Positions 1 through 43,371 are shown, counted from the first letter of the stretch. The stretch: 43,371 bases of DNA from Nitrososphaerales archaeon (GCA_030745655.1 JASLOE010000001.1:69351-112721), one strand, 5' to 3'. Numbers and translations are program-made. Notes: a model not told the origin generated them from the letters alone.

Positions 1-2
1 GC

Positions 3-827
3 GAATTTTCAAATTTGGATATTTGCCAATTTCTGGCATCACACTCTGGTCCAAAAAAAAGATTCAGTATTTTAGATCTTGATCCATTTGGTTCTCCTGC
101 ACCATATCTTGACTGTGCATTAAGATCTATAGATAATAATGGACTGTTTTCTATCACAGCAACGGATATGCCGGTCTTATGTGGAGTTTATCCCAAAGTA
201 TCATACCGAAAATATCAAGGACATTCACTTAGGACAGAATACAGCCATGAAATTGGAGTCCGTTTACTTTTTGGGTCTGTGGCCCATAATGCAATGAGAC
301 TAGAATTAGGGATAAAACCTGTATTTGCTTATAGAGCACGTCATTATTTTAGAGTTTATATGACAATTCATACTGGGGCTGTATGGGAAGAAAAAACATA
401 CAAAGAAATAGGATACATCCTGCATTGTTTTAAATGTGGCCATCGAGCTACAGATATTGTTTCAAATATGGAATGTTCTATCTGCAAAACTTTAATGAGA
501 CATGCTGGACCTCTATGGACAGGACCCATTCATAATAAGAAATTTCTAAAAGAATTGGCTCAGGATTGTGAAACACATTTAATCAAAATAGGTACAAAGA
601 TTACATCTATAGCGCTTCAAGAAATCGATATGCCACCAACCTATTTTACAATAGACAAAATTTCAAGTAAAATGGGAGTCACTACTCCAAGCTTAAGTTC
701 CATAATACAGTCTATCAAGAAAAAAGGTTACCAAGCATCAAGAACTGCACTAAATTCAAAAGGAATCAAAACTGATGCACCAAACATGGTACTTCAAAAA
801 ATCGTAAAAACGCTCTCTGAAAATTAG
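3..827 (+). CDS. trm1: tRNA (guanine(26)-N(2))-dimethyltransferase Trm1, 5'-truncated by window edge
   Basis: Reading frame is open to the window edge (EFSNLDICQF...); motif DLDPFGSPAPYLD, zinc-ribbon CFKCG...CSIC and HAGPLWTG typical of Trm1. Confidence 0.9.
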   Translation, partial: EFSNLDICQFLASHSGPKKRFSILDLDPFGSPAPYLDCALRSIDNNGLFSITATDMPVLCGVYPKVSYRKYQGHSLRTEYSHEIGVRLLFGSVAHNAMRLELGIKPVFAYRARHYFRVYMTIHTGAVWEEKTYKEIGYILHCFKCGHRATDIVSNMECSICKTLMRHAGPLWTGPIHNKKFLKELAQDCETHLIKIGTKITSIALQEIDMPPTYFTIDKISSKMGVTTPSLSSIIQSIKKKGYQASRTALNSKGIKTDAPNMVLQKIVKTLSEN

Positions 828-1423
828 TTTAAACGATATTTTTCACACACAAGATACAACTCGCTACTTTTTCCACGACTTGCCGGAGGTTTAGAGATAT
901 GCACTTTATGAAAAATACGCCTTACCCTATTCAAAAAACTTTGTGTAGATTCACCCTCAAATATTTTTAGTATTGCAGTTCCATTTAATTGTAGAATTTG
1001 TGGTAAAAGATCCACTACCTTCAAAACCATATCTATCTGTTTTAGATGATCTACTTGCCATACACCAATAATATCAGGAGCAAGATCAGAAAGAACCACA
1101 TTAGCCTTTCTAGGAAGAATGCGTAGAATTTCTTCACAAATGATTGGATCAAATATATCATGGGTCAGGATCTTAGTGTTTTCAGCAAATGGAGTTATTC
1201 GTCTCAAATCAATTCCAAGAACTATCCCATTTGATCCTATTCGCTCAGAAGAGATTTGCATCCAGCCTCCAGGTGCAGCTCCAAAATCTATAATAATATT
1301 ACCTCTCCTAAGAACCTTGTATTTTTTATCCAACTGGATCAGTTTATATGCTGCACGACTCCTATATCCTTCTTTTTTAGCTAATCTACGATAAAGATCT
1401 CGTTTAGCATCTGTGTACCTCAG
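824..1423 (-). CDS. rlmE: RlmE/FtsJ-like 2'-O-methyltransferase (SAM-dependent)
   Basis: IIDFGAAPGGWMQISSERIG, VLSDLAPDIIG, AILKIFEG motifs; the conserved N-terminus RDLYRRLAKKEGYRSRAAYKL is encoded in frame upstream of the tracked TTG start at 1333. Start codon uncertain (CTG at 1423-1421 is one candidate). Confidence 0.85.
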   Translation of the reverse strand: MRYTDAKRDLYRRLAKKEGYRSRAAYKLIQLDKKYKVLRRGNIIIDFGAAPGGWMQISSERIGSNGIVLGIDLRRITPFAENTKILTHDIFDPIICEEILRILPRKANVVLSDLAPDIIGVWQVDHLKQIDMVLKVVDLLPQILQLNGTAILKIFEGESTQSFLNRVRRIFHKVHISKPPASRGKSSELYLVCEKYRLN

Positions 1424-1473
1424 TACAACTCACATCTAATAAAATAATTATGAAATTACTTATTCATTTAAGG

Positions 1474-2046
1474 TTATGCTTTCATTGTGAACATTCGTTC
1501 ATAAATTACTTCTGGAGTGGCAGTTATATTCTGGGATCTAAGATATTCTCGTATAGCCCATTCTGCAAGATAATAACATATATGGGGACTAACTTCACTA
1601 TCGGTGGAACACTTCAACTCTTCAGGACAAGTTATACAAGGAGATTCTTCAATAGACTTTATTTGTGCAGGAAGTCTCAACGGAGAGAGCTCATAAGTCC
1701 ATCTTCCTCCTTCCAATATTTTTTCCCTTTTAATCATACCTCTTTTTTCTAACCTTATAGCAAGTCTAGATCCATCCCTGCTTGTCAAGTTCAACTTTTT
1801 CCACAGTTCACTTTGAAGAACTCCTTCCTTTCCATGTTCCACAACCAACTTGTACACTCTTGATGTAAAGTCAAGAAGTTCATCTTCTTCTTCAGAATTA
1901 TCGATTTCATCTGATATAATTTCAGTTTTCTCTACTGGATTCTTTGGTTTAGATTTAATTTCAGTTTCAGAAGATGGTTTTTCTTTTTCTACTGGTATTG
2001 ACTCAAATTCTCCACTAGAATCTTTTATTGTTGATTCTTTTTTCAT
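1474..2046 (-). CDS. Archaeal RPC34/RPC39-like winged-helix protein with 4-Cys Fe-S-type motif
   Basis: HTH region followed by CITCPEELKCSTDSEVSPHIC (C-x2-C-x5-C-x10-C), matching the spacing I recall for the eukaryotic RPC39 Fe-S cluster; located next to tfb. Confidence 0.75.
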   Translation of the reverse strand: MKKESTIKDSSGEFESIPVEKEKPSSETEIKSKPKNPVEKTEIISDEIDNSEEEDELLDFTSRVYKLVVEHGKEGVLQSELWKKLNLTSRDGSRLAIRLEKRGMIKREKILEGGRWTYELSPLRLPAQIKSIEESPCITCPEELKCSTDSEVSPHICYYLAEWAIREYLRSQNITATPEVIYERMFTMKA

Positions 2047-2108
2047 TTTATTATCTCGTTGAATAGTTCACATATATTATTCTTCCCATCGGTATATTTC
2101 TTTTACGG

Positions 2109-3053
2109 CTATTCTAAACTTTTGAGTGCTTGAGTAATAGTAAAATTCTCAAAAATTTCACGACACCTATTTCGTATAGTGATCTCAGTTACATCTGCAA
2201 TATCAGCAATCTCTCTTTGAGGAATGTGTACCCCTAGCATTACAGAAGAGATATAGACATATGCAGCAGCTAAACCAGCAGGAGCCTTTCCGCTAGATAT
2301 TCTGCTGTCGCTAGTCTTACGTGCAATTAATAGAGCAAGTCTTTCCACTCTAGGATTTATCTTCGCCATATTTACAAGCTTTGAGATATATTTCCAGATA
2401 GATGGAGGAGGAACATAATCAATTTCCACCTCTTTTAGAACAAGGCGATAATATTTCGCTACAGTACGCTGATCTGTATGTGCAGCTTCAGCAACATCCT
2501 TTATTGAACGTCCTACATCACATTTTCTACATGCAAGATAGACAGAAGCAGCAGTCATTCCAATAATTGATTTACTCCTAGAAACCTTTAATCGAACACA
2601 ATCTCGATAAATCTGAGCAGCTGTCTCAAGAACATTTCTTGGAAGATTAAGATTTTTAGAAACTTCTGTAATTTTAAATAATACACCAGAAAGGCTACGC
2701 TCAGCTGGAGTTATCCTGACTCTATTCTGCCATTTTCGTAGCTTATAAGATTGGTTTCTAGCTTTTCCATCAAGATATTGTCCCTGAGAATCTTTCATAT
2801 CAGATCCAATCATTGTAGATAGACCAAAATCATGAAGCGCAATTGTTCTAGGAGCACCAACTCGTACTCTTTTTGCCTTATCTCCTGGTTCGACTATTGC
2901 TTTCCATTCAGGACCATGATCCATTAATTGTTCTAATACTACAAACCCGCAAGATGGACAGACAACTTCACCTTTATAGACATCACCAATCAATGATTTC
3001 CCACAATTTGGGCAAACATTAGTTGAATTGGTTTTACTTTCTTGGTTTAACAA
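2109..3053 (-). CDS. tfb: Transcription initiation factor TFIIB (TFB)
   Basis: Zinc ribbon CPNCG...CPSCG plus two cyclin-like repeats; tracked ORF starts at 3095, but a TTG at 3053 (MLNQESKTNSTNVCPNCG) gives a more plausible, smaller overlap with gar1. Confidence 0.95.
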   Translation of the reverse strand: MLNQESKTNSTNVCPNCGKSLIGDVYKGEVVCPSCGFVVLEQLMDHGPEWKAIVEPGDKAKRVRVGAPRTIALHDFGLSTMIGSDMKDSQGQYLDGKARNQSYKLRKWQNRVRITPAERSLSGVLFKITEVSKNLNLPRNVLETAAQIYRDCVRLKVSRSKSIIGMTAASVYLACRKCDVGRSIKDVAEAAHTDQRTVAKYYRLVLKEVEIDYVPPPSIWKYISKLVNMAKINPRVERLALLIARKTSDSRISSGKAPAGLAAAYVYISSVMLGVHIPQREIADIADVTEITIRNRCREIFENFTITQALKSLE

Positions 3054-3282
3054 CTTTTGAACTCCTTTTAGAAGTATGAACATTTTGACCAACAATTCTT
3101 TTGGTTCTATCTGTCAAAGGTGTAGCAGAAATATATGGTGATTTTATTGGTCCAAATACTTCAATAACTTTAGCTACTTTACGTTCTTTATCATCAAAAA
3201 GAATAGTGTTTGCTTTAAAATCCTCGTTAGCTTGAAGAATAAGCCTACCACTACGCGCTAAATGAAGTACTTTAGCTGTCAT
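3034..3282 (-). CDS. gar1: H/ACA RNP protein Gar1
   Basis: 82 aa; DDKERKVAKVIEVFGPIKSPYISATP core of Gar1. Confidence 0.85.
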   Translation of the reverse strand: MTAKVLHLARSGRLILQANEDFKANTILFDDKERKVAKVIEVFGPIKSPYISATPLTDRTKRIVGQNVHTSKRSSKVVKPRK

Positions 3283-3429
3283 TAGTAATCTATTTTTCGA
3301 TTTAGAAAGCTAACCTTTAAGGTTTCTTAGTGAAAAAATTTAACCGACTTGTCTATAATTGTGACGTCAGAGAGAAAACAATTTCTGAAAGCCTAAATAA
3401 TAGCATCAAGAAGCGCTGATGTGACTTAA

Positions 3430-3744
3430 ATGCCTCAGATTGCAAAAATCAAGCTTACCAGTGCAAACGTAGAAAATCTTACCCAAGTCTGTAACGATAT
3501 AAAAGGTATGACAGAGAAAACTGGCGTCAAAGTAAGGGGACCACAACCACTCCCAACTAAAAAACTAAAGATAGTAACAAGAAAAGCACCCTCAGGGCAA
3601 GGAACAAACACATATGATCGATATGAAATGAGAGTTCACAGAAGACTTATTGACATGAATGCCGACGACAGAACTATGAGACAATTAATGAAACTTCAAG
3701 TTCCAGAAGATGTGTTTATAGAAGTTAATCTAAGTAATAACTGA
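3430..3744 (+). CDS. rps10: 30S ribosomal protein S10
   Basis: KVRGPQPLPTKKLKIVTRKAPSGQGTNTYDRYEMRVHRRLID. Confidence 0.95.
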   Translation: MPQIAKIKLTSANVENLTQVCNDIKGMTEKTGVKVRGPQPLPTKKLKIVTRKAPSGQGTNTYDRYEMRVHRRLIDMNADDRTMRQLMKLQVPEDVFIEVNLSNN

Positions 3745-4006
3745 AATCATCCTTTTCTTTTTCAATAAACGGAAGTTTATTAGAAGCTGAAGCAACAATA
3801 ATTATGATAACTTTGCCAGAATGCATGTCTACATCTTATTTCACCATAGTTCTTGCATGGGTGCACTCATTTTAAGAGGAATCCATGGTATTCAAAAGGT
3901 AAAACACCGTTTATAGAGGAAACAGACTGTTCAAGATTTTATACAACCACAATATTCTTACAGAATCATTAAATAGGGAAAGTAAGAGATTATAGATAGA
4001 GAAATT

Positions 4007-4231
4007 TTGTCCGATATTTTAGTGGAAACTACAAAACTATCTGAGAAAGGACAAGTCGTTATCCCAAAAGAGTTTAGAAAAAAGATGGGGTTGAAGACCG
4101 GAAACCAATTTCTAGTTATCGCAGCGCAAGAGGCCATTATCTTGCAGAGAATGGAAATTGTTAAACGAAAGATTAAGGTTGAAGAGGTTTTAGATATAGC
4201 AAAGAATGTAACTCAAGAATTAAGTCCTTAA
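4007..4231 (+). CDS. AbrB/SpoVT (MazE-like) DNA-binding domain protein
   Basis: KLSEKGQVVIPKEFRKKMGLKTGNQFLV; TTG start. Confidence 0.85.
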   Translation: MSDILVETTKLSEKGQVVIPKEFRKKMGLKTGNQFLVIAAQEAIILQRMEIVKRKIKVEEVLDIAKNVTQELSP

Positions 4232-4256
4232 GAATTGTGATTATGTTGGATAAGAA

Positions 4257-4475
4257 TTAGATGCATTTTACTGATTTCACTACAGGCGGCCTTGTCTTTT
4301 TTAGGATACGGTAACCACAAATACATTTAATTTCAGGCAACTGTGCTAGTTCTTCAGAAGTTACTTTTGTACCACATCTTATACATTCATATTCAATTTC
4401 TCCAAATGTTCTTTCAATAGTTGCCGAAGGTTCGACAGGTTCAGATGTTTCTGTAATTTCATTAGATTCATCCAT
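4257..4475 (-). CDS. rpoP: DNA-directed RNA polymerase subunit P (Rpb12-like) with N-terminal extension
   Basis: YECIRCGTK...IKCICGYRILKKTRPPVVKSV zinc ribbon. Confidence 0.85.
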   Translation of the reverse strand: MDESNEITETSEPVEPSATIERTFGEIEYECIRCGTKVTSEELAQLPEIKCICGYRILKKTRPPVVKSVKCI

Positions 4476-4521
4476 TAGATATCGTCTCGTTTTCGCGGTT
4501 AGAACAGTATTTGAGTCTTTC

Positions 4522-5280
4522 TCATTTTATCTTACTTGTTTTTGGATTTACTCCTGACAATGACAATTTTACAAGAAAAACAGCAAAACGAAAGATTTCC
4601 CAAATAGACAATTTAGCCTTACCTGATAGTCTTGCTTCAAAGACGTATGGAACCTCCATTATAGAAAGACCAATATCTTGGTATATTGCTAGACTCTCAA
4701 CTTGATAGGAATATCCACGGCTATTAATTTTGTATTTCAATAATTCTTGAACCGCTTTTCTGTTAATAGCTCTAAAACCACTAGTTATGTCTTTAACATT
4801 TATCCCCAACATTATATGTGAGAGGAAATTGGCAACTCTACTAATCAATTTCCTATGCCAAGGCCACTTATTTGACCTTCCACTCTCAATATACCGTGAT
4901 GCCACTGCTACATCAACATTATTTTGTATTGCATCTACAAGTTTTACAATATCTGTAGGTTGATGAGAGAAATCTGCATCCATTTGAACAATAATATCAA
5001 AGGATAGATTGGATAATGCCAAAGTGAAACCGTCAATATATGCAGAACCAAGTCCAAGTTTTCCTGGTCGCTTTAACAAATAAATCTGATTATCCTCTTT
5101 TTTCATATTTTCAACTTTCCCTGCTGTTCCGTCAGGACTATTATCATCAACAACTAAAATTTGATAAGAAATATTGTTCTTGACCAATACTTCTCGAATA
5201 CTTGGAATTATGCGGACTATATTCTCCACTTCATTGTATGTAGGGATAACGACGAGAATAGAGGCTATTTTTTTATTCAT
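4522..5280 (-). CDS. Dolichol-phosphate mannosyltransferase-like GT2 glycosyltransferase
   Basis: VVIPTYNEVENI, VVDDNSPDGTAG, QMDADFSHQP, ITSGFRAINRKAV; likely start MNKK at 5280. Confidence 0.9.
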   Translation of the reverse strand: MNKKIASILVVIPTYNEVENIVRIIPSIREVLVKNNISYQILVVDDNSPDGTAGKVENMKKEDNQIYLLKRPGKLGLGSAYIDGFTLALSNLSFDIIVQMDADFSHQPTDIVKLVDAIQNNVDVAVASRYIESGRSNKWPWHRKLISRVANFLSHIMLGINVKDITSGFRAINRKAVQELLKYKINSRGYSYQVESLAIYQDIGLSIMEVPYVFEARLSGKAKLSIWEIFRFAVFLVKLSLSGVNPKTSKIK

Positions 5281-5294
5281 CCAATAAATTCCCA

Positions 5295-6404
5295 CTATTT
5301 TGCAGATTCAAGAGCAGTCTTAAAGGTAGAAGCTATATGGACACAATCATCTTCAGAAACATTTGGATGCACAGGTAACGAAAGCACTCGCTTTGAAACA
5401 TTATCAGTATTTGGAAGAATGAATTTATCGTATCCTGCCGTTATATAAAAGGGAGTTTTTTGAATCGGAGGGTCATAATAAACTGCTGCACCCACCCTAT
5501 TGGAGAGGAGATTCTTCAGTATCTTATCTCTATTTTTTTCTAAAGCCACTGTATAAAGATACCAGTTGGACGAACAACCCTCTGCTTCACTTGGTAATGT
5601 TATTCCGTTCAAACCTGAAAGTAGGTCATTCAGAATTCCTGCATTCCTCCGTCGAACTTTCAGAAAAGAATGAAGTTTAGACATCTGAATATATGCTATG
5701 GCAGCCTCCATCTGCGGTAGACGTAAGTTGGATCCCAGTATTTTCATATCTGAGCTTTGAGATATTCCGTGATTACGAATCAATTTCAATTTATCAGCCA
5801 AAGCATCATCATTAGTTGAAACAAACCCACCTTCTCCGCTTGTTATGATCTTTGAAGGATACATACTGAAACAACCAATATCTGAGAGACTCCCAGTTTG
5901 ATGTTCATGATATTTGGCTCCTAAAGATTGTGCAGCATCTTCTATTATTCGAAGATCATGTTTCTGTGCAATTTCCATAATCTTATCCATATCTGCTGGG
6001 TGGCCAAATAGATGAACTGGAATTATCGCTTTACTTCTGACCGTAATCTTATTTTTCAGATCTTTAGGATCAATAGTATAATGAGTCAAATCTATATCTA
6101 CAAAAACTGGTTTTGCTCCAACGAGAAGAACTGCATTTGCTGTAGCTAAGAAGGTGAAAGAAGGAACCAAAACTTCATCACCTTCTTGTATATCTAAGGA
6201 TAACAAAGCTGCATATAGAGAAGATGTACCTGAATTTAATGCAAAAACATGTTTTACATTTAAAAATGACTTTACGGAAGTCTCAAACTTCTGAGTATAT
6301 TGTCCTCCTTCAATTGATGATGTGGTTAATTGACCACTCATAATGACCTTCATAACTTCATTTTTCTCTTCATCACCAATAAGGGGCATATTAATAGGTA
6401 TCAA
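5295..6404 (-). CDS. DegT/DnrJ/EryC1/StrS-family PLP aminotransferase
   Basis: ALNSGTSSLYAALL, VPVHLFGHPADMD, IIEDAAQSLGAKY, SGEGGFVSTND. Confidence 0.9.
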   Translation of the reverse strand: MIPINMPLIGDEEKNEVMKVIMSGQLTTSSIEGGQYTQKFETSVKSFLNVKHVFALNSGTSSLYAALLSLDIQEGDEVLVPSFTFLATANAVLLVGAKPVFVDIDLTHYTIDPKDLKNKITVRSKAIIPVHLFGHPADMDKIMEIAQKHDLRIIEDAAQSLGAKYHEHQTGSLSDIGCFSMYPSKIITSGEGGFVSTNDDALADKLKLIRNHGISQSSDMKILGSNLRLPQMEAAIAYIQMSKLHSFLKVRRRNAGILNDLLSGLNGITLPSEAEGCSSNWYLYTVALEKNRDKILKNLLSNRVGAAVYYDPPIQKTPFYITAGYDKFILPNTDNVSKRVLSLPVHPNVSEDDCVHIASTFKTALESAK

Positions 6405-6410
6405 AACTGG

Positions 6411-7469
6411 TCACTCTTCAGATTCATAAACCTTAAGAAGATGAGTCTTAGATTCAAAAAACTTTCTAATAGGCTGGATTTTTTGGTTAACAGAATCTGC
6501 TACAGCAGACTTGAGATCAACTGGATGAAGTTTCTTTTCAAGATAAATAGTTTCTAGTTGTTGATATTCTGTGAAAGATAGAGGACCACCGAACTTCCTT
6601 GATCTGTCTACCTTAAATTCTTTAGTTTCATGAAACGAAATATATTTTGCTATTTCTAGAACAGGGTTATTCTTAACTTGACCTTCTGGACACCAAGCCT
6701 TCTTCAATTTATCATGGATCTCTTTTTCACTATCATGAATAAAAACACAAGTCCAAGGTTTTGATTTACTCATTTTACTAGATATCTTGGCATTATCATT
6801 AGATTGAGACATAGAGTTCACTGGTTCAGATAAACCAGGAAGTAAATGGTGATGCACAGCAACAGGAACCTTCCACTTCATCTTTGGAAAGACTTCTCGT
6901 GCTAGCATGTGGACTTTACGTTGATCCATTCCTGCATGTACTATAGATGCATCAATGGTTTCGATATCTACTGCTTGCATAGGAGGATATAAATATTGAG
7001 CGAAATGTAGATGGTCCTTCTCACTTCGTCCCATGATTGTTAGACATCTTGTATTTCGAGAAAGTGTTACATGCTTTGAGAAACGTACAAGATTCTCCCA
7101 GTAACTTTTAGAATCAGCATACAAGTCAGAACCCATGATGATATTAACTCCTGGACAAAAGAACTTGAAAGCTTCAGCATAATATTTCGAGGCGCTTTTT
7201 ATTTTATCCCAATCGCTATCAAACTTATTATTGATGTAGCTATGCCAATCGGCAAGAAAAATTTTACATTTTATTCCTGCTTTAATAAAATCATTTATTT
7301 TGAAACCTGTTAACATGAGACTTCCAAGATGAAGTAGACCAGATATTTCTAAACCTATATAGTGGGAAGGATGAGCATCGGTTTCAAGAAGGTCCCGTAA
7401 ATCCTGTACAGTTACAACCTCCTCAATTGGAGGTTTTGAAATAAGATCTATTTTGCCTTCAATATCCAC
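6411..7469 (-). CDS. tyrS: Tyrosyl-tRNA synthetase
   Basis: Class I HIGH-like SGLLHLGS, KISSKMSKSKP, QAVDIETIDASIVHAGMDQRKVHMLAREV. Confidence 0.9.
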   Translation of the reverse strand: MDIEGKIDLISKPPIEEVVTVQDLRDLLETDAHPSHYIGLEISGLLHLGSLMLTGFKINDFIKAGIKCKIFLADWHSYINNKFDSDWDKIKSASKYYAEAFKFFCPGVNIIMGSDLYADSKSYWENLVRFSKHVTLSRNTRCLTIMGRSEKDHLHFAQYLYPPMQAVDIETIDASIVHAGMDQRKVHMLAREVFPKMKWKVPVAVHHHLLPGLSEPVNSMSQSNDNAKISSKMSKSKPWTCVFIHDSEKEIHDKLKKAWCPEGQVKNNPVLEIAKYISFHETKEFKVDRSRKFGGPLSFTEYQQLETIYLEKKLHPVDLKSAVADSVNQKIQPIRKFFESKTHLLKVYESEE

Positions 7470-7683
7470 ATATCTTCACCTTTTGTTCTTCTTGATTCAG
7501 CATTTATAAATCAACCCACAATATGACAACGAAAATAGTCATCATTTAACTAATTTAAATAGTGGAAATAATTCGAATTAATTATGATGATATTTTCATT
7601 TATCATTAAGTACACTTACATCCAATAAGACAAATGGGTAAAAGCACAAGATACTTTAGCATGACACATAATAGAACAAGGTC

Positions 7684-8268
7684 ATGAAGATAATTAATCT
7701 CTCTAACGAAGAAGAGAAAATTCGAACATTTTTCAAGTTAATTAGTTTAGCATCATTAGTGGTAATCATCAGCACTTCAATGTATGGAATTCTAGGAACA
7801 CTAATCCAAGGTGGAAATGTAGTTGGAGAAGTTCTTGTAACATTAGAGGTCCCACCAATTGAAGTTTTTCCACTTTTCTACTCTAAACCAATAACCTGGC
7901 TTTCCGCAGCTATTTTGGCTCTTTACTTCTCATCACTAGAGTTAGGAAAAGATATGGTTATACAATGGCGAAAGTTTCATAGAGATATCCTCAAGTTTTT
8001 CGCATTTTTTGTTTGTGCTATGGCCACCTATGAAGTGTTATTTAATTTCACATTATGGGGAGGATTAATCGCAAGCGACTCAATATTGGGAGAATTAAAT
8101 GTCGATCTTATTAAAAACACATTTCCTAACCCTGAAACACCTTGGAACATAGTTTTTGCAACAAAGCTGTTCACAGTTTTAACAATTATTTCAGCATATT
8201 CTTTTTACTACCTTCAAAGAATAGAGTCTAAGATAAACGAAAGACATCTGAGTCACTCTGCACCTTAA
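7684..8268 (+). CDS. Uncharacterised multi-spanning membrane protein
   Basis: 194 aa with several hydrophobic segments; ATG start; no family recognised. Confidence 0.65.
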   Translation: MKIINLSNEEEKIRTFFKLISLASLVVIISTSMYGILGTLIQGGNVVGEVLVTLEVPPIEVFPLFYSKPITWLSAAILALYFSSLELGKDMVIQWRKFHRDILKFFAFFVCAMATYEVLFNFTLWGGLIASDSILGELNVDLIKNTFPNPETPWNIVFATKLFTVLTIISAYSFYYLQRIESKINERHLSHSAP

Positions 8269-8605
8269 GAAGCAAGAAAAGAAATGTAACGGTCCCCAGA
8301 GAATAGCCAAATATTGCCAAATAAGCAAATGAAGTAAAATCTGAACCTATAAGTGAAAATGCTGAGTAAGCGTGATATGCAAATATTAGAAGGTTGTATA
8401 AACCTGCAGCTAATGATACACTTCTTAAAATAACTATTTTTTTTCGCATAAAAATTAACACTGCAGAAAATAAACTGGCAATACCCGGTAGAACTAGTAG
8501 CAAATCACCTTGTTGTAATAGTACAATTGAAAACCAAAATATACTTGCCACTAAGAACAATAATGCTGTAATTTGTGAAAATCTTGAGATTCTTTCGCCT
8601 GTCAT
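8228..8605 (-). CDS. Uncharacterised small membrane protein
   Basis: 125 aa with about four hydrophobic segments; convergent 41-bp overlap with the previous gene. Confidence 0.6.
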   Translation of the reverse strand: MTGERISRFSQITALLFLVASIFWFSIVLLQQGDLLLVLPGIASLFSAVLIFMRKKIVILRSVSLAAGLYNLLIFAYHAYSAFSLIGSDFTSFAYLAIFGYSLGTVTFLFLLLKVQSDSDVFRLS

Positions 8606-8766
8606 ATTCGTTTCGCTAATTACGGTTCAAGATATCAGAATTTAACCATTGCCCTCATAAAATCAAAATAATCAATACTTTACTTACATAATAATCATAT
8701 TAAAGATAGTGCTAAACAATATCCAAAGCAAATATATCATTAAAATATACAGCATTGGATTAAGTA

Positions 8767-11331
8767 TTGAAGACAGAGCAGACACAAGACTATGTTTCTG
8801 AGATGAAAAGCTCAGAAAAAAGCACCATCAATCTTAGTGAATCCATTTTGGTTTCAGCTACATATAACGGAAACAAAAAAGTGGCTGCACTAAAGTTTTA
8901 CAACACCGAGACAAAAAAAATTCATTATTGGTACGATAATACAGACCATAAACCATACTGTTTAGTTAAAATTGAATCGATATCTGATGAAACAATTAAT
9001 GATATTAAGAAAAGACCAGATATAAAAGATATCAAGAATATCAAAAAAAATGACCTCATAACTGATAAAGAGATAGACATGTTCAAAATTATTGCCACGG
9101 ACCCGCTTGCCATAGGAGGAGGTTTTAATAGAAAAAGTATAAGAGATACAGTAGAATCATGGGAAGCCGATATCAAATATTACGAAACTTATCTTTATGA
9201 TAAAGGATTTCCAATTGGTGCACATTATAGAATAAAGGAATCAAAAATAGTTCCTGTTAAGCATAAACTTCCTAAGGAAATGCAAAAAGGAGTTGAAAAA
9301 ACACTAGAAAAAGCTAAGTCATATCTCAAAAAAAGTATTCAAGAATGGGCAGAACTTCTAAGTCAACCTCTTCCAGAATTAAGGCGACTTGCACTTGATA
9401 TAGAAGTAGTACCAGAAGAGGAAAACAGGATACCTGACCCAAACGAAGCTGGTCAAGAAGTGATTGCAGTTAGTTTGGTGGGAAGTGATGGTCTCGGAAA
9501 GGTTCTGGTCCTTAGAAGGAGAGAATGCGCACAAAACGAAAAAAATAAGAATGAAGATTTTAAAACCATATTTTTTGATGATGAGAAAGATCTTCTCTCT
9601 GAAGTCTTTAAGCACATAGTTCAGTACCCTTTTATTTTAACATACAACGGTGATGACTTTGATCTTAACTATCTATATCACCGTGCTTTGAAATTAAAAA
9701 ATGGGTTCAAGTCAGAAGAAATACCAATATCCTTAGGAAATAATGTAGCATATGTAAGACCCGGCATTCATATCGACTTGTATAAGACATTCAATAACCG
9801 TTCAATACAAGGTTACGCCTTCAATAATAGATATACTGATCACACTTTGAATGGAGTAAGTAAAGCTCTACTCAACGAAGGAAAGATACAATTTGAAGGT
9901 ACAATTGGAGATTTGTCATATAACAAATTAGCCAAGTATTGTTATCAGGATTCTAAGATAACATATGGGCTGACAAGTTTCAGTGATGACCTCCTCATGA
10001 AACTCCTTCTAGTTATCTCTAGAGTAGCAAAGATGCCAATTGATGATGTAGCAAGACTTTCAGTGTCAAACTGGATAAGAAGTATGATGTATTTTGAACA
10101 CAGACAACAGAATGCCTTAATCCCAAGAAGAGGAGATCTGGCAGGTAAAGAACAGTCAGTGGCATCTGAAGCTATTATTAAAGGAAAGAAGTATAAAGGA
10201 GGAATCGTTGTTGAGCCTAAAAGTGGTGTCTATTTTGATGTTGCAGTTCTAGATTTTGCAAGCCTTTACCCAAGTCTAATTAAAGTACATAATCTTTCTT
10301 ACGAAACAGTAAGGTGCAAACATTCCAATTGTAAGTTGAATATGATACCTGAAACTAAACACTGGGCTTGTTCCAAAAGAAGAGGATTAACTTCAAATAT
10401 AATTGGTTCTCTGCGAGATATCAGGGTTGATTATTATAAACCTCTCTCAAAGAAACTGAGTTTAACGAACGAAGAAAGAGAATTAGCTAAAGTTGTTTCA
10501 CAAGCACTCAAAGTAATCTTAAATGCTAGCTACGGTGTTATGGGGGCAGAAATTTATCCACTATATTATCTTCCAGCAGCTGATGCAACAGCAGCATTGG
10601 GAAGATACTCGATAACTCACACGATAGAGAAGTGTGAGGAACTAAAAATAAATGTGATCTATGGAGATACTGATTCTTTGTTTCTCAAGAGTCCTACAGA
10701 AAACCAAGTTAAAACTATCACTCAGTGGGCAGAAAATGACCTGGGAATTGAACTTGATCTTGAGAAGGTATACAGATATGTAGCGTTTAGTGAAAGAAAA
10801 AAGAATTACTTAGGAGTGCTACCTGATGGTAGTGTTGATGTTAAGGGACTTACAGGAAAAAAAAGTCATACACCAGCCTTTATCCGAAAAGCATTCTATG
10901 AAACAATAGATATTCTAAGTAAAGTAATTACTGAGAAAGATTTCGAAAGTGCAAGGGAAGAGATAAAAGCATACCTTCGAGAAAAGTATCTGTTGTTGAA
11001 GAATAAAGAGATACCTATTGAAGATCTTGCATTTAATATCGTAATGAGTAAATCTCCAAAATCATATACTAAGACAAGACCCCAACACGTAAAAGCTGCC
11101 GAAATCCTAGTGGATCAAGGTCTAGAAATCAAAGCTGGAGATATAATCTCATTTGTAAAGACAACTAATGCAACTGGAGTAAAACCGGTAGCACTTGCAA
11201 ATACCCACGATGTTGATACCAAAAAATATGAAAATTATATGCGAAGTACATTTGATCAAATATTAAGCTCACTAGGCTATGATTTTGACGAGATTGTTGG
11301 TGCGACAAAATTAGAAGATTTCTTCTGGTAA
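8767..11331 (+). CDS. polB: Family B DNA polymerase
   Basis: Exonuclease ALDIEVVPE, DFASLYPSLI, VILNASYGVMG, VIYGDTDSLF; zinc motif CKHSNC...HWAC; TTG start. Confidence 0.95.
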   Translation: MKTEQTQDYVSEMKSSEKSTINLSESILVSATYNGNKKVAALKFYNTETKKIHYWYDNTDHKPYCLVKIESISDETINDIKKRPDIKDIKNIKKNDLITDKEIDMFKIIATDPLAIGGGFNRKSIRDTVESWEADIKYYETYLYDKGFPIGAHYRIKESKIVPVKHKLPKEMQKGVEKTLEKAKSYLKKSIQEWAELLSQPLPELRRLALDIEVVPEEENRIPDPNEAGQEVIAVSLVGSDGLGKVLVLRRRECAQNEKNKNEDFKTIFFDDEKDLLSEVFKHIVQYPFILTYNGDDFDLNYLYHRALKLKNGFKSEEIPISLGNNVAYVRPGIHIDLYKTFNNRSIQGYAFNNRYTDHTLNGVSKALLNEGKIQFEGTIGDLSYNKLAKYCYQDSKITYGLTSFSDDLLMKLLLVISRVAKMPIDDVARLSVSNWIRSMMYFEHRQQNALIPRRGDLAGKEQSVASEAIIKGKKYKGGIVVEPKSGVYFDVAVLDFASLYPSLIKVHNLSYETVRCKHSNCKLNMIPETKHWACSKRRGLTSNIIGSLRDIRVDYYKPLSKKLSLTNEERELAKVVSQALKVILNASYGVMGAEIYPLYYLPAADATAALGRYSITHTIEKCEELKINVIYGDTDSLFLKSPTENQVKTITQWAENDLGIELDLEKVYRYVAFSERKKNYLGVLPDGSVDVKGLTGKKSHTPAFIRKAFYETIDILSKVITEKDFESAREEIKAYLREKYLLLKNKEIPIEDLAFNIVMSKSPKSYTKTRPQHVKAAEILVDQGLEIKAGDIISFVKTTNATGVKPVALANTHDVDTKKYENYMRSTFDQILSSLGYDFDEIVGATKLEDFFW

Positions 11332-11468
11332 AATTAATAGCTTGATGAAATTCAAACAAAATAGACTCAAGCAGGTACATTAAGTTAATATGAATCAGAT
11401 CAAAATATACGATAATTCAGAGAATTGTTTCATAAGGAAATATTAGTATCCTTTTTTACCAGTCATAG

Positions 11469-12146
11469 ATGCATTTGAATTCAAGGATATTAGAAAAAAC
11501 ATCGGAACCTAATAAGATTAGCCTAGGAGTAATAATTCTTGCAGGAGGCAAAAGTAGCAGGATGAAATCCAATAAGGTTTTTCTCAAAATTAATGGTGAA
11601 CCATTATTAATGCATGTAGTTAGAGAGACATCTAAGATTTCCGATCATATTATAGTTGCAATAGGAAAATATGATAAAGAAGAAGATTACGCATCAATCC
11701 TCCCAAGATTTGTGAAAATAATCCATGACAAAACAGAAACAAAAGCCGCATCATATGGAATGCTTACTGGTCTCGAAGCAATAGAAACTGATTACGCAAT
11801 TATTCTTGCAGTTGATACACCCTTCATAAACATCAATGTGATCAAACAATTACATCTTGAAGTTCAAGGGTTTGATACTGCTATTCCAATCTGGCCCAAC
11901 GGTAATATTGAGCCACTATTTGCAGTTTATAATGTTGCAGCGACTCTTGTGGCAGTTAGGAATGCAGTCAAAGAAGGTGAGGTTCGAATAAAAGATGTGA
12001 TTAATAAACTAAGTCACATAAATTACGTTTCAATTGAAAGATTTACGGACTCAGCTACAAAGTTTAATTGTTTTTTTAATATCAATACACCTGAGGATTT
12101 TAAGAATGCTGAACAAGCATTGAGAAGAAAACACTCAACAAAGTAA
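11469..12146 (+). CDS. mobA: MobA-like molybdenum cofactor guanylyl/nucleotidyltransferase
   Basis: GVIILAGGKSSRMKSNKVFLKINGEPLL, AVDTPFI, PLFAVY. Confidence 0.85.
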   Translation: MHLNSRILEKTSEPNKISLGVIILAGGKSSRMKSNKVFLKINGEPLLMHVVRETSKISDHIIVAIGKYDKEEDYASILPRFVKIIHDKTETKAASYGMLTGLEAIETDYAIILAVDTPFININVIKQLHLEVQGFDTAIPIWPNGNIEPLFAVYNVAATLVAVRNAVKEGEVRIKDVINKLSHINYVSIERFTDSATKFNCFFNINTPEDFKNAEQALRRKHSTK

Positions 12147-12339
12147 GAAATGATTATATCAAAAAACACGTATACAGTATACACAAACAGCCATGTCGAT
12201 CGGTAAGTATGGTCAGAGGAGCACATCAAAAAAGACTAATCTCAACATTAGATCAACCATAATAGGAATTTAAAAACAAGAAGTTTTTTTAGGATAACAA
12301 ATACTTTAGAATTGGTAAGTAAAAGGAGAAATTTATAGG

Positions 12340-13611
12340 ATGAAAAGTCAACAGCGGAGATTGTTTAATTTGATTAAATATAAAGAAGCTTTATCTAGAA
12401 TGAAAAAAGCTATCCCGAATAGAACACTTAAAGAAGAAAAAATAAAGAGTATAAAATCTTTGGGTAGAGTTTTAGCGGAAAATATAATTGCTAAAAAAGC
12501 ACTACCGGACCATGACTTTGCGGCTATGGATGGATACGCAGTTAAAACCAAAAATATTCAAAATGCTTCGGAAAATAATCCCATAGAACTCAATAGTATA
12601 GGAGAGCTATATCCTCCAGATTATCCAACTAAAGTATCTATAGGAGAATTTGAAGCAACATATGTGGCATGTGGTGCACCCATTCCAAGTGGAGCTGATG
12701 CAGTAGTCAAAGTGGAATTTACTAGAAGAGATAAAGAAAAAATAATAATAATGAAACAAATAGAAAAAAATAGAAATATTGCTAAAACCGGTGAAGATGT
12801 AAAGAAGAACGAGATAGTCCTTTCAAAAGGTCGCATCATAAGACCTCAAGATATAGGACTTTTAGTAGCAATGAACTTGGAATTTGTCAGTGTTATAAAA
12901 AAACCAAAGGTGGCAATAATATCTGTAGGAGATGAGTTATCAAAACCATTCGGAATACCCTCAAATAAAATTGTAAACAATAATGCTTACATAATTTCTA
13001 GTCTAGTTGAATACTTCAATGCCGAACCAACCATCATGGGTATCGCAAAAGATAAGATAGATAGTATAGAATATATGATAAGAACTAGTTTAGAAAAAGC
13101 TGACATTGTAATAACAATTGCAGGATGTTCAGTTGGACTCAAAGATTATGTGCCAGATGTTGTAGAAAAAATAGGTGACCCAGGGATTATTTTCCATGGA
13201 ATATCACTTAGTGCCGGAAAAGTTAGTGGGGTAGCTGTAGCTAAAGAAAAGCCAATAATCATGCTCCCGGGTCATGTTGGTTCAACTGTTGCTACGTTCT
13301 ACTTGTTGGTAACACCAATTCTAAATATGCAACTAGGTTTAGGTTTTTGCGATCTCCTTCCAAATATTAGAGGATTACTATCTGAAAAAGTCACTGCAAA
13401 ACCTGCAATAGACCTTGTTTTACCGGTTAAAGTGTATAAACAACTCGATAAATACCGAGTTGTACCACTAAAGAAACATCTATCAATATTGAAAAACTTA
13501 ACCGAAGCTAATGGTTACGCGTTTGTTTCTGCAGGTACAGAAAAGAAAAAGAATGACATTATAGATGTAAAGATATTTGGTGGGTTAGAGTTCTTTAATA
13601 TAGTGAGTTGA
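12340..13611 (+). CDS. moeA: Molybdopterin molybdenumtransferase MoeA
   Basis: DHDFAAMDGYAV, GAPIPSGADAVVKVE, VAIISVGDEL, GISLSAGKVSGVAV. Confidence 0.92.
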   Translation: MKSQQRRLFNLIKYKEALSRMKKAIPNRTLKEEKIKSIKSLGRVLAENIIAKKALPDHDFAAMDGYAVKTKNIQNASENNPIELNSIGELYPPDYPTKVSIGEFEATYVACGAPIPSGADAVVKVEFTRRDKEKIIIMKQIEKNRNIAKTGEDVKKNEIVLSKGRIIRPQDIGLLVAMNLEFVSVIKKPKVAIISVGDELSKPFGIPSNKIVNNNAYIISSLVEYFNAEPTIMGIAKDKIDSIEYMIRTSLEKADIVITIAGCSVGLKDYVPDVVEKIGDPGIIFHGISLSAGKVSGVAVAKEKPIIMLPGHVGSTVATFYLLVTPILNMQLGLGFCDLLPNIRGLLSEKVTAKPAIDLVLPVKVYKQLDKYRVVPLKKHLSILKNLTEANGYAFVSAGTEKKKNDIIDVKIFGGLEFFNIVS

Positions 13612-13617
13612 ACATTC

Positions 13618-14169
13618 TTGAGGAAAATATTAGCCATAATTGGAACCAGTAAATCAGGAAAAACTTCAACTGTAGAATATCTTGTCACAAATCTAGTGAA
13701 AAAGGGATTAAAAATCGGTTCTGCAAAACATGTTCATCACCCTGATTTCTCAATAGATTTAGAAGGAAAAGATACATGGCGACATGCAAACGCAGGGTCT
13801 AAAAGAGTGATATGTTTATCTGAAGATGAGGTTACAATCATACGGAAGGAAAAAGGACCTGAATACAAACTTGATGACATATTAAAACTCTATCAAGATG
13901 ATGAGTTTGATTTAATTATTCTTGAAGGATTCCACTGGATTGTTTCAAGTAGGAATGAAGTAATGAAGATAATAACCGCAAAAGATGTAGAAGATGCCAA
14001 TAAACGACTGAATGGAACTATTCCACCAATCTTAGCAATTACAGGAAAGATATCCAATATACACAAGGGTAAATCAATCAAAGAAATACCAATAATCAAT
14101 ATCAAAGATGGAGGGGATCAACTACTTAATCTAGTCATGGATGAACTTCTTATAAATACAGACACTTAG
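13618..14169 (+). CDS. mobB: MobB-like molybdopterin-guanine dinucleotide biosynthesis P-loop protein
   Basis: IIGTSKSGKTSTVEYLVTNLVKKGLKIGSAKHVHH; TTG start 4 nt after moeA stop. Confidence 0.88.
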   Translation: MRKILAIIGTSKSGKTSTVEYLVTNLVKKGLKIGSAKHVHHPDFSIDLEGKDTWRHANAGSKRVICLSEDEVTIIRKEKGPEYKLDDILKLYQDDEFDLIILEGFHWIVSSRNEVMKIITAKDVEDANKRLNGTIPPILAITGKISNIHKGKSIKEIPIINIKDGGDQLLNLVMDELLINTDT

Positions 14170-14263
14170 ATAAAACTTATTTCAATTGAATTAATATTGT
14201 TAGTTGTTTTTTCTAGGTGTAAGATTATATCCATAATTTTTAAACGTTAAATTATCTGAATTT

Positions 14264-16171
14264 CTATTTATTGTCCAATGAAAGTGTTTTATTTAGTTCA
14301 GATTTCAAAATACTGCTCACTTTCTTTCCATCAACTCGACCTCTTGCATCAGACATAACTTGCCCCATAAGGTTACTGAAGGATGCAATACCTTTTTCGT
14401 CAATTAATTCTCTATTTTCATCTATAATTGTTTTTACTAATACAAATAATTTATTATCTGTTAATGCAGTCAATCCAATTTTTTCTATGGCTTCTTCAAC
14501 ATTCTTTACTTCCCTTTTTAGAATTAGCTCAAGAATCTGAGGGATAGCTTCTTTTGAAACTATTCCATTATCAAGCGTTGTAAATAATGACTTAACCATA
14601 GCAGCCGTAAGAATTGTGGTGTCTAGCCCTGCACGCGATAGGTTTACCACAGTTTCTGTTAACGTTGCCGCAATTAAACTTGATGGAACATTAGTGGTAT
14701 TAGCTAATTCTTCAAAGATATCTATGAATGATGAATCATATATTTGGATAGCGAGCTTACGGCTTAAAGAGAATTTTGAGATGTATTCCAATATCTGTTC
14801 CTCCCATGGTCGAGGAATATTTCGTTTTAATTCATTGACAAGTTTTGAACTTATCGTGATTGGGGGAATATCCGTTTCAGGATACATTCTAGCTGATCCA
14901 GGACGGGGTCTAATGAACCTGGTTTTTCCATCAGGAGTAGGTCCTCTAGTCTCAGCTGGTACACCACTAAAGGCAGATTGTATTCTTTTTTGAATTGCTT
15001 CTGAAGCTTTCTCTAACTTTCCCTTTTCACCTGATAAAAGCAAAAAACCATCCAATTCATTCAGATGCAATTTTTGCCTAATTTTTTTCACCTCAATAGA
15101 AGTAACTCCATGTCCTGGAATCTCATCTGAATGAAGCAGCCCACTGATTCCATAAAATCGTGCTACATCAGCCAATTCACGTCCAAATCTTACATCTGAA
15201 AATTCTTCAAAACTAAGAATACCTGAAAGCTTCTTAAGTTTTACAGCGTAGATTTTCATATCTTTCTTCAAAACTTTTTTCAGAATTGTATTGTTGTTTT
15301 TCTGAAATAAAGCCGTGATATCACTAGGTTTATTTTGAAAATCTTCAGGTATTAATCCTCTATTTATCAACTCATCTTTAAGATTAATTAGGCTCTTCTG
15401 TCTTAGAGCTTCAAAATTGATTATTTTCTCTAATAAATCGAGCCTTTGAACACCTTTCACTTCCACAACTTTGCCATCAAAAATTGAGATATTAACATCC
15501 TGCCTAATAGTTCCGAGTCCACGTGATACAAGTCGTGTTGATCTCATCAATCTACCCAATGCGTAAGCTATTTCTTGAACTTCTTTTGGAGTTGTTGTTA
15601 CTGGTGCTAAAGCAACCTCAACCAATGGCACACCTAATCGGTCTAAACCATAATTTCGTTTATTCTTTGAATCCCCCAATAACCTTGCTGCATCCTCCTC
15701 AAGGAATATTGCTTGGACAGGTACTGATCGATTACTTGTTTTTAACTCACCTCCAGTGGATACAACTAGAGTTCTCTGGAAACCTGTTGTGTTGGAACCA
15801 TCAATCACTATTTTCCGCATAACATGAAGCTCATTAATGGGATTTGAGCTGAGTGCTAAACCAATTATTAATGATGTTTTTACAGCTTCCATGCTTATTG
15901 AGTGCGGTGGTTCGTCATCTAATTCCACTAAGCAAGATGAATTTTCTCCAATTTCGTATTTTATTCTTAAATTCTTTTCAAACTCGAAACGTGCTGCTGG
16001 GTCTATTTTACCTAATTCGCTCTGGGTAGGTCTGAGAGTTCTATACATTGTGTTTACAAAGCTATCTTCGAATTTCTTGCATCTACAAAATAACTTCGTC
16101 GGAGTATTGAGCTGCTGATGGATTTCCAGTCCAACTTTCAAACCAATTTCTTCAGGTTCAAATAAACTCAT
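14264..16171 (-). CDS. gatE: Glu-tRNA(Gln) amidotransferase subunit E
   Basis: GLKVGLEIHQQLNTPTKLFCRC, PGHGVTSIEVKKI; start assigned to MSLFEPEE (16171) rather than the tracked 16228. Confidence 0.93.
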   Translation of the reverse strand: MSLFEPEEIGLKVGLEIHQQLNTPTKLFCRCKKFEDSFVNTMYRTLRPTQSELGKIDPAARFEFEKNLRIKYEIGENSSCLVELDDEPPHSISMEAVKTSLIIGLALSSNPINELHVMRKIVIDGSNTTGFQRTLVVSTGGELKTSNRSVPVQAIFLEEDAARLLGDSKNKRNYGLDRLGVPLVEVALAPVTTTPKEVQEIAYALGRLMRSTRLVSRGLGTIRQDVNISIFDGKVVEVKGVQRLDLLEKIINFEALRQKSLINLKDELINRGLIPEDFQNKPSDITALFQKNNNTILKKVLKKDMKIYAVKLKKLSGILSFEEFSDVRFGRELADVARFYGISGLLHSDEIPGHGVTSIEVKKIRQKLHLNELDGFLLLSGEKGKLEKASEAIQKRIQSAFSGVPAETRGPTPDGKTRFIRPRPGSARMYPETDIPPITISSKLVNELKRNIPRPWEEQILEYISKFSLSRKLAIQIYDSSFIDIFEELANTTNVPSSLIAATLTETVVNLSRAGLDTTILTAAMVKSLFTTLDNGIVSKEAIPQILELILKREVKNVEEAIEKIGLTALTDNKLFVLVKTIIDENRELIDEKGIASFSNLMGQVMSDARGRVDGKKVSSILKSELNKTLSLDNK

Positions 16172-17498
16172 ATTTTTTTCTCCTTTCGAAAGTAGATCTT
16201 TCCAGATATTCACCAGCAATATTTTCATGCATTAATATTTCGGCTTCTTTACCAGATTGAGCGTTTCCAAGAGCCCACATCATCTTCACCAATGCTGTTT
16301 CTGGAAGCATATCGCCTAGAGGAATCACGCCAATTTTTAGAAGGTCTCTTCCTGAATCATATACTGTTAAATTGACTCTCCCCCAGATACATTGAGAAGT
16401 CATTCCTACTAGAAGACCTTTTTTTACAGCATCATCAATAGATTGGTAACAATCCTCACCTAAATGACCTAGTCCGGTTCCTTCAAAAACTATCCCTCTA
16501 TATCCTGAATCTACGAGATGATCAATTAGCTTGTAATTGAAACTTGGATAAAATTTAATTAGAGCAACATCTTTTTCGAATTGGCACCTTACTTTAAATT
16601 GTAATGATGAATTTTTTAGTGGCAAGTCTTCTGTAAGAACCTCAACTTTCTCATCCTTGAAAAAAGCTACTGGTGAAACATCTATTGACTGAAACGCATC
16701 TCTTCTACTTGTATGATTTTTCCGAACTCGAGTACCCCGATGAATTGCAACAGTACTATCATTTACACTCCCATGCATTGCAACATAAACACCTGAAAAA
16801 GGGATTCTCGTCACACTTGCTACCGCACCAATAAGGTTCAATGCTGCATCTGAAGATGGTCTGTCAGTTGACCTCTGTGACCCAACCAAGATTATTGGAA
16901 CGGGTGAGTTTGAGAGTGCAAAACTAAGCGCTGCAGATGTATAACCCATAGTATCAGTTCCATGAGCTATGATGATTCCATCAAATCCTTCAGTGATTTC
17001 CTTCACGGTTTTTTCAGCTATTATATTCCAGTGATCTGCATTGATATGTTCACTATAGATATTCAAGAGCGGCTTAGTATGAATCTGAGCATATTTTCCA
17101 ATTTCTGGAACAATAGCATAAAGCTCATTAGTAGAAAATTGAGGATGAACACCCCCAGTTCGGTAATCCACTCTACTAGCAATAGTCCCTCCAGTTCCAA
17201 TAATAGCTACTTTCGGAAGTTTTGGATCCAATTTTGGTGTTTTAGGTGGTTGAAATGATGGGGCACTTCTTTTAGTAATTAGTTTTATAGATATAATTTT
17301 CTTAGTTCTTAATCCAACATTGTAACCATTACTCATTTTGATCACTATATGTTGGTCATCAGCATATTCATACCGTGGCATAAGAGATCCTTGAATTGAT
17401 CCATTGTTGGTTTTCACATCAATAAAATCACCGATAGAAACTTTTGATTTTGATAGTAAATTATATGATACTCCTTTATATCCTTGAATATCTGTCAA
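16158..17498 (-). CDS. gatD: Glu-tRNA(Gln) amidotransferase subunit D
   Basis: IGTGGTIASRVDYRTGGVHPQF, IIAHGTDTMGYTSAAL, FEGTGLGH asparaginase-like domain; 14-nt overlap with gatE. Confidence 0.93.
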   Translation of the reverse strand: MTDIQGYKGVSYNLLSKSKVSIGDFIDVKTNNGSIQGSLMPRYEYADDQHIVIKMSNGYNVGLRTKKIISIKLITKRSAPSFQPPKTPKLDPKLPKVAIIGTGGTIASRVDYRTGGVHPQFSTNELYAIVPEIGKYAQIHTKPLLNIYSEHINADHWNIIAEKTVKEITEGFDGIIIAHGTDTMGYTSAALSFALSNSPVPIILVGSQRSTDRPSSDAALNLIGAVASVTRIPFSGVYVAMHGSVNDSTVAIHRGTRVRKNHTSRRDAFQSIDVSPVAFFKDEKVEVLTEDLPLKNSSLQFKVRCQFEKDVALIKFYPSFNYKLIDHLVDSGYRGIVFEGTGLGHLGEDCYQSIDDAVKKGLLVGMTSQCIWGRVNLTVYDSGRDLLKIGVIPLGDMLPETALVKMMWALGNAQSGKEAEILMHENIAGEYLERSTFERRKKYEFI

Positions 17499-17733
17499 CG
17501 CTCTCGTAAAGGAGATTCATTCCACATGAATTAAACCTTTGATGTTTGTTTAAAGTAGAGTTTCTAGAAAGGAAGTCTAAAGACTTAATCAATAGAAAAC
17601 CTAGAATAAATGCAACATATTGAAGAACCCCAATATATCATACTGAGGTTAAGTACCTGACTGCACCTAAATTCGACCATCCCACTTCATATCCGGGTGG
17701 CAAGTAGGTTCAGAAGCAAGTTCAATTCGTCCA

Positions 17734-18759
17734 TTAGTTTTTTGCCAGAAGCTCTTCACGTCTATCCACTGTATGAAAGGTTTCTCCACCTGTTCCTATC
17801 AAAACAACTGGTATACCCAATGACACTTCAATATCTTCAACAAACTTTTTAGCATTATTAGATAACTTTCTAAATTCTGTAACCCCTGCAACTTCAGGGA
17901 ATACAACATCAAGCTTTGTTATTGCTATTTGTGATGCACTATTTAGCATCACTGCTCTCTTTGCTAAATCCATATCAAATGGTGCAGCTCTTCTTGCGCG
18001 TCCTGTTACTGTACCTACCTCTTTCCAACCATACTCAGAAGCCACTTGGTCAGTCAATTCATTCTTTATTGGACCGCTGCCAACTCTTGTAACATATGCT
18101 TTAAATACAACAATTACTTCGTCAATCTTCTTAGGACCTAATCCTACGTCAGAACAGATTGCAGATGCACAGACATCTTTTGAAGTGACATAGGGATGTG
18201 TTCCAAAATAAAGAGATAGAAATGTTCCTTGAGTACCTTCAACAAGAACCTGTTTACCTTCATCAATTAATCTATTCACTTCAAGTGGAATATCTGCTAA
18301 AAAACTAGATGTAGATTCGATTTCATTAAGTATCTTACCGGAACGCAAAACTCTATCTGAATTTGCTGGTCCTGTTCCTGTTCCCGTAGTCCCAATTCTT
18401 GATTTCAAATATCCTTGCTTATCTTGAAGAATATGTTTTTCCTCAATTACAGCACATTGTGGATCCACTAAAATCCTTTTTTCCAATCTGTATTTTCTTG
18501 CTTCTTCAATTAAGACATTTGGATTTACAAGAACACCTGGACCAATCATTAGTTTAGATGACTCATTTAATATTCCACTGGGAATCATTCGTAACTTGAA
18601 TTCTTTTCCTTGATGTATTACTGTATGGCCAGCATTTGGTCCAACGCCTCCTCTTACTGTAGCTGCTACAGAGTCTTTCATTGCAAGATATGAAACAATT
18701 TTTCCTTTACCTTCATCTCCAAAAAAACCACCAATAACCACCATAGTCAACTTTATCAT
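17734..18759 (-). CDS. purA: Adenylosuccinate synthetase (short archaeal type)
   Basis: GGFFGDEGKGKIVSYLA, GPNAGHTV, EGTQGTFLSL, GTVTGRARRAAPFD. Confidence 0.93.
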   Translation of the reverse strand: MIKLTMVVIGGFFGDEGKGKIVSYLAMKDSVAATVRGGVGPNAGHTVIHQGKEFKLRMIPSGILNESSKLMIGPGVLVNPNVLIEEARKYRLEKRILVDPQCAVIEEKHILQDKQGYLKSRIGTTGTGTGPANSDRVLRSGKILNEIESTSSFLADIPLEVNRLIDEGKQVLVEGTQGTFLSLYFGTHPYVTSKDVCASAICSDVGLGPKKIDEVIVVFKAYVTRVGSGPIKNELTDQVASEYGWKEVGTVTGRARRAAPFDMDLAKRAVMLNSASQIAITKLDVVFPEVAGVTEFRKLSNNAKKFVEDIEVSLGIPVVLIGTGGETFHTVDRREELLAKN

Positions 18760-18797
18760 CTCTTTGCTCTATGACTCACATATTTATTCATTCAATA

Positions 18798-19604
18798 TTA
18801 TTGGCCAAAACGTCTCAACCGATTTTGATATGTTCTAATTGCCCTCATAAGATCTATCTTACGAAAATCTGGCCAATATACATCCAGAAAAACTAATTCA
18901 CTATATGCTCCTTGCCAAAGAAGAAAACCACTAAGTCTCTCTTCACCTGATGTACGGATAATTAGTTCTGGTTCTGGATTCGGTAAATGAGCTGTGTAAA
19001 GATATTTATCAACAGTCTTAATATCGATATCATTAATTTCCAACCTACCCTTGTTTACTTCTTCAGCTATTTTCCGTATGACATCAAGTATTTCAGTTCT
19101 TCCTCCATATGCAATTGCTATGTTCAAAAAATGATTCGAATAATTTTTGGTTTTTTCTTCAAGATTATTTAGTGTTTCCCTAATCCCTTCTGTAAGGTAA
19201 TCTGGTTTCCCAAGGGACTTTACTTTTATTTTATAGCGGTGAATCCTTTCATCATCAAGAAGATCTTTAAGCTTTTCTTCAATAACTTCAAAAAGTTCAT
19301 TGAGCTCTTCTTGTGGTCTATCCAAATTCTCAGTTGAGAGAGCATAGAGTGTTACCGCTTGTATACCAATATCATGACACCACTCAAGAATATGTTCAGT
19401 ATTATCTGCACCTCTTCGATGACCCAATCTTCGAGGGTATGTGTGCATAAAAGCCCAGCGTCGATTTCCATCTAAAATTATTCCAATATGCTGGGGAATT
19501 GTAGCTTTAGTTATTTGTCCTTCTAAATACTTTCGATAGACATTATACAGTCCTACTAGAAATGGTTTGTATAAAATACTTTTCATTATTCCAAAATATC
19601 CCAA
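18798..19604 (-). CDS. uppS: Cis-prenyltransferase (undecaprenyl diphosphate synthase-like)
   Basis: HIGIILDGNRRWAF, RRGADNTEHILEWCHDIGI, LIIRTSGEERLSGFLLWQGAYSELVF. Confidence 0.92.
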   Translation of the reverse strand: MGYFGIMKSILYKPFLVGLYNVYRKYLEGQITKATIPQHIGIILDGNRRWAFMHTYPRRLGHRRGADNTEHILEWCHDIGIQAVTLYALSTENLDRPQEELNELFEVIEEKLKDLLDDERIHRYKIKVKSLGKPDYLTEGIRETLNNLEEKTKNYSNHFLNIAIAYGGRTEILDVIRKIAEEVNKGRLEINDIDIKTVDKYLYTAHLPNPEPELIIRTSGEERLSGFLLWQGAYSELVFLDVYWPDFRKIDLMRAIRTYQNRLRRFGQ

Positions 19605-19766
19605 TGTTGACTTCTGGCATTATTGTAATATTTCGCTTATAATTATGTTGCTTAGATATTTTATTTAATTCTCGTTATATATTATTCAACTTATTCACAA
19701 TTATCAGATGAAAAATATCAAATTAACATTTTGAATTATCAATTAAGAGTAATTCAATAAAAATGA

Positions 19767-20909
19767 TTATCTTTCAAATTTTTGGTATCCATTTCCTTTA
19801 GATTTTTTACGTGACTGAATATACGTGTAAACAATAGTTACTATTAGGAAGAAAATAGCAAATCCAACTAATAAAAAGGATATTAATGTGGCTGTACTCC
19901 CGGATCCCATTAATATTTCGGAAAATTGAAGCACTGGAAAATAAAGAAGTGCCAGTATTATGATCCCTACACTGTTACTGAGAATCCAAATACTTCCCTT
20001 TAGATAATTAACCAATACAGCCCCAGCAAAATACACTCCAATTCCTATCCAAAGAATCAAGAGTGATTCTTGAATGAATTTACCCAATAAAAAGGCTCCA
20101 TGAATCCATATCGTGTTAGCATTTATCTGGACACTTTGAAATGCCTCTGTTCCGGATACTGCCGCAAAAGCAGTAAAGAATGAGGTTGCAATAATAAGGA
20201 GACTGGCCATAGAAGAGAATAATTTAAGATATCCTGATGGTTTTAGACGTGGAAGTAGCTCGACCCATTTATCCAAATCAAATCCTCGAATCAGAAATGT
20301 TCCACCAATTAGTCCCAGTGCGATAAAACTCATAATTCTTTCTTGACCAAAGAAGAAAGCTACAGAACTAAGCAATAAGAAAATTCCAGGTACACCCAAT
20401 GCAATTCTTGAATATCTTCGCTCATATACCAACATTTTCAGGTATCTGCCCAATACTGCGTAAGTTTCTTCTAAACTCTTACTATGTTTCACAACTACTC
20501 TTTTTACAGAAACAACTTCAACAAGGTTTTGGATAACTGGAATAACCATTTCATCTTCAACTCCATCTGAAACTAATACCACACCTTCAGCCGTAGAATT
20601 ACTAGTGATTTTTTTTACCTGTATTCGAATTGTTTTATCTGCTTCAAATCCGCCTTTACTACTTCCAGCCACTACTGCAATATCGCAGAGATATCCTTTT
20701 TCTACTAACTCATCAAATTGTTTAACGGCCGCAAATATAGCATTTGCGTCTGCTTCCTCTGGATCAGATAAAGCGAGCTCAGAGGCAGCATAGAGACAAT
20801 CTTTTCTACCCACTACTGGGGTCTTAATATTGCTCTTTTCTCCAATATCGTTATCTCGGTCTACACATAAAACCAATAGTTTATTGGTTTGGACATCTTT
20901 AGTGCTCAA
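19767..20909 (-). CDS. DUF373 family membrane protein
   Basis: LLVLCVDRDNDIGEKSNIKTPVVGR, AVVAGSSKGGFEADKTI plus C-terminal hydrophobic segments. Confidence 0.85.
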   Translation of the reverse strand: MSTKDVQTNKLLVLCVDRDNDIGEKSNIKTPVVGRKDCLYAASELALSDPEEADANAIFAAVKQFDELVEKGYLCDIAVVAGSSKGGFEADKTIRIQVKKITSNSTAEGVVLVSDGVEDEMVIPVIQNLVEVVSVKRVVVKHSKSLEETYAVLGRYLKMLVYERRYSRIALGVPGIFLLLSSVAFFFGQERIMSFIALGLIGGTFLIRGFDLDKWVELLPRLKPSGYLKLFSSMASLLIIATSFFTAFAAVSGTEAFQSVQINANTIWIHGAFLLGKFIQESLLILWIGIGVYFAGAVLVNYLKGSIWILSNSVGIIILALLYFPVLQFSEILMGSGSTATLISFLLVGFAIFFLIVTIVYTYIQSRKKSKGNGYQKFER

Positions 20910-20985
20910 TTCTTGTTTTATTATGTTAGAGAGGTTTTACTTAAATAATAGCTTCCAATCTAATTGATTGTTGATTGTCGAATAA

Positions 20986-21900
20986 TTATTTCTCAACTTC
21001 GTCTTCGAAGACTAATTTTAAATCTTCAAATGAGAGTTTTCCGCCTTTTGAGAATTTATCTTTAGCTATACTTTTAGCTTTTACAAGTAATTTATGTTCT
21101 TTAATTCTAAATTTCTCTTCTTCTTCTTTTTTTTCTGAGATAATAATTTCTTTACGTTTACTTTTAATCTCTTCAAGTTGTTTGTCTGTCTTTGCTATAC
21201 TCTCTTCTAATTCCGAAATCTCTTCTCTAATCTCATTAATTTCTTTGAAAAGTTGATCTCTTGCTTTATAGTCATTTGCGAGTTTATCTTTTCCTGATTC
21301 AAATTCATCTTTGAATTCTTCCCCTGAAAGATTAATAACATCCATCTTATCCTTTAATATATTAATTTCAGACCTTAAATTATGGATGTCTTTTCTTGTT
21401 TCATAAGCCTTTTTCCATTTTTGTAAATCTAATTCTAGATTCTTAATTAATTGGACTAGTTCCTTCTCTTCATCTATTGTAAGTTTTTCAGTTTGTATCT
21501 TCCAATCTGCCTCTTTGAGTCTCTCAGCTATCTTATCACCATTTTCATTAGGAAGATTTTTTTCAAACTTTTTTACATTTTCTTCAATAGTTTGTATTTT
21601 AAGTCGTAATTCTCTAATCTTAGAAAGAGTTTCTCTTCTCGTTTTTCTTGTATCTTGATAAAAATCATATCCTACATCAAGATTTTCTCTTGTTTCATTA
21701 ATTTTTTTAGAAAGTCCTCTTATTTCGTCATTTAGTTCTTTTCTTTTATTATAAGCTAGCTTAATTTCTTTAATCAACCCTGACCGATATGTAAGCAATG
21801 ATGTAATCTTCTGATTAATATTTTCGATTTCTTCAGAATCTTTTGATTGCAAATCAAACCAAACCATTGTTAACAGCCCAAATAACCATTGCGTTGCCAT
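20986..21900 (-). CDS. Archaeal coiled-coil protein (COG1340-like)
   Basis: Long Glu/Lys-rich heptad-type coiled coil with globular C-terminus FSKGGKLSFEDLKLVFEDE. Confidence 0.7.
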   Translation of the reverse strand: MATQWLFGLLTMVWFDLQSKDSEEIENINQKITSLLTYRSGLIKEIKLAYNKRKELNDEIRGLSKKINETRENLDVGYDFYQDTRKTRRETLSKIRELRLKIQTIEENVKKFEKNLPNENGDKIAERLKEADWKIQTEKLTIDEEKELVQLIKNLELDLQKWKKAYETRKDIHNLRSEINILKDKMDVINLSGEEFKDEFESGKDKLANDYKARDQLFKEINEIREEISELEESIAKTDKQLEEIKSKRKEIIISEKKEEEEKFRIKEHKLLVKAKSIAKDKFSKGGKLSFEDLKLVFEDEVEK

Positions 21901-22001
21901 GTTTGTATTACTTAATTATAGCTTCAGTTTTTTTATTTTTATTTAAAAAAAGTATAATGGTGTTCAATTTTTAACTGCAAGCATAGCATAGGTTAAGGAG
22001 A

Positions 22002-22154
22002 ATGTCAAAGTCACCAACACGAATATACTTAATCAATATAAAACTAGGTATAGGAAAAATCACTTGTCTTTCTAGAAATATTTACAATATTAAAAGTGCA
22101 GGTTTTATACTGGGAGATGTAATATCAAAGAAACTTCTGGAGCACAACAATTGA
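22002..22154 (+). CDS. Small conserved-looking protein (50 aa), unannotated in ORF track
   Basis: ATG preceded by AAGGAG; MSKSPTRIYLINIKLGIGKITCLSRNIYNIKSAGFILGDVISKKLLEHNN*; stop TGA overlaps the rnhB TTG start (TTGA at 22151-22154). Confidence 0.6.
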   Translation: MSKSPTRIYLINIKLGIGKITCLSRNIYNIKSAGFILGDVISKKLLEHNN

Positions 22155-22819
22155 CAAAAAAAAGCGATTTGATAATAATGGGGCTAGATGAAGCTGGTCG
22201 GGGTTCTATAATCGGACCGTTGCTCATTGGAGGAGTAGTCATTGAAAAAAGTAAACTTGATCAATTATCAAAAATTGGAGTTAAAGATTCAAAACTACTT
22301 ACTCCAAACAATAGAAATCGACTGTTAAAATTAATCAAGAATATATCAAAGACGGTTGTAACTCAAAAAATATGTCCTTCTGAAATTGATGAATATGTGA
22401 GTAAAGGCAAAAAATATAGACGACTAAATTATCTTGAGGCTATAACAATGGGTCAAATAGCACTGAATCAAGATCCAGATATCATCTACGTAGATGCCGC
22501 TGATATTAATCCAAAAAGATTTGCAGATGATATTAGATCCATCCTGACAAAAGATGTGACAATATTTTCAGCTCACAAAGCTGACCAAAAATATCCTATT
22601 GTCTCTGCTGCTTCAATTGTTGCCAAATGTGAACGGGATGCCGAAATTGCAAAGATATCTGAAGAAAATGGATATTTTGGAAGTGGTTATCCTTCAGATC
22701 CAAGAACAATAAAATTCCTTGAAGGATGGTTTTCTAACCAAGGTGAAGCGCCTTCATTCTCAAGGAAATCTTGGAAAACTTGGGAGAAAATTAAATCTAC
22801 AAGCCTAGAGGATTATTAA
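22151..22819 (+). CDS. rnhB: Ribonuclease HII
   Basis: MGLDEAGRGSIIGPLLIGGVVI, VKDSKLLTP, SAASIVAKCERD, GSGYPSDPRT. Confidence 0.95.
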   Translation: MTKKSDLIIMGLDEAGRGSIIGPLLIGGVVIEKSKLDQLSKIGVKDSKLLTPNNRNRLLKLIKNISKTVVTQKICPSEIDEYVSKGKKYRRLNYLEAITMGQIALNQDPDIIYVDAADINPKRFADDIRSILTKDVTIFSAHKADQKYPIVSAASIVAKCERDAEIAKISEENGYFGSGYPSDPRTIKFLEGWFSNQGEAPSFSRKSWKTWEKIKSTSLEDY

Positions 22820-22824
22820 TTATT

Positions 22825-23502
22825 TTAAAAGATTGCATTTATCATGACGTGGTCTTTATCGAAAGGATCAAGTTTAATGACTTGTTGAATTTTAAATCCT
22901 TCTTTCTCTACCTTTGATATTTCTTGTTGAAATATTCTCTCAGGATCAATATTCGCATCAATACTTCTAGACTTAACAATTAGTAGAATGTTTCCTCCTT
23001 TTATCAAGTGTCTTTTACAATTCATTATAGCAATCTCTGTCTGGTCTCGCTGGGCTATATCACAATATACTATATTCACTTTAGTGAAAATTGCAGTATA
23101 CGAATTTGGTTTTCGAGCATCTTCCACTATTGGGATCACATTCTTTCTTTTTAGTGCAACACGTTCAATAAATTCTCTGGCTACACGAGGTGCATTTTCA
23201 ACTGCGAATATTATTCCATCCTCACCTATTATGTCTGATACATGACTTGCAGTTGTACCTGTTGAGGTACCTAGATATAACATTCGACTTCCTTCGATTA
23301 TTGGAAAATTATTTAGACCATTGAGTAATGCTGCCGATAATTTACTTCTAAAAGGGTCCCATATTCTGTAATCTTCACCGTCAAGCTTTAAAATTGCTTC
23401 CCCATACACATTGGTACCAGGAACGAGATTTAAGGTAACAAGTTTATTTTTACCTTCTAGCCTTACTTTTCTTAATCTTTGGTTTCCTTCTTTTTTTATC
23501 AC
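22825..23502 (-). CDS. flpA: Fibrillarin-like rRNA 2'-O-methyltransferase
   Basis: YRIWDPFRSKLSAALLNG, LYLGTSTGTTASHVSDII, DPFDKDHVMI; GTG start at 23502 preferred over tracked 23556. Confidence 0.93.
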   Translation of the reverse strand: MIKKEGNQRLRKVRLEGKNKLVTLNLVPGTNVYGEAILKLDGEDYRIWDPFRSKLSAALLNGLNNFPIIEGSRMLYLGTSTGTTASHVSDIIGEDGIIFAVENAPRVAREFIERVALKRKNVIPIVEDARKPNSYTAIFTKVNIVYCDIAQRDQTEIAIMNCKRHLIKGGNILLIVKSRSIDANIDPERIFQQEISKVEKEGFKIQQVIKLDPFDKDHVMINAIF

Positions 23503-24682
23503 TTTTATTTTCCTTCTTCCTAAACTCGAGGTTTCTGGGGTTTGGTGGTTCTCCATACTTTTTCTTTATCTCTTCTAATCTCTGATCAAACTTTTCTTTG
23601 AGCCCATTCTCATGCGTTCCACGGTAAGCATCGATCCTACTAGCAATTGCAATTTTTGCTGCAAGAGAGCGTGCTATTTTTCCTCTTTGCCATTTTGGTG
23701 CAACATGCACAGCTTGATGTTGAAATAATATTCCATGTTTTGGTGGTCTTGCGCCTGTACGAATAGCTCTAAAGAGAGCTTTCTCGGCCCCTAAAACTTG
23801 TATTGTACTAGCCGGAAGACGGGCCATCTTTTGTAATCCACCGGACTTCACAATCAATCTTGCTCCAATTGTTTCTCCTGCCACTGAAGCTATGTTAGGT
23901 GCAAATTGATTCATTGTTTTTTCAACATGTTTTGCTAGGCTATCTCTCACTGATGATAATTGTGTTACTTCTTTAGAAAGACTTGATATCTTTTGTAAAT
24001 CTTCATTTCTAAGTTCTGTTCCCTTTGACCTATATGCTGCAGAAAATATCTCTTTGGCTTTTTCAGCTGTAAAACCATATCCCTCAAGTTTTTTCATTGT
24101 AATATTTTTGCGTCTCTCAAAATTATTAACAAATTTTATGTATGCTTCTGGACTATCCAAGATTCTTTCAAGTTCAGGAAAATGTAAACCATACCATTCT
24201 TTAACTCTTGCCTCTAAAATGTTGACAACTTTATCTATTTCATCGAGAGCTTGAACAGATTGCATAACCTGTAAATCAGGCTTGGAAGCCAATTCTCTAA
24301 GTTTTACATTTGATAATTCAAGTGCAAAAACTCTAACTAACTCTTTAGCTTCCTTCTCATTCTTAGACCAACCAGCATCTACAATTAACCTTAATTTTCT
24401 ATTTTGTAAACGATTAATCTCTCCATCTGAAAGAGTTCTTACTTTGAACCCATTTTTATCTAATGCTTTCTTTAGTGCTTCTTCATAAATTAAAAATTCA
24501 TCAAATCCTCTCTCTTTTGCTTCCAAAATAATGCTTCTAAGCCAATCATCAATTTCACCCAATTCTATTTGTCGAAATCTTTGAATATCTTCTCCGGCTG
24601 GATATTTTTTCACTAACATTGTTTTCATTGGTTTATCTAAAATCAAAACACCTAATTCTGTTAGAAATAACCTTCCTTTCAT
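23450..24682 (-). CDS. nop5: Nop5/Nop56-family C/D box RNP protein
   Basis: NIASVAGETIGARLIVKSGGLQKMARLPASTIQVLGAEKALFRAIRTGARPPKHGILF and a Lys/Arg-rich tail. Confidence 0.95.
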   Translation of the reverse strand: MKGRLFLTELGVLILDKPMKTMLVKKYPAGEDIQRFRQIELGEIDDWLRSIILEAKERGFDEFLIYEEALKKALDKNGFKVRTLSDGEINRLQNRKLRLIVDAGWSKNEKEAKELVRVFALELSNVKLRELASKPDLQVMQSVQALDEIDKVVNILEARVKEWYGLHFPELERILDSPEAYIKFVNNFERRKNITMKKLEGYGFTAEKAKEIFSAAYRSKGTELRNEDLQKISSLSKEVTQLSSVRDSLAKHVEKTMNQFAPNIASVAGETIGARLIVKSGGLQKMARLPASTIQVLGAEKALFRAIRTGARPPKHGILFQHQAVHVAPKWQRGKIARSLAAKIAIASRIDAYRGTHENGLKEKFDQRLEEIKKKYGEPPNPRNLEFRKKENKSDKKRRKPKIKKSKARR

Positions 24683-24834
24683 AATGTATCTCCTACCTCC
24701 ACCGTGAGAGTGTTGACATAAATCCTTACCTACTGACCAATGTGTCTAAAAAAATACTGGAATTCAGATTTAGTATTAACCACCAAAAGACAAACGTTTA
24801 AAGCGAGAAATCTAGATGTGAAGGATGATTATGT

Positions 24835-25779
24835 TTGAAACTTCATGAAAAGAGCAATCAAAACGATTTGCAGGTCTCTTTTCAGCTGAAGAATTTCATA
24901 ATGAATAATCCAGTTATGTTAGCATCTGGTGTAGTTGGGGTTCATCCAGATATTCTTCCTCGTGTAGCTGAGGCTGGAGCAGGAGCAATGGTGACAAAAT
25001 CTATCAGTATGAATCCCAGAGAGGGGTATCGTAACCCTACTGTTATTGAAGTTGAAAGTGGTTATGTGAATGCTATTGGACTTTCCAATCCAGGTGTTAA
25101 TGCATTCTCAAAAGAGTTAGCAACCTTGAAGGAGAAACCTATACCCATAGTAGTAAGCTTATTTGGATCTACACCCACTGAATTCAGTGATATGATTTCA
25201 AGATTAGAATCTAGCTCAGTTGATTGTTACGAATTAAATCTATCTTGTCCCCATGTAGAGAAAGTTGGCCTTGAAGTAGGACAAGACCCTGAAGCAGTTT
25301 CATCAATTGTTAAAATTGCAAAAAAGTTTTCCTCAAGACCTGTTTTGATAAAAGTTTCGTCCAACATTACGGATATTGTAGAAATAGTTTCAGTCGCGAA
25401 AGATTCAGGGGCAGACGGAGTAACTGCAATAAACACAGTTCGAGCTATGGTTATTGATATAGAAACTGGTCGTCCCATACTCTCTAATAATGTAGGTGGA
25501 CTTTCTGGTCCAGCGGTCAAGGCAATAGCTATTCGTTGTGTCTACGAGATATCGCAGAAAGTTGATATTCCAATTATCGGATGTGGAGGAATAACCCATT
25601 GGAGTGATGCGATTGAGTTTTTTTTAGCTGGTGCTTCCTGTGTACAAGTTGGATCTGCGGTAGCATACAAAGGTCTTGATGTTTTGGGAGAAATAGTTGA
25701 TGGAATTAAGAAATATATGAACAATCATGAAATAAAAGAAATAGGTGAACTAGTTGGAAGATCGCATTCTTATCAATAA
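24835..25779 (+). CDS. pyrD: Dihydroorotate dehydrogenase (class 1B-like)
   Basis: MNNPVMLASGVVG, YELNLSCPH, NNVGGLSGPAVKAIA, GCGGITHWSDAIEF; TTG start. Confidence 0.9.
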   Translation: MKLHEKSNQNDLQVSFQLKNFIMNNPVMLASGVVGVHPDILPRVAEAGAGAMVTKSISMNPREGYRNPTVIEVESGYVNAIGLSNPGVNAFSKELATLKEKPIPIVVSLFGSTPTEFSDMISRLESSSVDCYELNLSCPHVEKVGLEVGQDPEAVSSIVKIAKKFSSRPVLIKVSSNITDIVEIVSVAKDSGADGVTAINTVRAMVIDIETGRPILSNNVGGLSGPAVKAIAIRCVYEISQKVDIPIIGCGGITHWSDAIEFFLAGASCVQVGSAVAYKGLDVLGEIVDGIKKYMNNHEIKEIGELVGRSHSYQ

Positions 25780-26578
25780 ACCACGAATTACTACGGTAAA
25801 ACAGGTACGTACCGAAACAAATGATATTTTAACACTTTTTGTTCAAGATAAAAGGTGTTCTGCAGCTTCTCCTGGACAATTTGCCATGATATGGGTTCCA
25901 GGTATAGGTGAAATTCCAATGAGTTTATCATTTATGGATAGTAAAGATACCTGTGGATTCACGGTTAAATCAATTGGAAGAACATCAAAAGCGCTTTTCA
26001 ATAAGAAAGAAAATGACCATATTGGAATTCGTGGTCCTTACGGAAATGGTTTTACTCCGATATCCGGTAATTGTTTACTTGTTGGAGGTGGAACAGGATT
26101 ATCTCCATTATTACCATTAACCAAGATTCTTGTAAAGAAAGGAGCTCGTGTGACTCTTATGTTGGCTGGTAAAAGTCGAAACGAAATACCTTTTCTTAAG
26201 GATGCCCAAGATTTGCTTTCGAATTCTAAACATAAAATCATAGTCACCACTGACGATGGCAGTTATGGTCTAAAAGGTGTAGCATCTGATCATGTAACAG
26301 TTCTACTTAAGAATGAAAAATATGATAAGCTATACACCTGTGGCCCAGAAGTCATGCTAAAAAAAATATTTACTTTAGCTGAAAAGAGGATTATTTCCAT
26401 CGAAGTTAGTCTTGAACGATATATAAAATGTGGCTTTGGACTCTGTGGAAGCTGCAGTATTGGTAGATACCTTCTTTGTCTTGATGGACCCGTTTTTTCA
26501 TCAAAACAGCTTAAAGAAATCTCAAATGATTTTGGGATTTCACGTCGCAATATTAACGGTGAAAAAACACCAATATAA
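25754..26578 (+). CDS. pyrK: Dihydroorotate dehydrogenase electron transfer subunit (PyrK-like)
   Basis: FNR-like fold, LLVGGGTGLSPL, CGFGLCGSCSIGRYLLCLDGPVF 2Fe-2S motif; overlaps pyrD end. Confidence 0.9.
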   Translation: MEDRILINKPRITTVKQVRTETNDILTLFVQDKRCSAASPGQFAMIWVPGIGEIPMSLSFMDSKDTCGFTVKSIGRTSKALFNKKENDHIGIRGPYGNGFTPISGNCLLVGGGTGLSPLLPLTKILVKKGARVTLMLAGKSRNEIPFLKDAQDLLSNSKHKIIVTTDDGSYGLKGVASDHVTVLLKNEKYDKLYTCGPEVMLKKIFTLAEKRIISIEVSLERYIKCGFGLCGSCSIGRYLLCLDGPVFSSKQLKEISNDFGISRRNINGEKTPI

Positions 26579-26698
26579 CTAGGTGAAAAAACTGGATAAA
26601 AAGATTTTATGTTTACTTCACCAAGATATCTTGGATATTTTTAGCAAGACTTTTAAATACCTTTTTTCGTATTTTTCAATGTTTACAAAGGTGAATAG

Positions 26699-26875
26699 AT
26701 GCCAACTCACGGTTCATTAACGAAGGCAGGCAAAGTTCGTAGTCAGACTCCTAAGCTTGAAAAACAGAAAAAAATATCTCCAAATCCAAGAGTTCGGAAT
26801 AAGAAGACATTTTACAAAAGATATTCTTTAAATCGGAAACCTGGACAGAATTGGGATACCAGTACTAATCGATAA
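26699..26875 (+). CDS. rps30e: 30S ribosomal protein S30e (58 aa), missed by ORF track
   Basis: [62 protein letters not shown]-like TTTAAATAC about 45 bp upstream. Confidence 0.85.
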
Positions 26876-26938
26876 TTCCGGAATTATGATTCTGCCTTAA
26901 TATCGAATTAGATTTTTTAGTAGAAACTATTATTATTT

Positions 26939-27397
26939 TTAGCTAGTTAATTGCTCAATAATAAGTTCTCTTTTATTAAGAAGATCCGATGTCTGCTTTT
27001 TCACACTATTGATTTCTGACAAGATGTCTAATCCAATGAGAAGAATAGTGCAGGCTATTAATGTAGAGAAAGTATAGAACACTGGTACGATTCCTTGGAA
27101 AAGTATTAGGAGGATAGATGTTTCGACTGCAAATATTGTTCCTCCAATCATCAGAAATATGAGTGTTGACCATTCGTTTCTAATCAAGTATTTTCCTAAG
27201 ATATTTGGCTTAATTGCTAATCCTGTAAAAATAGTGACCGCTGCCGATAAGCCAAGGATTAAAAGATATTCTATTCTTCCGGTAATCATCAGAAGAAGTG
27301 TTGTTCCAATTACTAGCATGAAGCTTCCTGGCATAATTAGAAATGCTGCACTCAATCTATTTCTTGATAGTAAAGAGTGTTTGTTCATCATCAACAT
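26939..27397 (-). CDS. Uncharacterised membrane protein
   Basis: 152 aa with about four hydrophobic segments. Confidence 0.6.
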   Translation of the reverse strand: MLMMNKHSLLSRNRLSAAFLIMPGSFMLVIGTTLLLMITGRIEYLLILGLSAAVTIFTGLAIKPNILGKYLIRNEWSTLIFLMIGGTIFAVETSILLILFQGIVPVFYTFSTLIACTILLIGLDILSEINSVKKQTSDLLNKRELIIEQLTS

Positions 27398-27739
27398 AAA
27401 TAATGATTATTTAAAAAACAAAAAAAGAAACAATTGTGTGATAACTTTGACCTAACACTCAAAGACACTCTGGTGTTGTATGAAAATATATTCGGACATA
27501 TTATTTTGAGGACAGGACTTTGATTTAATAAATCAGGTTGTTCTTGATTTTTATTTAATTATAATAGAACATGTTTTTCATGGAATACATAATGAATGAA
27601 CATTTAAGAAAAAATGTTATCAATTAGAGGTGGACATAGGCATGGGACTTCGCTTCAATGGGAAAATTTTTTGGGCTGTCCAATACTTAGCCGCCATAAT
27701 TCCATTACCTTGACTTTAAATCAAGATATTTGATTATCT

Positions 27740-27775
27740 AAAAAAATATGGGAGAGATCCTTATTCAGGATCCTC
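27740..27775 (-). terminator. Putative intrinsic terminator downstream of the PQQ dehydrogenase gene
   Basis: On the minus strand: GAGGATCC-TGAATAA-GGATCTCTC hairpin (8 bp with one bulge) followed within a few nt by a run of 7 T. Confidence 0.5.
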
Positions 27776-27781
27776 TTTTAA

Positions 27782-30010
27782 CTATTCTTTTCGTGTGTAG
27801 AGTACTGCTGCTCCGATTATAGCTATAACAGCTACAGCTACTGCTGCATATGTTATGGTGCTAGATAATCCAACTTCTTCAGTCACTTCAGAAGTAACTG
27901 TTGTAGTTTGAGCTTCTGCTGTACTTGTTTGTGTTATGGTTTGTGCTGCGAGAGTACTTGTTACAGTTGTTGCAGATGTTGTAGTCATTGTAGTTGTTGA
28001 TGTTGCTGTAGTTGTTGATACTGAAGTTTGTGTAATTGTTGTAGCTGATGTTGTAGTAACTGTAGTTCTAGTTGTTTGTGTAACTGTAACTGTTTGAGCT
28101 GCTGCTTGCGCACGGTCATTTAGCCCTACAGCTATCAGTGTACCTGGAGTTGCTGATCCAAATCCGCCACTTGCGATTATAGCGAATATTTTCTGATCAC
28201 CAGCTGCGTCTGCACCTGTTGTTAAACCTGAACTCATTGGATTGCCTGTATTCATTTCTCTAAGTAGTTCTCCAGTTGCAGAGTTAAAGAATCTAATGAA
28301 GCCGTCAGTGAATCCTGCAAAGAGTATATCTGAGGTTGTTACTAGAGCAGAACGTTGTGTTCCGGTATCATAGTACCAGCTCCAAATTTCTTCACCTGAT
28401 TCGACGTTACGTGCAACTACGGATGAGTTAGATGGAAAACCACCTGCAGTTACTGTGATAGCTTGGTCTTCTTCCCATGGAGGTCTAACTGACTCAACAA
28501 TCTCCACCATAAGTCCTCCTGTATAATGGAATAGTACTCCGGTTTCTGGGTTGTACGCCTTGTCTGTTCCGAATAAGCCGTTACCCCAAGCTGGGAATAA
28601 GAGACATGGGTCTCCACAGTATGGACTACCATCAGGGGCATCCATAACTCTCATGTCATAGTTGCTAAATGGATCCATTTCACGATATCTTATACCACCG
28701 TTAAGGTATGTGATAGCGCCTGCTGCTTCAATTTGTCCTCTTGCTGCCATCTCTGATGGTACATCAATTAGATGTATGGGTTCTCCTGTTGCTGCATCAA
28801 GTATGTGTAAGAGTCCTTCCTTGCATCCCTTCATATAGATCTTACCTAGAGTTGGATGATCCGCAAGGATACCACTCCAGTTACAATCATAGTCATAGGG
28901 ATCTCGAGGCATAGGTTGACTCCACCATACTCGTTGACCAGTATCCATGTTTATTGCCATAAGTGTGCTTCCGTATAGTCTTGGTCCGGGAGTTTCACCG
29001 ATATAGGTGTAAGGTCCTTGGTTACCTGTTTGAGTATAAATTAAACCTGTGTCTTCATCTACAGGGAGCATTCCCCAGTTAGCTGTTACACCGCCCCAAA
29101 CACTTGGTGGTTCATTGGGGTTCGCCCAATCCCATTCCAACGTGTCTCCGGCTGCTGCAACGTCACTACAAGGAATATCTCTGAACCAACCGGTACTACA
29201 TTCTTGTAGAGCCCAGTCTTGAGTTAAGACACCCTGAGGTGGAAAACTGTATACTCGCCATAGAATTTCATGGGTATCCATATCGATACCGATTGTGGTG
29301 TGACGGAAGTCACCTGAGAACACCCAGCTGTGTTGTACACCTGGGAGTACATAGACGAATTGGTTACCTTTTTCATATGTTCCTATATTGGTCATTGAGA
29401 CACTTCCTTGTCTATAGTCATATAGATTTCCAGGTATATCGACACATAGGTCGTCTACCGAGAAAGCTGTTTCACCAGTGTCTATGTCTATGCCGTAGAA
29501 GTCACAGGCTAGACCAGATTTAAGGACGACATTGCCTGCTTCCCAAACACGGATACCGTGTAAGTGAGAAACAATTAATGCAAGGAAACCGCCATAGTTT
29601 ATAGGTAATCTGTCAGCTGCTTCAGTTAGGTTGACTGAGTAGTCATGTGACCAATTTTGTTGACCAGTTTCTGCATTCACTGAATATGTTCTTTGGTAGT
29701 TGGTTGTAAGAAAAACATTACCATCCAAAACTATTGGTGGTGTGTTTGCACCTTGACCAGGATTCAATAATCCCATACCTGCTGGTGCGCCATCGTTTCC
29801 TTCAAGTGGAAAGATCCACTTTACTTCAAGTGCATCGACATTGTTTGCTGATATTTGTGTCTGTGGACTATAGTTCTGTGCCCACGAATTTCCGTTTACG
29901 TACTGCCAGTCTCCACCATCTGAACCGGATGGAGCTGCAAATGCCATTGCCGGTAGTATTGTACTTAGTGATAGTATTGCTAGTGTTGTTAATAATTTGA
30001 AATTATACAT
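27782..30010 (-). CDS. PQQ-dependent (quinoprotein) dehydrogenase, secreted and C-terminally membrane anchored
   Basis: Signal peptide, beta-propeller repeats (AINMDTGQRVWW, NVESGEEIWSW, NSATGELLREM), TQTGNQGP, QPMPRDPYDYD, Thr/Ser-rich stalk and C-terminal TM helix followed by TRKE. Confidence 0.88.
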   Translation of the reverse strand: MYNFKLLTTLAILSLSTILPAMAFAAPSGSDGGDWQYVNGNSWAQNYSPQTQISANNVDALEVKWIFPLEGNDGAPAGMGLLNPGQGANTPPIVLDGNVFLTTNYQRTYSVNAETGQQNWSHDYSVNLTEAADRLPINYGGFLALIVSHLHGIRVWEAGNVVLKSGLACDFYGIDIDTGETAFSVDDLCVDIPGNLYDYRQGSVSMTNIGTYEKGNQFVYVLPGVQHSWVFSGDFRHTTIGIDMDTHEILWRVYSFPPQGVLTQDWALQECSTGWFRDIPCSDVAAAGDTLEWDWANPNEPPSVWGGVTANWGMLPVDEDTGLIYTQTGNQGPYTYIGETPGPRLYGSTLMAINMDTGQRVWWSQPMPRDPYDYDCNWSGILADHPTLGKIYMKGCKEGLLHILDAATGEPIHLIDVPSEMAARGQIEAAGAITYLNGGIRYREMDPFSNYDMRVMDAPDGSPYCGDPCLLFPAWGNGLFGTDKAYNPETGVLFHYTGGLMVEIVESVRPPWEEDQAITVTAGGFPSNSSVVARNVESGEEIWSWYYDTGTQRSALVTTSDILFAGFTDGFIRFFNSATGELLREMNTGNPMSSGLTTGADAAGDQKIFAIIASGGFGSATPGTLIAVGLNDRAQAAAQTVTVTQTTRTTVTTTSATTITQTSVSTTTATSTTTMTTTSATTVTSTLAAQTITQTSTAEAQTTTVTSEVTEEVGLSSTITYAAVAVAVIAIIGAAVLYTRKE
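27885..28095 (-). repeat. Low-complexity Thr/Val/Ser-rich coding stretch (stalk)
   Basis: TVTVTQTTRTTVTTTSATTITQTSVSTTTATSTTTMTTTSATTVTSTLAAQTITQTSTAEAQTTTVTS; visible GTTGTAGTTGATGTTG-type triplet redundancy in the DNA; limits approximate. Confidence 0.8.
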
Positions 30011-30299
30011 ATATTTTCAAACTCAGCACACTTTACGAGTATAGTATAAATGTTTCTCAGCAACTCACATAATATAAACAGGATACACCCAGAATAATAA
30101 ATAAATATTCAAAATAGACACATATATTTTGAAATATTTACATTGAAAGAATTGACTGTTACTAGTCAATTAAATTAAAAAGATGTAAGTTCAATATTTA
30201 TGATAAATCATTAGTAATAATTTTTGATAATTATTTAATATAATATGTTCTTAATATACTAATACTTCGTAAGCTTGGCATAGGACAGATAAATTTGCA

Positions 30300-31220
30300 T
30301 TGATTGAAGTAGAAAATTTGTCAAAGAAATACGGTAAAGTCAAAATTATCTATGATCTCAGCTTTAAAGTAGAGAAAGGGGAGGTTGTAGTGTTACTTGG
30401 ACCCAACGGTGCTGGGAAATCAACATTACTGAAATGTATATTAGGATTAGTGAGATACAATGGTAAAATCCGTGTAAATGGGTTAGATGTTAAGAAAGAA
30501 GGCAGAGAAATAAGGAGAAAGATTACCTACATTCCTCAGCAGTTCATTTTGTATCCTAATCTAACTGTGGAGGATAATTTGAAGTTTTATGCGAATATAA
30601 GGGGAATATCACAGAATACAGTGAACCAAAGTATTGAAAAGAGTAAACTTGAACATTTTGCAAATAAACGTACTAAAGAGCTTTCTGAAGGATTGCACCA
30701 GAGATTGATGCTTGCAATTGTAAGTTTGACAGATACTCCTATCCTGCTTTTTGATGAACCAACTTCAAATCTTGATTTTAAGAGAGTTTTGGAGTTTAAG
30801 GAGATGATAAAAGAGGAAGCAAAGAATGGAAAAACTATTCTTCTTTCAACTCATCTTCTTAGTGATATAAATGATATATCTGAAAAAGTGATTGTGATGA
30901 ATAATGGAAAATTTGTTTTTAGAGGGAATTCAGAAGATTTGTTGAAAAAAACGAATATGAAGACTGATATTACATTAACTATTCATGAGGAATTGAACAA
31001 TAAAACTAGGGCAAAAATCAAAGATCTGCTCCATAAAGCTGGAATTGAAAATGAATCTATAAAAAATGAATTTCTAACAATTTCAACCGAGGCTTCAAGA
31101 ATAATTTCTGTGTTAAAAGCTGTAGAAGAAGCTGGTTTGAAGATCAAAGATTTTAGGATTTCTGAACCGAGTTTAGCAAAGGCTTTCCTGGAGATTACTA
31201 ACGAAAGTGATGAAAGGTGA
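30300..31220 (+). CDS. ABC transporter ATP-binding protein (ABC-2/export type)
   Basis: LLGPNGAGKSTLLKCILGL Walker A, ELSEGLHQRLMLAI signature, ILLFDEPTSNLD Walker B. Confidence 0.92.
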   Translation: MIEVENLSKKYGKVKIIYDLSFKVEKGEVVVLLGPNGAGKSTLLKCILGLVRYNGKIRVNGLDVKKEGREIRRKITYIPQQFILYPNLTVEDNLKFYANIRGISQNTVNQSIEKSKLEHFANKRTKELSEGLHQRLMLAIVSLTDTPILLFDEPTSNLDFKRVLEFKEMIKEEAKNGKTILLSTHLLSDINDISEKVIVMNNGKFVFRGNSEDLLKKTNMKTDITLTIHEELNNKTRAKIKDLLHKAGIENESIKNEFLTISTEASRIISVLKAVEEAGLKIKDFRISEPSLAKAFLEITNESDER

Positions 31221-32059
31221 TGAGAGTGTCGATTTCTTCAATCCTAACAATAGCAAAGAAAGAGATTAAGGATTCTATTAGAAACAGATGGTTTCTGGTT
31301 TTATCCAGTATTTTCTTTCTACTTATTTTACAAATTCCTTACATAATACTGATGCTTCTCGGATTGTTTTCTTATGAGAATGTTCCTGGAAAAACCGGGA
31401 TATTTCTTGCTTATGCCATATCCCTTGGTGGATTGATTACTGTAATTGTAGGATCATTAAGCATAGTAAGTGAAAAAGAACAAGGGACTCTTTCATATCT
31501 TCTATCCCAACCAGTTAGGAAAATCGAAATCATTATTGGAAAATTCATGGGGTTACTTCTTGCTATTTCTTTGATGATGAGCATTGGGTTTGGGATTGCA
31601 ATGCTTCCTTCAATTGGAGAAGCTGAGATCAATAGTATTGGATTAGAGAATTTTGTATATGGTGTTGTGACAATGTTTGGGGCTACAGCAGTTATGCTTG
31701 GAATATCTTTAGCTATTTCAGTGGTATCTGGAAGTAAAACGATGGCGATATCTTTAGCTCTATTTATCTGGTTATTTTTCACGACAATATATGATAGTGG
31801 ATTCTTAGGAACAATGCTTATTGCGGCAGACGAAACACAAGCTTATTTCTATTTCATATTTCTAAATCCAATTGAAATTTCTGAAATACTTATGAATATG
31901 TTGTTAAACCCTATTTTAAATCCAAACCTTTCTGTAAACTTTATGATAAATTACTTTGGAATTGGTGGATCCTTTGAACCTCTTTCTTTGGCAATATTGG
32001 TTTGGGCTATTATACCTCTCGGATTTTCAGTTATAGAATTTTATTCAAGGGAATATTAA
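31217..32059 (+). CDS. ABC-2 type permease
   Basis: Multi-spanning; SEKEQGTLSYLLSQPVRKIEIIIGKFMG; 4-bp overlap with ATPase gene. Confidence 0.88.
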   Translation: MMRVSISSILTIAKKEIKDSIRNRWFLVLSSIFFLLILQIPYIILMLLGLFSYENVPGKTGIFLAYAISLGGLITVIVGSLSIVSEKEQGTLSYLLSQPVRKIEIIIGKFMGLLLAISLMMSIGFGIAMLPSIGEAEINSIGLENFVYGVVTMFGATAVMLGISLAISVVSGSKTMAISLALFIWLFFTTIYDSGFLGTMLIAADETQAYFYFIFLNPIEISEILMNMLLNPILNPNLSVNFMINYFGIGGSFEPLSLAILVWAIIPLGFSVIEFYSREY

Positions 32060-32066
32060 TCATAAA

Positions 32067-32864
32067 CTAGGTTGCCACATACTGTTTGGTTAATGAACCT
32101 TTTAGTGCCTCCACAGCTTTAACTACCGGTGAATCAGGAGCAAAATCTATTGGCGCTACTCTGGCCATATCTGCCTGTTCAATTGATTCATCGTAAGGAA
32201 TTGTAGCAATAATAGGGATTCCCAATTCAGCTGACTTCTTCTTAAGTAAATTATGTTCTATATTATTTTTCATTTTATTACCTACAATAAGCAGAGTCTT
32301 TACACCTAATTCTATTGAAAGATCTTTAATTCTTCGTGCTGTTTCGATGGATTGCATTCTCGGTTCAACTACACAAAGCATTGCATCTACCCCTCGTACT
32401 GTACCTCTTCCAAGATGCTCAAGTCCGGCTTCCATATCCATAATTATAGCTTCTTTTGCTGATACCATAAGATGTCTAACAAGAGCTTTAGCCAATGCGT
32501 TTGTTGGACACATACATCCAGCACCAGCTGATCTTACAGTCCCCATTACTAGAAGCCTGGTTCCATCTGGACCAGGCAATCCATATTTTTCAGCTATATC
32601 ACTAACGGTTGGATTTAGGCTAAATACTCCTCCTGAAGAGCCTGGGGCTACACCAGTCCTTTCTTCTATTAGTGAATGGTTTTCTGACAATGGAGTTATT
32701 TTTGAAGCAATATTGGTCGATATTCCAAGCGAGTAAGCAAGGTTCATTGCAGGATCAACATCTATCGCTAATGTTTTGTAACCTTCTCTTCCTAATTGTC
32801 TAGCGAGAGTACCAGTAATACTAGTCTTTCCTACACCGCCTTTACCTACTACTGCTAATTTCAT
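32067..32864 (-). CDS. cooC: CooC-type (MinD/ParA family) nickel-insertion ATPase, copy 1
   Basis: VGKGGVGKTSITGTLA, DVDPAMNLAYSLG, CMCPTNALAKALV (C-x-C), MDMEAGLEHLGRGT. Confidence 0.82.
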   Translation of the reverse strand: MKLAVVGKGGVGKTSITGTLARQLGREGYKTLAIDVDPAMNLAYSLGISTNIASKITPLSENHSLIEERTGVAPGSSGGVFSLNPTVSDIAEKYGLPGPDGTRLLVMGTVRSAGAGCMCPTNALAKALVRHLMVSAKEAIIMDMEAGLEHLGRGTVRGVDAMLCVVEPRMQSIETARRIKDLSIELGVKTLLIVGNKMKNNIEHNLLKKKSAELGIPIIATIPYDESIEQADMARVAPIDFAPDSPVVKAVEALKGSLTKQYVAT

Positions 32865-33646
32865 TTTGTGATTTCGCTTGTAGGTGCTGTAGGTATTTCG
32901 AGTTTCTTAATTAGTTCAGTTACACCTTTCAATGCTAATGATGACGCAGGTAGATTTGGGATAGCTTTACCATCTAAATCGAATTCTTGTATCAATGGAT
33001 CTTCAGGGATTACAGCAATGCATTCCAACCCAGAAGTTTTTTCAAGCTCCTTTACTTTATTAATGAATCTTGGAGGTATGTTATTCACAACTAGGTATGC
33101 TTTACGAATATTTGTGTTGAGAGTTTTGATTAATTCCTGAATTCGTTTGGCAGTTAATACACCTTTAGCAGTTGGATCAGTTACAACTAGCAGTATATCG
33201 ATATCCCTGGTTGTTCGCCTACTAAAATGTTCAAGTCCAGCTTCTGTGTCCAATATTATTAGTGGATATTTATCTGAAAGGTCATCCACCATTTTTCGAA
33301 GAAGATTGTTTACGTAACAATAGCATCCTGGGCCTTCAGCATTTCCCATAATGATGATATCATAGCCATCAAATTCTTCAACTGCGCTTTGGAATAGGTA
33401 GTTGAAGTAATCCTCTTTTCTTTGATTTGGACCAAGATTATCTTTATTTTTCAGCAACATTTCACGTGCTTTTCCAACTGACATTGTAACATCAACTCCT
33501 AGAGCTTCACTCAGATTGGAATTTGGGTCAGAGTCAACACCAAGTATTGGTTTTCCTGCATAGTTTTTTAAAAGATGCACAAGCAAAGCTGACACCGTAG
33601 TTTTCCCTGTACCTCCTTTCCCGGATATTGCTATACTAAAAGTCAT
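32861..33646 (-). CDS. cooC: CooC-type nickel-insertion ATPase, copy 2
   Basis: ISGKGGTGKTTVSALLV, DSDPNSNLSEALGV, GPGCYCYVNNLLR (C-x-C), LDTEAGLEHFSRRT. Confidence 0.85.
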   Translation of the reverse strand: MTFSIAISGKGGTGKTTVSALLVHLLKNYAGKPILGVDSDPNSNLSEALGVDVTMSVGKAREMLLKNKDNLGPNQRKEDYFNYLFQSAVEEFDGYDIIIMGNAEGPGCYCYVNNLLRKMVDDLSDKYPLIILDTEAGLEHFSRRTTRDIDILLVVTDPTAKGVLTAKRIQELIKTLNTNIRKAYLVVNNIPPRFINKVKELEKTSGLECIAVIPEDPLIQEFDLDGKAIPNLPASSLALKGVTELIKKLEIPTAPTSEITK

Positions 33647-33676
33647 TTTTGATATTTCTCCTTCATGATTAAGTTT

Positions 33677-33880
33677 TTAGTGTTGATGATTAATGGGTGA
33701 AAGGATTAATCTTTCAGCTTCCACATCTACTTCTATGATTTCTGCATTATCCACAGTAACTTGGTTGCCAAGAATTGGTTTGAGGATTATTTTACCATCA
33801 GTTTTTTTGGCGTATAATATATCTTCAGCAACAGTTTCTTCATGATTTTCTTTCTTTAAGTAAACTTTAAACTCACACAT
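33677..33880 (-). CDS. cooT: CooT-like small protein
   Basis: 67 aa starting MCEFKVYL with Cys at position 2, overall CooT-like pattern, adjacent to cooC genes. Confidence 0.7.
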   Translation of the reverse strand: MCEFKVYLKKENHEETVAEDILYAKKTDGKIILKPILGNQVTVDNAEIIEVDVEAERLILSPINHQH

Positions 33881-33962
33881 ATAATTTCTCTTCCATATTA
33901 TTATATAAAATTGAAATATTTATAGATATGCCAAGGCGTCATTAATTTAGGTTGTAGGAGGA

Positions 33963-34850
33963 TTGAATACTAAATATTTACCATATCTATTCATTATTCC
34001 TACAGTAGTTGCTCTATTAATTGTGGAAGCTTACCCGGTAGTATATTCTCTTTATCTAAGTGTAACTGAATTTAGTACATTAACTACTGAACCAGTATTC
34101 ATTGGATTTGATAATTATGTGAGAATGATATATGATGAAAACTTCTGGATATCTCTCAGAGTTACATTACTCTATGTCTTTGGATCAGTAAGCCTAGCTT
34201 TTGTATTAGGTTTATCATTTGCAGTGCTTCTTTTTAGAGATATTGAATATAGAAAGCGTCTTCAAACTGTATTAATTCTACCTATTGCTATTTCGCCTTT
34301 GATAGCTGGTGTCTTCTTTTCGCCAGCTGCTATATGGGATGATATCAATGTAGTTCTCAAATTTGTCCTTGGGCTCCCTATGATAGATGTATACAATGCC
34401 AATTTTGCTTTCTCTTTAGTAGTTGTAGCAGATGCGTGGCTTTGGACACCACTTTTTATGCTTGTATTTCTGAGTGTGTTGCAATCAATTCCAAAGGAGA
34501 CCTATGAAGCAGCTGAAATTCATGGAGCATCAAATTTTCAGACTTTCAGGCGAGTAACTTTTCCTTTGATAATACGGTCTCCGGTTATTTTCATAATAAT
34601 CGCGTTAAGATCCATAGATGCATTCAGGTCATTTGAGATTCCTTTTACATGGGCAGGATGGATTGGGGCTGAGAGTTTGGGTTCACCGATTGATACTTTG
34701 AGTCTTTTCATGTATAAACTGTTAATTTTTCCAGCATATGAATCTCCGTTTTCGTATATTGCAACAATTGCACTTACTATGCTGATGATAAGTCTAGTAA
34801 TAACAACAATTCTCTTGAAGTTTAGCGATATGCTCTGGGAGGAGAAGTAA
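33963..34850 (+). CDS. Carbohydrate-type ABC importer permease (MalF/UgpA-like)
   Basis: Six-TM pattern; EAAEIHGASNFQTFRRVTFPLI (EAA loop); TTG start with GGAGGA upstream. Confidence 0.9.
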   Translation: MNTKYLPYLFIIPTVVALLIVEAYPVVYSLYLSVTEFSTLTTEPVFIGFDNYVRMIYDENFWISLRVTLLYVFGSVSLAFVLGLSFAVLLFRDIEYRKRLQTVLILPIAISPLIAGVFFSPAAIWDDINVVLKFVLGLPMIDVYNANFAFSLVVVADAWLWTPLFMLVFLSVLQSIPKETYEAAEIHGASNFQTFRRVTFPLIIRSPVIFIIIALRSIDAFRSFEIPFTWAGWIGAESLGSPIDTLSLFMYKLLIFPAYESPFSYIATIALTMLMISLVITTILLKFSDMLWEEK

Positions 34851-34853
34851 ATA

Positions 34854-35729
34854 TTGGATGAGGGATATAGGAAAACTCTAATGAAAAGTAAACGTTACAT
34901 TGTTTACGTTCTAGTTCTTCTCTGGGTTTTGTGGCCTATTGCAATAATGGTTCTTGAAAGCTTCCGTATTGACTTAAGCCCATTACTTTCAGGAAGAGGT
35001 GTCCAATGGATTGCAGGTGTTCCATTCTATAGTGGTGGATTCCGTCCTAGTACTATTAATTATTTCGAAGCTTTTTCCTTTGTTGCATTTCCCAGATTAA
35101 TGGTCAATAGCACCATAATTGCACTAACAAGTGTAGTATCATGTCTTTTGATAGGTACACCTACAGCTTATGCACTAGCTAGGTTCAAGTTCAGGGGAAA
35201 GAACTTACTTCAATTTTCATTAATGGCTTTAAGAACCATTTCACCTTTTGCAGTTATTGTGCCCTTCTATTGGATTTATGGACAACTGAATCTTTGGAAT
35301 ACATATTATGGTATGATGATTGTGTATTGGGTGATAAACCTCCCAGTTGTTGTTTGGATGATGCGGGGCTTCTTCAATGACATACCTAAAAATATCTGGG
35401 AAACAGCAACCCTTTACGGAGCATCTGAATTCAGAATTTTCAGAAAAATTGCATTGCCATTGGTTGTACCAGGTTTGATTGCTACAGTAATATTTGCCTT
35501 TGTATTAACATGGAATGAATTCCTTTTTGCATCTATCTTAACCGGTCCAGAAACTGGAACTGTTACAAAAGGAATATGGTTTGGGATGGGTGAGGCTGGT
35601 GGATTCAAAGTGGTGGAATGGGATGATATCAATACGGGTGGTGTATTGGCTTTTATCCCCGCAATGGCATTAGTCTTGGTTATCAGACGTTATCTGGTGC
35701 ATGGCTTCACTATGGGTTCTTATCGCTAA
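34854..35729 (+). CDS. Carbohydrate-type ABC importer permease (MalG/UgpE-like)
   Basis: ETATLYGASEFRIFRKIALPLVVPGL (EAA loop); TWNEFLFA. Confidence 0.9.
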   Translation: MDEGYRKTLMKSKRYIVYVLVLLWVLWPIAIMVLESFRIDLSPLLSGRGVQWIAGVPFYSGGFRPSTINYFEAFSFVAFPRLMVNSTIIALTSVVSCLLIGTPTAYALARFKFRGKNLLQFSLMALRTISPFAVIVPFYWIYGQLNLWNTYYGMMIVYWVINLPVVVWMMRGFFNDIPKNIWETATLYGASEFRIFRKIALPLVVPGLIATVIFAFVLTWNEFLFASILTGPETGTVTKGIWFGMGEAGGFKVVEWDDINTGGVLAFIPAMALVLVIRRYLVHGFTMGSYR

Positions 35730-36819
35730 GTGATTCAGCACCGTTCTCACTTAAGAATAGATGGGTTCTATTCCAATCAAATAAGAGATACATATGGTCA
35801 CCTACACTAACCTCAAACCCTGGTTTTGTCTTCACTCGCATTAGAGTGTCCACAACTTTTAAGGAGATTATTAGACTATCTCCCATTGGTTCTAGAAGAT
35901 GAACATCAGATTCACAAGTGAAGTTCGAGATTTGTTTCTTACTTATCTCAATGTCTTCCGGACGAACACCCAAAGTGAATTGAGTTCCATTCTTTTGATC
36001 CTTTAACAACTCAATAAGATTCTTGGGAGATTGTGGAGCAAAACATGACGCTTCAATAGCTCTAGTCCCTTTCTCATCAATAATTTTGGAGTTAATAAGG
36101 TTCATTGGAAGACTTCCTACAAAACTTCCAGACCAGACATCTTTAGGATGTTCATAGATATCTTCAGGAGAACCTAACTGGACCAACTTTCCGTATCGCA
36201 TAAGTGCAATTCTATTAGACATAGTCATAGCTTCAGTTTGATCATGAGTTACAAGGAGAAGTGTAGTTTTTACATCTCGTTGAAGCTCCTTCAACTCAGC
36301 CCGTAAATATGCTCTAGTTTTAGCATCTACATTCGATAGTGGTTCGTCCATTAATAATACATCAGGTTTTCTCACAATTGCCCTGCCCACTGCAACTCGT
36401 TGTTGTTCACCACCACTTAACGCTCTGGGTTTACGTTCCATGAGGTCAGTCAATCGTAGAAGCTCGGCGATTTCTTTTACTCTTTCAGCAGTCTTCTCTT
36501 CAGGAGTTTTTCTAACAACAAGTGGAAAACCTATGTTTTCAGCAACCGTCATATGTGGAAAAAGAGCATAGCTTTGAAAAACCATAGCTACATTTCTATC
36601 TCTTGGGGGCACATCATTAACTACTTTATCGTTAAAGAGGATTCGTCCTTCTGATAGAGGCTCTAATCCAGCTATCAGTCGAAGAAGTGTTGTTTTCCCG
36701 CATCCTGAAGGACCAAGAATTGACATGAATTCTTCATCGTTTATCTCTAAGTTGAATTTATCAACAGCTGAGGTTCCATTGAATCGTTTACTAACGCCAT
36801 CTAGAATAACCTTAACCAT
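35710..36819 (-). CDS. MalK/UgpC-type ABC importer ATPase
   Basis: GPSGCGKTTLLRLIAGLEPLSEGRI, LSGGEQQRVAVGRAIVRKPDVLLMDEPLSNVDAK, C-terminal TOBE LGVRPEDI. Confidence 0.93.
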   Translation of the reverse strand: MVKVILDGVSKRFNGTSAVDKFNLEINDEEFMSILGPSGCGKTTLLRLIAGLEPLSEGRILFNDKVVNDVPPRDRNVAMVFQSYALFPHMTVAENIGFPLVVRKTPEEKTAERVKEIAELLRLTDLMERKPRALSGGEQQRVAVGRAIVRKPDVLLMDEPLSNVDAKTRAYLRAELKELQRDVKTTLLLVTHDQTEAMTMSNRIALMRYGKLVQLGSPEDIYEHPKDVWSGSFVGSLPMNLINSKIIDEKGTRAIEASCFAPQSPKNLIELLKDQKNGTQFTLGVRPEDIEISKKQISNFTCESDVHLLEPMGDSLIISLKVVDTLMRVKTKPGFEVSVGDHMYLLFDWNRTHLFLSENGAESLSDKNP

Positions 36820-36876
36820 TTTTTTAACTCATCTTATTTTTTATTACAAGGATTCATAATATTGAAATGCTCTATT

Positions 36877-37335
36877 TTATGGATTTACGACAATTTCACC
36901 TAATTCAATTGAATGGTCGACTAACTGATTTACGGTTTCTCCACGGTAGTCGACGTATGTGTATGTTTCCTCAGGGCGTGGATCTAAGAAGATGAATGTT
37001 CCAGATTTTGTAGGTGTAAACTCTATAGTAGTGGATTCAAATGGTGGGATGGGTTCGGTTTCAATATTTAATTCAGGTATCGAGAATTGGTGTGATTCGA
37101 TATCGTCATTATTAACTACAACGAGTATAACGGGTACACCTACAGTGAATTCGATATGATCCGGGTCCCAGCTCCGCTTTTCGTTTTGAGGAAGAATTAA
37201 ACCATCTTCAACTGGTGGATTTGTAGTTACCAATCGAATAATTAAAGATGGATTTGAAGCTGCTAAAAAGTAGTAACCGACAATTATGCCTAATACTGAA
37301 ATAGCAATAACAATCATCAGTTTTCTATTTTTCAA
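36877..37335 (-). CDS. Membrane-anchored cupredoxin-fold-like protein, copy A
   Basis: N-terminal TM then QNEKRSWDPDHIEFTVGVPVILVVVNNDDIESHQFSIPEL...KSGTFIFLD; no Cys in the C-terminal loop. Confidence 0.65.
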   Translation of the reverse strand: MKNRKLMIVIAISVLGIIVGYYFLAASNPSLIIRLVTTNPPVEDGLILPQNEKRSWDPDHIEFTVGVPVILVVVNNDDIESHQFSIPELNIETEPIPPFESTTIEFTPTKSGTFIFLDPRPEETYTYVDYRGETVNQLVDHSIELGEIVVNP

Positions 37336-37405
37336 GGTATTAATGTTAGTTCGATTGTGTAGATAGATAATTCTTTCGCTTCAGAAAGAACACATGTAGA
37401 TAGAA

Positions 37406-37879
37406 TTATTCCTCTACAATGAATAGGCCTGGTGGAACACATACGAATTCTTCCTCATCACCTTGGGGTTCACCTTCTTGTTCATTTTTACATAATTCAG
37501 ATTCAAAATCTGGGGCAAGTGATTCTATAAACACGAACGAACCTACATCATCAACAGTGAAAGTGACTACCTCCCGTTCATTTGCTCCAGGTATATCTCC
37601 AGTTTCTACACCTAAATCAGGAATTGCAAGTCTGTGTTCGTCGTCGTCATCTCCATTTACAACTGTAAGTTCAATTTTATCTCCAACTTTCACGTAAACT
37701 ACATTTGGAACCCACTCTTTCTTTTCATTTTGAGTTTCTGTAAGTTTTATCGTAATTGGCGTTATATCTCCAGATGGATCATCTGTATCTGTTGACTCTC
37801 CGGTTGTTACATAGTATCCAATTAAGGCAATTATGATAATACCAATCCCTACACCGAAGAGAAATGAAGTTTTAACCAA
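37406..37879 (-). CDS. Membrane-anchored cupredoxin-fold-like protein, copy B
   Basis: N-terminal TM then QNEKKEWVPNVVYVKVGDKIELTVVNGDDDDEHRLAIPDLGVETGDI...DVGSFVFIE; tandem paralog of copy A. Confidence 0.68.
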   Translation of the reverse strand: MVKTSFLFGVGIGIIIIALIGYYVTTGESTDTDDPSGDITPITIKLTETQNEKKEWVPNVVYVKVGDKIELTVVNGDDDDEHRLAIPDLGVETGDIPGANEREVVTFTVDDVGSFVFIESLAPDFESELCKNEQEGEPQGDEEEFVCVPPGLFIVEE

Positions 37880-37983
37880 AGTCCAACGGATTTAATGAAT
37901 AATATGGGATACTTAACTATTATTATGAACAGAAAATGTTTATGAAAAAGTTTATGTGATGTACATATAGGAGGACAATTGAT

Positions 37984-39096
37984 ATGGCTACTGTTTCAAT
38001 TCAAAAACTTGCCAAATACTATAAGGATATTCAAGCAATTGAAAATATTAGTCTAGATATACAAGATAAGGAGTTTCTGACTATCCTTGGTCCTTCAGGA
38101 TGCGGGAAAACAACACTTCTTCGACTGATAGCTGGATTAGAAGTACCTAGTAATGGAGATATTTTAATTGATGGAAATTCTGTTCTTGAAGTACCTATCC
38201 GAGAGAGGGACATAGCAATGGTTTTTCAGCGATATTCATTGTACAACCACATGACGGTGTACGATAACTTAGCTTTCCCACTAAAAATGCGAAAAGTATC
38301 TGAACAGGATACTAAGCGTAGAGTAAAAAATGCAGCTGAACTCCTTGGATTGGATAAGCTGCTAGACCGAAAACCAGGAAAACTTAGCGGAGGAGAGCAA
38401 CAACGTGTTGCCCTTGGTAGAGCAATAGTTCGAGAACCTAAAGTATTCTTGATGGATGAACCATTAACTTTTCTGGATCCAAAGCTTAGAACACAAATGC
38501 GAGTGGAAATCAAAACACTTCAAAGAAGATTGGGGGTTACAACAATCTATGTAACGCATGATCAATCAGAAGCTATGATTATGTCTGATAGGATAGCGCT
38601 TCTGAAGAATGGAGTTTTACAGCAGGTAGGTACACCAGATGAAATATATGAAAAACCAAGTAATACATTTGTTGCGGGTTTTCTAGGTTCGCCGGCTATA
38701 AACCTCCTAGATTGCAGTTATGTTGAGAAAGGGGGGAAGACTTTTCTTGATTTGGAGTTCTTTAAGCTAGATATTACAGATCAAAAGGATATAATGAATA
38801 AAAAGAGAAATGGAAGTGAACTTATACTTGGAATAAGACCTGAAGATATATCATTGGCACATGAAAAAAGTGCAGATACCATAGAATCAGAAGTTTATGT
38901 AATTGAACCACTAGGCTCTGAGAGCAATATTATTGTTAAGCTTCCCACATATAAAGCCTTTAAATTTGGAATGCATGACGTAGTCAATGTTAAAGTTAAC
39001 GCTGGAATGAATGTCAAGATTGGTGATAAGGTGCGGTTGAAATTTAATAAGCATAATATTCATATTTTCAAAAAGTCTGGAGAAATTATTCTGTAA
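37984..39096 (+). CDS. MalK/UgpC-type ABC importer ATPase, second copy
   Basis: GPSGCGKTTLLRLIAGLEVPSNGDI, LSGGEQQRVALGRAIVREPKVFLMDEPLTFLDPK, LGIRPEDISL; AGGAGG upstream of ATG. Confidence 0.93.
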   Translation: MATVSIQKLAKYYKDIQAIENISLDIQDKEFLTILGPSGCGKTTLLRLIAGLEVPSNGDILIDGNSVLEVPIRERDIAMVFQRYSLYNHMTVYDNLAFPLKMRKVSEQDTKRRVKNAAELLGLDKLLDRKPGKLSGGEQQRVALGRAIVREPKVFLMDEPLTFLDPKLRTQMRVEIKTLQRRLGVTTIYVTHDQSEAMIMSDRIALLKNGVLQQVGTPDEIYEKPSNTFVAGFLGSPAINLLDCSYVEKGGKTFLDLEFFKLDITDQKDIMNKKRNGSELILGIRPEDISLAHEKSADTIESEVYVIEPLGSESNIIVKLPTYKAFKFGMHDVVNVKVNAGMNVKIGDKVRLKFNKHNIHIFKKSGEIIL

Positions 39097-39131
39097 ATAT
39101 AATCGTTTTACGCCGGCGAACAACTTCTAAA

Positions 39132-39881
39132 TTAAAGGTTTTCATCCAAATAACGTAGTAGATCTGAAAGGGCTCTTAAATCACGATGAAGAAGAGAAAT
39201 GCCTGAAGCTCTAACTGATGGACTTTCAGGTCGATATAATCGACTTGTTTTCGGTTCTTCAGCTCTATCGATTAGAGGTTGGATATTTGTGCGTTCAGTA
39301 TCAAGATACTGAAATAGAATTGAATGCGGATTGAAAGTATCCACTCCTTCCCCTCTGATAAGGGAGCCGATATCAGCTGATGGTGAAATAACCACTGAAA
39401 CCTTAATTTCCTCAATATATCCTGATGCTGCATAAGCAATATTTCCGCCGAGTTGAGCGCCGACTATACCGATTCTGTCTATAATCACATCATTTCTATT
39501 TCTTAGATAAGTAACTGCTCCTTCAATGTCACTAATTAATGTGTCATAATATTCTTCTGATTTGTCGACATTCTGGCTTTCTCCGAAACCACGTATATCG
39601 TATGCAAGTATTGCATAACCTCTTTCAACAAAGTCGGATATAAATGGATTCCAATCTTGTCTATCTCCATCGAATTCGTGGGAAAGTATAACTGGTTTAT
39701 ATGGTGCCTCTAATTCTTTAGGAACATACCATGTAGCACTGATCTTTATTCCATCTGAAGCTAAAAATGATACTTCTTCAGAGATATAGGGTTTTTCTTC
39801 TGTGGGATTTATGAGATACCATCCAGTGATAGCAGAAATAATTACAATTGATACGAGGATGTAGGGCTGAATCCTTGCCAA
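39132..39881 (-). CDS. Membrane-anchored alpha/beta-hydrolase-fold protein, apparently degenerate catalytic site
   Basis: N-terminal hydrophobic anchor; VILSHEFDGDRQDW, YAILAYDIRGFGES, IGIVGAQLGGNIAYA elbow with Gln at the expected Ser position. Confidence 0.75.
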   Translation of the reverse strand: MARIQPYILVSIVIISAITGWYLINPTEEKPYISEEVSFLASDGIKISATWYVPKELEAPYKPVILSHEFDGDRQDWNPFISDFVERGYAILAYDIRGFGESQNVDKSEEYYDTLISDIEGAVTYLRNRNDVIIDRIGIVGAQLGGNIAYAASGYIEEIKVSVVISPSADIGSLIRGEGVDTFNPHSILFQYLDTERTNIQPLIDRAEEPKTSRLYRPESPSVRASGISLLHRDLRALSDLLRYLDENL

Positions 39882-39921
39882 TTCATCAATGATTTAGAAA
39901 GTGGTCTTATTAAATAATTAT

Positions 39922-40218
39922 CTATTGAATAAGGATAGGTGCCGTATATATTGACAGAAGGATTATCAGTATTAATACGGTGAATAATATTGTAATTTGC
40001 ATTAGAGCTCTGCTTTTTTTAGCTTCATCAGGCATTGTGCTTCCTAGAAAGTAGATTAAAGCCCCTAATATCAATATAAAAAAACCATTTGTGTATAATG
40101 AAAGATTAATTGGTTGTAGAATAGATATAAGACCTGCAAGTGATAATATCAATCCTAGCTGCTCAATCCTGAGTTTTATGCGCTTAAAATCTGTGATAAG
40201 TGGTTCTTGTCCAGTCAT
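39922..40218 (-). CDS. Small membrane protein
   Basis: 98 aa with about three hydrophobic segments; abuts the downstream-numbered permease gene (40219). Confidence 0.6.
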   Translation of the reverse strand: MTGQEPLITDFKRIKLRIEQLGLILSLAGLISILQPINLSLYTNGFFILILGALIYFLGSTMPDEAKKSRALMQITILFTVLILIILLSIYTAPILIQ

Positions 40219-41106
40219 CTATTTCATCTCCTTTCGAATAGTTCCTGCAGAGAAACCGATTAGTAAGTAACGTTGAATTAGGAATGCAAAAATGAAGGAT
40301 GGAATCATATGAATTATGGACATAGATGCTAATGGTCCAGGTGTCAATACACCTACTCGAAGCAAATCGTCAAAGAAGTCTGCAAGGAAGACAAATGTAG
40401 CAGCATTAGTTTCAGTTAGTGATAGGGTAAAGATAAAATCATTCCATGCCACCGCAAAAGCGAAGACTGCAGCTACAGCCAATCCTACCTTTATTTGAGG
40501 TAAGGTTATCCTGAGAAGTACATCGAATGTGGAAGCTCCATCAACTTTAGCTGCTTCTTCTGAAGTCTTAGGGAATCCGTCCAGGAAGTTTTTCAGTATC
40601 CATACTGTAAGTGGTAGAGCAAATGTTGCATATATGAGAGAGAGTCCGATATGAGTATCGTGAAGACCAATTTTTTGGAATATTTCAAATAGTGCAGGTG
40701 TAAAAACTATTGGTGTGACGGCGTGAAGAGTAAGCATATAGGCCAACAGAGGTGTTCCACCTATTATTTTAAATCGAGATAATGAGTAGGCAAAAGTTAG
40801 GCCTGCAGCTAAAGCAATAAACGTACTCATTAATGCAATCAAGATGCTATTTCCAAGATACCTTGGGAATTGACTTGCTATACCTGCAAATATTGGTTCA
40901 TTAGTGTGTGGATCCATTATTTCTGCACCAAACATATAATTCTGTAAAGTAGGAGTAAAAAGGAAGACTGGAGTAGTTGAAAGAGTAGCCTCTGTAGGTT
41001 TGACGGATGTAAGAGCTATCCAAGATAAGGGGAATAGAACTATAATTAGCCAGAAGCCGATTATTACAAATCTCAGATTCTTTGCTTTGAAAATTGAATT
41101 ACTCAT
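40219..41106 (-). CDS. Carbohydrate-type ABC importer permease (MalG-like), second set
   Basis: SEEAAKVDGASTFDVLLRITLPQIKVGL (EAA loop); AWNDFIFTL. Confidence 0.9.
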   Translation of the reverse strand: MSNSIFKAKNLRFVIIGFWLIIVLFPLSWIALTSVKPTEATLSTTPVFLFTPTLQNYMFGAEIMDPHTNEPIFAGIASQFPRYLGNSILIALMSTFIALAAGLTFAYSLSRFKIIGGTPLLAYMLTLHAVTPIVFTPALFEIFQKIGLHDTHIGLSLIYATFALPLTVWILKNFLDGFPKTSEEAAKVDGASTFDVLLRITLPQIKVGLAVAAVFAFAVAWNDFIFTLSLTETNAATFVFLADFFDDLLRVGVLTPGPLASMSIIHMIPSFIFAFLIQRYLLIGFSAGTIRKEMK

Positions 41107-42019
41107 TTTGCTCCACTTTCCACAAATATCGAAGGTATGTGTACACTAGAACCAAAGAAATAATCACCATTATTGTTGCGGTAGTTGTCATTTCACTTGT
41201 TTTAAACGCCCGGAAAGCTAAGGTATACAGATATGAAGGCAACATATCTATTTCTAGTGGGTTAGGTCCCAGAGGTGGAGGAACATCCAACCACTCTCTA
41301 ATTACCTCCCAAGTTCTCAAAGCGTCCGCTAACCTAAAAATAAGGGCTAGAAACAAGAAAGGTTTAGCGTAAGGAAATATGACATATCTAAATCGGGCCC
41401 ACCAACCTGCACCATCGATATCAGCTGCCTCAAGGACTGATTTTGGCACAGATGATAAACCACCAACTATCATGAGCATTACAAAAGGTGTCCATGTCCA
41501 AGCGTCGACCATCACTATGGACAAGAAAGCATCTTTTCCATATCCATCAAATGGTATTTTTAGCACTCCGAGCAGATAATTGATAAATCCGATATCGGGT
41601 CTAAACATAACCACCTTAAAGATCATCGCCGTAATTTCTGGCGCTATCAACATCGGTAGGACACAAATTGTTAATACAAGTCTATGACCTCTAAATCGCT
41701 CGGAAAGAACTAATGCAAGACTTAAACCTAAAATGAATTCAATTGAAACAACAGTTACAGCGAACTTGGCAGTATTCTGAAAACGAAGCCAGATATCTGG
41801 ATGAGTCATCATATTTTCATAATTTTGGAATCCGACAAAATCAGGAGCTCTTCCAAATACTTGAACTGAGTAATCATAGAAACTTATTCCAAATGTCCAT
41901 AAGTATGGTATAATGGCGAAAACTGTTAACAGAATTAAAGTCGGTAAAATGAGTAGCCACTTCAAATGTTTATCTTTTATGTTGAATGAAATAGCCAAGG
42001 GAATTCTCGTCTTTAACAT
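41099..42019 (-). CDS. Carbohydrate-type ABC importer permease (MalF-like), second set
   Basis: LEAADIDGAGWWARFRYVIFPYAKPF (EAA loop); 8-bp overlap with the MalG-like gene. Confidence 0.9.
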   Translation of the reverse strand: MLKTRIPLAISFNIKDKHLKWLLILPTLILLTVFAIIPYLWTFGISFYDYSVQVFGRAPDFVGFQNYENMMTHPDIWLRFQNTAKFAVTVVSIEFILGLSLALVLSERFRGHRLVLTICVLPMLIAPEITAMIFKVVMFRPDIGFINYLLGVLKIPFDGYGKDAFLSIVMVDAWTWTPFVMLMIVGGLSSVPKSVLEAADIDGAGWWARFRYVIFPYAKPFLFLALIFRLADALRTWEVIREWLDVPPPLGPNPLEIDMLPSYLYTLAFRAFKTSEMTTTATIMVIISLVLVYTYLRYLWKVEQNE

Positions 42020-42082
42020 CTAAATTTCTTTATTGATATATATTTATCCATAAAGAAATTATTCTATGAAAAATGAAATCAA

Positions 42083-43371
42083 TTAAATTGATAAAAGGTC
42101 TTTTAATGCAGCATCTTCTGTTTTTAGTTTAATGCCTTCATTTTCTCTTTTATCAATATATGATGAGATTATTTGTTTTATTTTCGTTTGATCTAGTTTT
42201 CCCCAAGGAGTTTCAGGTTCAAGGAATCTTTTGGGAATTCTTATATTGCTCATCTCAAATCCTTCCTGAACCTTGTATTTCAGGAAATTATGTGTAATTT
42301 CTTTACCGAGAGCCATAAGGCCTTCTGGAGAGTAATCCATATCTAATGCTTTGAGTATTTTAGAGATAGTTTCCTTTGAATATGCTTTTCTGGCAAAGTA
42401 GCAGATACCTAAGGAGTACATTATGTAGAGCCAATCTTCATTTTCTATTAAATAATCTGCCATTTCGTCGGCATTGAATGGTTTCCCGAGTTGAGTTTGG
42501 TCATATGAGTATCCGGCATTGCTAAGATGAGAATGCCTCGCACCTACTACTGTCCCAGCTATCGTTCCGTATCCTGTCATGTATCCTGGAGGACCGTTTC
42601 CACCTAAAGATACTGAGAAGTCTTTACCACCATATTTCTCAGCAGCAGCATCTATACCTCTTGCCAAGGCGACATAAAGAGGAGATTTTGCATTTGCAAT
42701 ATTCTTCAGCATAATACCGTATGTTTCAGCATCACCCCATGTCGGTTTTAGTTTCTGAGTGTCTTTTTCTGTTATTATCTTATTTTCAAAGGCTTCTGTG
42801 ACCCAACCAAGAACATTACCAGCTGTCATTGCGTCTAACCCTAGGTCTTCACAGATGTCTATTAGATGGAGTAATCCGTCGTAATCGCTTATACAAAGAT
42901 TAGAACCTAATGCATACATTGGCTCATAGTTGTATGGGATCAATTTACTTTCTTTGAAAACTTCTGGCCGTCCTCGTTCATGTGCTGGTTTGAACTCATT
43001 TTTTATGTCAGCCAAATGGACACATGCAATTGGGCAGCTTGCACATGATATCTTTCGTTCCAGTCTTGATTCAGCTATTACTTCACCAGATATCTTATCA
43101 GCATCTTCAAACCGAGTCTTTTTGAAGTTCTTGGTTGGGAGAGCACCAAGTTCATTTAGCATGAGGACATTTGAAGGGGTTCCATAATCATGGTACTTCA
43201 CCATAATATCAGTACCAACTATGTCATTGTAAGTCTGCTCATAGAATTTCTTGACACTTAGTGCATTTTCTAAAGTAATGCCTTCTGAGCCACGTGCAGA
43301 TATTGCTTTAAGTTTCTTACTCCCAAAGATAGCTCCTAGACCTAAGCGACCAAAATGATGGTATCTATCCA
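42083..43371 (-). CDS. Aldehyde ferredoxin oxidoreductase (AOR family), 5' end beyond window
   Basis: CASCPIAC, GNGPPGYMTGYG, GLDAMTAGNVLGW; frame stays open past the tracked start (43204) to the edge, encoding DRYHHFGRLGLGAIFGSKKLKAI. Confidence 0.92.
   Translation of the reverse strand, partial: DRYHHFGRLGLGAIFGSKKLKAISARGSEGITLENALSVKKFYEQTYNDIVGTDIMVKYHDYGTPSNVLMLNELGALPTKNFKKTRFEDADKISGEVIAESRLERKISCASCPIACVHLADIKNEFKPAHERGRPEVFKESKLIPYNYEPMYALGSNLCISDYDGLLHLIDICEDLGLDAMTAGNVLGWVTEAFENKIITEKDTQKLKPTWGDAETYGIMLKNIANAKSPLYVALARGIDAAAEKYGGKDFSVSLGGNGPPGYMTGYGTIAGTVVGARHSHLSNAGYSYDQTQLGKPFNADEMADYLIENEDWLYIMYSLGICYFARKAYSKETISKILKALDMDYSPEGLMALGKEITHNFLKYKVQEGFEMSNIRIPKRFLEPETPWGKLDQTKIKQIISSYIDKRENEGIKLKTEDAALKDLLSI

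Follow-up and report, generated by a model that had tools for sequence, protein, structure and literature searches.

The closest described systems to the importers considered here are the CUT1 systems (MalFGK2-E, the archaeal GlcTUV, and the Thermococcus MalFGK with its trehalose/maltose-binding protein), with which they share the permease pair, a MalK ATPase with OB/TOBE domain and a substrate-binding protein (SBP) of the MalE type. On the side of the host, heterotrophic marine Thaumarchaeota have been described as carrying many PQQ dehydrogenases alongside a sugar transporter of the ABC type (PMC7300363). We will refer to the whole stretch of DNA that was analysed (43,371 nucleotides, G000:C11:69351-112721) as “the window”, and to its two importer core sets as set 1 and set 2. 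It is probable, at roughly 0.6, that they would be ordinary type I, CUT1-like ABC importers of sugar type in an uncultured heterotrophic Nitrososphaerales archaeon, set 1 working with an SBP of its own, set 2 sharing that protein, and an alpha/beta-hydrolase-fold protein (ABH) acting as an accessory of set 2; judged by family, the imported substrate would be a carbohydrate.

Host genome and gene content of the window

The assembly containing the window (G000) comprises 0.9 Mb in 65 contigs and is 88.75% complete. Several PQQ dehydrogenases are encoded in it, and in this respect, as in its sugar-type ABC transporter genes, it resembles the lineage mentioned above; the two importer sets are clustered here, however, and identity with the transporter of that paper is not implied. 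We infer that the organism belongs to, or stands close to, the heterotrophic marine Thaumarchaeota. The relatives compared include the Nitrososphaerales MAG ETNP2_MAG_84 from the same genus (G001), a member of another genus (G002) and a groundwater Thaumarchaeota MAG (G004), besides G003; completeness ranges from 61 to 89% for G000, G001 and G004, and is 95% for G002. Permeases of dipeptide type and bacterial-looking secreted proteins also occur on contig C8 of G000 (L006); these permeases were set aside for their bacterial look, the contig being probably a contaminant.

An earlier note, made from the sequence of the window alone, had described two complete importer core sets, i.e., two MalF/MalG pairs and two MalK ATPases. 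All ten genes of that note were confirmed at their coordinates, and Pfam upheld the gene content. The features relevant to the argument are the following:

77-bp repeat, 27741..27817, no strand assigned: 3' end of a PQQ-dehydrogenase gene (blastn, genome search)
ABC ATPase gene, 30300..31220, plus strand: in G001 and G003 its orthologue stands beside the SBP gene in divergent orientation
MalF1, 33963..34850, plus strand: set 1 permease; Pfam BPD_transp_1, 39.9 bits; orthologues in G001-G004 at 67-83%
MalG1, 34854..35729, plus strand: set 1 permease; BPD_transp_1, 68.6 bits; NCBIfam match to archaeal GlcU-like proteins, below cut-off
MalK1, 35710..36819, minus strand: set 1 ATPase; ABC_tran and TOBE_2 above cut-off
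Cup1, 36877..37335, minus strand: N-terminally anchored cupredoxin-fold protein; Cupredoxin_1, 32.6 bits, passing the cut-off
Cup2, 37406..37879, minus strand: N-terminally anchored cupredoxin-like protein; Cupredoxin_1, 23.0 bits, below cut-off
MalK2, 37984..39096, plus strand: set 2 ATPase; ABC_tran, OB_MalK and TOBE_2 all above cut-off
ABH, 39132..39881, minus strand: anchored alpha/beta-hydrolase-fold protein; Hydrolase_4/AXE1, several alpha/beta-hydrolase Pfam models passed
TM98, 39922..40218, minus strand: 98-residue membrane protein between MalG2 and ABH
MalG2, 40219..41106, minus strand: set 2 permease; BPD_transp_1, 45.3 bits
MalF2, 41099..42019, minus strand: set 2 permease; BPD_transp_1, 59.6 bits; orthologues only in G001, G002 and G004
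AOR (aldehyde ferredoxin oxidoreductase family), 42083..43371, minus strand: AFOR_C, 229.7 bits; 5' end cut by the contig end

Both sets have the composition of a CUT1 importer. The four permeases all pass the Pfam cut-off for BPD_transp_1; the ATPase of set 1 is of the MalK type, with intact motifs and an OB/TOBE domain (the OB_MalK match of MalK1, 24.1 bits, lies just under the cut-off of 27), and that of set 2 is likewise MalK-type, Walker A, Q-loop, signature, Walker B and H-loop being kept in both. The two permease pairs are mutually only about 31% identical, and the sets behave as separable modules in relatives: MalK1 accompanies MalF1-MalG1 in G002 (contig C12) and G003 (C76), and MalK2 accompanies MalF2-MalG2 in G004 (C21) without MalK1. 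In the ATPase tree, MalK1 is placed, with weak support, beside the family f14 ATPase of set 1, and MalK2 forms a supported clade of its own comprising the four genomes carrying set 2.

No SBP is encoded within window positions 33677-42083, so that the absence reported by the earlier note holds locally. That note had also considered, as the simpler alternative, that binding proteins are encoded elsewhere, possibly just beyond AOR. The first part applies to set 1, as described below; as for the second, contig C11 (112,721 bases) stops at the right edge of the window, where the AOR gene is truncated, and the region beyond it is therefore unreadable in G000. AOR is close to set 2 in G002 and G004, and away from it in G001; the small genes that separate MalF2 from AOR in the former two genomes are, by eye, a ParB-like gene and one for a membrane protein, with no SBP among them. 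On the other side of the importers, positions 32067-33880 encode two CooC-like ATPases and CooT (nickel insertion for CO dehydrogenase), with an ABC-2 exporter pair on one side and set 1 on the other, and G001 shares this arrangement; the stretches that were read showed no evident gene for CO dehydrogenase itself.

Set 1 and a binding protein at a contig end

A family search of the whole assembly detected an SBP_bac_1 protein of 500 residues (E 5.9e-27) on contig C33 of G000, 144 bp from the contig end. It belongs to the maltose family, bears a twin-arginine (Tat-type) signal, and has the trehalose/maltose-binding protein 1eu8 as its closest solved structure (E 2.6e-21); orthologues at 64-70% are present in G001, G002 (two copies), G003 and G004. 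In G001 the orthologue (24380-25873) is situated 3.8 kb from MalF1 within the same cluster, the order being SBP, the divergent ABC ATPase with an ABC-2 permease, two CooC-like genes, CooT, MalF1, MalG1, MalK1 and Cup1. On contig C12 of G002 it is found immediately before MalF1-MalG1 in the same orientation, about 1 kb away, and the permeases are followed by MalK1, Cup1 and a homologue of Cup2. Because of this linkage in relatives, set 1 is assigned, by its sequence, as a CUT1-like importer of sugar type whose predicted receptor is the 500-residue SBP; the system would thus consist of MalF1-MalG1-MalK1 with Cup1 and a Tat-exported, MalE-type receptor encoded on C33. The absence of an SBP is local, not genomic, and the idea that both importers go without one was overturned for set 1 by an SBP gene lying in the same cluster in two genomes. 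Against this assignment, SBP and set 1 are on separate contigs in G000 itself, and the possible link runs through a repeat.

The layout of the contig ends bears on that link. C33 ends with a 77-bp stretch that recurs unchanged at window positions 27741-27817, where a PQQ-dehydrogenase gene has its 3' end (blastn); contig C65 terminates in 57 bp of this sequence, and a diverged copy is found on contig C22 of G000. A shared stretch at a contig end is the typical outcome of k-mer assemblers at repeats, and paralogous PQQ-dehydrogenase genes seem to break the assembly. The genes of G001 matching C33 lead straight into the orthologue of the window gene at 30300, and it is plausible from this arrangement that C33 connects to the window immediately to the left of that position, in which case the SBP would be about 6.3 kb from MalF1. 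However, window positions 1-28353 show 97.6% DNA identity to contig C22 of G001, which favours the window's own left junction and argues against the C33 join, and positions 30222-42231 are only 69-82% identical to contig C44 of G001. Either C22 of G001 would have been misbinned from the window's species, or a contig would be chimeric within the PQQ-dehydrogenase gene. A false anomaly is removed, since set 1 has an SBP, and the example illustrates that an operon may appear receptor-less where contigs break off at repeated PQQ-dehydrogenase genes. As a separate observation, contig C65 of G000 also encodes a fusion of a MoeA-like protein with a periplasmic-binding-like domain, which has a weak SBP_bac_1 match (L004).

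Set 2, its ancestry and its likely receptor

Of 60 relatives, only G001, G002 and G004 were found to have a MalF2 orthologue (74-77%). MalF2-MalG2-TM98-ABH form a tight operon whose order is kept in all three, in company with MalK2 and Cup2-like genes, and no SBP adjoins set 2 in any of them (the assemblies of G001 and G004 being incomplete); for this set, the reported lack of a neighbouring binding protein appears to hold. Nothing relevant on SBP-less MalFGK importers was found in the literature. The missing neighbour in every genome with set 2 could be read as decay, i.e., an importer that lost its SBP and no longer imports; nonetheless, MalF2 remains 74-77% identical across two genera, the frames are intact and all MalK2 motifs are kept, so this reading is very improbable.

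The nearest importers in other families were sought by scanning 398 genomes of the phylum with a MalF2 profile. An SBP adjoins the permeases in all six of those examined (L131-L136; SBP_bac_1 confirmed by Pfam in five), their homologues of MalF2 and MalG2 being 33-39% identical. TM98 has a homologue in four of these operons too (97.6% probability by profile comparison): the order is SBP-MalF-MalG-MalK-TM98-MalK' in L132, L133 and L136, and TM98 follows the second MalK in L135; it was not found in the operons of L131 and L134. Homologues within SBP-bearing operons thus indicate that TM98 has long been associated with importers of this kind. The operons of other families keep an SBP and two unlike MalK, in contrast to set 2, which has one intact MalK and ABH. 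Since the nearest importers elsewhere in the phylum retain their SBP neighbour, the simplest history is that the ancestor of set 2 probably had one as well, and that the window's family lost this neighbour and acquired ABH. The two unlike ATPases of L131-L136 are of interest in themselves: the signature motif is degenerate in one partner in all five MalK pairs aligned (e.g., DFG, SVAD, TPGE), and the H-loop histidine is missing (TPD/TSD) in the other partner in four of the five, which points to type I importers whose ATPases are heterodimers having one degenerate site.

As to the present receptor of set 2, MalF/MalG pairs are one more than the 500-residue SBPs in each genome, namely two against one in G000, G001 and G004, and three against two in G002. 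Because of these counts, set 2 most likely draws its substrate from the same 500-residue SBP in trans, so that MalF2-MalG2-TM98-ABH with MalK2 and Cup2 would share the receptor of set 1. Two points weigh against this sharing: one SBP serving two permease pairs of about 31% identity would be unusual, and an SBP of set 2 could be missing from G000, G001 and G004, which are incomplete; yet G002 reaches 95%. A dedicated SBP at an unlinked site, missed by the searches or by incomplete assemblies, is accordingly the alternative to be weighed here. Binding proteins and permeases do lie on separate contigs in the four genomes examined from family f14 (G039, G046, G053, G060), as set 1 and its SBP do in G004, and the incomplete and fragmented state of G000 would accommodate such a gene. 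On the contrary, the other SBP_bac_1 matches examined in G002 are proteins of 311-382 residues of other types, most of them beside their own permeases (one weak match, a 684-residue frame, was left out of this survey), and only the C24a and C24b types among them are present in all four set 2 genomes. C24a, which apart from the 500-residue SBP is the only exported type common to these genomes, was rejected as a receptor of set 2, since in G002 and G004 it comes with a fused permease and ATPase of its own; no further conserved candidate for set 2 turned up across these incomplete assemblies. Overall, an unlinked dedicated SBP appears rather unlikely, and sharing in trans is preferred.

Putative accessory proteins and comparison with known importers

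ABH is the component most specific to set 2. A profile built from its four orthologues gave strong matches in exactly the four MalF2 genomes out of 300 in the order, two further matches being weak and generic, and the gene co-occurs perfectly with the set 2 operon. The degenerate catalytic residues previously noticed are real: the nucleophile serine is replaced by Gln143 in all four orthologues, at an alignment position where the solved esterase relatives that were aligned have serine, and ABH consequently lacks the nucleophile of the GxSxG elbow that characterises serine alpha/beta-hydrolases. Similarity to solved enzymes is limited to the N-terminal two thirds of the protein. An AlphaFold model was not used, as its pLDDT of 46, from four sequences, was too poor for a pocket to be inspected. 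ABH is, by these features, a conserved, membrane-anchored and apparently inactive protein tied to set 2.

A receptor, a dock for the SBP or another accessory role would all fit such a protein, and any accessory or receptor role of ABH, TM98 or Cup2 in set 2 is hypothetical. The boldest version, that ABH, with or without TM98 and Cup2, replaced the standard SBP of the ancestor as receptor, could draw on its N-terminal hydrophobic anchor, the nucleophile lost in four of four orthologues, the position of the gene directly behind MalG2-TM98 and its occurrence only with set 2, which no SBP adjoins. TM98, however, is present in four related operons that have an SBP and is thus no replacement for one; ligand binding by ABH is purely hypothetical, and we know of no alpha/beta-hydrolase receptor of an ABC importer. 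We regard this version as improbable, and favour ABH as an inactive membrane-anchored accessory that might, for instance, dock the shared SBP or shape its interface with set 2. Should ABH bind either solute or SBP, type I importers would gain a receptor or docking partner of unexpected fold.

The cupredoxin-fold proteins accompany both sets. Their genes adjoin MalK genes in G001, G002, G003 and G004, Cup2 homologues being located beside MalK2 or MalK1, and one copy is near the second SBP of G002; the co-occurrence with the importers that the earlier note had asked about was thus observed for the cupredoxin genes in G001-G004, and for ABH with set 2 only. Of the two tandem anchored cupredoxin-fold proteins it had proposed, Cup1 is secured by Cupredoxin_1 and Cup2 stays below the cut-off. 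The AlphaFold model of Cup1 (pLDDT 79.5) matches nitrosocyanin and Cupredoxin_1 structures in Foldseek; the fold is the same and the sequence match weak. Unlike those proteins, all six Cup1 sequences lack the cysteine ligand, and an invariant Asp118 follows the strand on which it would be expected; His82, His141 and Glu144 are also invariant, and no cysteine is present in any of the six. Cup2 has one invariant histidine at the copper site and no cysteine there, and the His-Cys-His-Met ligand set of type 1 blue copper proteins is thus found in neither. A metal-binding accessory role would be a guess.

In comparison with the known CUT1 systems, the importers of the window do not reach the NCBIfam equivalog cut-offs for the Mal, Ugp and Glc systems. 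They differ in that the SBP is unlinked in G000, and in that set 2 is without an SBP alongside and has TM98 and ABH instead. What remains is a small anomaly, a sugar-type operon whose neighbouring SBP was probably lost and a conserved pseudo-hydrolase gained, and set 2 represents a modest departure from a known kind of importer.
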